Assembly: GCA_944381575.1 (NCBI GenBank)
Contig: CALWLS010000008.1
Location: 1 to 64,000, forward strand
Length of the DNA stretch: 64,000 bases
Direction: 5' to 3'
Source: an uncultured Lachnospiraceae bacterium
Lineage (GTDB): Bacteria; Bacillota; Clostridia; Lachnospirales; Lachnospiraceae
Shown here: positions 1-64,000 of the stretch, piece by piece
How positions within the stretch are numbered: the first letter of the stretch is position 1
How the letters are laid out: each line of letters opens with the position of its first letter
Notes under the pieces: generated by a model
Seen by the model: only the letters and a program-made list of their open reading frames with translations
The model's database searches: none
What the model was told of the DNA's origin: nothing
Made by a program: the position numbers and the translations under genes

Positions 1-64
1 CTCAGTTGGTTAGAGCATCTGACTGTTAATCAGGGGGTCCCAGGTTCAAGTCCTGGTTGGGGCG
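1..64 (+). tRNA. tRNA-Asn(GTT), 5' end cut by window edge
   Basis: The window opens inside a tRNA gene. The D-arm remnant, an anticodon stem-loop with loop ctgttaa (anticodon GTT), and a complete T-arm (stem ccagg/cctgg, loop ttcaagt) are visible. The 3' acceptor strand ttggggc and discriminator g end near base 64 without an encoded CCA. The 5' acceptor strand lies outside the window. Confidence 0.93.
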
Positions 65-72
65 CTACTGAT

Positions 73-102
73 ACAGCGGGTTCTTATACCGGCTGTTTTT
101 TT
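73..102 (+). terminator. rho-independent terminator after tRNA-Asn
   Basis: A stem acagcgggt/accggctgt with one internal mismatch is followed by a run of eight T. It lies 9 bases after the tRNA end. Confidence 0.75.
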
Positions 103-367
103 TATTTATTTTTATGATCAGCTCTCAATTTCACTGTCCTTTACTATTACCTCTTAATATCTCTATCCAACATATTTCCGACTTATTTATATTTCCATAA
201 TTTCCCTATTTGTCCGGTTGTTTTTGATACTTGTTTTTCACTGTTTTTTTGCATTGTTTTCATCTTTCTTACAAAATTATACCCTTTTATAAACTAAGCT
301 TAACAACTATTAATATTAACTGGCATCTTGTTGTATATAAATAAAATCATTTCTTGCATTTGGCGAA

Positions 368-396
368 TAGTCACAAAAATCCTTTTTTTCTATAAT
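368..396 (+). promoter_or_regulatory. candidate promoter of the first ABC importer operon
   Basis: A perfect -10 TATAAT (391-396) lies 17 bases after a weak -35, TAGTCA (368-373). Transcription would start near 403, 10 bases ahead of the AGGAGGT ribosome site. The rest of the AT-rich stretch from 103 to 425 holds no gene or further structure that I can support. Confidence 0.45.
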
Positions 397-425
397 ATCC
401 CTCAGATTATATAAGGAGGTATTTC

Positions 426-2057
426 ATGAGAAAAACATTAGCAATGTTGCTCGCAGCCTCAATGGTATTCGGACTCGCTGCATGCGGATCATCCGATACC
501 ACAACAGAGGAGTCTGCAGCTACGGAGGCAGCCGGAGAGGCAGCTGAGGGCGAAGAGGCTTCAGAGGCAGAGGGCGGATCAGCCGCAGCATCAGGAGACC
601 AGGTACTTAAGGTAGTACAGCCATATGACCCGGGAACCTTCGAGCCGGGCAACAACGATGAGCAGTCATATAACAGGATCATGGTACAGATCTATGACAC
701 TCTTACAAGGTTCGATGAGAACGGAGAGCTTCAGCCATGGCTTGCAGAGAGCTGGGAGATGGTGGATGAGACACACTGGCAGTTCAACCTTCGTCAGGGA
801 GTAAAGTTCTCAGACGGAAGCGACTTCACGGCAAATGACGTGCTCTTCACACTCCAGCATGCAAAGGAAGGAAACCTTCCAAACGCGCACTACAACATGA
901 TCAATATCGATGAGTGCTCAGTAGTGGACGACTATACGATCATCATCGGACTTGATTATCCGTGCGTAACACTTCCAAACCACATGGCAAACGGCCAGTG
1001 CGTGATCGGAAGCAAGGCAGCATATGAGGAGTTCGGAGGAGACTACCTTAACGGAGCAGCAGTAGGAACAGGAGCATACAAGCTTGTAGAGTATACCCAG
1101 GGAGATATGATCAAGCTCACGGCGAATGAGTACTACTGGAATGCAGAGGAAGGGAAGCCATTCGTAAAGGATATCGAGATGAGAGTTATCCCTTCAACGG
1201 ATGCAGCTTCAACAGAGGCTAAGACAGGAACTTATGACATCGTCATCGGTACCAACGGACGTGAGTACGAGAACATCGATTCTACTCCTGGTATGAGCAT
1301 GGTAATGTCACCTACAGCTAAGACTGTATACCTGCTCCTCAACACAAAGCAGGCTCCTATGGATAACGTACAGGTAAGAGAGGCATTTGCAAGAGCTATC
1401 AACGTACAGGCAACTGTTCAGCTTGCTTATGGTTCAACAGGAAGCCCTGCAACAGCATTCATCACACCTGGTATCCTCGGATCAAACGCTGAGACCTACA
1501 AGAAGTACTTCGGAGAGGGCGGAGACGCTGAGGCAGCAAAGGCCCTTCTTACAGAGGCAGGATATCCTGACGGAGTAGAGCTTGAGATCACTGTTGCATC
1601 ACAGGATACACAGCACTGCGATATGGCAGAGGCTATGCAGGCTCAGGTTGCAGAGGCCGGCATCACTCTTAACATCAACAAGATGGAGTATGCTCCTATG
1701 CGTGAGTACCTGTCATCAGGAAGCCATCAGATGTGCATCTACGGATTCACAGCCAACACCATGGAGGCAGATGGATTCCTTAACCAGCTTCAGCCTGGAT
1801 CAGATGCTCTTAACCGTGTAGGTTATGACAATCAGGAGTTCTTTGATCTCTATCAGGAAGGATGCGCTACAGAGGACAGAGAGGCTCGTGGCCAGATCTG
1901 GGAGCAGTGCCTTGAGATGCTCATGAAGGACTATGTTGCGGTTCCTCTTAACCACCAGCAGATGTTCGTAGCAGTAAACGACAGGATCGAAGGATTCTGG
2001 ATCCCTCAGGACTATGAGGAGCTCTTCTACGAGGATTTCTCAATCAAGGCTGAGTGA
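426..2057 (+). CDS. family-5 solute-binding lipoprotein (DppA/OppA type)
   Basis: Extracytoplasmic binding protein, 543 aa, that captures a peptide-like solute outside the membrane and passes it to the permeases encoded downstream. Residues 1-19 are a signal peptide ending in a LAAC lipobox with C20 as the lipidation site. An Ala/Glu/Ser-rich tether to about residue 58 precedes the binding fold, in which family motifs such as WQFNLRQGVKFSDG and the C-terminal lobe are complete. ATG 426 follows AGGAGGT by 6 bases. Codon use is strongly biased (gag, aag, ctt, gga), as expected for an abundant protein. The substrate cannot be read from sequence; a dipeptide or oligopeptide is the default, nickel or opine chelates are alternatives. 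Confidence 0.9.
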   Translation: MRKTLAMLLAASMVFGLAACGSSDTTTEESAATEAAGEAAEGEEASEAEGGSAAASGDQVLKVVQPYDPGTFEPGNNDEQSYNRIMVQIYDTLTRFDENGELQPWLAESWEMVDETHWQFNLRQGVKFSDGSDFTANDVLFTLQHAKEGNLPNAHYNMINIDECSVVDDYTIIIGLDYPCVTLPNHMANGQCVIGSKAAYEEFGGDYLNGAAVGTGAYKLVEYTQGDMIKLTANEYYWNAEEGKPFVKDIEMRVIPSTDAASTEAKTGTYDIVIGTNGREYENIDSTPGMSMVMSPTAKTVYLLLNTKQAPMDNVQVREAFARAINVQATVQLAYGSTGSPATAFITPGILGSNAETYKKYFGEGGDAEAAKALLTEAGYPDGVELEITVASQDTQHCDMAEAMQAQVAEAGITLNINKMEYAPMREYLSSGSHQMCIYGFTANTMEADGFLNQLQPGSDALNRVGYDNQEFFDLYQEGCATEDREARGQIWEQCLEMLMKDYVAVPLNHQQMFVAVNDRIEGFWIPQDYEELFYEDFSIKAE

Positions 2058-2100
2058 TCATAAGATCACAGTGAGTTAACGAAGTAACTCAATAGATACG

Positions 2101-2133
2101 TATATAGTGGCGGAGCATATCCGCCACTATATA
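2101..2133 (+). promoter_or_regulatory. intercistronic hairpin between binding protein and permease
   Basis: A perfect 14-bp stem (2101-2114 with 2120-2133) closes a 5-base loop gcata. No T-run follows, so full termination is unlikely. In this position such hairpins usually protect or process the upstream message, or reduce read-through, so the binding protein is made in excess over the permeases. That role is inferred. Confidence 0.6.
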
Positions 2134-2155
2134 ATGCTTTAGTTTGGAGAAGAAG

Positions 2156-3136
2156 ATGTTAAAATACTCGATTAAAAGATTATGCTTCATGGTCATAACT
2201 CTTTTCCTTACAACACTTCTTGTATTCGCGCTTCTTGAACTTGTTCCGGGTGACCCGGCAAGGATCATCGCGGGTGAGTCGGCTACAGAGGAAAGCCTTG
2301 CAGCCATCAGGGAAGAGTTCAACTTAAATGACCCGTTCTTTGTAAGATTTTTTGACTACATCAGGAACCTCCTCCACGGAGATCTTGGTATTTCATGGAA
2401 GACGAGACAGCCTATAGCAGGCGCTATCGCTTCAAGACTTCCGCTTACGATGATCATCGCTTTCTGGGGAGTTATCGTCGGAACTATTTTAGGACTTGTG
2501 GCTGGTACGGTTTCAGCTGTTAAGCAGTATTCCGTATTTGACCGCGTACTTACATTTATTTCTCTTTTCGGTAAATCAGCGCCTTCTTTCTGGATCGCCA
2601 TGCTGTTCGTCCTTATCTTCTCACTTAAGTTAGGATGGCTGCCTGCAACAGGAAGCTACGGCTTTGTATATTGGATACTTCCTGTCGCTACCATAGGTCT
2701 TCAGGCCAGCTCGGGTATCACCCGTATGACGAGATCCAGTGTGCTTGAGGTCATCAGACAGGATTATATAAGAACAGCGAGAGCTAAGGGACAGACAGAG
2801 CTTGTTGTTATCATCAAGCATGCCTTAAGGAACGCTTTCATTCCTATCCTTACACAGATCAGCTCATCGCTTACAGAGTACCTTGGCGGTACCGTTCTGG
2901 TCGAGTCGGTATTCGCTATCCCTGGTATCGGTAACTACGTCCTTGACGCGGTTCAGAGACAGGATATCCCGGTAGTTTTGAGTGGTATCTTCGTAATATG
3001 CGCAATGTGCTCAGTCGTTATCCTTTTAACCGACCTTGCTTATGCGCTTATCGATCCAAGGATCAAGGCTACATTCGGATTCGGCGTTAAAAAGAAGAAA
3101 AAGGCTGCAGTTGCTAAGGAAGGAGGGAACAAGTAA
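2156..3136 (+). CDS. ABC importer permease, DppB type
   Basis: First inner-membrane permease of the peptide-type importer, 326 aa, with an N-terminal membrane anchor, the BPD_transp_1 core of about six helices, and the cytoplasmic EAA loop (RTARAKGQTELVVIIKHALR) that docks on the ATPases. A TTG at 2144 is in frame, but it overlaps the GGAGAAGA ribosome site, so ATG 2156 is preferred. Its stop overlaps the next start by one base, implying translational coupling. A Lys-rich C-terminal tail (KKKKKAA) is present. The pair with the following permease forms the heterodimeric channel usual for this family. Confidence 0.9.
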   Translation: MLKYSIKRLCFMVITLFLTTLLVFALLELVPGDPARIIAGESATEESLAAIREEFNLNDPFFVRFFDYIRNLLHGDLGISWKTRQPIAGAIASRLPLTMIIAFWGVIVGTILGLVAGTVSAVKQYSVFDRVLTFISLFGKSAPSFWIAMLFVLIFSLKLGWLPATGSYGFVYWILPVATIGLQASSGITRMTRSSVLEVIRQDYIRTARAKGQTELVVIIKHALRNAFIPILTQISSSLTEYLGGTVLVESVFAIPGIGNYVLDAVQRQDIPVVLSGIFVICAMCSVVILLTDLAYALIDPRIKATFGFGVKKKKKAAVAKEGGNK

Positions 3137-4011
3137 TGGCTAAATCTAAAGCATATAAAAAGCAGGAGCTCGGAAACAGCCAGCTTAAGATGACCTGGAT
3201 AAAGCTCAGAGAAAATAAGCTTGCCGTTGCAAGTATGTTCATCCTTCTTCTGGTATGTCTTGTAGCTATTTTTGCTCCGCTTATCGCTCCTTACGATTAC
3301 ACGGCACAGAACTATGACGAAATGCTCATGTTCCCTTGCCTTGCACATCCGTTTGGAACAGACCAGTTCGGACGTGATATCTTAAGCCGTATCATCTGGG
3401 GTTCAAGATATACGCTGATCATCGGTTTCCTTACCATGGTTGTTTCATGTATCGTTGGTACCGCACTTGGAGTATTTGCTGCATACTATCCAAAGCTTGA
3501 TAACCCTATCATGCGTTTCCTGGATATCTTCTCAAGTATCCCGGATATGGCGCTCCTTATGTGCCTCGTTATCATTCTTGGTACGAGCATGACCAACATG
3601 ATCATCGCCCTTGGTATTTACTATGTGCCTGGTTACGCAAGACTTGCCCGTGCACAGGTTCTTACATTAAGGGACGAGGAGTACGTTGAGGCTTCAAGAG
3701 CTCTTGGAGCAAGCGATGCGCGTATACTTTTAAACCATATACTTCCTAACGCAATGGCTCCTATCATCGTAAGATTTACGATGTCAACAGGTGGATGTAT
3801 CCTTGAGTCCGCATCACTTTCATTCATCGGACTTGGTATCCAGCCTCCTGAGCCTGAATGGGGACTCATGATCTCACAGGGTAAGAGTTTCCTCAGCACG
3901 AACTGGTATTACTCGATCATACCTGGTCTTTGCATAGTATTGGTTTCATATTGCCTTAACTACCTTGGCGACGGTCTGAGAGATGCTCTCGATCCGCGTC
4001 TTAACTACTAA
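3136..4011 (+). CDS. ABC importer permease, DppC type
   Basis: Second permease of the importer, 291 aa. It has the OppC-type N-terminal segment with one helix (about residues 32-53), then the BPD_transp_1 domain containing the EAA loop (EASRALGASDARILLNHILP) and the C-terminal motif LGDGLRDALDPRLNY typical of DppC/OppC. The start ATG 3136 shares its A with the stop of the preceding gene. It sits mid-operon between the DppB-type permease and the two ATPases, as in standard dpp/opp operons. Confidence 0.9.
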   Translation: MAKSKAYKKQELGNSQLKMTWIKLRENKLAVASMFILLLVCLVAIFAPLIAPYDYTAQNYDEMLMFPCLAHPFGTDQFGRDILSRIIWGSRYTLIIGFLTMVVSCIVGTALGVFAAYYPKLDNPIMRFLDIFSSIPDMALLMCLVIILGTSMTNMIIALGIYYVPGYARLARAQVLTLRDEEYVEASRALGASDARILLNHILPNAMAPIIVRFTMSTGGCILESASLSFIGLGIQPPEPEWGLMISQGKSFLSTNWYYSIIPGLCIVLVSYCLNYLGDGLRDALDPRLNY

Positions 4012-4029
4012 TTGCGAGGTGATTTATTA

Positions 4030-5007
4030 ATGAATAAGGATACAATTTTATCAGTAGAGAATCTCGTAGTTAAATTCTTCTTAAGAAAGTCTACCGTAGA
4101 GGCAGTTAACGGAGTTTCTTTCGAGATTCAGAAGGGTGAGAGAGTCGGCCTTGTTGGAGAGACCGGTGCAGGTAAGACCACTACGGCTCTTTCGATCCTT
4201 AAGCTTGTGCCTAACCCTCCGGGAAGGATCACGGATGGAAATATTTACCTTAACGGTGAGAACCTGATGGAGAAGTCCGAGAAGGACATGCGTAAGATCA
4301 GAGGTAACGATGTTGCCATGATCTTCCAGGATCCTATGACGGCTTTAAACCCAGTGCTTACCGTCGGCGACCAGATCATGGAGGTTATAAGGCTCCATAA
4401 TGATCTCGGCAAGTTCGAGGCCATGGATAAGGCTAAGGAAATGCTTGAGCTGGTTGGTATTCCGGGTGAGAGATACCTTGACTACCCGCATCAGTTCTCA
4501 GGTGGAATGAAGCAGAGGGTCGTTATCGCTATCGCTCTTGCCTGCAACCCTAAGCTCCTTATTGCGGACGAGCCGACATCAGCTCTTGACGTTACGATCC
4601 AGGCTCAGGTTCTTGAGCTTATCAATAACTTAAGAGACAAGATGGGAATGTCACTGCTGCTTATAACCCACGACCTCGGTGTCGTAGCCGAGACCTGTGA
4701 TAAGGTTATGATCATGTATGCGGGAAGCATCGTTGAGTCAGGTACGGTCGATAAGGTTTACAGGAATATCATGCATCCTTATACCAGCGGTCTGTTCAAC
4801 GCTATACCTAAGCTTCATGAGGAGTCTGACAGGCTTGAGCCTATCAAGGGTATGATGCCGGATCCTTCAGATCTTCCTGAGGGATGCGCATTCTATGAGC
4901 GTTGCCCTAACGCCGTAGATGAATGTAAGACAAAGAAGCCTGAGCTTAAGATGGTCGAGGAAGACCATGCAGTAGCATGCTTCAATCCGATAAAGAGGGG
5001 GGCTTGA
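4030..5007 (+). CDS. ABC importer ATPase, DppD type
   Basis: Cytoplasmic ATPase of the importer, 325 aa. Visible motifs are Walker [11 protein letters not shown]-loop IFQDPM, signature SGGMKQR, Walker [13 protein letters not shown] and the H-loop LLITHD. The C-terminal oligopeptide-ATPase extension carries the Cys cluster [14 protein letters not shown], which in some family members binds an iron-sulfur cluster. A TTG at 4012 lies in frame but upstream of the GAGGTG ribosome site, so ATG 4030 is chosen. The next gene begins two bases after the stop. Confidence 0.9.
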
Positions 5008-5008
5008 T

Positions 5009-5980
5009 ATGGAAAATAAAGAAATCATGTTGAGCGTGCAGGACCTTAAGAAATATTTCAATACGCCTACAGGCGTGCTTCATGCAGTAGACGGAGTTTC
5101 TTTCGATATACCTAAGGGAACGACCCTCGGCGTCGTAGGTGAGTCCGGTTGCGGAAAGTCAACCCTTGGACGTACGGTCCTCCATCTTCATAAGATGACA
5201 TCCGGTAAGATAATGTTCAACGGTAAGGACATCTCCAACATCAACAAGCAGGAGTTCCATGAGCTTCGTAAGGAGATGCAGATCATATTCCAGGATCCGT
5301 TCTCATCCATCGACCCTCGTATGTCAGTTAAGCAGCTCATAGCAGAGCCTCTTAAGATATTCAAGCTTGCCAAGAGCAAGGAGGAGATCGATAAGAAGGT
5401 CAGCGAGGTAATGGATATCGTCGGACTTGCTCCAAGGCTTGCCGACTCCTATGCCCACGAGCTTGACGGCGGACGTCGTCAGCGTATCGGTATAGGACGT
5501 GCCATAATCCTTGACCCTTCATTCATCGTCTGCGATGAGCCGGTATCAGCTCTGGACGTTTCCATCCAGGCTCAGATACTTAACCTGATGCAGGATCTTC
5601 AGAAGGACAGAAACCTTACTTATATATTCATTACTCATAACCTCAGCGTCGTTAAGCACATTTCCGACGATATCATGGTTATGTACCTTGGATGCGCTGT
5701 TGAGAAGGCAACCTCAAAGGAACTCTTCCAGCATCAGTACCATCCTTACACCAAGGCTCTTATTTCGGCTATCCCGAGAGTTAACCTTGATGATAAGTCC
5801 AAGAGGATCCCAATCAAGGGTGAGCTTGTATCACCTATCGACCCTAAGGATCAGTGCCGTTTCGCACCAAGATGCGAGTACGCTACAGACGTATGCTTCG
5901 GCTCCACTCCTAAGCTTGAGGAGGTTGAGCCAGGCCACTTCGTTGCCTGCCACAGGGTAAGAGAGCTCAATAATCTTTAA
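5009..5980 (+). CDS. ABC importer ATPase, DppF type, with LDGG signature
   Basis: Second ATPase of the importer, 323 aa, partner of the DppD-type subunit. Walker [10 protein letters not shown], Walker [13 protein letters not shown] and the H-loop FITHN are intact. The ABC signature reads [11 protein letters not shown], with Asp replacing the usual Ser of LSGG. From memory, several clostridial DppF-like proteins share this change, so it is probably a subfamily trait rather than damage. The C-terminal Cys-containing oligopeptide region ([14 protein letters not shown]) is present. Start ATG 5009 follows a GAGGGGGG ribosome site and lies one base past the upstream stop. Confidence 0.9.
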
Positions 5981-6025
5981 TATTTAACTCTAAAGATTAT
6001 TAACCTCAGTTTGATAAAATAGTAA

Positions 6026-6063
6026 TACCGCCGCATCATGGGAATCCCCGTGATACGGCGGTA
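6026..6063. terminator. bidirectional terminator between convergent genes
   Basis: A 17-pair stem with one mismatch, outer arms taccgccg/cggcggta, lies between the ABC operon and the minus-strand transporter gene and can serve both. A/T-rich flanks occur on each side. Confidence 0.75.
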
Positions 6064-6099
6064 TATTATTACTATCTGTAATTTCTATAAGATCTGCAA

Positions 6100-6981
6100 T
6101 CAGGATGCAGTTTTGCGGGGGTTCAGGTTGAGGATGATGACCGCTGCGATGATAAGCAGCATGCCGGTCACCTTCATCGGATTCATGCTTTCATGAAATA
6201 TAAGTATGCCCGTCAGTGTGCCTACGGCAGGCTCCACGCAGGACAGGATAGCAGCCTTTGAGGTCTCAAGATTTTCGAGTCCTTTATTATATAAGAAGAA
6301 AGGTATGGCGCAGCAGAAAATGCTTAGGCCAAAGCACCATGGAATGGATGAAGGGTCAGAGGCTGCAAGAACTGCCGTATCAGCATAGTTTGTAACAAAG
6401 CCAAGGGTGATGGCGGCGAATATATAGTCATACACGGATACAGTAGTGCTTGAATACTTATTAAGGGCGACACGGTTTACTATGGTAAAAAGTGAATAGG
6501 CAAGGGAAGAGCCAAGTCCGGATAAAAGTATCGGAAGGGTAAGCGGTGCTCCAATACCAATGATACCGGAGATAAGGCATATACCGATTACGGTCATGAT
6601 TATGGCAGTGAGCTTTAAGGGAGTGATCTTTTCCTTAAAAAGAATACTTGAAGCGATCATGACGATGATGGGCTCGGTGTAGAGCAGTATTACCGCTATG
6701 GCTGCCCCGCCGATCTTGATGGTATTCATATACAGGGTACTGAGCAGAGTAAGGCCGCCGGCACCGGCGACTATAAACAGCCATATATCCTTAAGCCTTA
6801 TCTTAAGGCTCTCACGGGACAGTATAAAGGTAAATATAAAAAAGAATATGGCAGACAGCCCGATACGGACGCTGGAGGCCTGGGCCGGAGTGAAGCCGCG
6901 GGAATAAAGCGCATTCGTAAATATACTTATAACGCCTATCATGATGCTCTGGATGATAATAAATAAACTGCCCTTTGACAT
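6100..6981 (-). CDS. EamA/DMT-superfamily transporter
   Basis: Polytopic inner-membrane protein of 293 aa with about ten predicted helices in two EamA repeats. The second repeat holds the family-typical stretch SCVEPAVGTLTGILIFHE and a similar Tyr-Thr-Glu-Pro turn (LYTEPIIVM) occurs in the first half. Members of the drug/metabolite transporter superfamily export or take up amino acids, nucleobases or drugs; the substrate is unknown here. A GGAGG ribosome site precedes the ATG. The gene diverges from a MerR-family regulator and carries a 19-bp-spacer promoter, so it is probably that regulator's target. Confidence 0.85.
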   Translation of the reverse strand: MSKGSLFIIIQSIMIGVISIFTNALYSRGFTPAQASSVRIGLSAIFFFIFTFILSRESLKIRLKDIWLFIVAGAGGLTLLSTLYMNTIKIGGAAIAVILLYTEPIIVMIASSILFKEKITPLKLTAIIMTVIGICLISGIIGIGAPLTLPILLSGLGSSLAYSLFTIVNRVALNKYSSTTVSVYDYIFAAITLGFVTNYADTAVLAASDPSSIPWCFGLSIFCCAIPFFLYNKGLENLETSKAAILSCVEPAVGTLTGILIFHESMNPMKVTGMLLIIAAVIILNLNPRKTAS

Positions 6982-7019
6982 GTAAAGCCTCCGAAACTAT
7001 ATTTTTAAAGCTAATTAGT

Positions 7020-7050
7020 ATTATAAAGTCTATAACTGCTTTGGAGTCAA
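7020..7050 (-). promoter_or_regulatory. MerR-type promoter (TTGACT-N19-TATAAT) of the EamA gene
   Basis: Read on the minus strand, TTGACT (7045-7050) and a consensus TATAAT (7020-7025) are separated by exactly 19 bases. Over-long 19-20 bp spacers are the hallmark of promoters activated by MerR-family proteins, which untwist the DNA. The divergent neighbour is a MerR-family gene. The dyad inside the spacer is imperfect. A separate inverted repeat GTCAAT-N5-ATTGAC (7046-7062) overlaps the -35. Confidence 0.7.
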
Positions 7051-7149
7051 TGTTTAATTGACTTAAGTTGAAAATACATATTTTGAAAATAACTATAGTC
7101 AAAGATCCTTTAAAACGGACGCTGACTGATTAACTTTAGGAGTTTGGAT

Positions 7150-7968
7150 TTGGAAGAGTTATTTAGTATAGGTGAGGCATCGAAAATCACAGGTATTTCC
7201 ATACAGATGCTGCGAAATTATGCAAATATGGGGATAGTTGAGCCGGAAACTGTGGACAAATTCACTGGATACAGGTACTACACCATCAACCAGCTTCATA
7301 TATTGGATAAAATAAAATACCTGAGAGGATTGGATATTCCTGTCAATGTTATAGCGGACGCGATAAAATCAGATGATAACAGCGGTTTAAGGGTTATCCT
7401 TGAGGCGCAGCTTTCAGAACTGAATGACAAGATTGAAGAACTTAAGGAATCGGAAGATATAATCAAATGGCATATAAATTCCATAGACTATCAATCAAAA
7501 ATGTCAGGCATACAATATCCATATATAAAATATTTTCATGAAAGATACGCTATCGGAGTCCCATATAGTTCAGATGAGGGCTATGAGGGCACGGAGATAA
7601 GGCTTGCGAGGATCAGGCATAATATGGAAATAAAGGATGTCAGATTCTTCAGGCAATACGGTTATGTACTGAAGACAGAAAGGCTTAAGTCAAAGGAATT
7701 CATACCGGAAACAGAGTTCATGTTTATTAAATCCTTAAAGCCGAAAATGCCTAAAGCCATTGAGGAACATCTAATGGTATTTCCAGAAGGGGAGTATCTT
7801 TGCTTTTGGGATGATAAAAAAATTGGTCTTTTATCAGAACAGACGATAAAAATGGCAGAAAATAAAAGAGAAAAACTGATCGCCATAGAATACAGCGAGG
7901 GATTAAGCGATTACGGTGATAATCTGAGATGTGAGTTTCAGATATTTACAGGGTCTAATGATCATTAA
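7150..7968 (+). CDS. MerR-family transcriptional regulator, BmrR-like
   Basis: DNA-binding regulator of about 272 aa. The N-terminal winged helix-turn-helix is clear (FSIGEASKITGISIQMLRNY, then GYRYYTINQLHILDKIKYL). A dimerising coiled-coil follows at about residues 85-115, and a C-terminal region of some 150 aa resembles the GyrI-like effector-binding fold of BmrR-type proteins, which senses small organic molecules. TTG 7144 touches the ribosome site AGGAG (7138-7142); TTG 7150 has proper spacing and is chosen. It diverges from the EamA transporter, whose promoter has the 19-bp spacer expected for MerR control. The ligand is unknown. Confidence 0.85.
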   Translation: MEELFSIGEASKITGISIQMLRNYANMGIVEPETVDKFTGYRYYTINQLHILDKIKYLRGLDIPVNVIADAIKSDDNSGLRVILEAQLSELNDKIEELKESEDIIKWHINSIDYQSKMSGIQYPYIKYFHERYAIGVPYSSDEGYEGTEIRLARIRHNMEIKDVRFFRQYGYVLKTERLKSKEFIPETEFMFIKSLKPKMPKAIEEHLMVFPEGEYLCFWDDKKIGLLSEQTIKMAENKREKLIAIEYSEGLSDYGDNLRCEFQIFTGSNDH

Positions 7969-8106
7969 GATCTTAGCGTATAAGATAAGCCTAAAGGCAG
8001 CGCAGTTCGTTTTTTAAAAAATTTACATAAGGCTTATTTTGTGGAGATAGAATAAAAAAACACATCATGTTATGTTGGATATATCAAAACACTACGAGGA
8101 GGTCTT

Positions 8107-9483
8107 ATGAAAAAGACTTATGTGCTGGATACCAACATATTGATCCAGGCGCCGTATGCTCTTAATTGCTTTAAGGAGCATACGGTAGTTATCCCTTTAG
8201 TTGTAATAGAGGAGCTGGATGGACTTAAGAAAGCGGATGGAGAACGCGGAGCAAACGCAAGAAAAGCGATACGTATACTGGAGGAGATGCGCCTTATGGG
8301 CGATCTGTTCGAGGGAGTCAGGCTGCCTGAGGGCGGCCTTTTGCGTATAGAAAAAAATTTTATAAATATCGAGCTTCCGCCTGACATGCCGGATAACAAG
8401 GCTGATAACAGGATACTGATGGTGTGTAAGGGGCTTAAGGAGCAGACGCCTGAACAGTTGGTGACACTTGTGACAAAGGATCTTGTTATGAGGCTTAAAG
8501 CCGATATGATCGGCGTTCAGGCAGAGGATTTCACGACGGAGGAGGTGAGTCCAGATGATGCTCTTTATACAGGCAGGACAGAGGTCTATATTCCAGATGA
8601 TCTCATGAAAAACCTGAAAAAAAGCGGTATCCCGGCAGAGGAAGCTTATGATGTAAATGATAATGGTGAGAGGGTGGATGTTAGGCTCACACAAAATCAG
8701 TTTTTGATCATTAAGAGCGATCAGTCAGCGAAAAAAACACTGCTTGGAAGAGTGGATCGAGGCAGGATAGTTCCGTTAAGCTTTAAGAAAAGCCAGCCTT
8801 ACGGTATATCCCCTCGAAATGTCGGACAGTATTTTATGCAGGAAGCTCTTATGACCTCTGCTGAAAAAGCTCCGCTTGTTATCATCAAAGGAATGGCAGG
8901 CACGGCAAAGACATTTTACTCTCTGGCAGTGGGAATGGAAAAGCTGTATAACAACCCTACGGGAGAGTACCGTAGGATAATGATATGCAGGCCCAACGCA
9001 CAGTTTGACGACGATATAGGCTTTCTTCCCGGCGATGAGCAGGAAAAGATAGCGCCCCTTATGAGGCCTGTCATAGATAATCTGGAGCAGCTTCTTGATT
9101 CGGATGAAAAAAGGCGCTATGAAAATGAAATGCTGTTAAGTGACAAGGTAAATGAAATATTTGAAAGAGGCATAATCCAGACTGAGGCTCTTAATTTTAT
9201 CCGTGGGCGCTCCATAGTAAAGACCTATCTCATAATAGACGAGGCCCAGAACATGACTCCAAATCAGGTAAAGGGGATCATAACCAGGGCGGGTGCGGGT
9301 ACCAAGATAATACTTTTGGGAGACCCTAACCAGATAGACAAGCCTTTTTTGAATGAACGCACAAACGGCCTCAGCTATGCAGCAAAATATATGAAAGGGA
9401 GTCCGCTGTGCTGGCAGATAACTTTATCCGCTTCGGAATGTGAAAGATCGGCTCTGGCTATGGATGCGATAGAAAGGCTGTAA
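8107..9483 (+). CDS. PIN domain-PhoH family ATPase (YlaK-like)
   Basis: A 458-aa fusion of an N-terminal PIN ribonuclease domain and a C-terminal PhoH ATPase/helicase domain (PhoH2 architecture). PIN acidic residues appear at D8 (LDTN), E35, D100 and D125. The PhoH Walker A is GMAGTAKT (about 262-269), Walker B is LIIDEAQNM, and sensor-like motifs GDPNQID and NERTNGL are present. Family members are linked to RNA unwinding and cleavage and to a toxin-antitoxin role in mycobacteria, but no small upstream antitoxin gene is seen here. ATG 8107 follows a GAGGAGG-type site. It appears monocistronic, with a terminator at 9551-9596. Confidence 0.9.
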   Translation: MKKTYVLDTNILIQAPYALNCFKEHTVVIPLVVIEELDGLKKADGERGANARKAIRILEEMRLMGDLFEGVRLPEGGLLRIEKNFINIELPPDMPDNKADNRILMVCKGLKEQTPEQLVTLVTKDLVMRLKADMIGVQAEDFTTEEVSPDDALYTGRTEVYIPDDLMKNLKKSGIPAEEAYDVNDNGERVDVRLTQNQFLIIKSDQSAKKTLLGRVDRGRIVPLSFKKSQPYGISPRNVGQYFMQEALMTSAEKAPLVIIKGMAGTAKTFYSLAVGMEKLYNNPTGEYRRIMICRPNAQFDDDIGFLPGDEQEKIAPLMRPVIDNLEQLLDSDEKRRYENEMLLSDKVNEIFERGIIQTEALNFIRGRSIVKTYLIIDEAQNMTPNQVKGIITRAGAGTKIILLGDPNQIDKPFLNERTNGLSYAAKYMKGSPLCWQITLSASECERSALAMDAIERL

Positions 9484-9550
9484 CAGTATAGGCTTTATAG
9501 TAATTACTTATGATAAAAGCGGCCGCAGCATTTTATACGCTGCATAAAAT

Positions 9551-9596
9551 GGCAGGAATAGTTTCTTATATATAAGAGGCTTTTCCTGCCGTTTTT
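9551..9596 (+). terminator. rho-independent terminator after phoH-like gene
   Basis: Arms ggcaggaa (9551-9558) and ttcctgcc (9583-9590) enclose an inner stem tcttata/tataaga and are followed by gttttt. Confidence 0.8.
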
Positions 9597-9700
9597 AATT
9601 GAATGTTTTTATTTAGATAAAGTAAGCGTGGCATTAAATTGCAATTAAATTGTATGGGCAGGTAAATAAGGGGATAAATAAGATGAGTATAAAAATGTGA

Positions 9701-9731
9701 TTGACTCTAAATATACTTTAGGGTTTAGAAT
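9701..9731 (+). promoter_or_regulatory. MerR-type promoter (TTGACT-N19-TAGAAT) with dyad
   Basis: TTGACT (9701-9706) and TAGAAT (9726-9731) are 19 bases apart, and the spacer carries a near-perfect dyad, CTCTAAA-TATAC-TTTAGGG, centred between the hexamers. This is the textbook layout of a MerR-family activated promoter. It lies about 130 bases before the PLP enzyme at 9861. No MerR gene is adjacent; the one at 7150 is the nearest. The rest of 9597-9860 holds nothing else that I recognise, in particular no SAM riboswitch. Confidence 0.72.
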
Positions 9732-9860
9732 TATTGTATAGAAAAATGAAAAATAAACAGCTGATTATTGTATCTTATGCACAAAATACTGCCATTATAA
9801 CTCTGTGTATGACTTATAAGACAGCTTAAACTTAAAATTATTCCGGAGGTGATACAGCTT

Positions 9861-11066
9861 ATGAAAAATGTTAAAAAGAGCACAGAACTACTATATGCTT
9901 CAGATGCGACAGGGGGCGTAGACCATTCTCCCGAGTCATTGCCTATATACCAGACAACAGCATTTACAAGCCGTTCACTGGATGAGGTACAGGAGAGATA
10001 CAGGCTTGTGGATTCGGAAGGGATGTATTCCTATTACAGGAGCTCAAATCCAAACAGGGCATCCGTTGCACACAGCATGAGCTTCCTTGAGGGAGGAGAG
10101 GCTTCCCTTACATGCTCATCAGGTATGGCAGCAATATGCGGCACACTTATGACGCTGCTTGATAAGGGAGATCATATCGTATATTCAAACTGCTGTTATG
10201 GAGAGACCCTTGAGATCATGACAGAGCGGTTTGAGCACTGGGGGATAGATGTATCGGCCGTGAACATCAATGATCTTGATGAAGTAAAGAAAGCTTTAAG
10301 GCCTGATACAAAGATAATATATACAGAGGTAGTGGCAAATCCGCTTATGAGAGTCGCTGATATTGATACGCTTGCAGAGTGGGCGCATGAACGGGGCGGA
10401 TATCTCATAGTAGATAATACCTTTACAACTCCATTTGCCATAAGGCCGATAGAGCACGGGGCAGATATAGTTATCAATTCCATGACAAAGTTCCTTAACG
10501 GCCATTCAGACGCCTGTGCAGGTTCCATAACGGCAAGCGAAGAAATGATCAAAAAGCTTGATCCTATGATACAGCATTTTGGAACCCCTGCAGATCCATT
10601 TACATCATGGCTTGTGACAAGAAGCTTAAAGACAGCGGAATTGAGGATAGCAAAACAGATGTCCAACGCCGCAAAGCTTGCAAAGGCCCTTGAGAAAAAT
10701 CCTCACGTAGTAAGCGTCAGCCATCCATGTATTGAAAGCTTTCCGGATCACGGTACAGCCGTTAAGCTCTGGGGAGAAGGAAAAGATGAGGAAATGTGCG
10801 GAATGCTGAGTATTACGGTAGACAGCGAGGATTACGACAAAAGGAATGAATTTGTAAAATCTCTCCAGTTTGTAAGATATGCGCCTACGCTTGGAGGAGT
10901 CAGGACTACATTCCAGCAGCCGGTATTTTCATCACATGCGCATATGCCGGATGCGGAGAGAAGAGCCATGGGTATAACTCCGGGAATGTTCAGGATATCA
11001 GTTGGAATAGAAGATCCGGATGATCTTATAAATGAGTTCAATAACGCACTTAAGGCTTTTGATTGA
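9861..11066 (+). CDS. Cys/Met metabolism PLP-dependent enzyme (trans-sulfuration family)
   Basis: Cytosolic PLP enzyme of 401 aa in the group that includes cystathionine gamma-synthase, cystathionine gamma-lyase, methionine gamma-lyase and O-acetylhomoserine sulfhydrylase. The PLP lysine lies in NSMTKFLNGHSD (about K210) and the cofactor-binding Asp in VDNTFTTP (about D185). The active-site Tyr region reads CCYGET, so the Cys of classical methionine gamma-lyase (YGCT) is Glu here. Exact activity is undecided. A GTG at 9849 overlaps the GGAGGTGAT ribosome site, so ATG 9861 is the start. It leads a small sulfur amino acid cluster with the next two genes. Confidence 0.85.
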   Translation: MKNVKKSTELLYASDATGGVDHSPESLPIYQTTAFTSRSLDEVQERYRLVDSEGMYSYYRSSNPNRASVAHSMSFLEGGEASLTCSSGMAAICGTLMTLLDKGDHIVYSNCCYGETLEIMTERFEHWGIDVSAVNINDLDEVKKALRPDTKIIYTEVVANPLMRVADIDTLAEWAHERGGYLIVDNTFTTPFAIRPIEHGADIVINSMTKFLNGHSDACAGSITASEEMIKKLDPMIQHFGTPADPFTSWLVTRSLKTAELRIAKQMSNAAKLAKALEKNPHVVSVSHPCIESFPDHGTAVKLWGEGKDEEMCGMLSITVDSEDYDKRNEFVKSLQFVRYAPTLGGVRTTFQQPVFSSHAHMPDAERRAMGITPGMFRISVGIEDPDDLINEFNNALKAFD

Positions 11067-11154
11067 CAGGACATAAATTCCTTGACGAATAAAACAGATG
11101 ATGATAAGGCTTTAGTATAATGAAATTTTATTGCTAAAGCAAGGAGGTATCATA

Positions 11155-11811
11155 ATGAAGTTTACATGTGCTGACTGTCCATCAAAGGCATGCGAGGATC
11201 TTGAATATGGTAAGATGCCAAATGAGGCATCATGTATAACAAAAAAAGTAGACCAGGAGTGGTTTAAGAGCCTCTATGGAGAGGAAGATCTGAAGATAGC
11301 CCACAATGCGGCAAAGGTTGAAGGGGACGGTTACTGCAGATGGACAAGGGTCGAGGAGACCATGGCATTTGCCCACAATATGGGCTACAAAAAGATCGGA
11401 ATAGGTTTCTGTACCGGTTTTTCAAGAGAAGCAGCAACCTTTGCAAAGATATTAAGATCCAACGGTTTTGAAGTTGAGGCTGCAAGCTGCAAATGCGGTT
11501 CAGTCACAAAGGATTTCATTGACATCCACAAGGATCATTATGCCAATAAAAAGCGCGATATAGAGGTGATGTGTAATCCTGCCGGGCAGGCGGAATATCT
11601 TTCAGCTCAGGGCTGCGATCTGCTGGTAGTTGTAGGCTTATGCGTTGGACATGACACCCTGTTTATAAAGCACAGTAAAGTCCCTGTGACGGTGCTTACC
11701 GGAAAGGACAGAGCCCTTGCCCATAATCCTGTGGGAGCGCTGTATCTTGCGGATTCCTATCTTAAGAGAGTGTACACATTTATTAAGGATAATTTCGGTG
11801 ACGAAGAATAA
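11155..11811 (+). CDS. DUF1847 family Cys-rich protein
   Basis: Protein of 218 aa with an N-terminal Cys cluster (FTCADCPSKAC, another Cys near 24) and later Cys residues in CKCGS, CNPAGQ and GLCVGH, consistent with the metal-binding DUF1847 family. The biochemical function is not known to me. An excellent AAGGAGGT site precedes ATG 11155. The gene lies between two PLP enzymes of sulfur amino acid metabolism with short gaps and no terminator before the downstream gene, which suggests a linked role, perhaps handling sulfide, thiols or a metal centre. That is inference from position only. Confidence 0.75.
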   Translation: MKFTCADCPSKACEDLEYGKMPNEASCITKKVDQEWFKSLYGEEDLKIAHNAAKVEGDGYCRWTRVEETMAFAHNMGYKKIGIGFCTGFSREAATFAKILRSNGFEVEAASCKCGSVTKDFIDIHKDHYANKKRDIEVMCNPAGQAEYLSAQGCDLLVVVGLCVGHDTLFIKHSKVPVTVLTGKDRALAHNPVGALYLADSYLKRVYTFIKDNFGDEE

Positions 11812-11834
11812 GCGGATCTGAACAGTTTTTATAA

Positions 11835-13037
11835 ATGGAGATACATGAAGATATGGATATAAAGGAATTTTGCAAAAGGTATGCGGTACCGGACAGGCAC
11901 AATACAAACAGCTTCAAGTGGGATCTTTTAAAGGAGAAATTCGGTGATGAGGATCTTATTCCGATGTGGGTCGCCGATATGGATTTTAAGGCTCCGGAAT
12001 GTGTTGTTGATGCCATAGTAAAGCGTGCGGAGCATGGAGTGTTCGGATATGCGTTTACGCCTGACTCCTACTATAAGGCGGTTGCCGATTGGGAAGAAAG
12101 GCATTTTGGCTACAGGCCAGACACAAAAAAGATAAGGGTGACACACGGAGTCGTATCAGCACTGTTCTGGTCAGTGGATATGTATACTGAGCCGGGAGAT
12201 GCAGTGATAATACTTACTCCCGTCTACAACCAGTTCGCAAATGCTGTAAGGACCACGGGACGGAGACTTATATCCTGCGACCTTGACTGCGATAAAGGAA
12301 TATTTACCTTTGATGCGGATAAATTTGAAAAGAGCATTGTTGATAATGACGTAAAGCTTTATATCATGTGTTCGCCGCACAATCCTGCAGGACGTGTCTG
12401 GAAGCAGGATGAGCTTACAGACATGCTTGAAATATGCAGGAAGCATGGAGTGCTTGTAGTATCAGATGAGATACATCATGATCTTGTGTTTGACGGGCAT
12501 AAGCATATTCCTACAGCCTCATTATGCGGCGGAAAATATAAGGATATGGTCATAACACTCAGTGCTTCTTCCAAAACCTTCAATCTCGCCACCTGCCTTA
12601 CCTCCAACGTGATCATAGATAACGAAAGGCTGCTTAAGATATGGGACGATTTTACTGCCAGGTATTTCCACGTTGAGGACAATGTATTTGGACTGGCAGC
12701 AGTGGAGGCGGCTTTAAAAGGCGGCGAGGACTGGTACGACGGCATGAAAAAGACGATCTGGCATAACTATGAGATATTCAAGGATGCCCTTGGTAAATGG
12801 CCTGATATTTATGTTTCTCCGCTTGAAGGAACTTATCTGATGTTCGTGGATTTCAGAAAAGTGATACCGGCAGATGAATGCAGGGCATTTATTCAGGATA
12901 AATGCCGGATCGCTGCCAATTACGGCGAGAACTACGGAGAAAATTTCAAAGGCTTCGTACGTTTCAATCTGGCTGCACCGCCTGAGACCATTAAAAAGGC
13001 GATAGATAATATAGTCAGAGAGCTCAAAAAACTCTAA
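11835..13037 (+). CDS. MalY/PatB family aminotransferase, likely C-S beta-lyase
   Basis: Fold-type I PLP enzyme of 400 aa of the MalY/PatB group, which cleaves cystathionine or cysteine conjugates to a thiol, pyruvate and ammonia. The N-terminal landmark (NSFKWD, PMWVADMDF), the cofactor motif SDEIHHDL and the PLP lysine in SSKTFN (about K247) are present. The usual SPSKTFNLAGL reads SASSKTFNLATC. ATG 11835 has only a weak ribosome site; ATG 11853 is an alternative start. It is the last gene of the cluster, with a terminator at 13044. Confidence 0.87.
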   Translation: MEIHEDMDIKEFCKRYAVPDRHNTNSFKWDLLKEKFGDEDLIPMWVADMDFKAPECVVDAIVKRAEHGVFGYAFTPDSYYKAVADWEERHFGYRPDTKKIRVTHGVVSALFWSVDMYTEPGDAVIILTPVYNQFANAVRTTGRRLISCDLDCDKGIFTFDADKFEKSIVDNDVKLYIMCSPHNPAGRVWKQDELTDMLEICRKHGVLVVSDEIHHDLVFDGHKHIPTASLCGGKYKDMVITLSASSKTFNLATCLTSNVIIDNERLLKIWDDFTARYFHVEDNVFGLAAVEAALKGGEDWYDGMKKTIWHNYEIFKDALGKWPDIYVSPLEGTYLMFVDFRKVIPADECRAFIQDKCRIAANYGENYGENFKGFVRFNLAAPPETIKKAIDNIVRELKKL

Positions 13038-13043
13038 ATTTAT

Positions 13044-13093
13044 AAAGCACAGCCTTTTGGAAGTTTATGTCTGATCAGGGGCTGTGCTTTTTG
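13044..13093 (+). terminator. rho-independent terminator
   Basis: Stem aaagcacagcc/ggctgtgcttt encloses a loop of about 25 bases and is followed by a T-run. It ends the PLP-enzyme cluster. Confidence 0.85.
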
Positions 13094-13247
13094 TGACTGA
13101 TATTTTCACACGTTTTACTAACATGTTTTGTTCTATAACTCTATAACCATCATACGGCTTTTCGGGCAGTATAAATATCAAAAAAAGAAGCTGTACAATT
13201 CCTGTACAACTTCAAACCTCTTTGAGCCTTATGAAAGGCCTTCTGCC

Positions 13248-13333
13248 TGCCGGAGACCGGGGTCGAACCGGCACGAGTATCACTACTCACGGGATTTTAA
13301 GTCCCGGGCGTCTGCCAATTCCGCCACTCCGGC
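13248..13333 (-). tRNA. tRNA-Leu(TAA)
   Basis: On the minus strand the acceptor stem gccggag/ctccggc, a long variable arm (tgagtagtgatactcg region) typical of class II tRNAs, the T-loop ttcgacc, and an anticodon loop with TAA are visible. No CCA is encoded. Confidence 0.95.
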
Positions 13334-13339
13334 ACTTGA

Positions 13340-13413
13340 TGGTTCCTCGGGGACTCGAACCCAGGACCGACCGGTTATGAGCCGGTTGCTCTAACCAACT
13401 GAGCTAAGGAACC
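13340..13413 (-). tRNA. tRNA-Met(CAT)
   Basis: On the minus strand the acceptor stem is ggttcct/aggaacc and the anticodon stem-loop ccggctcataaccgg gives CAT. It looks like elongator Met; an Ile tRNA with lysidine at the CAT anticodon cannot be excluded by eye. It lies 6 bases upstream of tRNA-Leu in transcription order. Confidence 0.92.
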
Positions 13414-13438
13414 GTAATTGATTTCTATATAAGAAAAA

Positions 13439-13511
13439 AGCCGATAGGGGGACTCGAACCCTCAACCTGCTGATTACAAATCAGCTGCTCTGCCAATTGA
13501 GCCATATCGGC
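13439..13511 (-). tRNA. tRNA-Thr(TGT)
   Basis: On the minus strand the acceptor stem is gccgata/tatcggc and the anticodon loop tttgtaa gives TGT. It is the first of the three clustered minus-strand tRNAs (Thr, Met, Leu). Confidence 0.94.
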
Positions 13512-13701
13512 ATTCCTACTGTTTGTGACAGCTTCTAAACTATATCAGACACTGTGATAAATGTCAAGAAATTTTTTATGAGCAGGCAAATAATGAAGCA
13601 GACAAATAATGAGCAGAAAAATACGAAGATGAAAAACGAAGTATACTGCACAAGGAGCATTTAATGATATTTCATAACAAAGAGCTGCATTGCGGCGGCG
13701 T

Positions 13702-13750
13702 CTGCTGCGGCTAAGCCGGCTTTGAAAATTTACGCCAGCGGCCGCAGCAG
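13702..13750 (-). other. GC-rich hairpin downstream of hcp
   Basis: Arms ctgctgcgg and ccgcagcag enclose 31 bases that themselves contain cggctaagccg. It follows the hcp stop codon by about 60 bases on the minus strand. There is no T-run, so it may be a 3' stabiliser rather than a terminator. The remaining bases of 13512-13806 show no gene. Confidence 0.4.
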
Positions 13751-13806
13751 ATTCAGTCAGTTGTAAATTGTGGTCCTTAGGGTCATTAGGTTAATTAACC
13801 CAAAAA

Positions 13807-15447
13807 TCAGCCAAAAAACAGCTTCATGTCGTCATCTACATTTGTTATGCCTGCAATGCCGAAATTATCCACAAGGATGCGGGTCACGTTCGGGCTTAAA
13901 AATGCAGGAAGAGTAGGACCCAAATGTATGTTTTTAACTCCGAGGTATAAAAGCGCAAGAAGCACGATGACAGCTTTCTGTTCATACCAGGCGATGTTAT
14001 ATATTATAGGAAGCTCGTTTATATCATTGAGACCGAAGACCTCCTTAAGCTTTAAGGCTATGACTGCAAGAGAGTAGGAGTCGTTGCACTGTCCGGCGTC
14101 AAGCACGCGCGGTATACCGTTGATATCTCCGAGATCGAGCTTATTATATTTGTATTTAGCGCAGCCGGCCGTAAGGATGACAGTATCCTCAGGAAGGGCT
14201 TTGGCAAATTCAGTATAATAATCCCTGCTCTTTGCCCTTCCGTCACAGCCTGCCATGACTACGAATTTTTTGATAGCGCCTGATTTTACGGCCTCAACTA
14301 TTTTGTCGGCAAGCTTAAAGACCTGATCATGGGCGAAGCCTCCGATGATCTCGCCAGTCTCTATCTCCTCAGGAGGAGGACAGGCCTTTGCGTGCTCTAT
14401 GAGAGGAGAAAAGTCCTTAGTTTCGCCAATACCTCCGGCAATGTGCTTACATCCCGGATAACCGGCAGCGCCTGTCGTATAGACACGGTCTATGTAGCTG
14501 TCCTTTGGAGGGACTATACAGTTGGTGGTCATGAGTACCGGACCGTTAAAGCTTTCAAATTCCTCCTTTTGTTTCCACCAGGCATTTCCGTAATTACCCT
14601 TGAAATGCGGATATTTTTTAAAGGCAGGATAGTAATGCGCCGGAAGCATTTCGGAATGAGTATAAACATCAACTCCGGTGCCGGCGGTTTGCTCTAAGAG
14701 CATTTCCAGATCCTTTAGGTCGTGTCCTGATATAAGTATGCCGGGACGGTCGCCGACTCCAAGGGAGACCTTTGTTATTTCGGGATTGCCGTATGCCTCG
14801 GTATTGGCCTTATCGAGCAGAGCCATTCCTTCAACGCCGTATCTGCCTGTTTCAAGTACAAGTGCTGTAAGCTCATCGGCAGACAGGCTGTTATCGAGTG
14901 TTGCCGCAAGACCTCTTTGTATAAATGCGTCTACCTCCTCGTTATCCTTAAGCAGGGCGTTGGCGTGCTTGGTATATGCCGACAGGCCTTTGATGCCGTA
15001 GGTTATGAGCTCTCTGAGACTCCTTATATCCTCATTTTCAGTGGATAATACTCCGACACTGACAGCCTTTGCCATGTATTCGGATTCGGGTGCGTCCCAG
15101 AGTGCCGCCTCAGGGAGGCCGGTTTTGTTATCAAGAAGGTCAAGCAGACGGCGCTTTTCCTTAAGAGCGGCGGTTATCCTTTCGGTTATGACGGCTTTGT
15201 CAAAATTGGCGTTTGTAATAGTGGTAAAAAGATTTCCTGTAACAAGATGATTGATATCCCTTGTTACACTTGAAGTCTTTCCTTCATCCCTGAGTCTTGT
15301 AGTAACTGCCGACAGGCCTTTTGTTACATAGATCAGGAGATCCTGTGTGACTGCCGTATCAGAGGTTTTTCCGCATACTCCGGCAAGGGTACAGCCCTTT
15401 CCGCCCGCGGTTTCCTGACATTGAAAGCAGAACATCCTGTTTTCCAT
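13807..15447 (-). CDS. hcp: hybrid cluster protein / hydroxylamine reductase
   Basis: Iron-sulfur-oxygen cluster protein of 546 aa, reported to reduce hydroxylamine or nitric oxide and so to relieve nitrosative stress. The N-terminal cysteines C7, C10, C19 and C25 follow CX2CX8CX5C, the class I/III spacing for a [4Fe-4S] cluster; E. coli class II differs. Full length favours class I. Hybrid-cluster ligands are visible in the regions [29 protein letters not shown] and [16 protein letters not shown] site precedes the ATG. It diverges from the MATE gene and appears monocistronic. Confidence 0.93.
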
Positions 15448-15659
15448 TTTTGATCCTCCATATTTTATGTGCGGTTTACAGGTTTCATTATGGACAGTAT
15501 ACGGTAAGGCGGTGATTTAAGATGTTGTTATGCCAACGTATATGAGATATATTGTGGATTTACTGTTTCACTGATAAAATACATTTTCGGAAAGTCTGAT
15601 GATTTTTAATAGTGATATGTGTTCGGGATTCTGCTGCATATCACAGGTGGGGGTTATAT

Positions 15660-17033
15660 ATGGGTTTAAAGCAAAGGTCAGTATCTGAAAAGATAGATAT
15701 GATAAACGGCAGCCTGATGGATAAGATCCTGTTCATGGCCATACCGATAGCTTTAAGCAGCATACTGCAGCAGCTGTTTAATTCGGTGGACGTGGCGGTG
15801 GTAGGGCGTTTTGCTTCGGACAAGGCCGCAGCAACGGCAGCGGTGGGCTGCAACGGCCCCATAATCAATCTTATCATCAATCTGTTCATAGGTATCTCCG
15901 TGGGAGCCAATGTGGTCATAGCGAGCCATGTGGGCAGGGGAGAAAAGGAAAATGCAAATAAGGCGGTGCATACCTCCATGATAATAGCCGCAGTGAGCGG
16001 ATTCATACTCATATTTGCCGGGCTCATCACTGCCAGGCCGATGCATGTATGGATGAATACACCGGAGGAGGTAATGGACTATGCGGTGCAGTATCTATGC
16101 ATATATTCCCTCGGAATGCCGTTTATCATGCTGTATAATTTCGGGGCGGCGGCCTTAAGGGCGATAGGGGACACCAGACGCCCACTGTACTGTCTCATAG
16201 TTTCCGGAGTGATAAACGCGATACTGAACATGTTCTTCGTCATAGTTTTCCATCTGGACGTGGCGGGAGTGGCGATAGCAACGGTCATCTCAAATGTGAT
16301 AAGCTCAGGTATGGTGATATTTTTCCTGCTGCATGAAAAAAGCGAGATTGGCCTTGACCTTAAAAAGCTTACGGCGGACAGGGAGGACATAAAAAAGATC
16401 TTACGTTTAGGTCTCCCGACGGGCATACAGTTTACGATATTCTCCATTTCAAACATATGCATACAGGCGGCGCTCAACGGCTTCGGTACGGATGCGGTGG
16501 CGGGCTCGGCCGTATCCCTTAACTATGAGGATTTTGTATATTTCGGGATCGCCGCGGTAAATCAGGCCGTTGTGACATTTACAAGCCAGAATTATGCCGC
16601 GGGCCGGTATGACAGATGCCGGAAAATATTTACATACGGACTGGTGGAAAGCGTGGCGATATGCGTATTTATGAGCGCCGTATTCCTTATGTGGAGCGAT
16701 TTCTTCATATCCATATTTACTGTTGAACCCGAGGTGGCCTACTACGCCTCGTTAAGGCTTAAGCTGATCCTGATGTTTAATTTTATTGAATGCTCCTATG
16801 AGATCTCCGTCGCGGCCTTAAGGGGCATGGGATATTCTCTTGTGCCGGCGGTGCTTACGGTATTCGGGACCTGTATACTGAGGCTCATCTGGGTATTTAC
16901 CCTTTGCCGGGTATTCCACAGCTTTACCCTGCTTATTGCAGTCTATCCGATATCCTGGCTTGTGACGGGAGTGGCGGTGACGGCAGCGTATTTCATTATA
17001 AGGAAAAAGGCCTATGGGACTGAAAATGCGTGA
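15660..17033 (+). CDS. MATE family efflux transporter
   Basis: Membrane exporter of 457 aa with twelve predicted helices in two MatE halves. The typical first-helix region (MDKILFMAIPIALSSILQQL), the VDVAVVGRF turn, and the second-half counterpart beginning near residue 240 are visible. Such proteins expel drugs or metabolites in exchange for Na+ or H+. An upstream in-frame start exists at 15612, but the ribosome site AGGTGGGGG (15645-15653) points to ATG 15660. A LysR-type gene follows in the same direction, separated by a hairpin. Substrate unknown. Confidence 0.9.
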   Translation: MGLKQRSVSEKIDMINGSLMDKILFMAIPIALSSILQQLFNSVDVAVVGRFASDKAAATAAVGCNGPIINLIINLFIGISVGANVVIASHVGRGEKENANKAVHTSMIIAAVSGFILIFAGLITARPMHVWMNTPEEVMDYAVQYLCIYSLGMPFIMLYNFGAAALRAIGDTRRPLYCLIVSGVINAILNMFFVIVFHLDVAGVAIATVISNVISSGMVIFFLLHEKSEIGLDLKKLTADREDIKKILRLGLPTGIQFTIFSISNICIQAALNGFGTDAVAGSAVSLNYEDFVYFGIAAVNQAVVTFTSQNYAAGRYDRCRKIFTYGLVESVAICVFMSAVFLMWSDFFISIFTVEPEVAYYASLRLKLILMFNFIECSYEISVAALRGMGYSLVPAVLTVFGTCILRLIWVFTLCRVFHSFTLLIAVYPISWLVTGVAVTAAYFIIRKKAYGTENA

Positions 17034-17110
17034 TAAATACGCGGTAAATGAGCGGTAAATGCACCGTGGCGCCGGATTGATTTTCATAACAAAAAACTAT
17101 AAACTATAAG

Positions 17111-17143
17111 CGGCAGCAGTAAAAGGCTGCCGTAAATATTTTT
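17111..17143 (+). terminator. short terminator after MATE gene
   Basis: Stem cggcagc/gctgccg with an 8-base loop is followed by taaatattttt. It lies close to the ribosome site of the next gene, so read-through may be partial. Confidence 0.5.
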
Positions 17144-17161
17144 CCGGAGTGGTTTAGTCAT

Positions 17162-18064
17162 ATGATAGAGATCAAACAGCTGCAGTTTTTTGCGGCGTGC
17201 GTAGAGGAAGGAAGCTTCAGCAGGGCGGCGGATGTGCTGTATACATCGCAGCCTAATGTCAGCAAGGTCGTGAGAGAGCTGGAGCAGGAGATAGGGGTGG
17301 AGCTGTTTGAGCGCGGCGGCAGGGGTGTCGTTCCCACGGAGGACGGCAAGAACCTCTACCAGTACGCAAGGGACATACTCGCTAAGCAGGCAGGCATTAC
17401 CAACCTTATCAATAGCCACAGGCATGATCTCTTAAGGATAAGCTTTAATCACAGCCGTTCCATGGCTCAGGCGGTTTCTGACTTTCTGGAATCCAAGGAA
17501 TATCCGGTGGATATGAGGGTAAGGGAAGGCGTTACGGAAATGGTGGTGAGCGATGTGGAGCACTTCCGCAGCGATCTGGGTTTTACATTTATAGTAGAAA
17601 AACAGATGTCTGCGTTCCAGTATAACGTTGAACGCAGAGGACTCAAGATGAAGACGTTAAGGGTGGACCAGCTTCAGATAAGCATAGGAGAAAATGACAA
17701 ACTGGCACGGCTCAGGATGATAAAGCTGGACAAACTGTTAGGACACAGCTTTATAAGACACAGCGACGATTTCTTCTCCCTTGAGAATGGAGTCTGCCTT
17801 ATGGAGCCCAAGATGAAGCCCATCCTTGACAAGGCTGCCATGTCCAACAGCGTGCAGCTGGTCATAAATCTCATCAACAGCGGCATGTGCAATCTGAGTC
17901 TTCCGCCGTTTTATAATACAAAGCTGGCAGAGGGCGTGGTGCAGGTCATGATAGAGCCTGCCATAAATGTGCATTTCGTATGCATTTACAAATACGCTCC
18001 AATAGGAATTGCAAGGGAATTTATAGATCACATAAGGCGTCTTGACAGCGAGAGAAACCGGTGA
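17162..18064 (+). CDS. LysR-type transcriptional regulator
   Basis: Regulator of 300 aa. The N-terminal winged helix-turn-helix is clear (QLQFFAACVEEGSFSRAADV, then SQPNVSKVVRELEQEIGVEL), and a periplasmic-binding-like effector domain follows from about residue 90. ATG 17162 follows a CCGGAGTGG site. It sits between a MATE exporter and a threonine-dehydratase-like gene on the same strand. LysR proteins often control an adjacent gene, so either neighbour may be the target. The effector is unknown. Confidence 0.88.
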   Translation: MIEIKQLQFFAACVEEGSFSRAADVLYTSQPNVSKVVRELEQEIGVELFERGGRGVVPTEDGKNLYQYARDILAKQAGITNLINSHRHDLLRISFNHSRSMAQAVSDFLESKEYPVDMRVREGVTEMVVSDVEHFRSDLGFTFIVEKQMSAFQYNVERRGLKMKTLRVDQLQISIGENDKLARLRMIKLDKLLGHSFIRHSDDFFSLENGVCLMEPKMKPILDKAAMSNSVQLVINLINSGMCNLSLPPFYNTKLAEGVVQVMIEPAINVHFVCIYKYAPIGIAREFIDHIRRLDSERNR

Positions 18065-18176
18065 CGGAACCTGTACAGCAGGACTGGGCGTGTTTTATGA
18101 TAAATATCAGATCATAGCTGCATCAGCGTGATATCCATAAATTTAAAAATATAAAATATTGATCAATTACAGGGCT

Positions 18177-18204
18177 TTACAAATTGAGTAAAATGAGCTA
18201 ATAT
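18177..18204 (+). promoter_or_regulatory. candidate promoter of the dehydratase/OCD genes
   Basis: TTACAA (18177-18182), 16 bases, then TAATAT (18199-18204). The 309-base gap 18065-18373 holds this promoter and a downstream inverted repeat, and no other gene is seen. Confidence 0.45.
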
Positions 18205-18249
18205 CTGTTTAGATACTAAACTAATTAGAAACATGAGCTATAACAGATC

Positions 18250-18268
18250 GTTATACCGTGCGTATAAC
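18250..18268. promoter_or_regulatory. inverted repeat GTTATA-N7-TATAAC, possible operator
   Basis: A perfect 6-bp dyad with a 7-base spacer lies about 40 bases downstream of the candidate promoter, in the leader of the dehydratase gene. It could bind the upstream LysR protein or another regulator; nothing in the sequence decides this. Confidence 0.35.
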
Positions 18269-18373
18269 AAGCTGTGAGTATCACACAATGCAGTTTTAAT
18301 GTACGATAGATACCGTTAAGGGAGCTTTAAGCTCAAGGCAAAAGTATCTATGTATGAAAGAGGTATATTTACT

Positions 18374-19378
18374 ATGGCTGAGACTGCAAAGAAATCACCG
18401 CTTACACTTCAGGACATCAAGGATGCTCAGGTAAGGATCAAGCCTTACGTCAACCGTACTCCGCTCGTGAGAGTTGAGGATCTGGATGAGATGGTTGGAT
18501 GCCAGGTGTACTTCAAGGCTGAGATGCTTCAGAAGACAGGCGCATTTAAGGCAAGGGGAGCATTTAATAAGGTACTTACCCTTACGGACGAGGAGAGAAA
18601 GAAGGGAATAATCTTCAGCTCATCAGGAAACCACGCCGCTGCATGCGCTTATGTCGCAAAGAAGTTCGGAATGAAGGCATATGCCGTTATGCCGAGGGAT
18701 ACACCTAAGGGCAAGATCGAGAACTGTGAGAGGAGAGGCGGTATCTGCATTCTCTGGGACCGTGATTATCAGGCTCGTGTCAAGAAGGTGGCAGACGAGA
18801 TCAAGGAGCACGGATATACCCTCGTTCATGGATTTGATGATTATACGGTAATGGCAGGACAGGGAACCATCGGTCTTGAGATCATGGAGGACCTTCCTGA
18901 CGTTAAGACTGTTATAGCTCCTATCGGCGGAGGCGGACTCATGTCCGGTATAGCTACGGCAATAAAGGAGAGCGATCCTACCATCAGAGTTATCGGAGTT
19001 CAGGTAGCTGCCAGCTGCGGATATTATTTAAGCCGTCTTAACGGACGCCCTACCCGCATGACCTCACAGCCTTCCCTTGCTGACGGTATCGGATGCTCCT
19101 ATCCTACGGAGAACCCTTATCCTATCATCGACAAGTATGTGGATGAGATAGTTATAGTTACTGAGGATCATATAGCAGAGGCTGTAAAGTATATCGGTGA
19201 GTATGCCCACCTCGTGGCTGAGCCTACTTCAGCAGTCGTGCTCGCAGCACTCTTGGAGGGCAAGATCAAGACAGCTCCGGATGAAAAGGTTGCATGTGTG
19301 CTTACCTCAGGAAACTACGACATCGATCTCGTAGGAAAATTCTATAAGGATGAACATGTTGATCCTGTCGACGACTGA
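18374..19378 (+). CDS. threonine dehydratase-like PLP enzyme (IlvA/TdcB/EutB family)
   Basis: Fold-type II PLP enzyme of 334 aa, without the C-terminal ACT regulatory domain of biosynthetic IlvA. The PLP lysine is in TGAFKARGA (K59), the substrate loop is SSGNHA (82-87), and the phosphate-binding turn is GGGGLMSG (185-192). Possible activities include threonine deamination, hydroxyaspartate dehydration or an EutB-like role. ATG 18350 is in frame, but the AGAGGT site fits ATG 18374. Codon use is strongly biased, implying high expression. An ornithine-cyclodeaminase-like gene follows 112 bases later, echoing EutB/EutC and BhcB/BhcD gene pairs. Confidence 0.85.
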   Translation: MAETAKKSPLTLQDIKDAQVRIKPYVNRTPLVRVEDLDEMVGCQVYFKAEMLQKTGAFKARGAFNKVLTLTDEERKKGIIFSSSGNHAAACAYVAKKFGMKAYAVMPRDTPKGKIENCERRGGICILWDRDYQARVKKVADEIKEHGYTLVHGFDDYTVMAGQGTIGLEIMEDLPDVKTVIAPIGGGGLMSGIATAIKESDPTIRVIGVQVAASCGYYLSRLNGRPTRMTSQPSLADGIGCSYPTENPYPIIDKYVDEIVIVTEDHIAEAVKYIGEYAHLVAEPTSAVVLAALLEGKIKTAPDEKVACVLTSGNYDIDLVGKFYKDEHVDPVDD

Positions 19379-19490
19379 TGCGGCAGCTGAGGCATTTCAT
19401 TATAAAAACACTATATTATATAGGTAGAAATACCGACGCGGCTTTACCGCCGCGCCGGTATATTTGAGATTTTTAAGGAGGTAACTTCTG

Positions 19491-20483
19491 ATGAAAACTT
19501 TACTGCTCAGTAATGAGGACGTAGGAAAGGTAGTTGATCTTGACGAGATATATGAGGCCGTTAAGAACGGATATATCTCTCTTTATAACGGCAATGTGGT
19601 ACAGCCTGAGATACTGCATATCTATGAGCCTAACACCAAGAAGGGCTTTGATTATAAGTGCTGCCTTGATCTTGAGGCAGGATACTATTCAATGAAGTCA
19701 TCCTCAGGCGGATTTGAGGACAATGTCAAGATCGGACAGCTTCCGGGATTTAATCTTGTTTTCCTGTTTGACGCAAAGACCAGCGCATGCTCCTGCATCA
19801 TGGAGGGCAACTATATAAGGAATCTCCGTACGGCAGCAGGCGCAGCCATCGCCAATAACACATTTGCAAAGAAGGATGCTTCCTCCTACTTTGCTTTCGG
19901 AACAGGACGTATCGGCAAGGCTTCCTTAAGGGCTACCATGCGCGTAAGGGATATCAAGGACGTATACTGCTTCGGATGGCTTGAGGGCGAGAACGATGCG
20001 TTCATAGCTGAGATGTCCAAGGAGTATCCTGACGTTACCTTCCATTCCTGCGCTACTCCTGAGGAGGGAGCAAGGAACGCCGATATCATCGTATGTGTTA
20101 CCCTCGCAAGGAAGGGACCTGCCATCAAGAAGGAATGGTTAAAGCCTGGAACACATATCACCGAGATCGGAACGGATTCTCCTGGAAAGCAGGAGCTTGA
20201 CGTAAGCTGCTTTGACGGTACAAAGATCATCAACGACAGCATAGAGATGGCTTCTCTTTACGGAGATACTCATAACGCCATAGAGGCCGGAGTTATCACA
20301 AAGGACAACATCTATGGAGAGATCGGAGAGATCCTTGCAGGGGCTAAGCCTGGAAGGACAAATGACGAGGAGATCACCGTGTATGATACGGTAGGCCTTG
20401 GCGTACAGGATCTTGCCATGGGCGTTGCCGTATACAAGAAGGCGCTTAAGGAAGGCCTCGGAACAGAGTTCGAGTTCATCTGA
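19491..20483 (+). CDS. ornithine cyclodeaminase / mu-crystallin family protein
   Basis: NAD(P)-dependent enzyme family protein of 330 aa. The N-terminal dimerisation part and the Rossmann fold with FGTGRIGKA near residue 140 are visible, along with the family stretch ITEIGTDSPGKQELD. Family members include ornithine cyclodeaminase, alanine dehydrogenase, EutC of ectoine breakdown and iminosuccinate reductase BhcD. An AAGGAGGT site precedes ATG 19491. Codon use is biased like the upstream dehydratase-like gene, and the two are probably cotranscribed. The substrate cannot be assigned by eye. Confidence 0.85.
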   Translation: MKTLLLSNEDVGKVVDLDEIYEAVKNGYISLYNGNVVQPEILHIYEPNTKKGFDYKCCLDLEAGYYSMKSSSGGFEDNVKIGQLPGFNLVFLFDAKTSACSCIMEGNYIRNLRTAAGAAIANNTFAKKDASSYFAFGTGRIGKASLRATMRVRDIKDVYCFGWLEGENDAFIAEMSKEYPDVTFHSCATPEEGARNADIIVCVTLARKGPAIKKEWLKPGTHITEIGTDSPGKQELDVSCFDGTKIINDSIEMASLYGDTHNAIEAGVITKDNIYGEIGEILAGAKPGRTNDEEITVYDTVGLGVQDLAMGVAVYKKALKEGLGTEFEFI

Positions 20484-20654
20484 TAAAAGTTGCGCTTGAC
20501 TAACAATATAACAGTTTGTTAATATGCGCTCAGAAAGATTTGCACTGCATTTTAGACACTTTTAATAAGTATCATATCTACAGTACAAACTGAGCAGGCG
20601 GTGGCATATGCCATTAGCCGGGTCTTTTTTAAGACAGCGGACTTATAGTTTAAG

Positions 20655-20690
20655 GCCGCGGGACAGTAGTAGCTGTTCCGCGGCTTTATT
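20655..20690 (+). terminator. strong rho-independent terminator (first of a tandem pair)
   Basis: A 12-bp stem, gccgcgggacag/ctgttccgcggc, is followed by tttattttatttttt. A weaker hairpin with a T-run also lies just upstream (about 20599-20632). Confidence 0.85.
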
Positions 20691-20699
20691 TTATTTTTT

Positions 20700-20730
20700 A
20701 AAGCTGCGAGAGGTATCGCGGCTTTTTATT
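20700..20730 (+). terminator. second tandem terminator
   Basis: Stem aaagctgcga/tcgcggcttt is followed by ttattttg. With the preceding hairpin it isolates the CDF exporter gene from the OCD gene. Confidence 0.75.
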
Positions 20731-20792
20731 TTGCTCCGTTTACTAAAAGGATATGAGGCTTAACACATTTTCTTTTCAGGAGGAAGATCACT

Positions 20793-21734
20793 ATGGCAGC
20801 ACAAAATGCAAACCTGTCAGAGCAGGAGAAGCAGAAGTTAGTTAACCAGTGTGCCTCTGTCGGCATATTCGGTAACGTTATTCTTACGGCCTTCAAGATG
20901 TACGCCGGTGTCGTTGGTAACTCAACGGCGATGGTAACGGACGCTATCCATTCTCTTTCAGACGTCCTTGCAACATTCATCGCATTTATCGGAGTTAAGA
21001 TATCCAAGAGAGGCGCCGACGCGTCCCATCCATACGGACATGAGAGATTCGAGTGCTTCGCGGCCATCATCGTAGGCGCCATTCTTACATTTGCCGGCGT
21101 TCACATCGGTATGGACTGCATAGAGAGACTTATGAATAAGTCATACCTTACTGCGGCTGCACCTGGAGTTATCGCCATCGTTGCAGCGGTAGTATCCATC
21201 GTTGTTAAAGAGGGTATGTACTGGTATACCATCCATATCGCCAACAGGATCAAATCCAGCGCCTTCAAGGCTGACGCATGGCACCACAGATCCGACGCCC
21301 TTTCATCCGTTGGATCACTTGCAGGTATCGTCCTTGCAAGAGTTGGCTTCCCGTTCATGGATATCGTTGCAGGTCTTATCATCTGTGCTATCATCATCTA
21401 CGTTGGACTTATCGAGATCATCAAGGACGCCGTTGATAAGCTCGTTGATAAGTCAGCTGAGCCTGAGGTTGAGCAGGAGATCCGCAGGATAGTTAAGGAG
21501 CACTGCGACAAGGAGAAGCTTGATGTAGGTATCGATGAGGTGCTTACAAGAAAGTTCGGCGAGAAGGTATTTGCTGACCTTGAGATCAACCTTGATGGAA
21601 ATATGAAGCTGCATGAGGCTCACGCCATCGCTGAAAAGGTGCATGACGCCATCGAGGATGAGTATCCTGAGATCAAGCACATAGCTGTGCATGTAAACCC
21701 TAAGGGATTCGATTATAAGATACCTAAGATGTAA
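20793..21734 (+). CDS. cation diffusion facilitator (CDF) exporter, probably Zn2+
   Basis: Membrane metal/proton antiporter of 313 aa with six helices and a C-terminal cytoplasmic ferredoxin-like domain. Aligned by eye to YiiP, the transport-site tetrad is H53-x3-D57 in helix 2 and H164-x3-D168 in helix 5. This HD-HD set is typical of Zn2+-selective CDFs such as ZitB, whereas DD-HD proteins also carry Cd2+. The conserved SHPYGHERFE loop is present. An AGGAGG site precedes ATG 20793. It is isolated by terminators on both sides and opens the metal-homeostasis region. Confidence 0.9.
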   Translation: MAAQNANLSEQEKQKLVNQCASVGIFGNVILTAFKMYAGVVGNSTAMVTDAIHSLSDVLATFIAFIGVKISKRGADASHPYGHERFECFAAIIVGAILTFAGVHIGMDCIERLMNKSYLTAAAPGVIAIVAAVVSIVVKEGMYWYTIHIANRIKSSAFKADAWHHRSDALSSVGSLAGIVLARVGFPFMDIVAGLIICAIIIYVGLIEIIKDAVDKLVDKSAEPEVEQEIRRIVKEHCDKEKLDVGIDEVLTRKFGEKVFADLEINLDGNMKLHEAHAIAEKVHDAIEDEYPEIKHIAVHVNPKGFDYKIPKM

Positions 21735-21774
21735 TAAAACAGGCATAATTTATAACTCCAATACTAAAGAAGAG

Positions 21775-21807
21775 GCTGCAGGTCCATATATGGATCTGCG
21801 GCTTTTT
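21775..21807 (+). terminator. rho-independent terminator after CDF gene
   Basis: A 13-pair stem (two G-T pairs) runs from gctgcaggtccat to atggatctgcggc and is followed by tttttc. Confidence 0.85.
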
Positions 21808-22022
21808 CTATATATGCTTTACTGGTAATGGAGTATAGGGCCAATAGAAACCCCGTACGGATCCTATGGAACAGGCCTGCAGGCCAGTGCAGCACATAAC
21901 AGGTATATATGCGCGCGTGTAGGGGAGGGATGCTACACAGGTTGCCATTTTGTTATGAATGAGGATTGCTTTTTGATAATTGTATATTGCCAGCTATAGG
22001 TTTATCCTATATGCATAAAATC

Positions 22023-22045
22023 TAATCCCCCCTGAGGGGGTAATA
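22023..22045. promoter_or_regulatory. CsoR/RcnR-type G-tract operator
   Basis: A near-palindrome TAATCCCCCC-TGA-GGGGGTAATA lies directly downstream of a candidate -10 TAAAAT (22016-22021) and 23 bases before the P1B ATPase start. C/G-tracts flanked by A/T are the recognition type of CsoR/RcnR/InrS repressors, which respond to Cu(I), Ni or Co. A CsoR-family gene lies at 37331-37837. The G-run at 22057-22060 is the ribosome site. Confidence 0.7.
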
Positions 22046-22067
22046 AAAGGATAGAAAGGGAAACACT

Positions 22068-23996
22068 ATGGCTGACAAGAAACAAACGAAAAAGTTATTC
22101 GGATTGGATCTTAACGTAATCTGGTATCCTCTGGTACTCGTGTTGCTTATCATAATCGGTCTCGTACTCGATTACATAATCAAACCGTCATGGATACCGA
22201 GAGTCACCAATTACGAAGGACATGACGTAGGAACCTTCCTCCTGATACCTCTCATTTTCGGAGGCTTCAGATGTACAAAGGATGCAGTCGAGGCTACGAT
22301 CAAGAAAAAGAAGGTCACTGCCGGAATGCTCGTAGTGCTTTCGCTCATAGGCTGTATTTACTGCGCTGAGTATGCATCAGGTGCCCTGGTTGCATTCATG
22401 ATGATCATAGGTGAGGTTCTTGAAGACATCACCATGATGAAGACACAGAACGCGGTAGCAGAGCTTGTAAAGCTGGTTCCGCACAAGTGCCGTAAGCTCG
22501 TGGACGGACAGTTCGTGGAGGTCTCCATCAAGAAGGTAAGAAAGGGAGACATTATCCAGGTCCAGACCGGTGAGAAGATAGCAGTCGATGGCGTCATCAC
22601 AAAGGGTAATGCAGCCATAAACGAGGCTTCCATAACCGGTGAGTCGATGCCTGTAGATAAGAAGGTAGGAGATGAGGTATTCGTTGGTACCTTAAATGAA
22701 AGCGGCGTTATCGAAGTCCAGACTGAAAAGCTCGGCGGCGACACAGTCTTAGGTAAGATCATCAACACCGTTAAGAGCGCCCAGGATCAGAAGGGTAACG
22801 CACAGAAGGTTGCGGATAAGTTCTCTGAGGTATTCCTTCCGCTCGTACTCCTTGTCTGCGTGATCGTATGGTTCGCAACACACAACCTCATAAGAGTCAT
22901 GTCAGTGCTCGTTATTGCCTGCCCTTGTGCTCTTATGCTCGCAACACCTACAGTCGTTATAGCAGCAGTCGGAAACGCAGCTAAAAAGGGTATCCTCGTT
23001 AAGGGCGGAGACGCCATCGAGGCATCAGCAAAGATCAACGCTATCTGCTTTGATAAGACAGGTACCATCACAAAGGGCGTTCCTGCAGTTACAGAGAAGT
23101 ACATCGCCCCTGGCGTAAGCGAGGAGGAGTACTACTCAGCAATAGCCATCGCAGAGAAGAACTCAAGCCACCCTCTCGGCAAGGCTATCATGAAATATGT
23201 AAACGCATCGGGTAAGATCGATGTTTCCGCAATCCCTAACGCAGAGTATGAGATGCTTGTAGGTCGAGGCGTAAGGACCAGTCACGACGGAAATGTTTAC
23301 GAAGTATCCAATAAGAAGTGCCTTGCAGACGCTAAGGAAGGCGTTACGGATGAGGTAAATGCATTCATAAAGAATAACGAGAGTAAGGGACGCACCACGA
23401 TGCTCGTAGTCAAGAACGCAAAGGTTCTTGGAGGCATATCAGTTGCCGATGAGATCCGTGAGAACATCAAGACTACCATGCAGCAGTTCAAGAAGCTCGG
23501 CATAGAGCACATAGTAATGCTTACCGGTGATAATGAGTACACCGCAAAGGCTATCTGCGATGAGGCAGGCATCAGCGAATTTAAGGCAAACCTCCTTCCG
23601 GAGCAGAAGCTTGACGCCATCAAGGATCTCCAGGCCAAGGGCTATAAGGTAGCGATGGTCGGAGACGGCGTAAACGACGCACCTGCACTGGTACTTGCAG
23701 ACCTTGGTATAGCGATGGGCGGAGCAGGAACAGACGTAGCCATCGAGTCCTCAAAGCTTACGCTTATGTCGGATAACATAGCAATGCTTCCAACGGCCTT
23801 CGCACTCTGCCAGAGAGCATACCACATGATCCTGCAGAACATTATAATCTTCGCAGTTATCGTAAACGTAGTCGGAGTGTTCCTTTCATCACTCGGCTTC
23901 CTGAACCCGATAGCAGCGGCAATAGTACACAACGCTTCTTCCATCTTCGTTGTACTTAACTCCTCAAGAATGCTTACTTGGAAGTACAAGGGATAA
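22068..23996 (+). CDS. P1B-type heavy-metal-transporting ATPase
   Basis: Metal-exporting P-type ATPase of 642 aa without an N-terminal HMA domain. Visible are the actuator motif TGES (190-193), the metal-site CPC (285-287) in a membrane helix, the phosphorylation site DKTGT (D329), the SSHPLGKA motif of the nucleotide-binding domain, and the hinge GDGVNDAP. The last helix reads HNASSIFVVLNSSRML, which matches neither the classical Cu (MSxSS) nor Zn (DxG) signature that I know, so selectivity is open. The CsoR-type operator in front argues for Cu, Ni or Co. A GAAAGGG site precedes ATG 22068. Codon bias is high. Confidence 0.9.
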   Translation: MADKKQTKKLFGLDLNVIWYPLVLVLLIIIGLVLDYIIKPSWIPRVTNYEGHDVGTFLLIPLIFGGFRCTKDAVEATIKKKKVTAGMLVVLSLIGCIYCAEYASGALVAFMMIIGEVLEDITMMKTQNAVAELVKLVPHKCRKLVDGQFVEVSIKKVRKGDIIQVQTGEKIAVDGVITKGNAAINEASITGESMPVDKKVGDEVFVGTLNESGVIEVQTEKLGGDTVLGKIINTVKSAQDQKGNAQKVADKFSEVFLPLVLLVCVIVWFATHNLIRVMSVLVIACPCALMLATPTVVIAAVGNAAKKGILVKGGDAIEASAKINAICFDKTGTITKGVPAVTEKYIAPGVSEEEYYSAIAIAEKNSSHPLGKAIMKYVNASGKIDVSAIPNAEYEMLVGRGVRTSHDGNVYEVSNKKCLADAKEGVTDEVNAFIKNNESKGRTTMLVVKNAKVLGGISVADEIRENIKTTMQQFKKLGIEHIVMLTGDNEYTAKAICDEAGISEFKANLLPEQKLDAIKDLQAKGYKVAMVGDGVNDAPALVLADLGIAMGGAGTDVAIESSKLTLMSDNIAMLPTAFALCQRAYHMILQNIIIFAVIVNVVGVFLSSLGFLNPIAAAIVHNASSIFVVLNSSRMLTWKYKG

Positions 23997-24099
23997 GATT
24001 TTAGAAGTAGTAAAGTTACAAACTGGTTGTATAATTTAGATAACGGTAATGCCTCAGGGCGGTAACCGGTAACTCTTAACAATAAAGGAGGAAACTATC

Positions 24100-24192
24100 A
24101 TGCATGAGGGAAAACACGGAATCTTAGACGGACTTGAGGATCTCGACGATATCTTCGGTGACGGCGACGATGACGATGATGAGGACGAATAA
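24100..24192 (+). CDS. tiny acidic peptide, copy 1 (30 aa), unrecognised
   Basis: A 30-residue reading frame begins at ATG 24100, 6 bases after AAAGGAGGA. The peptide starts MHEGKHGILDGLEDLDDIF and ends in GDGDDDDDEDE; about half the residues are Asp or Glu. I do not recognise a family. A second copy at 24483 differs at three synonymous sites in its first seven codons and is otherwise identical to residue 23, so the protein sequence appears to be conserved by selection. It follows the P1B ATPase by 103 bases and ends in its own terminator. A metal buffer or chaperone role is only a guess from charge and neighbours. Confidence 0.75.
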   Translation: MHEGKHGILDGLEDLDDIFGDGDDDDDEDE

Positions 24193-24215
24193 CTGATAAG
24201 TTTTTTGTCAGAATG

Positions 24216-24249
24216 AAAAGGGGCTGCCCGCTAAGGACGGCTCCTTTTT
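24216..24249 (+). terminator. rho-independent terminator after acidic peptide copy 1
   Basis: An 11-pair stem, aaaaggggctg/cggctcctttt, is followed by a T-run. It separates copy 1 from copy 2. Confidence 0.8.
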
Positions 24250-24359
24250 GTATACAAAAACTTCGTCTGCATATCACAGTTAGCGTATACAAATCAATAG
24301 AGTTAGAGTATTGTAACTACATAAATAATTTTTAAGTATCTTATTAAAATTTTATAAAT

Positions 24360-24369
24360 GTTCAAATGT
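24360..24369. promoter_or_regulatory. GTTCAAATGT element upstream of acidic peptide copy 2
   Basis: The 10-mer GTTCAAATGT recurs at 32356 in front of the HMA protein gene. Here it lies 24 bases upstream of the -35 of copy 2. The GTTCA half-site resembles pieces of ArsR/SmtB operators. Shared control is inferred. Confidence 0.35.
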
Positions 24370-24393
24370 CCTATCAAAATCAGACAGAAAATA

Positions 24394-24422
24394 TTGATAA
24401 ATCAGTCGTTTTATTGTAATAT
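24394..24422 (+). promoter_or_regulatory. promoter of acidic peptide copy 2
   Basis: TTGATA (24394-24399), 17 bases, TAATAT (24417-24422). This is good spacing and near-consensus, and it gives copy 2 its own transcript start near 24430. The gap 24250-24393 holds nothing else clear. Confidence 0.6.
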
Positions 24423-24482
24423 TTATACAACTAAATTGCAGGCAAACAATAGCAGAAATCATTTTAAGAGGAGGATGTTACT

Positions 24483-24575
24483 ATGCATGAAGGAAAACAT
24501 GGTATCTTAGACGGACTTGAGGATCTCGACGATATCTTCGGTGACGGCGACGACGATGAGGATGAGGACGAATAA
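24483..24575 (+). CDS. tiny acidic peptide, copy 2 (30 aa), unrecognised
   Basis: Paralogue of the peptide at 24100, also 30 aa. It has the same MHEGKHGILDGL start and DLDDIFGDGDDD core, and its tail ends EDEDE. ATG 24483 follows AGAGGAGGA with proper spacing and lies downstream of its own promoter. Compared with copy 1, changes in codons 3, 6 and 7 are all synonymous, and only the poly-acidic tail differs in residues, Asp for Glu. It is followed by a hairpin and then a diverged third copy. No family is recognised and no export signal or membrane segment is seen. Confidence 0.75.
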   Translation: MHEGKHGILDGLEDLDDIFGDGDDDEDEDE

Positions 24576-24601
24576 GATCCGAGACCGTTTTAAGCGTACT
24601 G

Positions 24602-24630
24602 GCTGCTGTTAATACAGCAGCGTAATTTTT
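24602..24630 (+). terminator. hairpin between acidic peptide copies 2 and 3, possible attenuator
   Basis: Perfect 8-bp stem gctgctgt/acagcagc with a 4-base loop, followed by gtaattttt. Read-through into copy 3 and the ABC importer is plausible. Confidence 0.55.
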
Positions 24631-24647
24631 GAAAGGGGACGTTCATT

Positions 24648-24758
24648 ATGTCTGAATGCGGATGCAAGATCCTTGACGGATATCTTAAATGCATCGAGGA
24701 TCTTGACAATGTCTTTGATGACGATGAGGATGAAGCTGACGGAGACGATGAGCAGTAA
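24648..24758 (+). CDS. acidic peptide, diverged copy 3 with cysteines (36 aa)
   Basis: A 36-residue reading frame begins at ATG 24648 after GAAAGGGG. The peptide starts MSECGCKILDGYLKCIEDLD and its tail is rich in Asp and Glu (DDDEDEADGDDEQ). The core ILDG, EDLD and following hydrophobic-Phe pair align with copies 1 and 2, so it belongs to the same family. It uniquely has three cysteines (C4, C6, C15), an arrangement that could bind soft metals. No terminator lies between it and the lipoprotein gene at 24844, so it may be the first gene of the ABC importer operon. The function is unknown. Confidence 0.68.
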   Translation: MSECGCKILDGYLKCIEDLDNVFDDDEDEADGDDEQ

Positions 24759-24843
24759 ACCGTAACACAATCGATACCGTACGGCTGCTTTAGGGGTTTG
24801 GCGGCCGGAAGAAGATCATTAAACCACTTAGGAGGACAACACT

Positions 24844-26418
24844 TTGAAGAAGTTTTTAGCAATTGCTCTCACAGCTGCACTTGCAGCAGGTATCACAGCC
24901 TGCGGAGGCTCGGACAGCGCATCTACCGGATCATCTACAGGAACTTCTACCGGGGATGCAGCAACAGGAACAACAGAGACAGCCGAGCCGGTTGCCGGCG
25001 GCATATTCAGAACTGTTGAGTCTAACCCTTATGCCAGCATTGATGTACATAAGGATTATTATTCATGGCACACACAGTTCTATGGAATGTCACAGTCACT
25101 CTTCCGTATAGAGGACGACATGACGATAAGTCCTTGGCTTGCTGACAGCTATACTACTGAAGGAAACTCAATGACCATAACCCTTAAGGACGGGGTATGC
25201 TTCTCCAACGGTGAGCCTCTCACGGCTGACATGGTTAAGAGAAACTTAGAGAGGGTCGCAGAGGTCAACACAAGATTCACATATGTGGCTGACTGGACCA
25301 TCGAGACTCCTGACGAGAAGACAATAGTTATCACAACGCCGGAGCTTTACCCTACACTCATCAACGACCTTGCAACGGCTGAGTTCGGTATGGTGGATCT
25401 GGACAACACCACGGACTTTGATAACGCTCCTATCTGCACGGGACCATTCGTTATAGAGGAGTTCGTTCCTGACGGAGATGTTACCGTTGCCAAGAACGAG
25501 AACTACTGGGGCGGCGATGTAATGCTTGACGGAGCAGTATTCTACTACATGGGCGATGAGGAGTCCAAGATGCTGGCTATGCAGAACGGAGAGATCGACG
25601 GATATGTAGATATCTCACCTGCATCAAAGGAAGTCTATGCAATGTCTCCTGACATGTATAATGTTACAACCATTAATACAGAAAGACGTGCATATGCACT
25701 TATCAACTCAGCAAGGCTCAGTGATAACATCAGGGAGGCTCTCGTACTTGGTATAGATAAGGCAGCCATCGAGGCTTATACAGAGGGTATCCTTAAAAAT
25801 GCAGAGGGATTCTTCACATCTGGAACATATTACGGCGGAGTTCAGGCTCCTACCTATGATCCTGAGGGAGCAAAGGCAGCTATCGAGGCAGACGGTTATA
25901 CATTTAACGACGCTACCGGCTTCTACGAGAAGGACGGACAGCCCCTTACCATAACAATCTCAACATATGCTAAGCGTTCACTTGATACCCTTGCCATCCT
26001 CATGCAGGAGCAGTACAAGGCTATAGGTATCAACGCTCAGATCAAGCTTGAGGACAACCCTGACTCCACATACATGTCAAATCTTGACTATGATATCGGA
26101 ATGTATGTAAGTATTACTGATAAGGCCGGTGAGCCATTCACCTTCCTGAATCAGGTAATGACAGGTCAGTGGCTCGATGTCTGCGGATTCGGTAATGCTG
26201 AGACAGACGCTCTTATAGATCAGCTCAGATTTGAAACAGATGAAACTAAGAAGGCTGAGCTTGCTGACGAGATCATGACTGATATCTATGACTCCAACTG
26301 CTATCTTGTACTCGGCCAGTATACAAAGTCAACGGCTATCAGAGCAGGTGCAGGCGGACTCGGAGAGACCAGCCCTCAGCAGTTCTACGCAATAGATGAG
26401 AATTCTTTCGCTAACTGA
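24844..26418 (+). CDS. family-5 solute-binding lipoprotein of the second ABC importer
   Basis: Extracytoplasmic binding lipoprotein, 524 aa, with a signal peptide ending ITAC (lipidated C20), a Ser/Thr/Gly-rich tether to about residue 55 and a complete SBP_bac_5 fold. It shares with the orphan binding protein at 30334 a near N-terminal motif of the form Asp-x-His-Lys-x-Tyr-x-x-Trp and the stretch LKDGVCFSNG. Start is TTG 24844 after TTAGGAGGA. Family-5 proteins bind peptides, nickel complexes or opine-type metallophores. The surrounding metal genes make a metal-chelate ligand attractive but unproven. Confidence 0.88.
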   Translation: MKKFLAIALTAALAAGITACGGSDSASTGSSTGTSTGDAATGTTETAEPVAGGIFRTVESNPYASIDVHKDYYSWHTQFYGMSQSLFRIEDDMTISPWLADSYTTEGNSMTITLKDGVCFSNGEPLTADMVKRNLERVAEVNTRFTYVADWTIETPDEKTIVITTPELYPTLINDLATAEFGMVDLDNTTDFDNAPICTGPFVIEEFVPDGDVTVAKNENYWGGDVMLDGAVFYYMGDEESKMLAMQNGEIDGYVDISPASKEVYAMSPDMYNVTTINTERRAYALINSARLSDNIREALVLGIDKAAIEAYTEGILKNAEGFFTSGTYYGGVQAPTYDPEGAKAAIEADGYTFNDATGFYEKDGQPLTITISTYAKRSLDTLAILMQEQYKAIGINAQIKLEDNPDSTYMSNLDYDIGMYVSITDKAGEPFTFLNQVMTGQWLDVCGFGNAETDALIDQLRFETDETKKAELADEIMTDIYDSNCYLVLGQYTKSTAIRAGAGGLGETSPQQFYAIDENSFAN

Positions 26419-26465
26419 TAAGCTGTCATATTGATCACAATTTGATCAGCGTTTAAGGCGGACCT

Positions 26466-26496
26466 GCTGCGGCAGCTGGTTAAAGGCTGCCGCAGC
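26466..26496 (+). promoter_or_regulatory. intercistronic hairpin between binding protein and permease
   Basis: Perfect 11-bp stem gctgcggcagc/gctgccgcagc with a 9-base loop and no T-run. The position matches the hairpin at 2101-2133 in the first importer operon, suggesting a similar way of raising binding protein over permease. Confidence 0.6.
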
Positions 26497-26528
26497 GGCT
26501 ATTAACAGAAAGAACGGAGTGTAATACA

Positions 26529-27458
26529 GTGTTAAAATTTACGATCAGAAGAATAATAAATCTGATACCGGTGTTACTTATCCTTACATTCGGTGTATTC
26601 ACCCTTCTGTATCTTACCCCGGGTGATCCGGCTCTTATGAAGCTCACGGCGCAGGGTACTGCCGTAACTGATGAGCTCCTGGAGCTTGAGAGGGAGAGAA
26701 TGGGACTTAATCAGCCATTCCTTACGAGATACATTAACTGGATACTTGGTATCCTTCACGGAAATTTCGGTAATTCATATGCTGATGATATGCCGATACT
26801 CCCTAAGCTTTTAGATGCGCTCGGATATACTATGGTCCTTGCCATAGCAAGTACGGTCGTATCAGTAGTAGTTGCCATCCCTCTTGGAGTTCTTACAGCT
26901 ATCAAGAAGGATTCCATATTGGATAACATAGTAAGAGTTTTCGCATTCATTGGTAACGCGATGCCTAACTTCCTTATATCTCTCTTGCTTATGTACCTGT
27001 TCTGCATCCAGCTGAGGATATTCCCGGTCATCGCGAAAGGTTCCGTACAGGGTCTGTTCCTACCTACTCTGTCGCTGGCGATCCCTATGGCCTCCAAGTT
27101 CATGAGACAGACGAGAGCCGACGTGCTCAGCCAGCTTGATGAAGAGTATGTTATAGGTATGCATGCGAGAGGCGTAAAGGAAAGAACGATACTTTTCAAA
27201 AACGTCCTGCATAACGCCCTCGGCGGAGTTATTACGATAGTTTCCCTTCAGATAAGAGTCCTTATCGGAGGAAGTATCGTTATTGAGACGATATTCCGTT
27301 GGCCTGGAATCGGATCTCTCATGATGGATTCCATCTCAGCCAGAGACTATCCGGTCGTTCAGGGAGCTGTTCTTATTCTGGCTACGCTGCAGGTTCTTGT
27401 CAATCTTGCAACAGATATAAGCTACTGCATCATTGATAAGCGTATCGAGCTTGAGTAA
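26529..27458 (+). CDS. ABC importer permease, DppB/NikB type
   Basis: First permease of the second importer, 309 aa. It has the N-terminal anchor followed by LTPGDPALMKL (the conserved PGDP turn of this family), a BPD_transp_1 core, and the EAA loop around GMHARGVKERTILFKNVLHN. The start is GTG 26529 after AACGGAG. It lies after the hairpin that follows the binding-protein gene and 14 bases ahead of its partner permease. It forms the heterodimeric channel with the next protein. Confidence 0.88.
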   Translation: MLKFTIRRIINLIPVLLILTFGVFTLLYLTPGDPALMKLTAQGTAVTDELLELERERMGLNQPFLTRYINWILGILHGNFGNSYADDMPILPKLLDALGYTMVLAIASTVVSVVVAIPLGVLTAIKKDSILDNIVRVFAFIGNAMPNFLISLLLMYLFCIQLRIFPVIAKGSVQGLFLPTLSLAIPMASKFMRQTRADVLSQLDEEYVIGMHARGVKERTILFKNVLHNALGGVITIVSLQIRVLIGGSIVIETIFRWPGIGSLMMDSISARDYPVVQGAVLILATLQVLVNLATDISYCIIDKRIELE

Positions 27459-27472
27459 GGAGGTACTTACAG

Positions 27473-28336
27473 ATGGCAGAATCAAAAAAGATAGATAAAT
27501 CCAAGCTTTCCAAAAAGCAGTTAAAAAAGCTCAGATTAAAGAGAAAGACATACATCCTTGGAGGCATAGTTGCATTGCTTCTTATAGCCAGCCTTATAGC
27601 TCCTATGCTTACCCCGTGGGATCCATATGCAACGGATCCGCTTAACATGAGAGCGGCACCAAGCGCCGAGCATATCTTCGGTACTGACTACCTTGGACGT
27701 GACGTATTTTCACGAGTACTTTCCGGAGCAAGGACGTCAATATTCGCAACACTGGTGCTGGTTATCATTTCCTTCGTCATAGGATCTGCGATCGGTATCA
27801 TATGCGGATACTATGGAGGATTTGTAGATAACATTCTCATGCGTATCACTGATATCCTGCTTTCACTGCCTCAGCTCGTGCTTGCAGTCGCAGTCGCAGG
27901 TATGATGGGTGGATCACTTACAAACGCGCTTATAGCTATAGGAATAACCAGCTGGACGTCCTATGCGAGACTGGCTCGAAGCCACACCATGAGGATCAAA
28001 CAGCTGCCGTACATAGACTCGGTACGAATGACAGGAAGTGGAGACCTGAATATACTTTTAAGGCACGTCTTCCCTAACCTTATCGGCTCAATGCTTGTAA
28101 ATGCAACGCTTGAGATCGGTACTACGATGCTTAGTATAGCAGGTCTTTCATTCCTCGGACTCGGAGTTGCGCCTCCTGCAGCTGAGTGGGGATCAATGGT
28201 TTCCGAAGGAAGAGCATATCTCCAGCTTGCACCATGGACAGTTTTCGCACCGGCAGCATCAATCCTCGTTGCGGTTATGATCTTCAACTACTTTGGTGAG
28301 TGCGTATGCGATCTTGCAAATATGAATGAGGTATAA
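27473..28336 (+). CDS. ABC importer permease, DppC/NikC type
   Basis: Second permease, 287 aa, with a basic N-terminus (many Lys in the first 25 residues), one anchor helix, then the BPD_transp_1 domain. The motif FGTDYLGRDVFSRVLSGART is the usual DppC landmark, and GLGVAPPAAEWGSM marks the C-terminal part. ATG 27473 follows AAGGAGGT. The next gene starts three bases after its stop, so the operon is tightly packed. Confidence 0.88.
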   Translation: MAESKKIDKSKLSKKQLKKLRLKRKTYILGGIVALLLIASLIAPMLTPWDPYATDPLNMRAAPSAEHIFGTDYLGRDVFSRVLSGARTSIFATLVLVIISFVIGSAIGIICGYYGGFVDNILMRITDILLSLPQLVLAVAVAGMMGGSLTNALIAIGITSWTSYARLARSHTMRIKQLPYIDSVRMTGSGDLNILLRHVFPNLIGSMLVNATLEIGTTMLSIAGLSFLGLGVAPPAAEWGSMVSEGRAYLQLAPWTVFAPAASILVAVMIFNYFGECVCDLANMNEV

Positions 28337-28338
28337 TT

Positions 28339-29280
28339 ATGGCAGAGAATATTCTTGAAATAAACAACCTCACGGTTACATACGGACAGTTTAAAATTAT
28401 TACGGAGGTTTCCTTCAAGGTAAAGCCTAAGGAGATCGTTTGTATAGCAGGTGAGTCAGGCTGTGGAAAGTCTACCCTCATTAAGGCGGTACTCGGACTT
28501 AAGCAGCTCGGCGCACAGATAGAAGAGGGAAGCGTTATCCTTGACGGAAGAGATATTACAAGGCTCGGAGTCGAGGAGAGAAGGCAGATACTTGGAACAG
28601 AGATCGGATACGTTCCTCAGAATACAAGAGGTTCTTTCAATAATATCAGATCATATGAGGTTCAGTACAAGGAAACGATGCTGGCACATGGGCTTCCATT
28701 CGTTAAGGCCGACGCCATAGACGTCTTCAAGAAGCTCAACTTCCCGGATGCGGATACAATCCTTGAATATCAGCCTTGGGAGATGTCAGGCGGTATGAAC
28801 CAGAGGATGGCCATCGGCCTTGCGGTGCTTCAGAAGCCTAAGCTCATGCTTGCTGACGAGGCAACATCAGTCCTCGACGTTACCTCACAGAAGGAGGTTA
28901 TCGAGGAGCTTTCAAAGCTGAGGGATGAACTTGGCTGGTCGATCCTCTTCATTACCCATAATCTCGGCGTTGCTTCCCATATTGCAGATAAGCTCGGCGT
29001 CATGTATGCAGGCCGTATGGTAGAGTACGGAGCTATAAGGAAGGTTCTTGATCATCCGATCCATCCTTATACGAGGGCTCTGCTTGCAGCTATACCTGGC
29101 AAGGACAGAAAGCTTCCTCAGGGACTTGAGGGAAGACCACCGTTAGACGGAGCCGAGTGGACAGGCTGCAACTTCGTGCCAAGATGCAGGTTTGCATGCG
29201 AGGCCTGCAAGACTAAGAAGTACCAGCTTATCGAGGTTGAGCCGGATCACTTTGCAAGCTGTTCAGAAGGGATGGAATAA
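28339..29280 (+). CDS. ABC importer ATPase, DppD/NikD type
   Basis: First ATPase of the second importer, 313 aa. Walker [10 protein letters not shown], signature MSGGMNQRM, Walker B LMLADEATSVLD (Ala and Val where DEPTSALD is common), H-loop LFITHN, and a C-terminal Cys region (CNFVPRCRFACEAC) that may carry a cluster are visible. ATG 28339 begins 3 bases after the preceding stop. It pairs with the shorter ATPase that follows. Confidence 0.88.
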   Translation: MAENILEINNLTVTYGQFKIITEVSFKVKPKEIVCIAGESGCGKSTLIKAVLGLKQLGAQIEEGSVILDGRDITRLGVEERRQILGTEIGYVPQNTRGSFNNIRSYEVQYKETMLAHGLPFVKADAIDVFKKLNFPDADTILEYQPWEMSGGMNQRMAIGLAVLQKPKLMLADEATSVLDVTSQKEVIEELSKLRDELGWSILFITHNLGVASHIADKLGVMYAGRMVEYGAIRKVLDHPIHPYTRALLAAIPGKDRKLPQGLEGRPPLDGAEWTGCNFVPRCRFACEACKTKKYQLIEVEPDHFASCSEGME

Positions 29281-29283
29281 AAT

Positions 29284-30045
29284 ATGAGTAGTGCACCATT
29301 ACTGGAAGTAAGGGACGTTGCCAAGCATTACGGTAGAGGTAAGAAAAGGCACGAAGTCCTTACGGATCTCAATATATCGTTAAATGAAGGTGAAGTACTC
29401 GGTATCATAGGCGAGTCAGGCTGCGGAAAGTCTGTACTTCTTAACCTTATCTCCTGCCTTGAGCCTGTATCGGCCGGCCAGCTGTTTTTTAAGGGTGAGG
29501 AGTATACAGGCAAGAAGCCTAAGGATGTATGCCGCTGGTTCCAGGTTATATTCCAGGACTCTGAGGCTGCCTTCGACCCTAAGATGACCATACGTCAGTC
29601 CATGCATGAGAACTTAAGGCTTCTTTCAGGTGATTCCAAGGATGCTGATGCCAAGATAGAGGCCATGATAGAGATCATGGGACTTAACCCGGCACTTGCA
29701 GACAGATATCCGAGACAGCTCTCAGGTGGACAGGTACAGCGTATGTCCATTGCCCGTTCACTTGTTACGGAGCCTAACCTGATACTCTGCGATGAGATGA
29801 CATCAGCTCTTGACGTATCGGCTCAGGCGATGATACTTCAGTACCTTTACAAGCTTCGTCAGAAGAGAGGACTTACCATGATATTCGTATCACACGACAT
29901 GGCTCTCTGCTCGACGTTCTGCGACAGGATGGCTATCATGAAGGACGGAAAGATCGTTGAGATCGGAACTCCGGAGCAGATCATGGATCATCCTCAGCAT
30001 GAATATACAAAGCTTCTGCTTGATGCTGTACTTTATGTAAAGTAA
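29284..30045 (+). CDS. ABC importer ATPase, DppF/NikE type
   Basis: Second ATPase, 253 aa. It is shorter than the DppF at 5009 because it ends soon after the ABC domain (about residue 245) and lacks the C-terminal Cys extension, as in NikE. Walker [10 protein letters not shown], signature LSGGQVQRM, Walker B LILCDEMTSALD (Met for the usual Pro) and H-loop FVSHD are intact. It begins 4 bases after the previous stop and is the last gene of the operon, with a terminator at 30064. Confidence 0.88.
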   Translation: MSSAPLLEVRDVAKHYGRGKKRHEVLTDLNISLNEGEVLGIIGESGCGKSVLLNLISCLEPVSAGQLFFKGEEYTGKKPKDVCRWFQVIFQDSEAAFDPKMTIRQSMHENLRLLSGDSKDADAKIEAMIEIMGLNPALADRYPRQLSGGQVQRMSIARSLVTEPNLILCDEMTSALDVSAQAMILQYLYKLRQKRGLTMIFVSHDMALCSTFCDRMAIMKDGKIVEIGTPEQIMDHPQHEYTKLLLDAVLYVK

Positions 30046-30063
30046 CTTGCATCTTACCTCTTA

Positions 30064-30093
30064 AGAAAAAGACCGGGCGACCGGTCTTTTTCT
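30064..30093 (+). terminator. rho-independent terminator ending the second importer operon
   Basis: Perfect 13-bp stem agaaaaagaccgg/ccggtctttttct with a 4-base loop; the T-run is within the 3' arm. Confidence 0.85.
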
Positions 30094-30151
30094 CATTTAT
30101 TAATCGTTTTACTTTTGCATTGGACCATTTTAACCGGTACATTTTCAAATA

Positions 30152-30165
30152 TGAACTGATGTTCA
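30152..30165. promoter_or_regulatory. TGAAC-N4-GTTCA dyad, possible ArsR/SmtB-type operator
   Basis: The perfect inverted repeat TGAACTGATGTTCA lies within AT-rich DNA between the importer operon and the orphan binding-protein gene. CzrA/SmtB operators are similar A/T-rich dyads built on TGAA/TTCA. An ArsR gene of that type lies at 34881. Confidence 0.4.
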
Positions 30166-30262
30166 ACATTTTCATTGTTATATAAATTTACCTATTAAAT
30201 CAGTTTATTATTGTAGGCACAAACGAAATTGTTAAAAATGCACAAATATATAAAGGTTAGCG

Positions 30263-30292
30263 ATGACAAAACACAGCACTTTGTCGTAATAT
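30263..30292 (+). promoter_or_regulatory. promoter with internal dyad before the orphan binding protein
   Basis: ATGACA (30263-30268), 18 bases, TAATAT (30287-30292). The spacer region holds the dyad GACAAA-N9-TTTGTC (30265-30285), which could be an operator for an unidentified regulator. Confidence 0.45.
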
Positions 30293-30333
30293 TGATTACA
30301 GGTGATTAATACAAAATAAAGGAGGGACGATTT

Positions 30334-31929
30334 ATGAAAAAGTTGCTGTCTACAGCTGCATTATCTATCCTGACGGCCCTGGCGCTGACTGCCTGCGGCG
30401 GAGATACCGGGACACAGACTGAAACTGACGCATCCTCGGCTTCGGTCTCGTCAGAAGGAGAGACGGCTGAGGCTGAGGTCGAAGAGGAGCTTGTGGAGAC
30501 TGATGATATCATCAGGGTGGGCCAGAGCGTAGGCAATACCAATCTCGACCCTCATAAGGAGTATTTTGGATGGAATGACTGTACCTATGGCCTTAACGAG
30601 GCCTTATTCAAGGTTTCCGATGATTATACGGTAGAGCCATGGATAGCAGAGAGCGCTGAGATGGACGGAAATACATGGACCATCAAGCTTAAGGACGGGG
30701 TATGCTTCTCAAATGGCAATCCGCTTACATCCCAGATAGTAATAGATAACCTTAAACGAGCTGCGGAGGTCAATAACCGTTTTGTGGCCTTTAAGGACTG
30801 GGAGTTTGCGGTGGTGGATGACTCAACATTTACCATTACCACGCCTTCCGTTTACGTTACGCTTCCTAATGATCTTTCGGACCCATCCCTAAGCATGGTG
30901 GATCTGGAAAATACAGAGAGCTTTGAGACTAACCCTATATGTACCGGACCGTTTAAGGTAGAGACCTTTGATCCGGGATCAGGAGACATTACTCTTTCCC
31001 GAAATGAAAATTACTGGGACGGAGTGGTTGTACTTGCGGGTGCGGATATCAAGTGGATAACCGATGATGAATCAAGGCTTATGGCCATGCAGAATGGAGA
31101 GATAGACTGTTATCCTAATGTTACGTCATCCGCAGCGGAGATATTTGCAATATATCCGGACATGTATGATCTGGTTACGGTACCAAGCGCAAGGATACAG
31201 TACTATATGATCCATTCAAGAGTGCCTGAGAGCGTAAGAGAGGCCATAAATCTCATAGTTGATAAGGAAGAGATCGTAGCTTATCTTTCAGGAGCTACCA
31301 TACCTGCAGTGGGACCTTTCAGTACGGAGGTGCCATACGGTAAGGCAGAGGTTCCTGAAACCAACGTGGAAAAGGCCAAGGAGGTCCTTGAGGCTGACGG
31401 ATATACCATTGGCGCCGACGGTTTCTATCAGAAGGACGGACAGCCGCTTACCATTAATCTCTCCACCAATACCATGGGAGGACGTTTCCTTGACGACGTT
31501 GCCATAATAATGAACCAGCAGCTTGCGGCTGCAGGCATCAACTCCAGCATATATCAGGTGGAAAATGCCGATCAGTATATTTCCTCAGGAGACTTTGATA
31601 TAGGGTTCTATTCAATGGTGGCTGATAAGGCCGGAGATCCTTATTACTTCCTTGACGCGATCTTAAGGGACGATGTATACCTTGACTGCATGGGATATGA
31701 CAATCAGGAGATACAGGATCTCTTACAGGAGCTCCTCTATGAAGAGGACGCCGATAAGAGAGCTGAACTGGCTAATGAGATCGTACAGATCACTGTCGAT
31801 GAAAACATGTTCGGCTGGGTAGGCATCTTTAACAAGACCACAGTCCTTGCAAAGGGAGTTAAGGGCTTTGCCGAGACCTCACCGTTCGATTATTACGGTC
31901 TTACGGCTTCCTCAAGTCTTCCGCAGTGA
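30334..31929 (+). CDS. orphan family-5 solute-binding lipoprotein
   Basis: Binding lipoprotein of 531 aa with a signal peptide ending LTAC (C21), an acidic Ser/Glu tether to about residue 50 and a full SBP_bac_5 fold. It is a paralogue of the protein at 24844, sharing LKDGVCFSNG, the Asp-x-His-Lys motif and MAMQNGEID. No permease or ATPase follows, so it may feed the importer encoded just upstream with a second ligand. It has its own promoter and AGGAGGG ribosome site. The gap 31930-32307 has no terminator with a clear T-run. Confidence 0.87.
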   Translation: MKKLLSTAALSILTALALTACGGDTGTQTETDASSASVSSEGETAEAEVEEELVETDDIIRVGQSVGNTNLDPHKEYFGWNDCTYGLNEALFKVSDDYTVEPWIAESAEMDGNTWTIKLKDGVCFSNGNPLTSQIVIDNLKRAAEVNNRFVAFKDWEFAVVDDSTFTITTPSVYVTLPNDLSDPSLSMVDLENTESFETNPICTGPFKVETFDPGSGDITLSRNENYWDGVVVLAGADIKWITDDESRLMAMQNGEIDCYPNVTSSAAEIFAIYPDMYDLVTVPSARIQYYMIHSRVPESVREAINLIVDKEEIVAYLSGATIPAVGPFSTEVPYGKAEVPETNVEKAKEVLEADGYTIGADGFYQKDGQPLTINLSTNTMGGRFLDDVAIIMNQQLAAAGINSSIYQVENADQYISSGDFDIGFYSMVADKAGDPYYFLDAILRDDVYLDCMGYDNQEIQDLLQELLYEEDADKRAELANEIVQITVDENMFGWVGIFNKTTVLAKGVKGFAETSPFDYYGLTASSSLPQ

Positions 31930-32108
31930 CGGGCTTAAACTTCATCTATGGATCACAGATGATCGGTAAATAGATGCCATGGATAAATCGTATTGATTCA
32001 TAAATTATGTTTGATTTGTTCTTTCGGAATAAATAACACAATATTTAAATACAGGATAATTGTAGATAATACTAATTAAATACAAGGTATATGTAATACT
32101 GAATATAA

Positions 32109-32166
32109 GGCCCGGCTTAATGGGATATGCAGCGGTAAAAGGGCTGCAGCCCGTTGATCCGGGCCA
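32109..32166 (+). other. structured intergenic segment (GC-rich hairpin)
   Basis: A 7-bp closing stem ggcccgg/ccgggcc encloses about 44 bases with an inner palindrome gggctgcagccc. It could be the distal terminator of the orphan binding-protein gene, although no T-run follows. It overlaps the start of a doubtful small reading frame (32120-32311). Confidence 0.35.
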
Positions 32167-32311
32167 TTATATGCGAAGAGCTATTATAATATTGGACATA
32201 ATACAGGCTTACGGACTGACCAAAAACAGCTTAAAAAAGCTATGGTGCGGGTGTGGCATACGCCGGGATAAAATCATGAAAATCTTAAAATTTATTGAAG
32301 AAAGGTATTGA
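32120..32311 (+). CDS. doubtful small ORF (63 aa), no recognised family
   Basis: A 63-residue frame containing RRAIIILDIIQAYGLTKNSL and CGCGIRRDKIMKILKFIEE, predicted mostly helical and basic. There is no convincing ribosome site, and its beginning lies inside the hairpin at 32109-32166. It may be a remnant or a chance frame. I include it because the second half looks protein-like and no other gene fills 31930-32424. Confidence 0.2.
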   Translation: MGYAAVKGLQPVDPGHYMRRAIIILDIIQAYGLTKNSLKKLWCGCGIRRDKIMKILKFIEERY

Positions 32312-32335
32312 TTTTAGCGGATATATGTGTATAAT
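32308..32335 (+). promoter_or_regulatory. promoter of the HMA protein gene
   Basis: TTGATT (32308-32313), 16 bases, consensus TATAAT (32330-32335). The probable start site near 32342 lies just before the GTTCA direct repeats at 32356. Confidence 0.6.
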
Positions 32336-32355
32336 ATAATTAAATTCAAACAATC

Positions 32356-32369
32356 GTTCAAATGTTCAA
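32356..32369. promoter_or_regulatory. GTTCAAATGTTCAA element, likely ArsR-type operator
   Basis: Two GTTCA units 8 bases apart lie just downstream of the -10 box, a position where a bound repressor would block transcription. An SmtB-type ArsR gene ends this metal cluster, and the same 10-mer GTTCAAATGT occurs at 24360. Confidence 0.45.
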
Positions 32370-32424
32370 TAAAACATTATGGACCTTAACTTAAAAACAA
32401 TAAACATTATGGAGGACACCCGAA

Positions 32425-32643
32425 ATGAAAAAGAGCTACAAGATCGAAGTTGACTGCGCTAACTGTGCAAACCTCATGGAGGATGCTACAAAGAAGACCG
32501 AGGGAGTTAAGGACTGCGTAGTAAACTTCATGACACAGAAGATGAACGTTGAGTTCGAGGATGGAGCAGATGTTGCATCAGTTATGGAGAACGTAGTTAA
32601 GAACTGCAAGGCAGTTGAGGAGGATTGCGAGATATTCCTTTAA
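32425..32643 (+). CDS. stand-alone HMA domain protein (metallochaperone-like)
   Basis: Cytosolic protein of 72 aa consisting of a single heavy-metal-associated fold. The metal motif is DCANCAN (C11 and C14), the Cys-x-x-Cys form found at the N-termini of Zn/Cd/Cu ATPases. Further cysteines lie at DCVV, NCKAVEEDCE near the C-terminus. The downstream P1B-2 ATPase has no HMA domain of its own, so this protein probably serves as its detached N-terminal domain or chaperone. ATG 32425 follows GGAGGACA. A terminator-like hairpin separates the two genes, so the small protein is probably made in excess. Confidence 0.87.
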   Translation: MKKSYKIEVDCANCANLMEDATKKTEGVKDCVVNFMTQKMNVEFEDGADVASVMENVVKNCKAVEEDCEIFL

Positions 32644-32680
32644 TTTTTAGGGATATCCGATCTTAATCTTTAAAACTGAA

Positions 32681-32723
32681 AAAGCCAGCCGTTGAAGGGT
32701 TTCAGGGGTTGGCTTTATTTTTT
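32681..32723 (+). terminator. intercistronic terminator after HMA gene
   Basis: Stem aaagccagcc/ggttggcttt is followed by attttttt. It lies between the HMA and ATPase genes, so it probably attenuates rather than ends the operon, unless an unseen promoter lies within 32724-32776. Confidence 0.75.
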
Positions 32724-32791
32724 AACGCATTTTTAGGCTGGGGACGGCTCTGCCGCCCGTAATTAAGGCCCGTTCCGGGAGGAAAGGACAG

Positions 32792-34684
32792 ATGACTAAA
32801 AAACAGAAAAAAGTCCTGTACAGGATAATAATATCATTCGTACTTCTTATAGTATTCCATTTTGTATTCGGCGAGGAGGAGCCGGCTTCGACTTCCGGCA
32901 AGCTGATCAAGTTAGCAGCTTATCTTATACCTTACCTCGTAGTCGGATACGACGTTCTTTTAAAGGCAATACACGGAGTAAAGAACAGGAAGCCGTTCGA
33001 TGAGAACTTCCTTATGGCGGTTGCTACCGTCGGCGCCATGATCCTTTCGGATTATGTAGAGGGCTGCGCAGTTATCCTGTTCTATCAGGTCGGAGAGCTG
33101 TTCCAGAGCTATGCGGTCGGAAAGAGCCGCCGCAACATTACGGAGCTCATGGATATCAGGCCTGACTATGCATTCATTGAAAAGGAAAACGGAGACCTTG
33201 AAAAGGTAGATCCTGATGAGGTGGAGATCGGTACTATCATCGTTGTAAAGCCTGGTGAAAAGGTACCTATCGACGGCGTTGTCACAGAGGGAACCAGCTC
33301 CCTTAATACGGCAGCCCTTACGGGTGAGAGCGTGCCGAGGGACATCAAGGCCGGCGATGAGATCATTTCGGGATGCATCAACCTTACCGGTATCTTAAAG
33401 ATCAGGACAACAAAGGAATTCGGCGAGTCGACGGTATCCAAGATCCTCGATCTCGTGGAGAATGCAAGCTCCAAGAAGTCAAGATCCGAGGCTTTTATTT
33501 CAAGATTCGCAAAGGTATATACGCCGTTCGTATGTTATCTTGCCCTTGCCCTTGCAATACTTGTTCCTGTATTTAACATCATTACCGGAAATGCTCCGGC
33601 ATGGGGAACCTGGGTATACAGAGCCCTTACCTTCCTCGTTATAAGCTGTCCTTGCGCCCTCGTTATCAGTATACCGCTTTCATTCTTTGCGGGTATCGGC
33701 GGAGCCAGCAACGCGGGCGTGCTTGTAAAGGGATCGAGCTACCTCGAGGCCCTTTCACAGGTTAAGTATGTTATGTTCGATAAGACCGGAACCCTTACTG
33801 AGGGCGTATTCGAAGTTACGAACATTAAGGAAAAGGATATAGACAGAGACAGGCTCTTGGAGCTTACAGCTTACGCTGAGAGCTACTCCACCCATCCGAT
33901 AAGCTTAAGCCTTCAGAAGGCCTATGGAAAGCCTATCGATAAGAAACGCATAGGAGATGTCAAGGAGATCGGCGGAGAGGGCGTAACGGCCGTTATAGAC
34001 GGCGTAACGGTAGCCGCAGGAAACTACAAGCTCATGGACAGGCTCGGCGTTTCCTATGACAAGTGCGAGGAAGCCGGAACAATAGTTTACGTAGCCATAG
34101 ACGGAAAGTATTCGGGATACATCCTTATATCAGACAGGATCAAGGAGACCTCAGCTTCAGCCATCAGCCAGCTTAAGAAGGCGGGCATCAAGAAGACCGT
34201 CATGCTCACCGGTGACGCCAAGAAGGCAGCAGAGAGTGTTGCTGCAAAGCTCGGCGTGGACAAGGTATATTCGGAGCTCCTTCCTGGAGATAAGGTAAGC
34301 AAGGTCGAGGAAGTCCTTTCTGAGGCAGGCGCCAAGGAAAAGGTAGCCTTCGTCGGAGACGGAATAAACGACGCACCGGTACTTACGAGAGCGGATATCG
34401 GAGTTGCCATGGGAGCCCTTGGCTCGGATGCGGCAATAGAAGCGGCGGACATCGTGCTTATGGACGATAACCCTGAAAAGGTTTCAAAGGCCATCAGGAT
34501 ATCCAAGAAGTGTATGGCTATCGTTTATCAGAACATTTACTTTGCCATCGGCGTTAAGTTCATCTGTCTTATACTCGGCGCCTTCGGTATAGCAAACATG
34601 TGGTTCGCGATATTTGCCGACGTCGGAGTCATGGTGATCGCGGTACTTAACGCAGTGCGCTGCCTCTATACAAAAAATATGTAA
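32792..34684 (+). CDS. P1B-2 type Zn/Cd/Pb-exporting ATPase
   Basis: Metal-exporting P-type ATPase of 630 aa of the CadA/ZntA group without an N-terminal HMA domain. It has the actuator TGES (about 178-180), CPC (286-288), DKTGT (D330), THPIS motif and GDGINDAP. The C-terminal helices show the P1B-2 signature: N-x7-K in QNIYFAIGVK and D-x-G in FADVGV. This supports Zn2+, Cd2+ or Pb2+ as substrate. ATG 32792 follows GGGAGGAAAGG. It is flanked by an HMA protein and an SmtB-type ArsR repressor, a standard resistance arrangement. Confidence 0.93.
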   Translation: MTKKQKKVLYRIIISFVLLIVFHFVFGEEEPASTSGKLIKLAAYLIPYLVVGYDVLLKAIHGVKNRKPFDENFLMAVATVGAMILSDYVEGCAVILFYQVGELFQSYAVGKSRRNITELMDIRPDYAFIEKENGDLEKVDPDEVEIGTIIVVKPGEKVPIDGVVTEGTSSLNTAALTGESVPRDIKAGDEIISGCINLTGILKIRTTKEFGESTVSKILDLVENASSKKSRSEAFISRFAKVYTPFVCYLALALAILVPVFNIITGNAPAWGTWVYRALTFLVISCPCALVISIPLSFFAGIGGASNAGVLVKGSSYLEALSQVKYVMFDKTGTLTEGVFEVTNIKEKDIDRDRLLELTAYAESYSTHPISLSLQKAYGKPIDKKRIGDVKEIGGEGVTAVIDGVTVAAGNYKLMDRLGVSYDKCEEAGTIVYVAIDGKYSGYILISDRIKETSASAISQLKKAGIKKTVMLTGDAKKAAESVAAKLGVDKVYSELLPGDKVSKVEEVLSEAGAKEKVAFVGDGINDAPVLTRADIGVAMGALGSDAAIEAADIVLMDDNPEKVSKAIRISKKCMAIVYQNIYFAIGVKFICLILGAFGIANMWFAIFADVGVMVIAVLNAVRCLYTKNM

Positions 34685-34746
34685 TTTGAACAATAAGACA
34701 TATGAAATTCTGATAAAATATTGTATAATAATACCAAGTTATAATG

Positions 34747-34786
34747 ATTCAGGTTCCGGAAGCCCTTCCGGGACTTGAATTGTTTT
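34747..34786 (+). terminator. rho-independent terminator after P1B-2 ATPase
   Basis: 15-pair stem attcaggttccggaa/ttccgggacttgaat (two G-T pairs), 4-base loop, then tgtttt. Confidence 0.85.
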
Positions 34787-34880
34787 ATAAGAATGTATTT
34801 TCTACATAATAAGGCATCGGGCAGAAGATTTTTTGATACCTTGTAGGCAGTATGATCAGATTAATCAGGAGATTTGGAAA

Positions 34881-35195
34881 ATGGGCAATGTAAAATTTTC
34901 AGAACTTAATGAGAAGGAGACCGATGCACTCATAGATCTGTTTAAGGCGCTGGGGGATAATACAAGGGCCCGCATACTCACATATCTTTTCGATGTGGAT
35001 TCAGTGTGCGTGAGCGACCTTGCTTCGGTACTCGGCATGACAACTTCGGCAGTGTCTCATCAGCTTAAGATATTAAAGCAGAACAATCTTATCAGGAATA
35101 AGCGGGAGGGCAAACAGATCAAATACAGCCTTGCCGATGATCACATACGCCTTATCATGGAAAAGTCCATAGAGCACATTGTGGAGGCGGGCTAA
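34881..35195 (+). CDS. ArsR/SmtB-family metal-sensing repressor (CzrA-like)
   Basis: Winged-helix repressor of 104 aa. The recognition region reads DLASVLGMTTSAVSHQLKIL. The alpha-5 metal site is complete: D86, H88, H99 and E102 reproduce the D-x-H-x10-H-x2-E spacing of SmtB/CzrA, which releases DNA on binding Zn2+. C43 in SVCVSDL lies where alpha-3 site proteins have a ligand, but a full alpha-3N site is not apparent. An upstream in-frame ATG exists at 34833; the CAGGAG site fits ATG 34881. It probably represses the HMA/ATPase genes upstream and itself. Confidence 0.9.
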   Translation: MGNVKFSELNEKETDALIDLFKALGDNTRARILTYLFDVDSVCVSDLASVLGMTTSAVSHQLKILKQNNLIRNKREGKQIKYSLADDHIRLIMEKSIEHIVEAG

Positions 35196-35336
35196 AGCTT
35201 ATCTTAACAAATTGTTATGTATTTACACGATACATTGGAAATTGTTTTAGAGGCACGATTTATATATTATAGGCTTAAGCATAAGTATTGCTGAAAGGAC
35301 GTTTAAATCTTTTAATCATTTCAGGAGGATTTTACC

Positions 35337-36065
35337 ATGGCATCAAAGAAGAAGGGCTGTATTGTTATCAAGAAGAATAATAAGCTCAAGGTTACATACT
35401 CACACCGTAACTCAGAGATGAGACTTGTGGGAAAGAGAGTTGTTAAGTGGATCAAGACCGCCGGCATCGATGCCATCAGCGATTATTATGATAAAGTACA
35501 GTTAGTCAAGGAAGAGGATCCTATGACAGATGAGCAGAAGGAGTCCTACAAGAAGTATATCCCTGAGCAGCTCTGGCCTGAGATTCCTAACATGACATGG
35601 CCTGAGGCTCTTGCATGGACAAAGGACGCTGCAGCTCCGCTTAAGGATTTCTATCCGTATATGGTAGACTATTCCGGATTCGTAGGAGCATGGGCCAACA
35701 GATGGAGATATATCATAGACCTCGATAACAATCTGTTCATCGTTGTCAGAGCAGGACTTGAGATGCTCTTAAGATATGACGATGATTATCCGAAGGATGT
35801 GGACTGGATGGCTAAGGTAGCTCATACCGAGATAGGCAGATTCCCTCTTGACAATATACCTGAGGACTGGATAGAGCAGTGCGACAAATACTGGGGAAGC
35901 CTTATGATCATAGCCGTGGATTACCAGCACAACAAGGAGGCCAAATACTCCGAGGAAGTACAGGAACAGGGCGTTGCAGGATATAATCCTGCGGATACCG
36001 ACTGGGAAAAGATCAAGTTCTTTTATGGTCAGAACAGCTATAATAAGATGATTTCGGATATGTGA
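35337..36065 (+). CDS. unrecognised 242-aa cytosolic protein
   Basis: I do not recognise a family. The first 15 residues are Lys-rich (KKKGCIVIKKNNK). The body is rich in aromatic and acidic residues (MTWPEALAWTKD, GFVGAWANRWRYIIDLDNN, VDWMAKVAHTE), looks soluble, and has no signal peptide or membrane helix. ATG 35337 follows AGGAGG with good spacing, and codon use is strongly biased, so it is probably well expressed. It stands alone between the ArsR gene and a terminator at 36119. A role in metal stress is suggested only by its neighbours. Confidence 0.8.
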   Translation: MASKKKGCIVIKKNNKLKVTYSHRNSEMRLVGKRVVKWIKTAGIDAISDYYDKVQLVKEEDPMTDEQKESYKKYIPEQLWPEIPNMTWPEALAWTKDAAAPLKDFYPYMVDYSGFVGAWANRWRYIIDLDNNLFIVVRAGLEMLLRYDDDYPKDVDWMAKVAHTEIGRFPLDNIPEDWIEQCDKYWGSLMIIAVDYQHNKEAKYSEEVQEQGVAGYNPADTDWEKIKFFYGQNSYNKMISDM

Positions 36066-36118
36066 TCGATCATAAGGGGTTAATTAAGACAGACTTTAGA
36101 CTGATAAAAGCTTATAAA

Positions 36119-36150
36119 GAAGCCCGTGCGGGATATCCCGCACGGGCTTC
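36119..36150. terminator. bidirectional terminator between convergent genes
   Basis: A long near-perfect palindrome, gaagcccgtgcggga/tcccgcacgggcttc, lies between the 242-aa protein gene and the minus-strand LysR gene. It has only a short T tract. Confidence 0.7.
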
Positions 36151-36268
36151 TTGAGCTATAAAATCACCATTATAGTTTTAGATATAGAGTTATAGGACAA
36201 AATATGTTAGTCAAAATGCCTGAAATAAAGATTTTCTTTGAAAAAAGATCCGTATAATGGAAGCACAT

Positions 36269-37180
36269 TTATATCTCAGGAACGTAGTATCTGGTGACAA
36301 GATCTATGCAGCAGGCGGCCGCATCGGAGAGCATGTGATCCTTTTCGTGTATATAGCCGTAGGCGAGGGAAGCCTCATCTCCGGTTATCTTCACGCGTTT
36401 TACTCCGTCGCTGATATAATCCCCCTTATACAGACAGCTGATGGTGAAATATGCAAGATCCGTCTCTCTTGCTACCATGGAAAGCATCTGGTTGCAGTTT
36501 GAGGAGACGCATACGGACAGAGCATCGGTGCCGGCCACGCCGAGATTGGAGCGGGAAAAGGTATTTTCGGAAAAATAGTCCTGGATGCCGCCAGTGAATT
36601 TCATATTTGATATCTCGGAGTAATCTATGCTGTCACGGTTATAATAAGGAGATTTCGGCCCTACCGAGATGCAGGCGTTTGCCGAGCCGGTCTCAATAAA
36701 TTCAAGATGCTTCTGGGTGAGTATGTTGTTGAGGGACTGTCTGTGCTTATGGGATATATAGATTATGCCTATCTCAGAGGTCCCGTCCTCAACATTGTGT
36801 ATGATCTCTTCGATGTTTCCTTGCCTGTGATTTATGCGTATCTCAGGATACTCCAGGTACAGATCGACTAAAAGCCTTGCCAGAGAGTTGGACTGGAATG
36901 TGGATATATTAAATGTATCAGGAATATGCTGCGAGCATATGGTGGTTATGAAATCAGCATTTTTGAGTATGTTCTCGGCGTAATCATAGATGGATTTGCC
37001 ATACTCGTTAAGCTTGAGACCCCTTGGATTGCGCTCAAAAAGCTCTGTGCCGAGGTCTACCTCAAGAGAATGGATGACCTTGCTGACGTTGGGCTGAGTG
37101 GTAAAAAGCTTTTCAGCCGCCTTACCGAGGCTTCCGCACTTGCTTACCGTCACAAAATATTCTAATTGCTGCATTTTCAT
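36269..37180 (-). CDS. LysR-type transcriptional regulator
   Basis: Regulator of 303 aa with an N-terminal winged helix-turn-helix (QQLEYFVTVSKCGSLGKAAE, then TTQPNVSKVIHSLEVDLGTEL) and an effector-binding domain from about residue 90. It is similar in layout to the LysR protein at 17162. Its target is unclear: the neighbours are convergent on one side and the CsoR-family gene, on the same strand, lies 150 bases upstream. No ribosome site stronger than a weak purine stretch was seen for the ATG at 37180. Confidence 0.85.
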   Translation of the reverse strand: MKMQQLEYFVTVSKCGSLGKAAEKLFTTQPNVSKVIHSLEVDLGTELFERNPRGLKLNEYGKSIYDYAENILKNADFITTICSQHIPDTFNISTFQSNSLARLLVDLYLEYPEIRINHRQGNIEEIIHNVEDGTSEIGIIYISHKHRQSLNNILTQKHLEFIETGSANACISVGPKSPYYNRDSIDYSEISNMKFTGGIQDYFSENTFSRSNLGVAGTDALSVCVSSNCNQMLSMVARETDLAYFTISCLYKGDYISDGVKRVKITGDEASLAYGYIHEKDHMLSDAAACCIDLVTRYYVPEI

Positions 37181-37330
37181 GGATATTTACCCGCCTGTGA
37201 AAATAAAGTATTTCAACGTGTAAAATATAGCATAAAAAAAGATTCCATGCACTAATTTTAAGCATATGCCTAACATTTTTGCATGGAACCGGAGAAGAAA
37301 GATCGTAATTAAGTTATTTTTGATTAATAT

Positions 37331-37837
37331 TTATCTGATGAATTTATCTATGGCGTCGTTGAGGTAGTCGATCTCTTTCTTGTGCTCGACCGGATCGGTG
37401 GCCTCCGTAACGCTGCTCAGGCATTCATTGATGTGATTTCTAAGTATCAGCTTTCCAAGGTTGTTGATGGAAGCCTGTACCGCTGAGATCTGTATGAGGA
37501 TCTCAGAGCAGTCCCGTTTATCCTCGATCATCTTTTTGATCGAGGTTACATGTCCTATGATTATGGATATACGCCTCTGAAGCTGCTTATATTCATCCGC
37601 AGAATGGTGGTGTGTATGCGTGTGCACGGTGCCATCCTTATGGGTGTGAGTGCTCTCATGTATATATTCATTCCCTTTTGAGGAAGAGAGTTCTTTATCA
37701 GTCCCGGCGTCAGCCTTGATAATTTCCCTGGTATTGTCACAGGCATTCACACCGGTAGTGGCCTTAGCTGCGGCCCTCTTAGTTTCGGGGTCCTTTGGTG
37801 CTTTTGTTTTACTGTTTTCCGTTGATCTCCTGGTCAT
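37331..37837 (-). CDS. CsoR/RcnR-family metal-sensing repressor with His-rich extension
   Basis: Four-helix repressor of 168 aa. The core starts near residue 83 (YKQLQRRISIIIGHV) and holds C110, H135 and C139 with the 25- and 4-residue spacing of the Cu(I) ligands of CsoR. Unusually, about 80 residues precede it: a basic, low-complexity part, then a His-rich segment at 60-78 (HESTHTHKDGTVHTHTHHHS) that could bind Ni, Co, Cu or Zn. TTG 37843 is possible, but the CGAGGT site fits ATG 37837. The only G-tract operator seen is at 22023, before the P1B ATPase. Confidence 0.88.
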   Translation of the reverse strand: MTRRSTENSKTKAPKDPETKRAAAKATTGVNACDNTREIIKADAGTDKELSSSKGNEYIHESTHTHKDGTVHTHTHHHSADEYKQLQRRISIIIGHVTSIKKMIEDKRDCSEILIQISAVQASINNLGKLILRNHINECLSSVTEATDPVEHKKEIDYLNDAIDKFIR

Positions 37838-37989
37838 GATCAAACCTCGCGTAAGTGTGTTTTATCATGCATTTGTGAAAAATGTATATAATATTGTGCT
37901 GCTCATGATGATATTTTAGTATATAATTAACTGATTAACAATATCGCAAAGGCATTTTAGCGTTTCCAAAATGGAAGTGAATCACCTAT

Positions 37990-39027
37990 ATGGATAGTTT
38001 AACCGAATGTATAACCGGATGGCTTAAGGAACTGATAGAGTTTAATACAACGATGGATGAGGGCAGTACAGATGACTGTGCGGCCTTTATTGACGGCGTT
38101 TTTAATGGAAATGGAGTCTCATCTGTCATCATACGGCCAAAAGGTTGTGGGAGCATGGTTTTTGCTGAGGTCAGGGGCAGACGCAGGGAGGCGTTATTGC
38201 TGCACGCGCATCTTGATACGGCGCCCTATTACAGAGAGTTAAACTGGCGTTTTTCGCCGGACAGGGCGACATTTATAAAAAATAAGATCTGCGGAAGGGG
38301 CGCGGTGGATTGTAAGGGGCAGGCCGCTGTATGGATGAAGCTCATGTGCGATGCGGCGAAGACTGCCGGTAGCATGGAGTATTCCCTCAGGGCTGTTTTT
38401 ACCTGTGATGAGGAAAATGGAGGCGAAAAGGGCCTTAAACGACTTATGGAAGAAAACCGCAGCCTGTTTGATGATGTGTTTCTTGTGATAGGAGAGGGCG
38501 GCGGCTTCAGCTTTCCTTACGGCGGCAGGATATGCTATACCTTTCAGACCGGTGAACGTGAGGATATGGAGGGCGGACCGGAGGTTGACGATAAGACAGA
38601 AGCTGATATAGAAAAGGTGATCTCCCTTGGGATCAAAAAGGGGTATTACTCACCAATGCTTTTAGACTACATTAAAAATTCCGGGAAGGAGATAAAAAGG
38701 CTGGATACATATCCGCTGTATGCCGGGATGGAGGAGTATTTTGTACGAGCTCCATATTCAGACGTGTACGGGAGGTTTGGAAAGCTATTTGAGGAAGCGC
38801 TTAAAGCTTCCGTCCCGGAGGCGATACTGATGCCGGTCATAACGCCGGGCTACAGTGATAACCGGTATTTCAGGAGGACCGGGATACCGGTCATAGGATT
38901 TTTCCCATTTGATGTAAAAGATCATATATGGATGCATACGGCCAATGAATATATAAGCCTCGACACGCTTAAACTTGCTTATGAGGTGATGGGAAGGGTA
39001 GTAGGGCGTATATGCATGGGAGCTTAG
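37990..39027 (+). CDS. M20 family metallopeptidase
   Basis: Zinc-dependent amidohydrolase/peptidase of 345 aa of the ArgE/DapE/CPG2 group. Metal ligands and catalytic residues are visible: HLDTAP (H74, D76), GRGAVDCKG (bridging D107), DEENGG (E141 base, E142 ligand) and a C-terminal His in MHTANEYIS. It is shorter than the usual 400-480 aa, mostly because the dimerisation (lid) domain between about residues 175 and 265 is reduced. The start ATG 37990 has a modest GGAAGTGA site. It stands alone; the substrate is unknown. Confidence 0.85.
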   Translation: MDSLTECITGWLKELIEFNTTMDEGSTDDCAAFIDGVFNGNGVSSVIIRPKGCGSMVFAEVRGRRREALLLHAHLDTAPYYRELNWRFSPDRATFIKNKICGRGAVDCKGQAAVWMKLMCDAAKTAGSMEYSLRAVFTCDEENGGEKGLKRLMEENRSLFDDVFLVIGEGGGFSFPYGGRICYTFQTGEREDMEGGPEVDDKTEADIEKVISLGIKKGYYSPMLLDYIKNSGKEIKRLDTYPLYAGMEEYFVRAPYSDVYGRFGKLFEEALKASVPEAILMPVITPGYSDNRYFRRTGIPVIGFFPFDVKDHIWMHTANEYISLDTLKLAYEVMGRVVGRICMGA

Positions 39028-39382
39028 GGACAAAGACAGATTAGAGATTTGCAACACGGCTTTGACAGCCGACCACCCATTTTTCTGAATTGAGAGATTT
39101 TATATGTTTTGAATGGGGTGCAGATCAGCTTTTAAAGTTATAGACAAGGACAATTAGTGGGCTTTACTGAGAGACAGAGTCATGGAGATAGCGCTCTACG
39201 GACAAAATTACAAAACATCAAACTATGTCCTGAAAAATTACCAGTTTTAAACGGATAAGGTTTAAAAAATGAAGAAAAAAGATGAATAAATTTTCCTGAA
39301 TACGAATATATTTTCAAAAGTGCAGATTTTATCTGTAAAAATTTCGCTTAAAAAACGGATAAAAATTCAAATATTTCCATAA

Positions 39383-39502
39383 CAGATTAAATGAGCCCGA
39401 AAAGACCGCTTTGTAGACGATTTTTTAAGTAGAACCGTACAAAATTAATGAGCTTACCGCTTTTCAGACGTTTCTCCACATGTAACCGTACAGATTAAGC
39501 AT
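39383..39502. repeat. imperfect direct repeats in a gene-free stretch
   Basis: Two units of about 50-58 bases, each starting with a form of attaatgagc, then accgctttt-cagacg, and ending accgtac, run from 39383 and from 39441; a partial third begins near 39491. The whole gap 39028-39681 is AT-rich and has no gene that I can support. It also holds AAAAACGGATAAAAAT (39351-39366), which recurs at 52677. Confidence 0.5.
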
Positions 39503-39527
39503 TTATGTACGGACCCCACTGGCCAAA

Positions 39528-39568
39528 AAGAGCGGGAAAGACTGAAACGAATCAGCTTTCCCGCTCTT
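39528..39568 (-). terminator. rho-independent terminator of the pyrG operon
   Basis: Stem aagagcgggaaag/ctttcccgctctt. On the minus strand it is followed by a run of T, and it lies about 115 bases beyond the pyrG stop. Confidence 0.8.
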
Positions 39569-39681
39569 AGATTTTATTTTATGGCTTATAAGATAAAACG
39601 CTTTGACCCTTAGTCTTGTAAACAGTAGCTTACAGAATAAAACCGGAATGGCCTGAAGCCTGATCATGAAAAATGTATGGA

Positions 39682-41292
39682 TCAGCTTGTCTTCCTGTTT
39701 TTGATGGAGGCGTCTATAAAGCCGACAAAAAGCGGATGCGGCCTGTTAGGACGGCTCTTGAATTCCGGATGATACTGCACGCCGACGTAGAATGGACGAT
39801 CGGAGAGCTCGACTGCCTCTACAAGCCTGCCGTCAGGAGAAAGTCCTCCGATGTTGAGACCCGCTTTTGTAAGTATCTCACGGTAATCGTTGTTGAACTC
39901 ATAGCGGTGACGGTGTCTCTCATGTATCTCCGAAGCCTGATAGCAGCGCTCCATGGTGGAGCCCGGTGTTATCTCGCAAGGATAGCTGCCAAGTCTTAAG
40001 GTGCCTCCCTTATCTATATCGTCGCTCTGTCCCGGCATGAAGTCTATTACCTTATTGGCTGAACCCGGAGCAAATTCGCCGGAATCGGCGTCCTTTAATC
40101 CACACACATTCCTTGCGTACTCTATGACTGCAACCTGCATTCCCAAGCATATACCGAAATATGGGATGCCGTTTTCACGGGCGTATCTTGCGGTGCTCAC
40201 CATGCCGGCGATGCCTCTGTCACCAAATCCGCCAGGGACGATTATGCCGTGAAGGGAGCCGAGCTTTTCGGCTGCATTTTCATCATTTATCTCCTCGGAA
40301 TCTATCCACTCGATCTTGACGTTGGCTGAAAGCGACCAGCCGGCGTGCCTTAAGGCCTCTGCCACTGAGAGATATGCGTCATGAAGGGCTATATACTTGC
40401 CCACAAGGCCTATGCGTACGATGGTCTCGCTGGTCTTGATGCGGTCCACCATGGCGCACCACTCGGACAGGTCAGGCTTTGGAGCATTGATATTGAGCTC
40501 GCGGCATACTATGTCCGAGAGATGGGATTTCTCAAGGTAGAGAGGAGCCTCATAGAGATAAGGAAGAGTGAGGTTCTCGATGACGCAGTCAGGCTTGACA
40601 TTGCAGAAGTCTGCGATCTTTTTGAAAATGCTCTCATCGGTTATGTCCTCATCGGCCCTTAATACTACTATGTCAGGATTGATGCCCATGCCGAGGAGTT
40701 CCTTTACGGAGTGCTGGGTAGGCTTGGATTTGTGCTCTCCTGAAGCCTTGAGGTAAGGGACAAGTGTCACATGGATATAGAGGCAGTTGTCCTGTCCGAC
40801 CTCGTGGCCAACCTGACGGATGGCTTCGATGAAAGGCTGGCTCTCTATATCGCCTATGGTGCCTCCGATCTCGGTTATGACAATATCGGCGTTAGTGGTA
40901 TTGCCGACCTTGTAAATGAAATTTTTGATCTCATTGGTTATATGAGGTATGGTCTGTACCGTACGGCCCAGGTATTCTCCGCGCCTCTCCATGGAGATGA
41001 CATTGGAATAGACCTTACCTGTTGTAAGGTTGGAATATTTGTTAAGATCTTCATCTATAAAACGCTCGTAGTGTCCAAGGTCCAGGTCAGTCTCAGCGCC
41101 GTCCTCGGTAACATAGACCTCTCCATGCTGATAAGGGCTCATGGTACCCGGATCTACATTGATGTATGGATCCAGCTTCTGTGCTGCGACCTTCAGTCCG
41201 CGAGCCTTAAGAAGCCTTCCGAGAGAAGCGGCGGTAATGCCCTTGCCGAGACCGGAGACCACTCCTCCGGTGACGAAGATATACTTAGTCAT
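39682..41292 (-). CDS. pyrG: CTP synthase
   Basis: Converts UTP to CTP using ATP and glutamine; 536 aa. The N-terminal synthetase domain begins with [15 protein letters not shown] (phosphate-binding loop) and [11 protein letters not shown], and the C-terminal class I glutamine amidotransferase has the nucleophile elbow GICLGMQ and the HPEFKSRP His-Glu pair. An in-frame start at 41331 exists, but the GAGGAGG site fits ATG 41292. It is the last gene after glutamine synthetase and an ANTAR regulator on the same strand, a logical grouping because it consumes glutamine. Confidence 0.97.
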
Positions 41293-41398
41293 AATATTCC
41301 TCCTCAAATTCCGACTTAAGTTCTGATTCAAAATTCAGACAAAAACATTAAATGATTATAACTTAAAATGACACTGGTTAAAACCTCAAAATCAAAAA

Positions 41399-41983
41399 TT
41401 ATGAATACTGGGAAATGATCCTTAAGGCAACGTCCTTTTTGGACACCCGGTCGTCCATGGCTTTTTTCTCTATGAAGCGGTGGGCTTCCGGCTCGGTCAT
41501 ACGGGAGTGGTCGATAAGCAGCCACTTTGCCCTGTTGACTATCCTTATCTCCTCGATCTTTTCATCTACCGTATCCTGCTTTTTCATAAGGTTTTTCATG
41601 CGTTCCGCCATGGCGCATACAAGGCTCAGGGACTGGCGTATGTAATGCTCGGTAACAGGCTTTGAGACCGTCATTATGCCATGGGGAATGGTCTTACTGC
41701 AGATCTCCTCATAGTAGTCTCCGGGAGTCAGGAGTATGACTCCGGCTTCACTTTTATCGCATATGTCCACAGCAAGCTGTATATCGTCATTATACGGCGT
41801 CTGAGCGTTGATGAGCACTATATCAAAGCCCTTCTCGAAAAACAGTCTGCGGGCGTCCTCTGAATCCTTTACGATGACGACCGGCCAATACTGGTTTACG
41901 GGTAAAAGCCTGGATATTACAGTATTAAATTTTTCACCTGCCGATACGACAAGTATACTGTATGTGTGCTCTGAAAAAATCAT
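41399..41983 (-). CDS. ANTAR-domain response regulator (RNA-binding antiterminator)
   Basis: Two-part protein of about 194 aa: an N-terminal receiver-like domain (SILVVSAGEKF at the first strand, later VILLTPGDYY and TVSKP), a short coiled-coil, and a C-terminal three-helix ANTAR domain (RAKWLLIDHSRMTEPEAHRF). ANTAR proteins bind paired RNA hairpins and prevent termination. In clostridia a similar GlnR-type protein controls glutamine synthetase, and here the gene follows a glutamine synthetase. Start ATG 41983 has an AGGA site; ATG 42004 is an alternative. A hairpin tcccgc/gcggga (42053-42079) lies in the gap before it. Confidence 0.87.
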   Translation of the reverse strand: MIFSEHTYSILVVSAGEKFNTVISRLLPVNQYWPVVIVKDSEDARRLFFEKGFDIVLINAQTPYNDDIQLAVDICDKSEAGVILLTPGDYYEEICSKTIPHGIMTVSKPVTEHYIRQSLSLVCAMAERMKNLMKKQDTVDEKIEEIRIVNRAKWLLIDHSRMTEPEAHRFIEKKAMDDRVSKKDVALRIISQYS

Positions 41984-42080
41984 ATTGATCCTGGCGGCTT
42001 TCATGCCGCTGCATTTTTGTGTTTTATGTGTGTTTATGGTCCACTGTCAGCGTCCCGCCGCGATGGTGCAGGCGCGGGAT

Positions 42081-43295
42081 TTACGACCTTTTGCAGTAAA
42101 AATCTATCACTGACTCAGGCAGCACTGAACGGATAAAATCACTGTTTCCGGCTGCATTTTCAGCCTCCTTAAGGGAGAGCGGAAGAGTGGCAAGGCCCCG
42201 TCTTACTGAGTCAGGAGCGGAGTAAAGATCCTGACAGATGGAATCCGGAAGCTTAAGCTCATGTTCGATACCGTAGAGTCCTGCGCTTAAAAGCAGTGTG
42301 AACACTATGTAAGGATTGGACATGGGATCCGGAGACCTGAGCTCTGCCATGCGTTTTCCGTCAGGAGCCTTAGGTATGCGCATGAGGTGGGAGCGGTCGC
42401 CCTCAGACCAGCTTATGTATTTAGGGGCCTTGTTCTGGCCGAAGCGTTCGTAGGAGTTATCAAGAGGATCGAGGAACACCGTCATCTCACGTATTTTGGA
42501 GATTATGCCGGCGGATACCGCGTCAAGATGATCCCTGCCGTCAGCGGAATTGACCGCCATGCTTACGTGGAGGCCGCTTCCCGGAAGCTCCGGTACCGGC
42601 TTTGGCGAAAAGTCGGCCGTAAGGCCGTTCCTTGCAGCTATGGTCTTTACAACGGAGACAAAGGTCACCGCGTTGTCAGCGCAGGAAAGGGGATCGGCAT
42701 TTACAAAATCTATCTCGTTCTGGCCCGGACCCTCCTCGTGGTGGGAGCTTTCAGGCTGTATGCCCATGCGCTCCATATTGAGCTGTATCTCACGCCTTAC
42801 GTTCTCGCCCCTGTCTATCGGAGCGATGTCCATGTATCCGGCGTTGTCATGAGGGATCTTTGTGGGATTGCCCTCCTCGTCGTTTTTAAACAGATAAAAC
42901 TCCATGGAGGTGCCGAATTCAAAGCTTAATCTCTTTGCTGCGGCATTTTCAGCGGTCCTTGATAACAGAGCCCTCATGTCTGCCTCAAAGGGAGTGCCGT
43001 CGGCATGGGTGATGTTACAGAACATGCGGATGACACGGCCGCTTTCGGGACGCCACGGAAGCTGCGCAAGAGTCGAAGGGTCCGGATGGAGGTAAAGCTC
43101 CGAAGGCCCGTAGGCTCCGAATCCCGTTATTGCGGTGGGATCGACAGGCATGCCGAAAGTAAAGGCCCTCTCAAGCTCGTAGGGCATTATAGCCATATTG
43201 CGCTGCCTGCCGGATATATCGCAGAAGGCCAGCCTTATGAATTTTACGTCCTCCTCGCGGACATACTGTATAACCTCGGACACAGAATATTTCAT
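42081..43295 (-). CDS. glnA: glutamine synthetase (type I-like, short form)
   Basis: Joins ammonia to glutamate at ATP cost; 404 aa. The beta-grasp N-domain (DVKFIRLAFCDISGR) and catalytic motifs SMEFYLF, HHEEGPGQNEIDF, GSGLHVSMA and KAPKYISW are present. It is somewhat shorter than the usual 440-470 aa GSI enzymes, and no adenylylation-site loop was recognised. A long in-frame extension to 43400 has no ribosome site; ATG 43295 follows GGGAGA. The promoter lies at 43372-43400 and a leader hairpin at 43319-43352. Probably cotranscribed with the ANTAR regulator and pyrG. Confidence 0.9.
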   Translation of the reverse strand: MKYSVSEVIQYVREEDVKFIRLAFCDISGRQRNMAIMPYELERAFTFGMPVDPTAITGFGAYGPSELYLHPDPSTLAQLPWRPESGRVIRMFCNITHADGTPFEADMRALLSRTAENAAAKRLSFEFGTSMEFYLFKNDEEGNPTKIPHDNAGYMDIAPIDRGENVRREIQLNMERMGIQPESSHHEEGPGQNEIDFVNADPLSCADNAVTFVSVVKTIAARNGLTADFSPKPVPELPGSGLHVSMAVNSADGRDHLDAVSAGIISKIREMTVFLDPLDNSYERFGQNKAPKYISWSEGDRSHLMRIPKAPDGKRMAELRSPDPMSNPYIVFTLLLSAGLYGIEHELKLPDSICQDLYSAPDSVRRGLATLPLSLKEAENAAGNSDFIRSVLPESVIDFYCKRS

Positions 43296-43318
43296 TAAGA
43301 TCCATCTCCCGTCTTTTG

Positions 43319-43352
43319 AAGGTCCATACTGCGGTAAATGCAGAAGGGCCTT
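43319..43352 (-). promoter_or_regulatory. leader hairpin of glnA
   Basis: Outer arms aaggccc and ggacctt (one mismatch) enclose an inner stem ctgc/gcag with a 7-base loop. It lies in the untranslated leader between the promoter and glnA. An ANTAR protein is encoded downstream, so it could be part of an antitermination site, but the second hairpin and a terminator T-run expected of such sites were not clear. Confidence 0.4.
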
Positions 43353-43371
43353 TATATTAATGTATATAAAA

Positions 43372-43400
43372 AAGATAAAATCAGCCGGGGCCATTGTCAA
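43372..43400 (-). promoter_or_regulatory. promoter of glnA
   Basis: On the minus strand TTGACA (43395-43400), 17 bases, TATCTT (43372-43377). The remainder of the divergent gap to purA (43401-43570) holds a TACCT-N6-AGGTA dyad (about 43450-43465) and a TTGATA at 43442 that may belong to the purA promoter. Confidence 0.65.
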
Positions 43401-43570
43401 GTAAAAGACCCTGCCAAAGCCCTTAAATTAAGTATTTATGCTTGATAAATACCTGATTATAGGTAAAATATAAATGTATTGCATCTAAGTCAATAATGTG
43501 CGCATATCTATGTTCACGGACCGGCCGTAAGCGCCGGATCTTATATTTTCAGTAACGGAGGCTACAGCTG

Positions 43571-44845
43571 ATGGCAAATTGTGCGATTGTAGGAATAAAC
43601 TGGGGAGACGAAGGCAAGGGACGCATGGTGGATCTTCTGACGGAGGACTATGATGTCGTAGTCAGATTTCAGGGCGGAGGAAATGCCGGTCATACCGTTA
43701 TAAATGAATACGGCAAGTTTGCGCTGCATCTGCTTCCTTCAGGAATATTCAGAAAGGATACGGTAAATATCCTTGGAAACGGTGTCGCTCTGGACGCTGA
43801 AAACCTTTCAAAGGAGATAGACGAGGTCAGGGAAAAGGGAGTGGATATAACTCCTGAGGGCTTAAAGATAAGCGACAGGGCTTCTCTGCTGCTTCCTTGG
43901 CACAGAGATCTGGACGGTCTCGAGGAGGCCAGGCTTGCGGACAAAAAGTACGGCTCCACAAAGCAGGGCATAGCTCCTTTTTATTCCGATAAGTATCAGA
44001 AAAAGACGGTGCTTGCGGGAGAGCTTTTCTATCCGGAGCATTTAAGGCAGCATATAGCCGACATAATGGAGTGGAAGAACCTCATACTTCATAATGTTTA
44101 CGGGGCAGAGCCTTATACGCTTGAGCGCATAATGAACTGGATAGAGGAGTATGGAAACAGGATCAAGCCTTATATATGCGATACGGGGGAATTCCTTAAG
44201 AATGCCGAGAAGGAAGGAAAGAAGATACTTTTCGAGGCTCAGCTGGGCTCCTTAAGAGACCTGGATTACGGCATACATCCGTATACGACATCCTCCAATA
44301 CTTTAGCTGCCTATGCACCGGTAGGTTCAGGGCTTCCGAGCGCAAAGATAGACAGGATAGTGGGAGTAGTAAAGGCTTACTCCTCCTGCGTGGGAGAGGG
44401 GCCTTTCACCTGTGAGTGGTTCGGAGACGAGGCTGAGGAGCTTAGAAAGGCCGGCGGAGAGTACGGCGCCAAGACCGGAAGGCCGAGGAGAGTGGGCCCT
44501 CTTGATATAGTTGCCACACGCTACGGCGTGGAGCTGCAGGGAGCTACCGAGATAGCGCTCACAAAACTTGACGTTCTGAACTACATGGAAAAGATCCCAG
44601 TATGTACAAAGTACATCGTAAACGGCCAGGAAACGGACAGATTCCCGTTCCCGGTGCTCCTTAACGACGCTGAGCCAGTGATAGAGTACATGGACGGCTG
44701 GCACTGCGACATAACGGGCATCAGACGTTTTGAGGATCTCCCGAAGGCGGCAAGGGACTATGTGTTATATGTTGAGCAGGCCATAGGCTGCCCGATAACA
44801 TATGTTTCCATAGGAGCCGAGAGGGACGAATATATACGCAGATAA
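43571..44845 (+). CDS. purA: adenylosuccinate synthetase
   Basis: First committed step from IMP to AMP: joins IMP and aspartate using GTP; 424 aa, normal length. The P-loop WGDEGKGR (11-18) with its catalytic Asp, the GNAGHT turn with catalytic His, TRKP-like GRPRRVG region and TKLDVL guanine-binding motif are visible. ATG 43571 follows ACGGAGG. purB follows 21 bases after the stop, so the two form an AMP-synthesis operon divergent from glnA. Confidence 0.97.
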   Translation: MANCAIVGINWGDEGKGRMVDLLTEDYDVVVRFQGGGNAGHTVINEYGKFALHLLPSGIFRKDTVNILGNGVALDAENLSKEIDEVREKGVDITPEGLKISDRASLLLPWHRDLDGLEEARLADKKYGSTKQGIAPFYSDKYQKKTVLAGELFYPEHLRQHIADIMEWKNLILHNVYGAEPYTLERIMNWIEEYGNRIKPYICDTGEFLKNAEKEGKKILFEAQLGSLRDLDYGIHPYTTSSNTLAAYAPVGSGLPSAKIDRIVGVVKAYSSCVGEGPFTCEWFGDEAEELRKAGGEYGAKTGRPRRVGPLDIVATRYGVELQGATEIALTKLDVLNYMEKIPVCTKYIVNGQETDRFPFPVLLNDAEPVIEYMDGWHCDITGIRRFEDLPKAARDYVLYVEQAIGCPITYVSIGAERDEYIRR

Positions 44846-44866
44846 GATCAAAGGCAGGTTTATGAT

Positions 44867-46282
44867 ATGAACGATATTTACGAATCACCGCTTTCACAGA
44901 GATATGCTTCGGAGTATATGCTCAAGCTTTTTTCAGCGGACACCAGATACCAGACCTGGAGAAAGCTCTGGGTGGTGCTGGCAAAGGCTGAACACGAGCT
45001 GGGGCTTCCGGTAAGCGAGGAGCAGGTAAGGGAATTAGAGGAGCATATAACGGATATTGACTATGAGGTCGTAAGAAAGAGGGAAAAGGAAGTCCGTCAT
45101 GACGTTATGGCCCATGTTTACGCCTACGGCAAGGTTGCTCCTAAGGCAGCGGGCATCATACATCTCGGCGCTACGAGCTGCTATGTGACGGATAACGCCG
45201 ACCTCATCATTTACAGGGACGGACTCTTACATATCAAAAAACAGCTCAAGACCGTTATAAAGTCGCTGGCAGCCTTTGCCGACAAGTATAAGTCGCTTCC
45301 GACGCTTGGATATACCCACTATCAGCCTGCGCAGCTGGTGACGGTGGGCAAGAGGGCAAGCCTCTGGATACAGGACCTCGTATCGGATCTTGAGGAGCTG
45401 GACTATGTGCTCGGCACCATGAAATTAAGGGGCATGAGAGGTACCACGGGTACCGAGGCCAGCTTTATGGATCTCTTTGACGGTGACGAGGAAAAGATCA
45501 TAAAGATGAACCAGATGCTCTGCGACGAGTTTGGCTTCAAGGAGGTTTTCGATGTCTGCGGTCAGACATACCCGAGGAAGCAGGACAGCCGCATACTTAA
45601 CGTTCTTTCATCCATAGCTCAGAGCTGCTACCGCATGGCGAATGATATAAGACTGCTGCAGCATGACAGACAGATAGATGAGCCATTTGAGGAGAATCAG
45701 ATCGGCTCATCGGCCATGCCGTATAAGAGAAATCCTATGCGCTGTGAGCGTATCTGCTCGCTTGCAAGATACCTTATGGCGGATGCCATGAATGCTCCGA
45801 TGACAGCTTCGGTACAGTGGCTTGAAAGGACCCTTGATGATTCCGCCAACAGGCGTATATCCATGCCGGAGGGATTTTTGTGCGCTGACGCCATCCTAAA
45901 GATAGCAGGCAATGTTGCGGCAGGCATGAGGGTAAATGAAAAGGTTATAGAGAGTGCGGTAATGGAATATCTTCCATTCATAGCGACTGAAAATATCATG
46001 ATGGAGGCCGTAAAGCGCGGAGGCAACAGGCAGGAGCTCCATGAGATCATAAGGGAATGCACCATGAAGGCCACCGCCCGCATGAAGAACGGAGAAAAGG
46101 GAGGCCTTATGGAGCTTCTGGAGGCTGAGCCAAAGCTTGGATTAAAGGAAGGCGAGATCAATGAGATACTTGAGCCTTCAAAGTACGTTGGCCGCGCTCC
46201 GAAACAGGTAGAGGCGTTCCTTAATAAGATAAAGCCTCTTATTGCTGATGCGGATACTGAAGTGGAAGAGATCAATATCTGA
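44867..46282 (+). CDS. purB: adenylosuccinate lyase
   Basis: Splits adenylosuccinate to AMP and fumarate, and SAICAR in the purine pathway; 471 aa. Helical fumarase/aspartase fold with HLGATSCYVTD, the second conserved region THYQPAQLVT, and the signature loop GSSAMPYKRNP with its catalytic Ser. ATG 44867 is preferred over the nearby ATG 44862, which is out of frame. It is cotranscribed with purA. Confidence 0.96.
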   Translation: MNDIYESPLSQRYASEYMLKLFSADTRYQTWRKLWVVLAKAEHELGLPVSEEQVRELEEHITDIDYEVVRKREKEVRHDVMAHVYAYGKVAPKAAGIIHLGATSCYVTDNADLIIYRDGLLHIKKQLKTVIKSLAAFADKYKSLPTLGYTHYQPAQLVTVGKRASLWIQDLVSDLEELDYVLGTMKLRGMRGTTGTEASFMDLFDGDEEKIIKMNQMLCDEFGFKEVFDVCGQTYPRKQDSRILNVLSSIAQSCYRMANDIRLLQHDRQIDEPFEENQIGSSAMPYKRNPMRCERICSLARYLMADAMNAPMTASVQWLERTLDDSANRRISMPEGFLCADAILKIAGNVAAGMRVNEKVIESAVMEYLPFIATENIMMEAVKRGGNRQELHEIIRECTMKATARMKNGEKGGLMELLEAEPKLGLKEGEINEILEPSKYVGRAPKQVEAFLNKIKPLIADADTEVEEINI

Positions 46283-46290
46283 GAATAATA

Positions 46291-47448
46291 TTGATAAGAG
46301 AAGCCATAAATAAAATAATAACGAGATTAAGCGGGTCATCGGATAACAGGAAGGCCTTTGGTTTAAAAAGGACGGACAATGTCCGTCAGGAGGCCTTTGA
46401 GGAGGACGATGATCCCTTTGGGCTGATGCGCGGAAATCTGCGCGGAATGCTCAGGCATCCGGAGTATTTCAGTGACGACATGAAAAAACCGTCGGATGCA
46501 GAAACAGCACTGAACGACATAAAAGAGATAGGCGGCAGCGTAAAAAAAGGCATAGATGAGGCCAAAAGGAAGCACCAGCTTAAATCCGCCGTCAGACAGA
46601 TGAAAGGACATATAAAAAGAAACATGAACGATCTTACTAAAACCGGGTTCCGCGGTGACGACCAGTATGTAGCGTCAGAGGATCTCCTTGCCACAGTAAA
46701 TATAGCAATGTCACTTGAAAAGCCCCTTCTTGTAAAGGGTGAGCCGGGAACGGGAAAGACCAAGCTTGCGGAGGCCATAGCCCATGCCCTTGGCAAGAAG
46801 CTTATCATATGGAACATAAAGTCCACCACAAAGGCCCAGGACGGCCTCTATGTTTATGATGTCGTTCAGAGACTCTATGACTCTCAGTTCGGCAATGCCG
46901 GGGTGGATGATATAGCAAAATACATCAAGCTTGGAAAGCTTGGAGAGGCATTTACATCAGACGAACAGGTAGTCCTGCTCATCGATGAGATAGATAAGGC
47001 TGACATAGAGTTCCCTAACGACCTGCTCTGGGAGCTTGACAAGATGGAATTTAATATCCCTGAGACTGGAGAGACCATAACTGCAAAGAAAAGACCGGTG
47101 GTCATAATCACCTCCAATGCGGAAAAGGAGCTTCCTGACGCTTTCTTAAGGAGATGCATATTCCATTACATAGAGTTCCCTAAAAAGGAGCAGATGGAGG
47201 AGATAATCAGGGTGCATTTCGATGAGCTGGATAAGAAGCTCATGGAGCAGGCCATGGCTGCATTTTACATGATAAGGGATATCCCTAACATTGACAAAAA
47301 GCCGAGCACCTCTGAGCTTATAGACTGGATCCGTGCCCTTACCGTTGGAGGAGTGGATCCGGATATGGTAAAGCAGTATGTTCCTTTTGCCGGAGTCCTG
47401 CTTAAAAAGGATAAGGACATAGCTACCTTAGAGCGCAGCATGAGATAA
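46291..47448 (+). CDS. MoxR-type AAA+ ATPase
   Basis: AAA+ ATPase of 385 aa. The ATPase core begins near residue 118 (DDQYVASEDLL) with Walker A GEPGTGKTK, Walker B VLLIDEIDKAD, and sensor/arginine-finger region TSNAEKELPDAFLRRC. Roughly 105 residues precede it, charged and helical, longer than in many homologues. The start TTG 46291 has a weak ribosome site, and no ATG occurs in frame until a much later codon. MoxR proteins act as chaperones that insert cofactors or activate partner complexes together with VWA proteins, and a VWA gene follows directly. Confidence 0.87.
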   Translation: MIREAINKIITRLSGSSDNRKAFGLKRTDNVRQEAFEEDDDPFGLMRGNLRGMLRHPEYFSDDMKKPSDAETALNDIKEIGGSVKKGIDEAKRKHQLKSAVRQMKGHIKRNMNDLTKTGFRGDDQYVASEDLLATVNIAMSLEKPLLVKGEPGTGKTKLAEAIAHALGKKLIIWNIKSTTKAQDGLYVYDVVQRLYDSQFGNAGVDDIAKYIKLGKLGEAFTSDEQVVLLIDEIDKADIEFPNDLLWELDKMEFNIPETGETITAKKRPVVIITSNAEKELPDAFLRRCIFHYIEFPKKEQMEEIIRVHFDELDKKLMEQAMAAFYMIRDIPNIDKKPSTSELIDWIRALTVGGVDPDMVKQYVPFAGVLLKKDKDIATLERSMR

Positions 47449-47462
47449 AGGACAGGTAAGAT

Positions 47463-48665
47463 ATGTTCCTTGATTTCTTTTACACTTTAAGAAAAAACGG
47501 ACTGGACGTTTCAGTCGGAGAATGGATGACTCTCATGGACGCCCTTGATAAGGGACTCCATGGACAGAGCTTCACCGGCTTTTATCACCTTGCCCGGGCA
47601 ATAGTTGTAAAGACTGAAGCGGAGTTTGATAAATACGATCAGACATTTGCCGAGGTTTTTAAAGGAGTGCCCTTTGAGGGACCGGTGCCGGACGAGGTGA
47701 TGAACTGGCTAAAAAACCCTAAGGAGCAGCTGGGCCGTGAGTTCGAGGACGAAAAGCTTAAGGGCATGTTTGCGGATCAGGATTTCAAGGATCTGTTGAG
47801 ACGCATGGAGGAGACTCTTAAGATACAGGACGGAGAGCATAACGGAGGAACGAGATGGGTGGGAACCCAGGGACGTACCGGATACGGCAACAGCGGATGG
47901 TTCCCGAACGGTATACGCATAGCCGGTGAGAGCATGCACAGGACCGCCATGTCGGTGGCTACGGAGCGTACCTTTAAGGACTTCAGGACCGATAAGACTC
48001 TCGATACCAGATCCTTCCAGATGGCCTTTAGAAAGCTCAGGGCCTTTTCTACGGCGGACCCGACCGCTGAAAAGGAGCTGGATGTGGACGGTACTATCAG
48101 CGATACCTGCAATAATGCCGGAAACCTTAAGCTCAGGTATAAAAACCCGAGGAAAAATTCCATCAAACTTTTACTGCTTATGGACAGTGGCGGCTCCATG
48201 GACTGGTACAACGGCATGTGCAACCTGCTGTTCCAGGCCGCGACAAAGTCCAATTACTTTAAGGAACTCCACACCTATTACTTCCACAACTGCATTTACG
48301 AGACCATGTATACCGATCCGAGGATGAGGATGCAGGACGGGATATCCACTGAGTGGATATTAAATAACTTTGACGGCGAGTATAAGGTGATAATAGTCGG
48401 AGATGCCGCCATGAATCCTTACGAGATAGTGGAGCACAGATACAACTGGAGGACAAAGTCCTATCAGGAGTATTCCGGCATGGAGTGGCTGCAGAGATTC
48501 AAATCCCAGTACAGATATCTGATATGGCTTAATCCGGAACCCCTTCCTACCTACAGGAATTTCTGGACCCAGACTCATCTGGATCTGGCCGGAATGTTTA
48601 AGATGTATGACCTGTCGGTAGACGGCTTGGATCAGGGCATTAAGGCCCTTATGGCAAGGAAGTAA
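47463..48665 (+). CDS. VWA domain-containing CoxE-like protein
   Basis: Partner of the MoxR ATPase, 400 aa, likely cytosolic. The N-terminal part resembles CoxE-like proteins (FFYTLRKNGLDVSVGEWMTL). The C-terminal von Willebrand A fold has a metal-ion site reading LMDSGGSMD, that is D-x-G-x-S where DxSxS is the norm. In MoxR-VWA pairs the VWA protein presents a client to the ATPase; the client is unknown. ATG 47463 lies 15 bases after the preceding stop with a GGACAGGTAAG site, so the genes are cotranscribed. Confidence 0.85.
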   Translation: MFLDFFYTLRKNGLDVSVGEWMTLMDALDKGLHGQSFTGFYHLARAIVVKTEAEFDKYDQTFAEVFKGVPFEGPVPDEVMNWLKNPKEQLGREFEDEKLKGMFADQDFKDLLRRMEETLKIQDGEHNGGTRWVGTQGRTGYGNSGWFPNGIRIAGESMHRTAMSVATERTFKDFRTDKTLDTRSFQMAFRKLRAFSTADPTAEKELDVDGTISDTCNNAGNLKLRYKNPRKNSIKLLLLMDSGGSMDWYNGMCNLLFQAATKSNYFKELHTYYFHNCIYETMYTDPRMRMQDGISTEWILNNFDGEYKVIIVGDAAMNPYEIVEHRYNWRTKSYQEYSGMEWLQRFKSQYRYLIWLNPEPLPTYRNFWTQTHLDLAGMFKMYDLSVDGLDQGIKALMARK

Positions 48666-48693
48666 AACGAAATAAGATAGGCAATAATAAAAT

Positions 48694-48726
48694 CGGCCGG
48701 TGGCTTTTGCCATCGGCCGGTTTTTT
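48694..48726. terminator. terminator between convergent genes
   Basis: 11-pair stem cggccggtggc/gccatcggccg with loop tttt is followed by gtttttt on the plus strand. It can serve the VWA gene and perhaps the minus-strand aldolase gene. Confidence 0.85.
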
Positions 48727-48748
48727 AGTTTGTCTTGAAACGTGATGT

Positions 48749-49390
48749 TTACTGTCCGTAGGATGCGAATTTTTCAAGGACCTTGGCCAGATCTGCGTCG
48801 GAGATGTACTGAGGAGTACCGATGCTCATGGCACGGTACTGCAGCTCTGCGACGTATTCGAGGTTGGAGGCGAGAGAGTAAGCGGATCCGATGTCCTTTC
48901 CGCAGCAGACGATGCCGTGATTCTTCAGGAGAACGGCGTTACTGTTGCGGCAGGCCTTTACGGCGGCTTCTCCAAGCTCCTTTGTGCCGAATAATACATA
49001 CGGAGCGCATGGTATCTCGCCGGTGCCGGCAGCACCTATGGCAAAATGCACGGCCCTGATCGGCATTCCCAGTACTGAAAATGTAGTACAGAATACTGAA
49101 TGGGTATGTATTATCGAACGTACGCCGGGTTTATTTTTATAAAACTCAGCGTGCATGCTCCATTCGCTTGACGGCCTGCGGCTGCCTTCGATGACATTTC
49201 CATCAAGATCTATGACCGTTATGTCTTCGGGTTCAAGCGTCATATAGTCCATGCCTGACGGGCTTATGGCGATGTAGCCGCAGGATGGGTCGTATATGCT
49301 TAAGTTTCCGCTGGTCCCGCGGCACAGCCCTGATATTGAAAGATTCTTTCCGAATTCAACTACTTTTTTACGTTCATTTTCCAGAATCAT
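48749..49390 (-). CDS. class II aldolase/adducin family protein
   Basis: Zinc-dependent aldolase of 213 aa related to L-fuculose-1-phosphate aldolase. Zn ligands are visible as HTH in IIHTHSVF and NHG in LLKNHGIV, with the catalytic Glu in SEWSMHAEF. TTG 49405 overlaps the upstream stop; ATG 49390 with a GGGGTG site is chosen. It is downstream of the GGGtGRT and NifU-like genes on the same strand. With the MtnA-family isomerase encoded nearby, a role in splitting 5-deoxyribulose- or methylthioribulose-type phosphates (DHAP shunt) is plausible. Confidence 0.87.
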   Translation of the reverse strand: MILENERKKVVEFGKNLSISGLCRGTSGNLSIYDPSCGYIAISPSGMDYMTLEPEDITVIDLDGNVIEGSRRPSSEWSMHAEFYKNKPGVRSIIHTHSVFCTTFSVLGMPIRAVHFAIGAAGTGEIPCAPYVLFGTKELGEAAVKACRNSNAVLLKNHGIVCCGKDIGSAYSLASNLEYVAELQYRAMSIGTPQYISDADLAKVLEKFASYGQ

Positions 49391-49401
49391 GGCGCACCCC
49401 G

Positions 49402-50412
49402 TCAAAACCTGCCCTGCTCAGCTGCCTGAGCTATTGCCACGGCTACTGAAACTGTCATGCCGACCATAGGGTTGTTGCCGGCGCCGATAAGTCCCATCAT
49501 CTCTACATGGGCCGGCACGGAGGAGGAGCCTGCGAACTGCGCGTCGGAATGCATGCGTCCAAGGGTGTCGGTCATACCGTAGGAAGCCGGTCCTGCAGCC
49601 ATATTGTCAGGGTGCAGAGTACGTCCGGTGCCTCCGCCGGAAGCTACTGAAAAATACGCCTTACCGGCCTCAAGCCTTTCCTTTTTGTAGGTGCCTGCCA
49701 CCGGATGCTGGAAGCGGGTAGGGTTGGTCGAGTTTCCTGTTATGGAAACGTCAACGTTTTCCTTCCACATGATGGCAACGCCTTCAGGAACGGAGTTTGC
49801 GCCGTAGCAGTTGACCTTTGCCCTCGGTCCGTCTGAATAAGCCGTGCGGCCTGTTTCCTTGACGGTGTTGGTATAAGGGTCGTATTCGGTCTCCACGTGA
49901 GTGAAGCCGTTGATACGGGAAATGATAACGGCAGCGTCCTTGCCAAGGCCGTTAAGGATGACCCTTAAAGGCTTTTTGCGGACCTTGTTGGCGTTGTTCG
50001 CTATGCCTATGGCGCCTTCCGCAGCGGCAAATGATTCGTGGCCTGCAAGGAAACAGAAGCACTCGGTATCCTCTGAAAGCAGCATCTTTCCAAGATTGCC
50101 GTGGCCGAGGCCGACCTTTCTGTTATCTGCAACGGATCCCGGTATGCAGAAGGACTGAAGTCCCTCACCTATGGCAGCAGCTGCGTCCGCAGCGCTGCGG
50201 CAGCCTTTCTTTATGGCGATGGCTGCGCCCGTTATATAAGCCCAGCATGCATTTTCAAAGCATATAGGCTGAATGCCCTTTATCATGCCGTATACATCGA
50301 GACCGGCGTCCTCAGTGATCTTCCTTGCTTCCTCTATGTCCTTTATGCCGTAAGAATTGAGGACTTCGTTGATCTTATCTATTCTTCTTTCGTAACCTTC
50401 AAAAAGTGCCAT
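49402..50412 (-). CDS. GGGtGRT protein (uncharacterised conserved family)
   Basis: Conserved protein of 336 aa named in databases after its GGGTGRT motif, which is seen here in VASGGGTGRTLHPDN. It is soluble with Gly-rich turns (GLGHGNLGKML, CFLAGHESFAAAEG) and several Cys (for example CFENAC, CIPGS). Its function is not known to me. It is directly downstream of a NifU-like scaffold protein, a pairing that recurs in anaerobes, so it may handle an iron-sulfur or other metal centre. ATG 50412 has a GGAGG site. Confidence 0.85.
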   Translation of the reverse strand: MALFEGYERRIDKINEVLNSYGIKDIEEARKITEDAGLDVYGMIKGIQPICFENACWAYITGAAIAIKKGCRSAADAAAAIGEGLQSFCIPGSVADNRKVGLGHGNLGKMLLSEDTECFCFLAGHESFAAAEGAIGIANNANKVRKKPLRVILNGLGKDAAVIISRINGFTHVETEYDPYTNTVKETGRTAYSDGPRAKVNCYGANSVPEGVAIMWKENVDVSITGNSTNPTRFQHPVAGTYKKERLEAGKAYFSVASGGGTGRTLHPDNMAAGPASYGMTDTLGRMHSDAQFAGSSSVPAHVEMMGLIGAGNNPMVGMTVSVAVAIAQAAEQGRF

Positions 50413-50428
50413 TTCAAGTCCTCCTTTC

Positions 50429-51136
50429 TTATTTTGATATCTCTTTGTCAGTACGAGGGTCGATGATCCTTACGGCGTCGTCTATCCTGCCGTACTGGCC
50501 CTTGGCTTTTTCCCATGCAGTGTTAGGGTCGTCGCCCTTCTTGATGAAATCGGTCATCTTGCCGAGGGAAACGAACTGGTAGCCTATGATCTGGTCGTCC
50601 TTATCCAGAGCTATGCCGGTGACATAGCCCTCGGCCATCTCAAGATATCTCGGGCCCTTCTTGAGGGTACCGTACATGGTTCCTATCTGTGAGCGGAGAC
50701 CCTTGCCGAGATCCTCGAGACCGGCTCCTATGGCAAGGCCGTCATCGGAAAATGCAGACTGTGAACGGCCGTATACTATCTGAAGGAAAAGCTCCCTCAT
50801 GGCGGTATTTATGGCGTCGCACACAAGGTCGGTGTTCAGGGCCTCAAGGAGTGTGAGTCCCGGAAGGATCTCTGACGCCATAGCTGCGGAATGAGTCATG
50901 CCTGAACAGCCTATGGTCTCCACTAAAGCCTCCTGTATGATACCGTCCTTAATATTGAGCGAAAGCTTGCAGGCACCCTGCTGAGGCGCGCACCAGCCTA
51001 TGCCGTGAGTGAATCCTGAAATATCCTTGATCTCTTTGGCCTGTACCCATTTTCCCTCTTCAGGGATAGGAGCAGCACCGTGATGAACGCCCTGTTTTAC
51101 CGGGCACATCATCTCTACTTCATGCGTGTAAATCAT
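50429..51136 (-). CDS. NifU-like iron-sulfur cluster scaffold protein
   Basis: Protein of 235 aa related to the NifU_N/IscU scaffold family. Candidate cluster cysteines lie in GWCAPQQGAC and IGCSGMTHS, with another near the N-terminus (MMCPVKQG). It differs from canonical IscU and contains an extra C-terminal half with VTGIALDKDDQIIGYQF. An upstream in-frame start exists at 51163, but GGAGGA precedes ATG 51136. It forms a probable operon with the GGGtGRT and class II aldolase genes. Confidence 0.83.
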   Translation of the reverse strand: MIYTHEVEMMCPVKQGVHHGAAPIPEEGKWVQAKEIKDISGFTHGIGWCAPQQGACKLSLNIKDGIIQEALVETIGCSGMTHSAAMASEILPGLTLLEALNTDLVCDAINTAMRELFLQIVYGRSQSAFSDDGLAIGAGLEDLGKGLRSQIGTMYGTLKKGPRYLEMAEGYVTGIALDKDDQIIGYQFVSLGKMTDFIKKGDDPNTAWEKAKGQYGRIDDAVRIIDPRTDKEISK

Positions 51137-51254
51137 GTAGTTTCCTCCGCATATTAAAAACAAATATATTACCTGACTAATTATCTCATAATTTTAATGA
51201 AAAAAAAAGCTTGGGAAAAATGAAAAAAGCCCGGGAAAACGGATTATGGTTTTA

Positions 51255-51263
51255 TGTTATAAT
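51255..51263 (+). promoter_or_regulatory. extended -10 promoter of the isomerase gene
   Basis: TG-T-TATAAT is a perfect extended -10; no good -35 is visible. It lies in the divergent gap between the NifU-like and isomerase genes, about 130 bases before ATG 51393. Confidence 0.55.
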
Positions 51264-51392
51264 GAGAAAATGATTAATACGTATAATATGTGCAGTGCAT
51301 GAATATGTAATCTCGAATTTGACGTAACTTTTAGGCTTTTCTAATAATGATTGAATAGATCCGGTATCAATATGCTGGGGTCAGGAGGAAAA

Positions 51393-52445
51393 ATGGAACG
51401 CTGTGATAATGATATGCCTTTTCTGCTCAAATATGAGCATGTGGCCTGGTATGAGGACGGCAGGGTGTACATCCTTGACAGGAGGGTGTTTCCTGCAGAG
51501 ATAAAATTTGTTGAATGCACCACCTATAAGGAGGTGGCAAAGTGCATAACGGACATGGTGACCCAGAGCACCGGACCGTATACTGCAGTAGGGATGGGCA
51601 TGGCGCTTGCCGCATATGAATGTAAGGATATGCCGGAGGCAGAGCAGGAGAGCTTCTTAAAGCAGGCTTCATATGACCTTGCCCATTCAAGGCTCACGGC
51701 TGCCCACAGGTACGGAAAGGTCACTGGACACTGCCTTGACGCCGCCTTAAAAGCTTTAAAAGAGGGCAGAAGCACCGTTGAGGCCTGCTTTGACAGGACA
51801 ATAGAATCCCTTAACCGCAGATATTCCACCATGCAGATCGTAGGGGACTATCTGGCAGATATCATCCCGGAAGGAGGGACCATACTTACCCAGTGCTTTG
51901 GGGAGACCATTATAGCTACGGTAATGAGGGCGGCAAAAAAGAAAAACAAGACATTTAAAGCCATATGCGCGGAAACCAGGCCGTTTTTTCAGGGAGCAAG
52001 GCTTACGGCAAGCTGTTTTGCGGAGATGGGAATAGATACCACGGTAATAACGGATAACATGGCAGCCTGGGCAATGGAATCTGGAAAGGTGGATCTGTTT
52101 ACATCAGCCTGCGATGCAATGGCGCTGGACGGATATATCGCAAACAAGATAGGCTCGTTTCAGATAGCCATTTTGAGTAAGTATTTCGGAATACCTTATT
52201 ATGTAACGGGGATTCCGGACGCTGGAAAAAAGACGATGAAGGATATCGAGATAGAAATGAGGGATCCTGAGGACGTGCTTAAGGCTGAGGGACCGCGCCA
52301 CTGCATGAAGGAGGTAAAAGGGCTCTATCCAGCCTTTGACATCGTGCCGCCGCACCTCATAACCGGCCTTGTTACCGATAAGGGAGTGTACGTGCCGGAG
52401 CTGATAAGCCATTACTACGATACTTCGACCGAGGAATATTATTAA
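51393..52445 (+). CDS. MtnA/eIF2B-alpha family sugar-phosphate isomerase
   Basis: Protein of 350 aa of the family that includes methylthioribose-1-phosphate isomerase. The catalytic pair is conserved: C168 in LTQCFGET and D221 in VITDNMAAWAM, and the motif ETRPFFQGARLTA matches MtnA closely. The N-terminal RGAPAIG of classical MtnA is replaced by TGPYTAVG, so the substrate may differ, for example 5-deoxyribose-1-phosphate. An in-frame start at 51351 is possible, but AGGAGGA fits ATG 51393. It diverges from the gene group that contains a class II aldolase, the next enzyme in such salvage. Confidence 0.83.
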   Translation: MERCDNDMPFLLKYEHVAWYEDGRVYILDRRVFPAEIKFVECTTYKEVAKCITDMVTQSTGPYTAVGMGMALAAYECKDMPEAEQESFLKQASYDLAHSRLTAAHRYGKVTGHCLDAALKALKEGRSTVEACFDRTIESLNRRYSTMQIVGDYLADIIPEGGTILTQCFGETIIATVMRAAKKKNKTFKAICAETRPFFQGARLTASCFAEMGIDTTVITDNMAAWAMESGKVDLFTSACDAMALDGYIANKIGSFQIAILSKYFGIPYYVTGIPDAGKKTMKDIEIEMRDPEDVLKAEGPRHCMKEVKGLYPAFDIVPPHLITGLVTDKGVYVPELISHYYDTSTEEYY

Positions 52446-52475
52446 GCACTGCGCAGATAATTTAAAAGCATTTTA

Positions 52476-52575
52476 ATGCTGCCGGTGCCAAAAATATTTG
52501 ATGCTGTCATCACCAAAAGTGTTCGATGCTGTCAATGCAAAAAATATCAGATCCTGCCAGCACGAAGGTATTCAG
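52476..52575. repeat. four tandem 25-bp imperfect repeats
   Basis: Four consecutive units of exactly 25 bases start at 52476, 52501, 52526 and 52551. Each begins atgctg or atcctg and ends in a form of aaatatttg/cag. Spacing is constant and there are no spacers, so it is not CRISPR. It follows the isomerase stop by 30 bases. The gap 52446-52909 has no supported gene. Confidence 0.75.
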
Positions 52576-52597
52576 TCATATTTTTTTCTGAAAAAAG

Positions 52598-52643
52598 AAG
52601 ATCCGTCCTAATAAATTCAGTGAAATTTACGGACGGATCTTTC
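52598..52643 (+). terminator. rho-independent terminator after the isomerase gene and repeats
   Basis: Stem aagatccgtcc/ggacggatctt with an inner stem taaatt/aattta; a short T tract follows. The remaining 52644-52909 shows no gene, only an AAAAACGGATAAAAAT copy at 52677. Confidence 0.65.
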
Positions 52644-52909
52644 ATACTCTATAAAACAGGTGAACTCGGCCGGCTGAAAAACGGATAAAAATCAATGATT
52701 TTCATATGCAGGTGATTTTGACAGCCTGATTATGCGGATAAGATCTGAAAAGTGTTAAATTCAGGTGAACAAGCTGCTTAAACTAAGCCCTTAGTAAACT
52801 GAACCATAGGCAGTGGACACGTAGAAAAAATTTTACCCGCATAAACTTCTCCATTATGATCAAAGAATAAAAACTGGAAACTAAGGGGCAGAAAAAGAGA
52901 TAAGTGAAA

Positions 52910-53209
52910 TTAATCACTTATTATGCCGGCGCTCTTAAGCTGCCCGATCAGGGCCTTAACGTCTTCTCTTGCGATATCTTCCTCTACGGTATAGTTTTCC
53001 GTCATGGCTTTTACAAGCTCATCCTCAGATTTTTCCTCTTTAAGCTGATCAAATATAAAATGCGTTACCTCGCTTATCTGCATGCGCTCAGGGAATCTTT
53101 TAAGCAGCTCTCCTGAAAATATGGCGTAGTATTCGGCAGTGCTCGGCTGTGAAGGTATCAGCGGCTCTTCGCCGACTATCTCAGTGGTTATTCCGTCAAT
53201 AAGTTTCAT
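52910..53209 (-). CDS. PqqD-like protein (RiPP recognition element fold)
   Basis: Protein of 99 aa. The last 60 residues fit the PqqD/RRE winged-helix pattern: hydrophobic FIFDQLKEEKSEDELVKAM, then a Tyr-containing turn (ENYTVEED), then DVKALIGQLKSAGII. PqqD proteins normally bind the leader of a peptide precursor and present it to a radical SAM enzyme, but no radical SAM or precursor gene is visible within the flanking few kilobases. It has its own AT-rich upstream region. Similar stand-alone PqqD proteins occur in clostridia. The assignment rests on pattern, not search. Confidence 0.6.
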   Translation of the reverse strand: MKLIDGITTEIVGEEPLIPSQPSTAEYYAIFSGELLKRFPERMQISEVTHFIFDQLKEEKSEDELVKAMTENYTVEEDIAREDVKALIGQLKSAGIISD

Positions 53210-53479
53210 GATTTTTTCCTCTTTTTGATTAAAATTTATATTTTGATATTGGCATATTTAGATGAAAAATACATCGATTTTTCATACAAAAAACATAATT
53301 AGATTATATCATACGATGCAATAAATGAAATGACAAAGTCAGGCAGCAGTATTTGATTTCTAATTTATTAATTTTTACTATATATTGTGTGCGTGACATT
53401 GACATTTAGCATATGAGTACCTATTATGATGTTGTTCAGCGGCATATAAGCCGCCGTAATAAAAGGAGGAAAAAAGATT

Positions 53480-53839
53480 ATGAGAAAGAGCATTGCAACA
53501 CTTACCATTGTTGCGGCAATAGCTGCACTTTCAGCATGCAGCCAGAGCGCAACTGAGGAGACCACAGCAGCAGAGACAACTGTTGAGGAGACAACTGAAG
53601 CAGCTGAGGAAGAGACCGAGGCAGCAGAGGAAGAGTCAGCAGAGGAGGTCGTAGAGGAGACTACGGCTGACGCTGAGGAGGAGGCTGCAGATGAGGAGTC
53701 AGCAGCTGAGGAAGAGAGCGAGGTAGAGGCTGAGGAGTCCGCAGAGGAGGCTGAGGCAGAGACCGACGCAGAGGCTGATGCAGCAGAGGAAACTGAGGCA
53801 GAGACAGAAGCTGCAGAGGAGACAGAGGCTGCTGAATAA
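53480..53839 (+). CDS. low-complexity acidic lipoprotein
   Basis: Lipoprotein of 119 aa with a signal peptide ending LSAC (lipidated C20). The mature part is almost entirely Glu, Ala, Thr and Ser in repeats such as EETEAAEEE, and no folded domain is visible. Such stalks usually act as surface spacers or negatively charged coats. Because the whole protein is stalk, it may be a truncated or domain-less relative of the lipoproteins at 30334 and 57633, which begin with similar tethers. ATG 53480 follows AAGGAGG, and a terminator follows. Confidence 0.75.
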   Translation: MRKSIATLTIVAAIAALSACSQSATEETTAAETTVEETTEAAEEETEAAEEESAEEVVEETTADAEEEAADEESAAEEESEVEAEESAEEAEAETDAEADAAEETEAETEAAEETEAAE

Positions 53840-53864
53840 TCAGGCCGGTCATTTGACGATCATG

Positions 53865-53892
53865 GCGGCTGCCTTTATGGCAGCCGCTTTTT
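53865..53892 (+). terminator. rho-independent terminator after acidic lipoprotein
   Basis: Perfect 9-bp stem gcggctgcc/ggcagccgc with loop tttat is followed by six T. Confidence 0.9.
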
Positions 53893-53988
53893 TAGTATTT
53901 GGCGCTGTGCCCTGTTCTGACATTTCATGATACGTCATGATGCTGTGAAGTATTAGCGCTGGTATTGGTGCCGTATTCCAACAAGTGC

Positions 53989-54017
53989 TTGCAATATCCT
54001 GCCCTTCATGCTACAAT
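53989..54017 (+). promoter_or_regulatory. promoter of rpmE
   Basis: TTGCAA (53989-53994), 17 bases, TACAAT (54012-54017). Near-consensus on both hexamers. Confidence 0.7.
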
Positions 54018-54023
54018 ATCTAA

Positions 54024-54108
54024 GCTTTAGTGCTAACTGCCCGGCAGCAAGGGCAGATTTCAAATAACGGCGGTCGGAAATCGCCGCATCAGACAGCGAG
54101 GTGAAAAA
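54024..54108 (+). ncRNA. candidate L31 leader
   Basis: The probable leader of about 85 bases holds two hairpins, ctgccc/gggcag and ggcg/cgcc, just before the ribosome site. Ribosomal protein L31 leaders that bind L31 and repress its translation are known in Firmicutes. I cannot match the consensus by eye, so this is a position-based suggestion. Confidence 0.35.
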
Positions 54109-54309
54109 ATGAAAGAAGGACTTCATCCTGAGTATTATCAGGCAACAGTTACATGCCACTGCGGCAATACATTCGTAACGGGATCAACAAAGCCGAGCAT
54201 CACAGTCGAGGTTTGCTCAAAGTGCCATCCTTTCTATACAGGTAAGGAGAAGGCTGCACAGGCTCGCGGACGTGTTGAGGCATTCAACAGAAAGTACGGA
54301 CGCGCATAA
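54109..54309 (+). CDS. rpmE: 50S ribosomal protein L31, zinc-ribbon form
   Basis: Ribosomal protein of 66 aa bridging the subunits. It is the zinc-binding C+ form: C16, C18, C36 and C39 in TCHCGN and [10 protein letters not shown]. Possession of the zinc form is relevant in a window rich in zinc genes. ATG 54109 follows GAGGTG. It heads the typical clostridial order with a DUF1385 gene, prmC and prfA, and is separated from them by a terminator. Confidence 0.96.
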
Positions 54310-54329
54310 TCTTTTGTAACAGTGATCCG

Positions 54330-54360
54330 GACCGGGCTTTGAGCCCGGTCTGTTTTCTTT
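54330..54360 (+). terminator. terminator between rpmE and the DUF1385 gene
   Basis: Stem gaccgggct/agcccggtc with loop ttg, then tgttttctttt. It probably allows partial read-through into the downstream genes. Confidence 0.8.
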
Positions 54361-54379
54361 TATATCGAAAGGATTATCT

Positions 54380-55504
54380 ATGAAATACAGCGGCATAGGC
54401 GGACAGGCCGTAATGGAAGGCATAATGATGCGTTCCGGAGACAGGTATTCCGTCGGAGTCAGAAAGCCGGACGGGGATATCTCGGTGGAGGTATTCGACT
54501 TTGTACCTTACGCAAAAAGGTTTGCCCTCGCAAGGATACCATTTATAAGGGGGTCTTTTGCCTTTGTTGAGTCCATGGTGATAGGCATGAAGACTCTCAT
54601 GTATTCTGCGTCTTTTTTTGAGGACGACGAGGAATATGAGCCTTCGGCCTTTGAAAAATGGCTCGAAAGGAAATTCGGGGACAAGGTGGATAAGATCATC
54701 ATTACATTTTCGATGATAATTGCCTTTCTTCTTGCGCTGGTGATATTTATCTGGCTTCCGCTTTTTATTGCCGGCATCCTTAAGAACATAATAACATCGG
54801 AAACCCTGATGGCGCTCATAGAGGGAGTGGTCAGGGTATCCATATTTGTTTTATATATAAAACTGATATCCAGGACTCCGGATATAAACAGGACATTCAT
54901 GTATCATGGAGCCGAGCACAAATGCATAAACTGTATAGAGCACGGGCTTCCGTTAAATGTTGATAACGCCGCCGTGTCCAGCAAGGAGCATAAGCGCTGC
55001 GGCACAAGCTTCATCATTATAGTCATGCTCATAAGCATACTGTTTTTTATGGTGATCAGGGTCGAGGATCCTGTCATGAGATTTGTTTCGAGGATAGTCC
55101 TGATGCCGGTGATAGCCGGAGTGAGCTACGAATTTTTAAGGCTTGCGGGCCGTTCTGACAGTCCGGTGGTAAATTTATTTTCAAAGCCTGGACTCTGGAT
55201 GCAGGCTCTTACCACCTACGAGCCTGACGACAGCATGCTGGAGGTAGCCATAGCAGCGGTGGACGCGGTGTTTGACTGGAGAAAGTATCAGGCCGAGGAG
55301 TTTCCGGAGGGGCCGGATGAGCTTGGGAAAAGACTCAGCCTTAAGGCCGCAGAAAGAAAAAATATGAAAGCGGCCGGGACATTAAGCGGCGCGGCTATGA
55401 GCACGGACGGCTTAAGCGGCGCAGTATTAAGCGATGAGGCTGTGAGCGGTGATGACTTAAACAGAGATGACTTAAGCGGTTCAGCCGCTGCGGAGAATGC
55501 CTGA
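54380..55504 (+). CDS. DUF1385 membrane protein (YqhQ family)
   Basis: Membrane protein of 374 aa. The family opening GIGGQAVMEGIMMRS is exact, and helices lie at about 110-140, 155-170, 210-235 and 240-260; the conserved YHGAEHKCINCIEHG and SKEHKRCGTSF segments, rich in His and Cys, are present. The function is unknown. The last 60 residues are an odd low-complexity tail of repeated LSG/DGLSG units that look species-specific. Its stop overlaps the prmC start by one base, so the genes are coupled. Confidence 0.9.
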   Translation: MKYSGIGGQAVMEGIMMRSGDRYSVGVRKPDGDISVEVFDFVPYAKRFALARIPFIRGSFAFVESMVIGMKTLMYSASFFEDDEEYEPSAFEKWLERKFGDKVDKIIITFSMIIAFLLALVIFIWLPLFIAGILKNIITSETLMALIEGVVRVSIFVLYIKLISRTPDINRTFMYHGAEHKCINCIEHGLPLNVDNAAVSSKEHKRCGTSFIIIVMLISILFFMVIRVEDPVMRFVSRIVLMPVIAGVSYEFLRLAGRSDSPVVNLFSKPGLWMQALTTYEPDDSMLEVAIAAVDAVFDWRKYQAEEFPEGPDELGKRLSLKAAERKNMKAAGTLSGAAMSTDGLSGAVLSDEAVSGDDLNRDDLSGSAAAENA

Positions 55505-56397
55505 TGAAGGTAAGAGAGCTGCTTAATGAGGGAACGGGAAAGCTTGAGGCGGCCGGCATAGACAATGCGGCATATGACGCGAGGATCATATTGGAAGACG
55601 CCTACGGGCTGGATGCGGCAGGCCTCCTTATGAATCTTAACAGGGATATATGTCCCGGAGCTCTTGGAGGGACTGAACCATCGGACATAAGAGAGTGTCC
55701 GGGCGACTGCGGAGCCATATCCACCTTCAATATGGGGATCAACATGAGGCTCAGGCATGTGCCCCTGCAGCATATAATAGGCCATACCGGATTTATGGGG
55801 CTGGACTTCAAGGTCTCCCGGGATGTGCTGATCCCGCGGCAGGACACGGAAACACTGGTGGAAACTGTGCTTGACAGGGAAAAGGACCCTGCGATAAGCA
55901 TTCTGGATCTTTGTACCGGCTCCGGATGTATAGCCGTATCCCTTAAAAAGCTCGGAGGCTACTCTCAGGTAGCCGCATCTGACTTAAGTGACAAGGCCAT
56001 AGGTCTTGCCATGAGGAATGCCTCAATAAACGATACTGAGATAAGACTCATAAAAAGCGATCTGTTTAAAGATATCGACGGTCGTTTTGACGTTATAGTT
56101 TCAAATCCGCCTTACATACCTGCTGAGGAGATAGAAACACTTTCGCCGGAGGTAAGGGACCATGACCCGAGGATGGCCCTGGACGGAGGAGAGGACGGCC
56201 TTGACATATACAGGCGTATAGTATCTGAATGCGGTGATGTGTTAAATGCCGGCGGCAGGCTGTATATGGAGATCGGCTTTGATCAGGCCGCGGCAGTCGG
56301 CGGACTCATGGAAAAGGCTGGTTTTAGAGATATTGAAGTGGTAAAGGACCTTGCCGGAAAGGACAGGGTCATATTCGGAACACTAACATTAAAATGA
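55504..56397 (+). CDS. prmC: peptide chain release factor N5-glutamine methyltransferase
   Basis: Methylates the Gln of the GGQ motif in release factors; 297 aa. The SAM-binding motif DLCTGSGCIAVSL and the catalytic NPPY (201-204) are present, with the N-terminal helical domain before them. The ATG shares a base with the stop of the DUF1385 gene. It directly precedes prfA, whose product is its substrate. Confidence 0.95.
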   Translation: MKVRELLNEGTGKLEAAGIDNAAYDARIILEDAYGLDAAGLLMNLNRDICPGALGGTEPSDIRECPGDCGAISTFNMGINMRLRHVPLQHIIGHTGFMGLDFKVSRDVLIPRQDTETLVETVLDREKDPAISILDLCTGSGCIAVSLKKLGGYSQVAASDLSDKAIGLAMRNASINDTEIRLIKSDLFKDIDGRFDVIVSNPPYIPAEEIETLSPEVRDHDPRMALDGGEDGLDIYRRIVSECGDVLNAGGRLYMEIGFDQAAAVGGLMEKAGFRDIEVVKDLAGKDRVIFGTLTLK

Positions 56398-56415
56398 TCA
56401 CGGGAGATAATAATA

Positions 56416-57501
56416 GTGCTCGGAATTGACAGACTGACGGATATAGTTAAGCATTACGAAGAGCTGATGGGACTACTGCAGGAGCCGGACGTGGCTTCGG
56501 ATACAGCTAAGTTTCAGCAGCTCTTAAAGGAGCAGGCGGACCTCAAACCGATAGTGGACGTCTACATGCAGCATGAAAAGGCGGTAAATGATGAAAGAGA
56601 CGCTCTTGACATGCTTGCGGATGAGAATGACGCTGAAATGAGGGAAATGCTGAAATCTGAACTTTCCGCTGCCCGCGCGGCAAAGGAAAGGACCGAGGGA
56701 GAGCTTAAGATACTGCTGCTGCCTAAGGATCCCAACGATGAAAAAAATATATTCATGGAGATCAGGGCAGGAGTAGGAGGAGATGAGTCGGCTCTTTTTG
56801 CATATGATCTGTACAGGATGTACACCTCATATGCCGCTGCCAAGGGATGGAAGACCGAGATACAGTCATTTAACGAAAACGGTATTGGCGGCTTCAAGGA
56901 GGTGGTATTCATGATCACCGGAAAGGGAGCCTATTCAAGACTTAAATATGAATCAGGAGTGCACCGGGTACAGAGGGTCCCTGAAACGGAAACGGGAGGC
57001 CGCATACACACCTCCACGGCGACGGTGGCGGTAATGCCCGAAGCCGAAGAGGTGGATGTAAGGATTGATCCGAATGACATCAAGTGGGATGTGTTCAGAG
57101 CCTCGGGAAACGGAGGCCAGTGCGTCAACACAACGGACTCCGCAGTCAGGCTCACGCATTTTCCTTCCGGCATAGTCATACATATGCAGGAGGAAAAATC
57201 ACAGCTCCAGAATAAGGAAAAGGCCATGAGGATCTTAAGATCCAGGCTGTATAACATGGAGCTTGAAAAAAAGCAGAGCGAGGAAGCGGACTTAAGGCGC
57301 TCGCAGATAGGCACCGGAGACAGGTCTGAAAAGATCAGGACCTACAATTTCCCTCAGGGAAGGGTCACTGACCACAGGATAAAGCTCACCCTCTATAAGA
57401 TAGACCAGATAATAGACGGGGACTTAGACGAGCTTATCGACGCCCTGATCACGGCGGATCAGGCGGCAAAGCTTTCAAAAATGGATGAGATGGCGGGCTG
57501 A
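56416..57501 (+). CDS. prfA: peptide chain release factor 1
   Basis: Terminates translation at UAA and UAG; 361 aa. The stop-codon-reading PxT motif is PET in [12 protein letters not shown], and the GGQ at 233-235 lies in [16 protein letters not shown], a variant of SGAGGQHVN that I recall from clostridia. The start is GTG 56416 with a GGGAGA site. It is the last gene of the run, 18 bases after prmC. Confidence 0.96.
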
Positions 57502-57632
57502 TATTTAAAGGCCTGGACCTGGTCCAAGCCTAAAAAAATATTGCAATACGTTCACGGTAATAAGTATACTGATACAGTAGGTTGAGATATTATAATAAAA
57601 TCATCCTTAAGCAAAACGGAGGCGATATATTT

Positions 57633-58571
57633 ATGAAGAGAAAGTTATATATATTAGCAGCGGCATCGGCAGCAGTGCTCATGACTGCCTGCGGAGGAGA
57701 TAAGGGTACTACTGCAGAGACTGAGGTCGTTGAGACCGTGGAAACGGGATCTGAGACCGAGGAGGAAAGCAGCGAAGAGGAGACCGGGGAAAGCAGTGAG
57801 GCTGAGACTGACGAAGAGTCAGCGGATACAACTGTGGTTAAGACCTCGGAGGACGGCTTAAGCGTCGAGATAAAGACAGAGGAGATGACATATCCGGAAG
57901 AGTCTGATGCGGAGAGTGCAAAGCTTACAGGAAAGGTTCAGTCCATAGATGTTGCCGAGGAGGAGCTTACCGGGCTTAAAGACGCCCTTAAGGCTGAAAA
58001 TGCTTCGGCAAGGAGGGCCTATGACGAGATGTGGGATAGCTCGGTCAGCATTTTTGAAGGGGAAAACGCACCGGACACGGCTTCCGTTTGGAGCATTGAG
58101 ACCACAGTGGAGCCTTCCCGCTGCGATGATGCCATATTCAGTTTTACAAGGACGGACTACTCCTATATCGGAGGGGCTCATCCTAATACATACGTAACGG
58201 GCATGAACTATGCTCCGGATTCGGGAGAGGAGCTCGCGCTTTCAGACGTGGTGACGGACTATGACGCGGTATATGAGTATGTTTTAAATGACCTCAAGGA
58301 GCAGGCTGAAGAAAATGAGGACCTGGCATATTTTGACGACTATGAGAGTACCGTGCATACCATATTCTACGGCGCCGGAGAGGGTGAGAAGGTAGTTTCG
58401 GAAGAAGATGGATTTGAACCGAATACGGCTTACATGCCTAACTGGGTATCCGGAGAGGACGGAGTTTATATAATATTTAATAATTACGATATAGCACCGT
58501 ATGCTGCCGGAAGGATAACAGTAAACGTGCCTGTTTCCTCGGGACTTCTTGACGGAGAGATCTTCGGGTAA
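57633..58571 (+). CDS. DUF3298-type lipoprotein
   Basis: Lipoprotein of 312 aa with a signal ending MTAC (C20), an acidic Glu/Ser/Thr tether to about residue 60, and a C-terminal domain that fits the DUF4163/DUF3298 pattern of RsiV-like and related extracytoplasmic proteins: the YIGGAHPNTY segment is characteristic. Function unknown; some relatives bind lysozyme. An upstream in-frame start at 57582 lacks a ribosome site, and ATG 57633 follows ACGGAGGCGA. Confidence 0.8.
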   Translation: MKRKLYILAAASAAVLMTACGGDKGTTAETEVVETVETGSETEEESSEEETGESSEAETDEESADTTVVKTSEDGLSVEIKTEEMTYPEESDAESAKLTGKVQSIDVAEEELTGLKDALKAENASARRAYDEMWDSSVSIFEGENAPDTASVWSIETTVEPSRCDDAIFSFTRTDYSYIGGAHPNTYVTGMNYAPDSGEELALSDVVTDYDAVYEYVLNDLKEQAEENEDLAYFDDYESTVHTIFYGAGEGEKVVSEEDGFEPNTAYMPNWVSGEDGVYIIFNNYDIAPYAAGRITVNVPVSSGLLDGEIFG

Positions 58572-58610
58572 AACATAAACGGCGCAAAGCCCTTAAGCAA
58601 AAAAGCGTGG

Positions 58611-59642
58611 ATGATAAATGAAGAAAACGGAAAACAAAATAGAGAAGTACACGACGATAATGTACGTGGCTGCATGGTTTCTGTGTCTTGTATTACTTTT
58701 AATCACGCAGGATACATCAGACAGGCGTTAGACAGCTTTCTCATGCAGAAAACGGATTTCGCTTATGAGATACTCATACATGACGATGCGTCGACTGACG
58801 GCACAATAGACATAATAAAGGAGTATGAGGAGCGTTATCCGGATATTATAAGGCCGGTCCTTGAAACTGAAAATCAGTATTCTAAGGGGATATCCAATAT
58901 CAGCGGAGTGTTCAATTTTCCGCGGGCAAGGGGCAGATATATAGCCATGTGCGAGGGAGACGACTACTGGTCCGATCCATATAAGCTCCAGAAGCAGTTT
59001 GATCTGATGGAGTCAGACGCAGGGTATTCGCTCTGCTGCCACAGCGCCGGCGTCATATATGAAAATGAGGCTTTTGGAGGGGAAACTCTCATAAGGCCAT
59101 TTAAAGGCAGCGGCGAGATAAGACCGGAGGAAATGATTTCCAAACGGACCAACATACCGACGGCCTCCATGTTTTTCAGGACTGAATATGCCAAAAGCCT
59201 TCCGGACTGGTATTTTGACTGCCCGGTAGGAGACATACCTCTGCAGCTTTATCTTGTTCTTAAGGGAAGGATATATTATATAGACGAGCCCATGAGTGTT
59301 TACAGGAGCGGAAGCGCAGGCTCCTGGCAGGATTCCATGGATAAGGACGAAAGCAGGCTCATTGCGAAATGGGAAGCTCATTATTCCGCAATGGAAAAGC
59401 TGTATAAGGCCTTTGACGCTGAGAGCGAAGGAAAATGGAGAGAGTCGGTGGATGAGGCCCTAAGGAGGCAGAGGTTCCATATAGATTTAAAGGAAGGGAA
59501 GGCCTCGGCCGTAAAGGACAGATCCAACAGGCTCTTTGTAAGCGAGCTTCCGGCTTCGGAGGCAAGGCTTCAGAGGATAAAGGCGGACCTTCCATGGCTC
59601 TATGAGCTCATGCGGAGGGCATATAAGCTGATAAAGCGCTGA
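58611..59642 (+). CDS. family 2 glycosyltransferase
   Basis: Inverting sugar transferase of 343 aa. The GT-A fold starts at VSVSCITFNHAGYIRQALDS, with the ILIHDDASTDGT nucleotide-sugar motif and DDYWSDPYKL as the acceptor-side acidic motif. It probably builds a surface polysaccharide or teichoic-type polymer with the flippase encoded at 61566. The start ATG 58611 has only a weak site; M22 would leave the fold intact. It lies just after the DUF3298 gene. Confidence 0.87.
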   Translation: MINEENGKQNREVHDDNVRGCMVSVSCITFNHAGYIRQALDSFLMQKTDFAYEILIHDDASTDGTIDIIKEYEERYPDIIRPVLETENQYSKGISNISGVFNFPRARGRYIAMCEGDDYWSDPYKLQKQFDLMESDAGYSLCCHSAGVIYENEAFGGETLIRPFKGSGEIRPEEMISKRTNIPTASMFFRTEYAKSLPDWYFDCPVGDIPLQLYLVLKGRIYYIDEPMSVYRSGSAGSWQDSMDKDESRLIAKWEAHYSAMEKLYKAFDAESEGKWRESVDEALRRQRFHIDLKEGKASAVKDRSNRLFVSELPASEARLQRIKADLPWLYELMRRAYKLIKR

Positions 59643-59740
59643 ATGCTTAAAAAAAATTTACATTTTATACAAAATGTAGCGGAAGATTTTTAACTGTGTT
59701 AAACTAAAATCCGCTAAGAACATATTTGAGGGTGAGTTTT

Positions 59741-61495
59741 ATGCATAGAAAGAGATTAGGCGCGGCAGCAGTGTCTGCGGCCTTAAGCATAGCCATGAGC
59801 ATGTCGTCATTTGCGGCTGTGATATATGCTCCGGGAATAAGCGGAGTTACGGATAATGGTGAGTCCGTAGTGATCGGGGCAGACAGCAGTTCAGAAAATG
59901 ACAGCTCTTCAGGCTCAAATAACAGCGGTTATGTCGTTATAGGAGGCGGCACTTCAAGCACCTCCGTGATACAGCCGGGAGGACCTTCATCAGACGGAGG
60001 TTCTTCGTCAGGCCCTTCAGAGGGAGGGGCAGTTATCATGGCTCCATCCTCGGAGGGAGGAGCTGTTTCTGAGGCGCCTTCAGGCGGCAGCGGAGTTGCG
60101 GTCATAGGACCGGGATCCGGCGGCAGCGTGATCTATCCGGGAAGCTCGCCTTCATCCGGGTCATCTCCTTCGTCGGGAGCTGTGCTTACGACAGTGGATA
60201 ACACGGACATAGCATCCTGTGCCAGCAATGTCACCACGGATCCGATAATGGGGCTGGTGCCGTTCATCCATGCGCAGATGCTTACTTCCTCCGGTAATCT
60301 TACGGAAGGCTTCACCACCAACATGGGTGCCTTTAATTCACCTGAGGACGGTTTTACCGGATTAAAATTAAGATTAGAGAACAGCATAGGCGATATATAT
60401 TACAGGGTATATACCAATGAGCACGGATGGTCCAAGTGGGCCATGAACGAAATGGTCACTCCTTATGCGGGAGACGGGGCTAAGGTGACCGCCGTACAGA
60501 TAAGAGGAAACGGACATACCAAAAACCTCTATGATTTCTATTACAGGATCATATTAAATGACGGAACCGTGCTCGGATGGGCTAAGAACGGAGAGTCAGC
60601 CGGAACCATAGGAACCGGAAAGTACGCCCAGCAGCTTCAGTTCGCCCTGTGGCCAAAGGGACAGGCTTTCGGACAGTCAACGGAAAATCGTTTCCTTGCT
60701 GAAAATGAGGAAGGCGTTCTGACTGACGAAAACGGCGTGCATTATTATTCGAGCTGGAATGGACAGCCTTATACCGGATGGGCTTATGATACCGACAATA
60801 ATAAGTATTATTTCAGGGACAGCTCCATCGTTACAGGCTGGCAGTACATAGACGGCTATAAGTATTACTTTGACGCCTCAGGAAGAGTAGTGACCGATCT
60901 TGAGCCTATAATAGGCATACAGGACGACTATATAATAAAGATAAACAAGTCCATGAAGACCATGACCATATACGCCAAGGACGGCGATAACGGCTATATA
61001 ATGCCGGTCAAGGTCATACTTAACACTATAGGACCTGACACTCCGATAGGAACCTTCAAGACCTATGAGAAGTACAGATGGAAGTTCATGCACGATGATA
61101 TCTACTGTCAGTTCCTCTTGAGGTTCAAGGACGGATTCATCCTTCACTCCATCATATACAGGCCGCAGCCTAACTCATACTGTCTTGAGGCCTCGACCTA
61201 CAACTATCTTGGAAAGAACCAGTCGGACGGCTGCGTAAGGATGACCTCCGGAGACGCTTACTGGGTATATACCCACTGCGGAGTGGGAACTCAGGTGACC
61301 ATATACGAGGACGAGTGGTCCACAGGACCGTTCGACAGGCCTGCGATACAGCAGGGAATACCGTTCGATCAGAAATATGATCCTACGGATCCTGTCATAG
61401 TTGAGCAGATGGCAGCTGACACCAAGGCTGCAGCAGAGGCCCAGGCCGAAGCGGCTACCGGCGTGGAGGCGCCTCCTACGGACATAGACAACTGA
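59741..61495 (+). CDS. L,D-transpeptidase with cell-wall-binding repeats
   Basis: Secreted cell-wall enzyme of 584 aa. A signal peptide (to about residue 25) is followed by some 120 residues of Ser/Gly/Pro-rich low-complexity sequence, a region with glucan-binding or choline-binding-like repeats (GWAYDTDNNKYYF, GWQYIDGYKYYFD), and a C-terminal YkuD domain. The catalytic set is H469 in FILHSI and C498 in SDGCVRM, where HGC is the commonest form. It makes 3-3 crosslinks or anchors proteins. TTG 59726 overlaps the GAGGG site; ATG 59741 is chosen. Confidence 0.88.
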   Translation: MHRKRLGAAAVSAALSIAMSMSSFAAVIYAPGISGVTDNGESVVIGADSSSENDSSSGSNNSGYVVIGGGTSSTSVIQPGGPSSDGGSSSGPSEGGAVIMAPSSEGGAVSEAPSGGSGVAVIGPGSGGSVIYPGSSPSSGSSPSSGAVLTTVDNTDIASCASNVTTDPIMGLVPFIHAQMLTSSGNLTEGFTTNMGAFNSPEDGFTGLKLRLENSIGDIYYRVYTNEHGWSKWAMNEMVTPYAGDGAKVTAVQIRGNGHTKNLYDFYYRIILNDGTVLGWAKNGESAGTIGTGKYAQQLQFALWPKGQAFGQSTENRFLAENEEGVLTDENGVHYYSSWNGQPYTGWAYDTDNNKYYFRDSSIVTGWQYIDGYKYYFDASGRVVTDLEPIIGIQDDYIIKINKSMKTMTIYAKDGDNGYIMPVKVILNTIGPDTPIGTFKTYEKYRWKFMHDDIYCQFLLRFKDGFILHSIIYRPQPNSYCLEASTYNYLGKNQSDGCVRMTSGDAYWVYTHCGVGTQVTIYEDEWSTGPFDRPAIQQGIPFDQKYDPTDPVIVEQMAADTKAAAEAQAEAATGVEAPPTDIDN

Positions 61496-61517
61496 TCTGT
61501 CGGTTTTAAACGGATAC

Positions 61518-61546
61518 AAATAGGTGCGTTCACTGCGCACCTATTT
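61518..61546 (+). terminator. rho-independent terminator after L,D-transpeptidase
   Basis: Perfect 11-bp stem aaataggtgcg/cgcacctattt with a short loop; T-run continues one base. Confidence 0.75.
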
Positions 61547-61565
61547 TGATTAAAGGAACACAGCT

Positions 61566-63065
61566 TTGGATAACAGTGCGGGAATTAAAAAAAATGTGAT
61601 ATCCGGATTTTTCTGGAAGGCCATGGAGAGCGGAGGCGACCAGCTGGTGACCTTCTTTATTTCAGTCATCCTGGCAAGGCTTTTAGGGCCGGAAAAATAC
61701 GGGACCATGGCAACGATGCTGATATTTATAGCCATTGCCAACGTGGTGATCCAAAACGGCTTTCAGACTGCACTAATACAGAAGAAAAGGGTTGATGGCA
61801 CTGACCTTAGCTCGGTTTTCTGGACTGGGCTGATAATTTCCGCAGTCCTATACGCTGTTATATTTGCGGCGTCACCATTTATTGCGGATTTTTTTGACGA
61901 CGCGGATATAATTCCCATGCTCAGGGTCCTGTCTCTAATATTGTTTTTCGGAGCGGTCACCTCTGTGGAGATCGCCATAGCGGCGCGAAGCATGAATTTC
62001 AGGGTACAGTGCTCCTCCACCATAACGGCGGATATCATTTCCGGAGCCTTCGGCATAGCGGCGGCCTTTAAGGGACTTGGTACCTGGGCTTTGGTAATAC
62101 AGCAGCTCATGAAGAACCTTGTGCTCATGCTCTTAATGTATGTAAGGCTTAAATGGAGGCCGGAGCTTAAGATCTCTGCGGCAAGGCTTAAAGACCTGTT
62201 TGATTACGGCTGGAAGGTCCTTGTTTCCGGGCTTATAGATACGGCCTATACAAATATCTATACTCCATTCATCTCCGTGCTCTACGACGCCTCAATGGTG
62301 GGATATTACAACAGGGGCAATCAGTTCCCACAGGTGATAGTAAATTCAATGGCGGCAACGATGCAGGCCGTGATGCTCCCTGCCTTTTCAACCCTTCAGG
62401 ACGAAAAGAAACAGGCAGGAAGGATGCTAAGGAGAGCCGTGAAGCTGTCAAGCTTTGTGATGTTCCCGGTACTTTTCGGGATCGCTGCGACAGCGGATTC
62501 AATAGTAATGGTGCTGCTGGGAGAGAGCTGGATGCCGGCGGTGCCGCTTATCAGGCTCTGCTGTCTTTCATACAGCGTATGGCACATACATGTGGCCAAT
62601 CTTCAGGCTATAAATGCCAACGGACGCAGCGATATATATCTTAAGCTTGAGATAATAAAAAAGCTGATAGGCATTTTAGTGCTGATATTAAGCATAAGGA
62701 CAGGCATTATAGGCATGATATTCATGAAGGCGGCCTTTGACTATATCTGTACCTTCATAAACGGCTGGCCAAATAAAAAAATAATCGGTTACGGACCCTT
62801 TGACCAGTGGGCGGACATACTTCCTGAATTTCTGCTTTCTGCCGGGATGTTCACCATAGTTACGGCAGTTGAATTTATATATACCGGTTCTTATTCGTTT
62901 TATGGAAATGCAGCCGCCCTTGAAGGGATAAACTGCATACTGCTGCTGTGCATACAGGTAGTAACAGGAGCGGCGGTGTATTTTGCCGCTGCGCTTATAT
63001 TCCGTATGGAAAGCCTGAGATATCTTATAGAGACGATAGAGCTTTTAGTAAAAAGAAAGCTGTAG
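61566..63065 (+). CDS. oligosaccharide flippase family (Wzx-like)
   Basis: Polytopic membrane protein of 499 aa with about 12-14 helices of the polysaccharide transporter group. The opening GFFWKAMESGGDQLVTFFIS and the ARLLGPEKYGT turn are typical. It flips lipid-linked sugars across the membrane for surface polymers. The start is TTG 61566 after AAAGGA. It sits after an L,D-transpeptidase and near a GT2 enzyme, so this end of the window is devoted to the cell envelope. Confidence 0.87.
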   Translation: MDNSAGIKKNVISGFFWKAMESGGDQLVTFFISVILARLLGPEKYGTMATMLIFIAIANVVIQNGFQTALIQKKRVDGTDLSSVFWTGLIISAVLYAVIFAASPFIADFFDDADIIPMLRVLSLILFFGAVTSVEIAIAARSMNFRVQCSSTITADIISGAFGIAAAFKGLGTWALVIQQLMKNLVLMLLMYVRLKWRPELKISAARLKDLFDYGWKVLVSGLIDTAYTNIYTPFISVLYDASMVGYYNRGNQFPQVIVNSMAATMQAVMLPAFSTLQDEKKQAGRMLRRAVKLSSFVMFPVLFGIAATADSIVMVLLGESWMPAVPLIRLCCLSYSVWHIHVANLQAINANGRSDIYLKLEIIKKLIGILVLILSIRTGIIGMIFMKAAFDYICTFINGWPNKKIIGYGPFDQWADILPEFLLSAGMFTIVTAVEFIYTGSYSFYGNAAALEGINCILLLCIQVVTGAAVYFAAALIFRMESLRYLIETIELLVKRKL

Positions 63066-63129
63066 CCATGGGCTTTACGGATGACGGCAGAGAATAGGGG
63101 AAGGCAGAGTATATAAGGGGACCAGATAT

Positions 63130-64000
63130 ATGGAAATGGATTTTCAGACGCCCATACAGTACCTTGGAAGAGAAGGGGATGCTGATATATACATAAAAAG
63201 AGATGATCTCATACCTTTTTCCTTTGGGGGAAATAAGGTAAGGATCGCTTATGAGCTTGTGTCCTCCGCCCTTAAGAGAGGCTGTGACTTAGTGATATCC
63301 TATGGATCAGAAGGCTCCAACATGAACCGGGCCATGGCGCATATGGCGAAGCTTTACGGGCTTAAGTGCCATGTAATAATAAAAAGGGAAAATGACGAGG
63401 CGGAAAGCCTGGAGGCCGGGCCGCTGAACGAGAGACTCGCAAGGGAGTCAGGCGCGGACATAACATACTGCATGGGAGGGAATGTCAGGGAAACGGTGGA
63501 GTCCGTCATGGACAGGGCGAAGAGCCTTGGGGAGAAGCCTTATTATATATATGGAAACAGTCTCGGCACCGGGAACAGTACAGCCCTTATGATGGCGTAT
63601 TTTAAGGCCTACGGGGAGATACTGAAATGGGAAAGGGAGAAGGGCTTGAATTTCAGGCACATTTTCCTTGCGGTTGGTACCGGCTGCACCATAAGCGGCC
63701 TTTTGGCGGGGATAATGACTGAGGCTTGTCTTAATGAAAAGGGCCATGCTCCTGAACCGAAAGAACTTCCAGGCGTGCACGGCATTTCCATAGCAAGGGA
63801 AAAAGACAATGTCACAGGTAAGATATATGAAAATCTTGAAGCCTTTAATCCGTATATAATAAGGGAAGGCATGTTTGACATAAGCGACGCATATCTCAAA
63901 GGAGGCTACGGTCTTGCGGACGAGGGCGTATATAAGGAGATACGGCAGGCGTTAATTGACCATGGAACAGCCATGGATCCCACTTACAGCGGCAAGGCCT
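63130..64000 (+). CDS. ACC deaminase/D-cysteine desulfhydrase family enzyme (3' end cut)
   Basis: Fold-type II PLP enzyme, 290 residues visible before the window ends. The PLP lysine is in SFGGNKVR and the phosphate-binding region is AVGTGCTISGL, with YGSEGSNMNRA as the substrate loop. Relatives deaminate 1-aminocyclopropane-1-carboxylate or desulfurate D-cysteine; which one cannot be told. An AAGGGG site lies before ATG 63130. The frame remains open to the edge. Confidence 0.85.
   Translation, partial: MEMDFQTPIQYLGREGDADIYIKRDDLIPFSFGGNKVRIAYELVSSALKRGCDLVISYGSEGSNMNRAMAHMAKLYGLKCHVIIKRENDEAESLEAGPLNERLARESGADITYCMGGNVRETVESVMDRAKSLGEKPYYIYGNSLGTGNSTALMMAYFKAYGEILKWEREKGLNFRHIFLAVGTGCTISGLLAGIMTEACLNEKGHAPEPKELPGVHGISIAREKDNVTGKIYENLEAFNPYIIREGMFDISDAYLKGGYGLADEGVYKEIRQALIDHGTAMDPTYSGKA

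Follow-up and report, generated by a model that had tools for sequence, protein, structure and literature searches.

Between a gene for a P1B-type metal ATPase and the genes of a family-5 ABC importer, the DNA of an uncultured Lachnospiraceae bacterium holds three open reading frames encoding 30, 30 and 36 amino acids, and the question raised by this locus is whether such frames are genes and, if so, what they contribute beside a metal pump. The stretch of DNA analysed, here called the window, is 64,000 nucleotides long. The original prediction regarded the frames as paralogous genes, with chance frames as the alternative, and proposed that their products act inside the cell as a metal buffer, chaperone or regulator.

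Three short genes and their family

The frames were recovered with the coordinates, ATG starts and product lengths (30, 30 and 36 aa) that had been predicted:

24100..24192, + strand: peptide 1, MHEGKHGILDGLEDLDDIFGDGDDDDDEDE, 30 aa, ATG start; the stop codon of the ATPase gene lies 103 nt upstream
24483..24575, + strand: peptide 2, 30 aa, ATG start; a second copy with a single Asp/Glu change relative to peptide 1
24648..24758, + strand: peptide 3, MSECGCKILDGYLKCIEDLDNVFDDDEDEADGDDEQ, 36 aa, ATG start; a probable divergent paralogue

Good ribosome sites had been claimed for all three, and this holds for the first two (AAAGGAGG and GAGGAGG) while the third is preceded by a weaker, Shine-Dalgarno-like AAAGGGG. 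Promoter-like sites were not in excess between 20400 and 25000 (5 against 7.9 in shuffled sequence). Peptides 1 and 2 are near-identical 30-mers, MHEGKHGILDGLEDLDDIFG followed by an Asp/Glu tail, and their genes differ at 6 of 90 nucleotides, five of these differences being synonymous and one causing the Asp/Glu change. The 60-nt flanks of the two genes are unrelated (ungapped identity 35% upstream and 25% downstream). Peptide 3 retains the ILDG...EDLD..F of peptides 1 and 2, and its MSECGCK aligns without gaps to MHEGKHG, so that Ser2, Cys4 and Cys6 stand in place of the His2, Gly4 and His6 of the family. Its alignment score with peptide 1 was equalled by 2 of 20,000 composition-preserving shuffles, and by none of 20,000 when the acidic tail was left out. 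Among the 25 genomes of the genus peptide 3 is known only from its own; no homologue was found in the 24 congeners, where the four other matches (E 0.24-0.45) lie inside frames of 190-851 aa. Peptide 3 appears to be a diverged paralogue that carries Cys close to its N-terminus.

The check proposed with the prediction was a search for homologues beyond this locus, and such homologues were found in 15 other genomes. A search with peptide 1 detected it in 5 of 61 genomes, its own counted, and a profile search of the genus gave strong matches in the same genome and in four of the 24 congeners, after 12 weaker rows (E 0.02-0.85) had been dropped before counting; one further row from another search (E 0.88) was likewise excluded. 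A DNA pattern scan of a species-genome collection yielded 124 pattern stretches and, from these, 10 confirmed loci. In wider samples the peptide was present in 4 of 392 genomes of the order (own included) and in 2 of 391 of the class, namely the window's own and G690, three weak matches in the class sample being dropped (E 5e-4 to 6e-3; frames of 438-458 aa with residues 1-10 uncovered in each). In the phylum sample it was present only in its own genome (1 of 398), and the family is therefore rare and patchy. Three genomes of these searches (G173, G264 and G347) appear identical with those of the public loci L016, L018 and L013, so that 16 genomes are counted: that of the window, four congeners, G690 from the same class, and ten public records. 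Nine of the latter are Clostridia/Bacillota and one is a bin labelled Spirochaetes, in which the peptide lies on a 5.9-kb contig and mis-binning is possible.

Selection was assessed on 19 distinct cores. Over codons 8-20 pS was 0.865 and pN 0.139, a ratio of 0.161, with pN below pS in 170 of 171 pairs. Over all 20 codons the ratio was 0.105 (pN below pS in 171 of 171 pairs), a figure biased downwards, since the MHEGKHG DNA pattern used to gather the cores fixes codons 1-7 in protein. With either figure selection acts at the protein level, and the head of the peptide is under purifying selection. The ratio for codons 8-20 and the homologues in 15 further genomes rule out chance frames, and the prediction that these frames are genes is borne out.

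The prediction also knew of no family like this. Scans of nine peptides matched no Pfam or NCBIfam model at its cut-off, and the three window peptides matched no model of either library at E<=1. In Pfam eight of the nine peptides had no match at E<=1 and the ninth, from L012, had only a sub-cut-off match to EF-1_beta_acid (E 0.018). In NCBIfam the His-rich L019 peptide weakly matched a nickel/cobalt efflux transporter (E 0.037) and UreE (E 0.04), both far below cut-off, which we take as a resemblance of His runs. Searches of open-access literature for the motif and for small metal partners of P1B ATPases gave no description of the peptides, the PacL paper alone surfacing. Genes this short are likely missed by standard annotation. 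Among viral contigs the peptide profile gave 600 pattern stretches and no confirmed relative, which disfavours a phage origin; a plasmid origin was likewise set aside, since all 761 plasmid records matching the window ATPase (E<=1e-100) were below 60% identity.

Residues M1-G7, D10, D14 and F19 are invariant in 15 of 15 aligned rows, two truncated rows and the L021 fusion described below among them. In the ten public loci the pattern used for the search is partly responsible for the invariance of MHEGKHG, but the block is also present in eight genomes reached without demanding it (G001, G015, G023, G024, G690 and G173, G264 and G347, the last three being the genomes shared with public loci). 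The block begins at residue 1 in each peptide: in L015 and L016 an in-frame upstream start exists and a ribosome-like site appears to favour the MHEG start, and in L009 the start is either MMHEG or MHEG. Two MHEGKHG copies each occur in the window, L016 and L018. The head helix has a modestly unusual hydrophobic moment, equalled in 283 and 331 of 20,000 shuffles.

The peptides are 29-71 aa long, mostly 30-50 aa, and differ chiefly behind the head. The acidic tail had been stressed as a hallmark, but the tail turned out to be the variable part. In the genus of the window, peptide 3 aside, 8-11 of its 9-13 residues are acidic, and these tails consist of Asp/Glu, some with Gly and three ending in one or two Lys. 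Elsewhere the tail is His-rich (17 His in L019 and 12 in L020) or carries CxC together with His (L012, L014 and L015), and in G690 CxC occurs as NCNC. L013, L016, L017 and L018 have KKKKSFLGF-type C-terminal ends, the basic-aromatic variant KKKKSFLGFGKK of some relatives, and the tails of L013, L016a and L017 contain neither His nor Cys. Net charge is -13 to -15 in 11 of the 19 peptides listed and -4 to -7 in the other 8. The Asp/Glu tails of the genus are expected to be weaker ligands for Ni or Zn than His or Cys. In agreement with the prediction, the sequences show no hydrophobic signal.

The partner ATPase and the surrounding genes

Both predicted neighbours, the P1B ATPase and the family-5 solute-binding protein, were confirmed. 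The genes discussed in this section are:

20793..21734, + strand: CDF cation efflux protein, a neighbouring metal gene preceded by a NiCo riboswitch at 20580-20668 (68 bits)
22068..23996, + strand: P1B-type metal ATPase, 642 aa, with CPC, HN near the C-terminus and no HMA domain ('P1B6-like' features)
24844..26418, + strand: family-5 solute-binding lipoprotein, for which the closest model in NCBIfam is Opp5A_nikA (229 bits, cut-off 600)
26529..30045, + strand: ABC importer genes, permease-like at 26529-27458 and 27473-28336 and ATPase-like at 28339-29280 and 29284-30045, which we take to be permeases and ATPases from gene order
35337..36065, + strand: 242-aa protein, whose L021 homologue bears the MHEGKHG module N-terminally
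37990..39027, + strand: M20-family peptidase, recurrent in the cluster and named from a scan of its L013 homologue

Pfam and NCBIfam scans found no HMA domain in the window ATPase. Its CPC (C285-P286-C287) and HN (H621-N622) are invariant in 11 of 11 aligned peptide-linked ATPases, and the ten others are 56-85% identical to it and have similarly short N-termini. Boudehen et al. (PMC9374683) call CtpC 'P1B6-like' for the CPC and HN pair, and by this motif pair the window ATPase may be assigned to the same class.

Fourteen of the 16 peptide genomes yielded this ATPase too, near the peptide every time. In the order sample of 392 genomes it was present at E<=1e-180 in exactly the four peptide genomes, neither gene occurring alone anywhere; the three carriers besides the window's genome belong to one family. 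In the genus sample it was present in 4 of 25 genomes, all of them peptide-bearing, the three others having copies 75-85% identical to that of the window; this count leaves out a second ATPase of the window's own genome (39% identical). The peptide was present in those four and in G015, a genome that is 59% complete and in which only 76 nt separate the start of the peptide from a contig end. Of 12 further genomes, selected as carriers of the peptide, 10 had the ATPase, and it was missing in G015 and G1189. The latter, the genome of L021, has no such ATPase at E<=1e-150 and there the peptide module is fused to another protein. Across the two samples searched for both genes, which share the window's own genome, no genome has the ATPase without the peptide, and the numbers are small. 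Among 226 relatives of G690 only G690 itself has the ATPase. Conserved coding genes with a constrained head and variable tails thus occur with one ATPase subfamily in these sequences, and on this basis the family is one of real, uncatalogued small proteins, tied to that pump subfamily in the genomes sampled.

The arrangement of the two genes varies. The peptide follows the ATPase in the window, G001, G023, G024, L013, L015-L018 and G690, precedes it in L014, L020 and L019, and is divergent from it in L012, while in L021 the head is fused to a homologue of the 242-aa protein. Where it precedes, it lies 9 nt upstream in L014 and 71 nt upstream in L020, and in L019, should the ATG at 814 be the start of the ATPase, the two genes overlap by 8 nt. 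Such variation in placement and strand with respect to the ATPase disfavours a leader peptide or attenuator.

Whether the ATPase/importer neighbourhood recurs was a further check proposed with the prediction. The ATPase part of it recurs, whereas the importer was seen only in the genus and, in part, in G690. It follows the peptide in the window and in the four congeners (L008-L011). At the G690 locus (L049), from another family, the two importer ATPases and a partial permease are co-stranded with the 242-aa gene, the ATPase, the M20 peptidase and the peptide. In L012-L021 no matches to the solute-binding protein or permeases were seen by tblastn, several of these loci being short. The survey compared 18 window proteins with 15 loci by tblastn and its counts are, since several loci are short, lower bounds. 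The M20 peptidase was found in at least 9 of the 15 loci (L012-L018, L021 and L049) and the 242-aa protein in at least 7 (L009, L013, L016, L017, L018, L021 and L049), both in addition to the window.

Since a homologue of the 242-aa protein can carry the head, as in L021, it is suggested that this protein acts at the same site. Homologues of about 224-242 aa sharing KKGS..FIKN..Y(C/S)HRN lie at 5251-5928 in L013, 5245-5919 in L017 and 6001-6813 in L021. The L013 and L021 copies had no Pfam match above cut-off and no NCBIfam match, and the window copy matched phrog_30528 in PHROGs (E 1.2e-7), a family without assigned function. The predicted structure of the L021 fusion has a mean pLDDT of 64, and of about 24 over residues 1-20, which makes it uninformative on the peptide part. 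It matched nothing in the PDB at E<=0.001 and had five matches at that threshold in a viral structure library, all without a named function.

Several other genes accompany the cluster. LysR regulator, threonine-dehydratase-like and ornithine-cyclodeaminase-like genes are found with the pump in several genomes, lying at 17162-20483 and 36269-37180 in the window, and dehydratase-like and ornithine-cyclodeaminase-like genes occur in L008, L009, L010, L012 and L017. In L008 two ornithine-cyclodeaminase-like genes (1420-2409 and 3650-4645, the second named from its similar start) flank a dehydratase-like gene. Behind the importer, positions 32425-35195 of the window encode an HMA protein on its own, another P1B ATPase, for which Cd/Zn-type models scored best, and a regulator that is ArsR-like by appearance; with these genes the metal-homeostasis island of the window spans about 18 kb.

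Regulator, operator and candidate metal

The NiCo riboswitch, the only one between 14000 and 36000, lies 3.4 kb upstream of the peptides and precedes the CDF gene, and none was found at the gathering threshold in 14 related loci. A link between riboswitch and peptides was therefore rejected. Two other features bear on regulation:

22024..22042, no strand assigned: operator-like palindrome AATCCCCCCTGAGGGGGTA, of the CsoR-family type 2 form; the ATPase start lies 25 nt on
37331..37843, - strand: CsoR/RcnR-family repressor with C-H-C ligands, a His-rich N-terminal region and no second-shell Tyr; start codon uncertain

A CsoR-family gene is present in the window and in 6 of the 15 related loci (L012, L013, L016, L018, L020 and L049). 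Its C112, H137 and C141 are invariant in 7 of 7 sequences, and the residue before the first Cys is Asp (6) or Glu (1), never Tyr. According to Foster et al. (PMC4235346), the second-shell Tyr appears predictive of Cu(I) selectivity, and the Ni(II) sensor InrS combines C-H-C with several N-terminal His. On that rule, Asp or Glu in place of the Tyr would make the neighbouring repressors Ni-type rather than Cu(I)-type sensors. With C-H-C, extra N-terminal His and no second-shell Tyr, the CsoR-family neighbours can be described as having InrS-like ligands.

Of the 14 ATPase loci, 10 have a WAWCCCC-N5-GGGGRTA palindrome ahead of the ATPase or peptide (window, L009, L010, L012, L014-L018 and L020). 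Looser versions occur in L013 and, before the 242-aa gene, in L049, and none was found in L008 or L019. With at most one mismatch the window contains 1 match against 0.06 expected, for a pattern picked post hoc from the sites. With a four-base spacer the pattern occurs in the window about as often as expected by chance (3 against 2.89), and the five-base spacer fits. The palindrome has the type-2 operator form of CsoR as described in PMC3902906. L015 has the operator-like site, and a search of its genome gave no CsoR-family gene. Taken from these sequence features, Ni(II) is the likeliest metal, followed by Co(II) or Zn(II).

A proposed accessory subunit of the pump

Homologues and the recurring ATPase neighbourhood make an intracellular role in metal handling, as originally proposed, the best-supported reading. 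We consider it probable that the peptides are dedicated accessory metal-handling subunits of the CPC/HN ATPase, acting as a soluble mini metallochaperone or scaffold; their expression, metal binding and docking on the pump are what we infer. Excess metal would probably release the CsoR-family repressor with its InrS-like ligands, and pump and peptide would then be made together. The constant head, made up of MHEGKHG and, behind it, an acidic amphipathic helix (D10, D14 and F19), would dock at the cytosolic face of the pump, and its N-terminal amine, His2 and His6 may themselves bind a metal. The tail would gather metal ions and pass them to the pump entry site, replacing the missing N-terminal metal-binding domain; either the tail or the N-terminal His pair could bring metal to the pump entrance. 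In some relatives the basic-aromatic C-terminus could tether the peptide to the membrane, and peptide 3, with Ser2, Cys4 and Cys6, would be a thiol version. One may speculate, more tentatively, on a narrower form of this proposal, in which the peptide is a stand-alone, membrane-free unit some 30 residues long, with its free N-terminus (Met-His-x3-His, or the Cys version) as the metal site, an acidic helix that fits into the pump where an N-terminal domain is lacking, and an exchangeable tail that tunes metal choice or membrane contact; this form is possible but rather doubtful.

The main rival is a stabilising or regulatory ATPase subunit that handles no metal, its tails being spacers or solubility tags. 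It would account for a head that is conserved while tail chemistry varies freely, and for those tails that have neither His nor Cys, but several tails are His-rich or bear CxC, and every strong profile match retains His2 and His6, which were not demanded there (in the public loci they were selected by the pattern); we hold this rival to be unlikely. Less likely still is a metal buffer or storage peptide, comparable to His-rich nickel stores, that belongs to the regulon and never contacts the pump. The His-rich tails of L019 and L020 and the presence of MHEGKHG twice in the window, in L016 and in L018 would suit such a store, yet buffering alone needs no constant head, tails of Asp/Glu would be expected to store metal poorly, and the peptide co-occurs with one ATPase subfamily in the samples.

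An acidic DNA mimic that displaces the CsoR-family repressor from its G-tract operator is suggested by the strongly negative charge of 11 of the 19 peptides and by the CsoR genes sharing the locus in the window and in 6 of 15 related loci. Such an antirepressor would leave the His and CxC tails unexplained, 8 of the 19 peptides are far less charged (-4 to -7), and the L015 genome has the operator-like site with no CsoR-family gene found, all of which makes it very improbable. Short genes in two or three copies at some loci also recall secreted or modified (RiPP-like) peptides, a reading to which we give hardly any credence, given that the sequences lack a hydrophobic signal and that neither a maturase nor a peptide exporter was recognised in the scanned part of the recurring neighbours.

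Known systems provide partial parallels for the favoured role as an accessory metal-handling subunit. P1B ATPases are served by CopZ/Atx1-type HMA metallochaperones and by N-terminal HMA domains. The peptide would resemble CopZ/Atx1 in being a dedicated metal donor to the adjoining pump, but the scanned peptides have no HMA match and no MxCxxC and are mostly 30-50 aa long. Proteins of the Hpn type are His-rich nickel stores, and the tails of L019 and L020 are likewise His-rich; unlike Hpn, the peptides have a constant acidic head, many have few or no His in the tail, and they are tied to one ATPase subfamily. In Escherichia coli the small protein MntS is made under metal scarcity and may inhibit the exporter MntP, according to PMC4361602. 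By that description the peptides would be alike in being small and intracellular and in influencing metal delivery and perhaps an exporter, whereas the repressor-type operator found here suggests induction by metal excess.

The closest analogy is with PacL. PMC9374683 and PMC13043812 describe PacL1, PacL2 and PacL3 (DUF1490), which pair with CtpC, CtpG and CtpV in Mycobacterium tuberculosis, and DUF6110 'PacL-like' proteins found mainly in Firmicutes. In those descriptions PacL is likewise a small protein encoded beside a P1B ATPase (CtpC having CPC and HN), likewise a proposed chaperone or scaffold, and likewise equipped with a ligand-bearing tail, the DLHDHDH of the disordered PacL1 tail recalling the His/Asp-rich tails of L019 and L020. 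His- or CxC-bearing tails occur in part of the peptide family and may correspond to the C-terminal metal-binding motif of PacL. In contrast, none of the nine peptides scanned against Pfam matches DUF1490 or DUF6110, no helix-length hydrophobic stretch or Glu/Ala repeat is seen when the sequences are read by eye, and the peptides, at 29-71 aa, have an MHEGKHG head of their own. As they have neither the PacL sequence family nor its transmembrane domain and Glu/Ala repeats, the peptides are kept apart from PacL, and the best reading is that they are functional analogues of the PacL of CtpC outside its sequence families.

If the narrower form of the proposal, with its N-terminal metal site, is true, the peptides would be a new class of P-type-ATPase partner, and no smaller protein dedicated to supplying a metal pump might exist. 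Tails that differ in nature (acidic, His-rich, CxC-bearing or basic-aromatic) on a constant head offer a ready test of docking versus metal choice. P1B pumps without a built-in metal-binding domain raise the question of what donates their metal; the PacL proteins are part of the mycobacterial answer, and the peptide family suggests a separate, far smaller solution in Clostridia.
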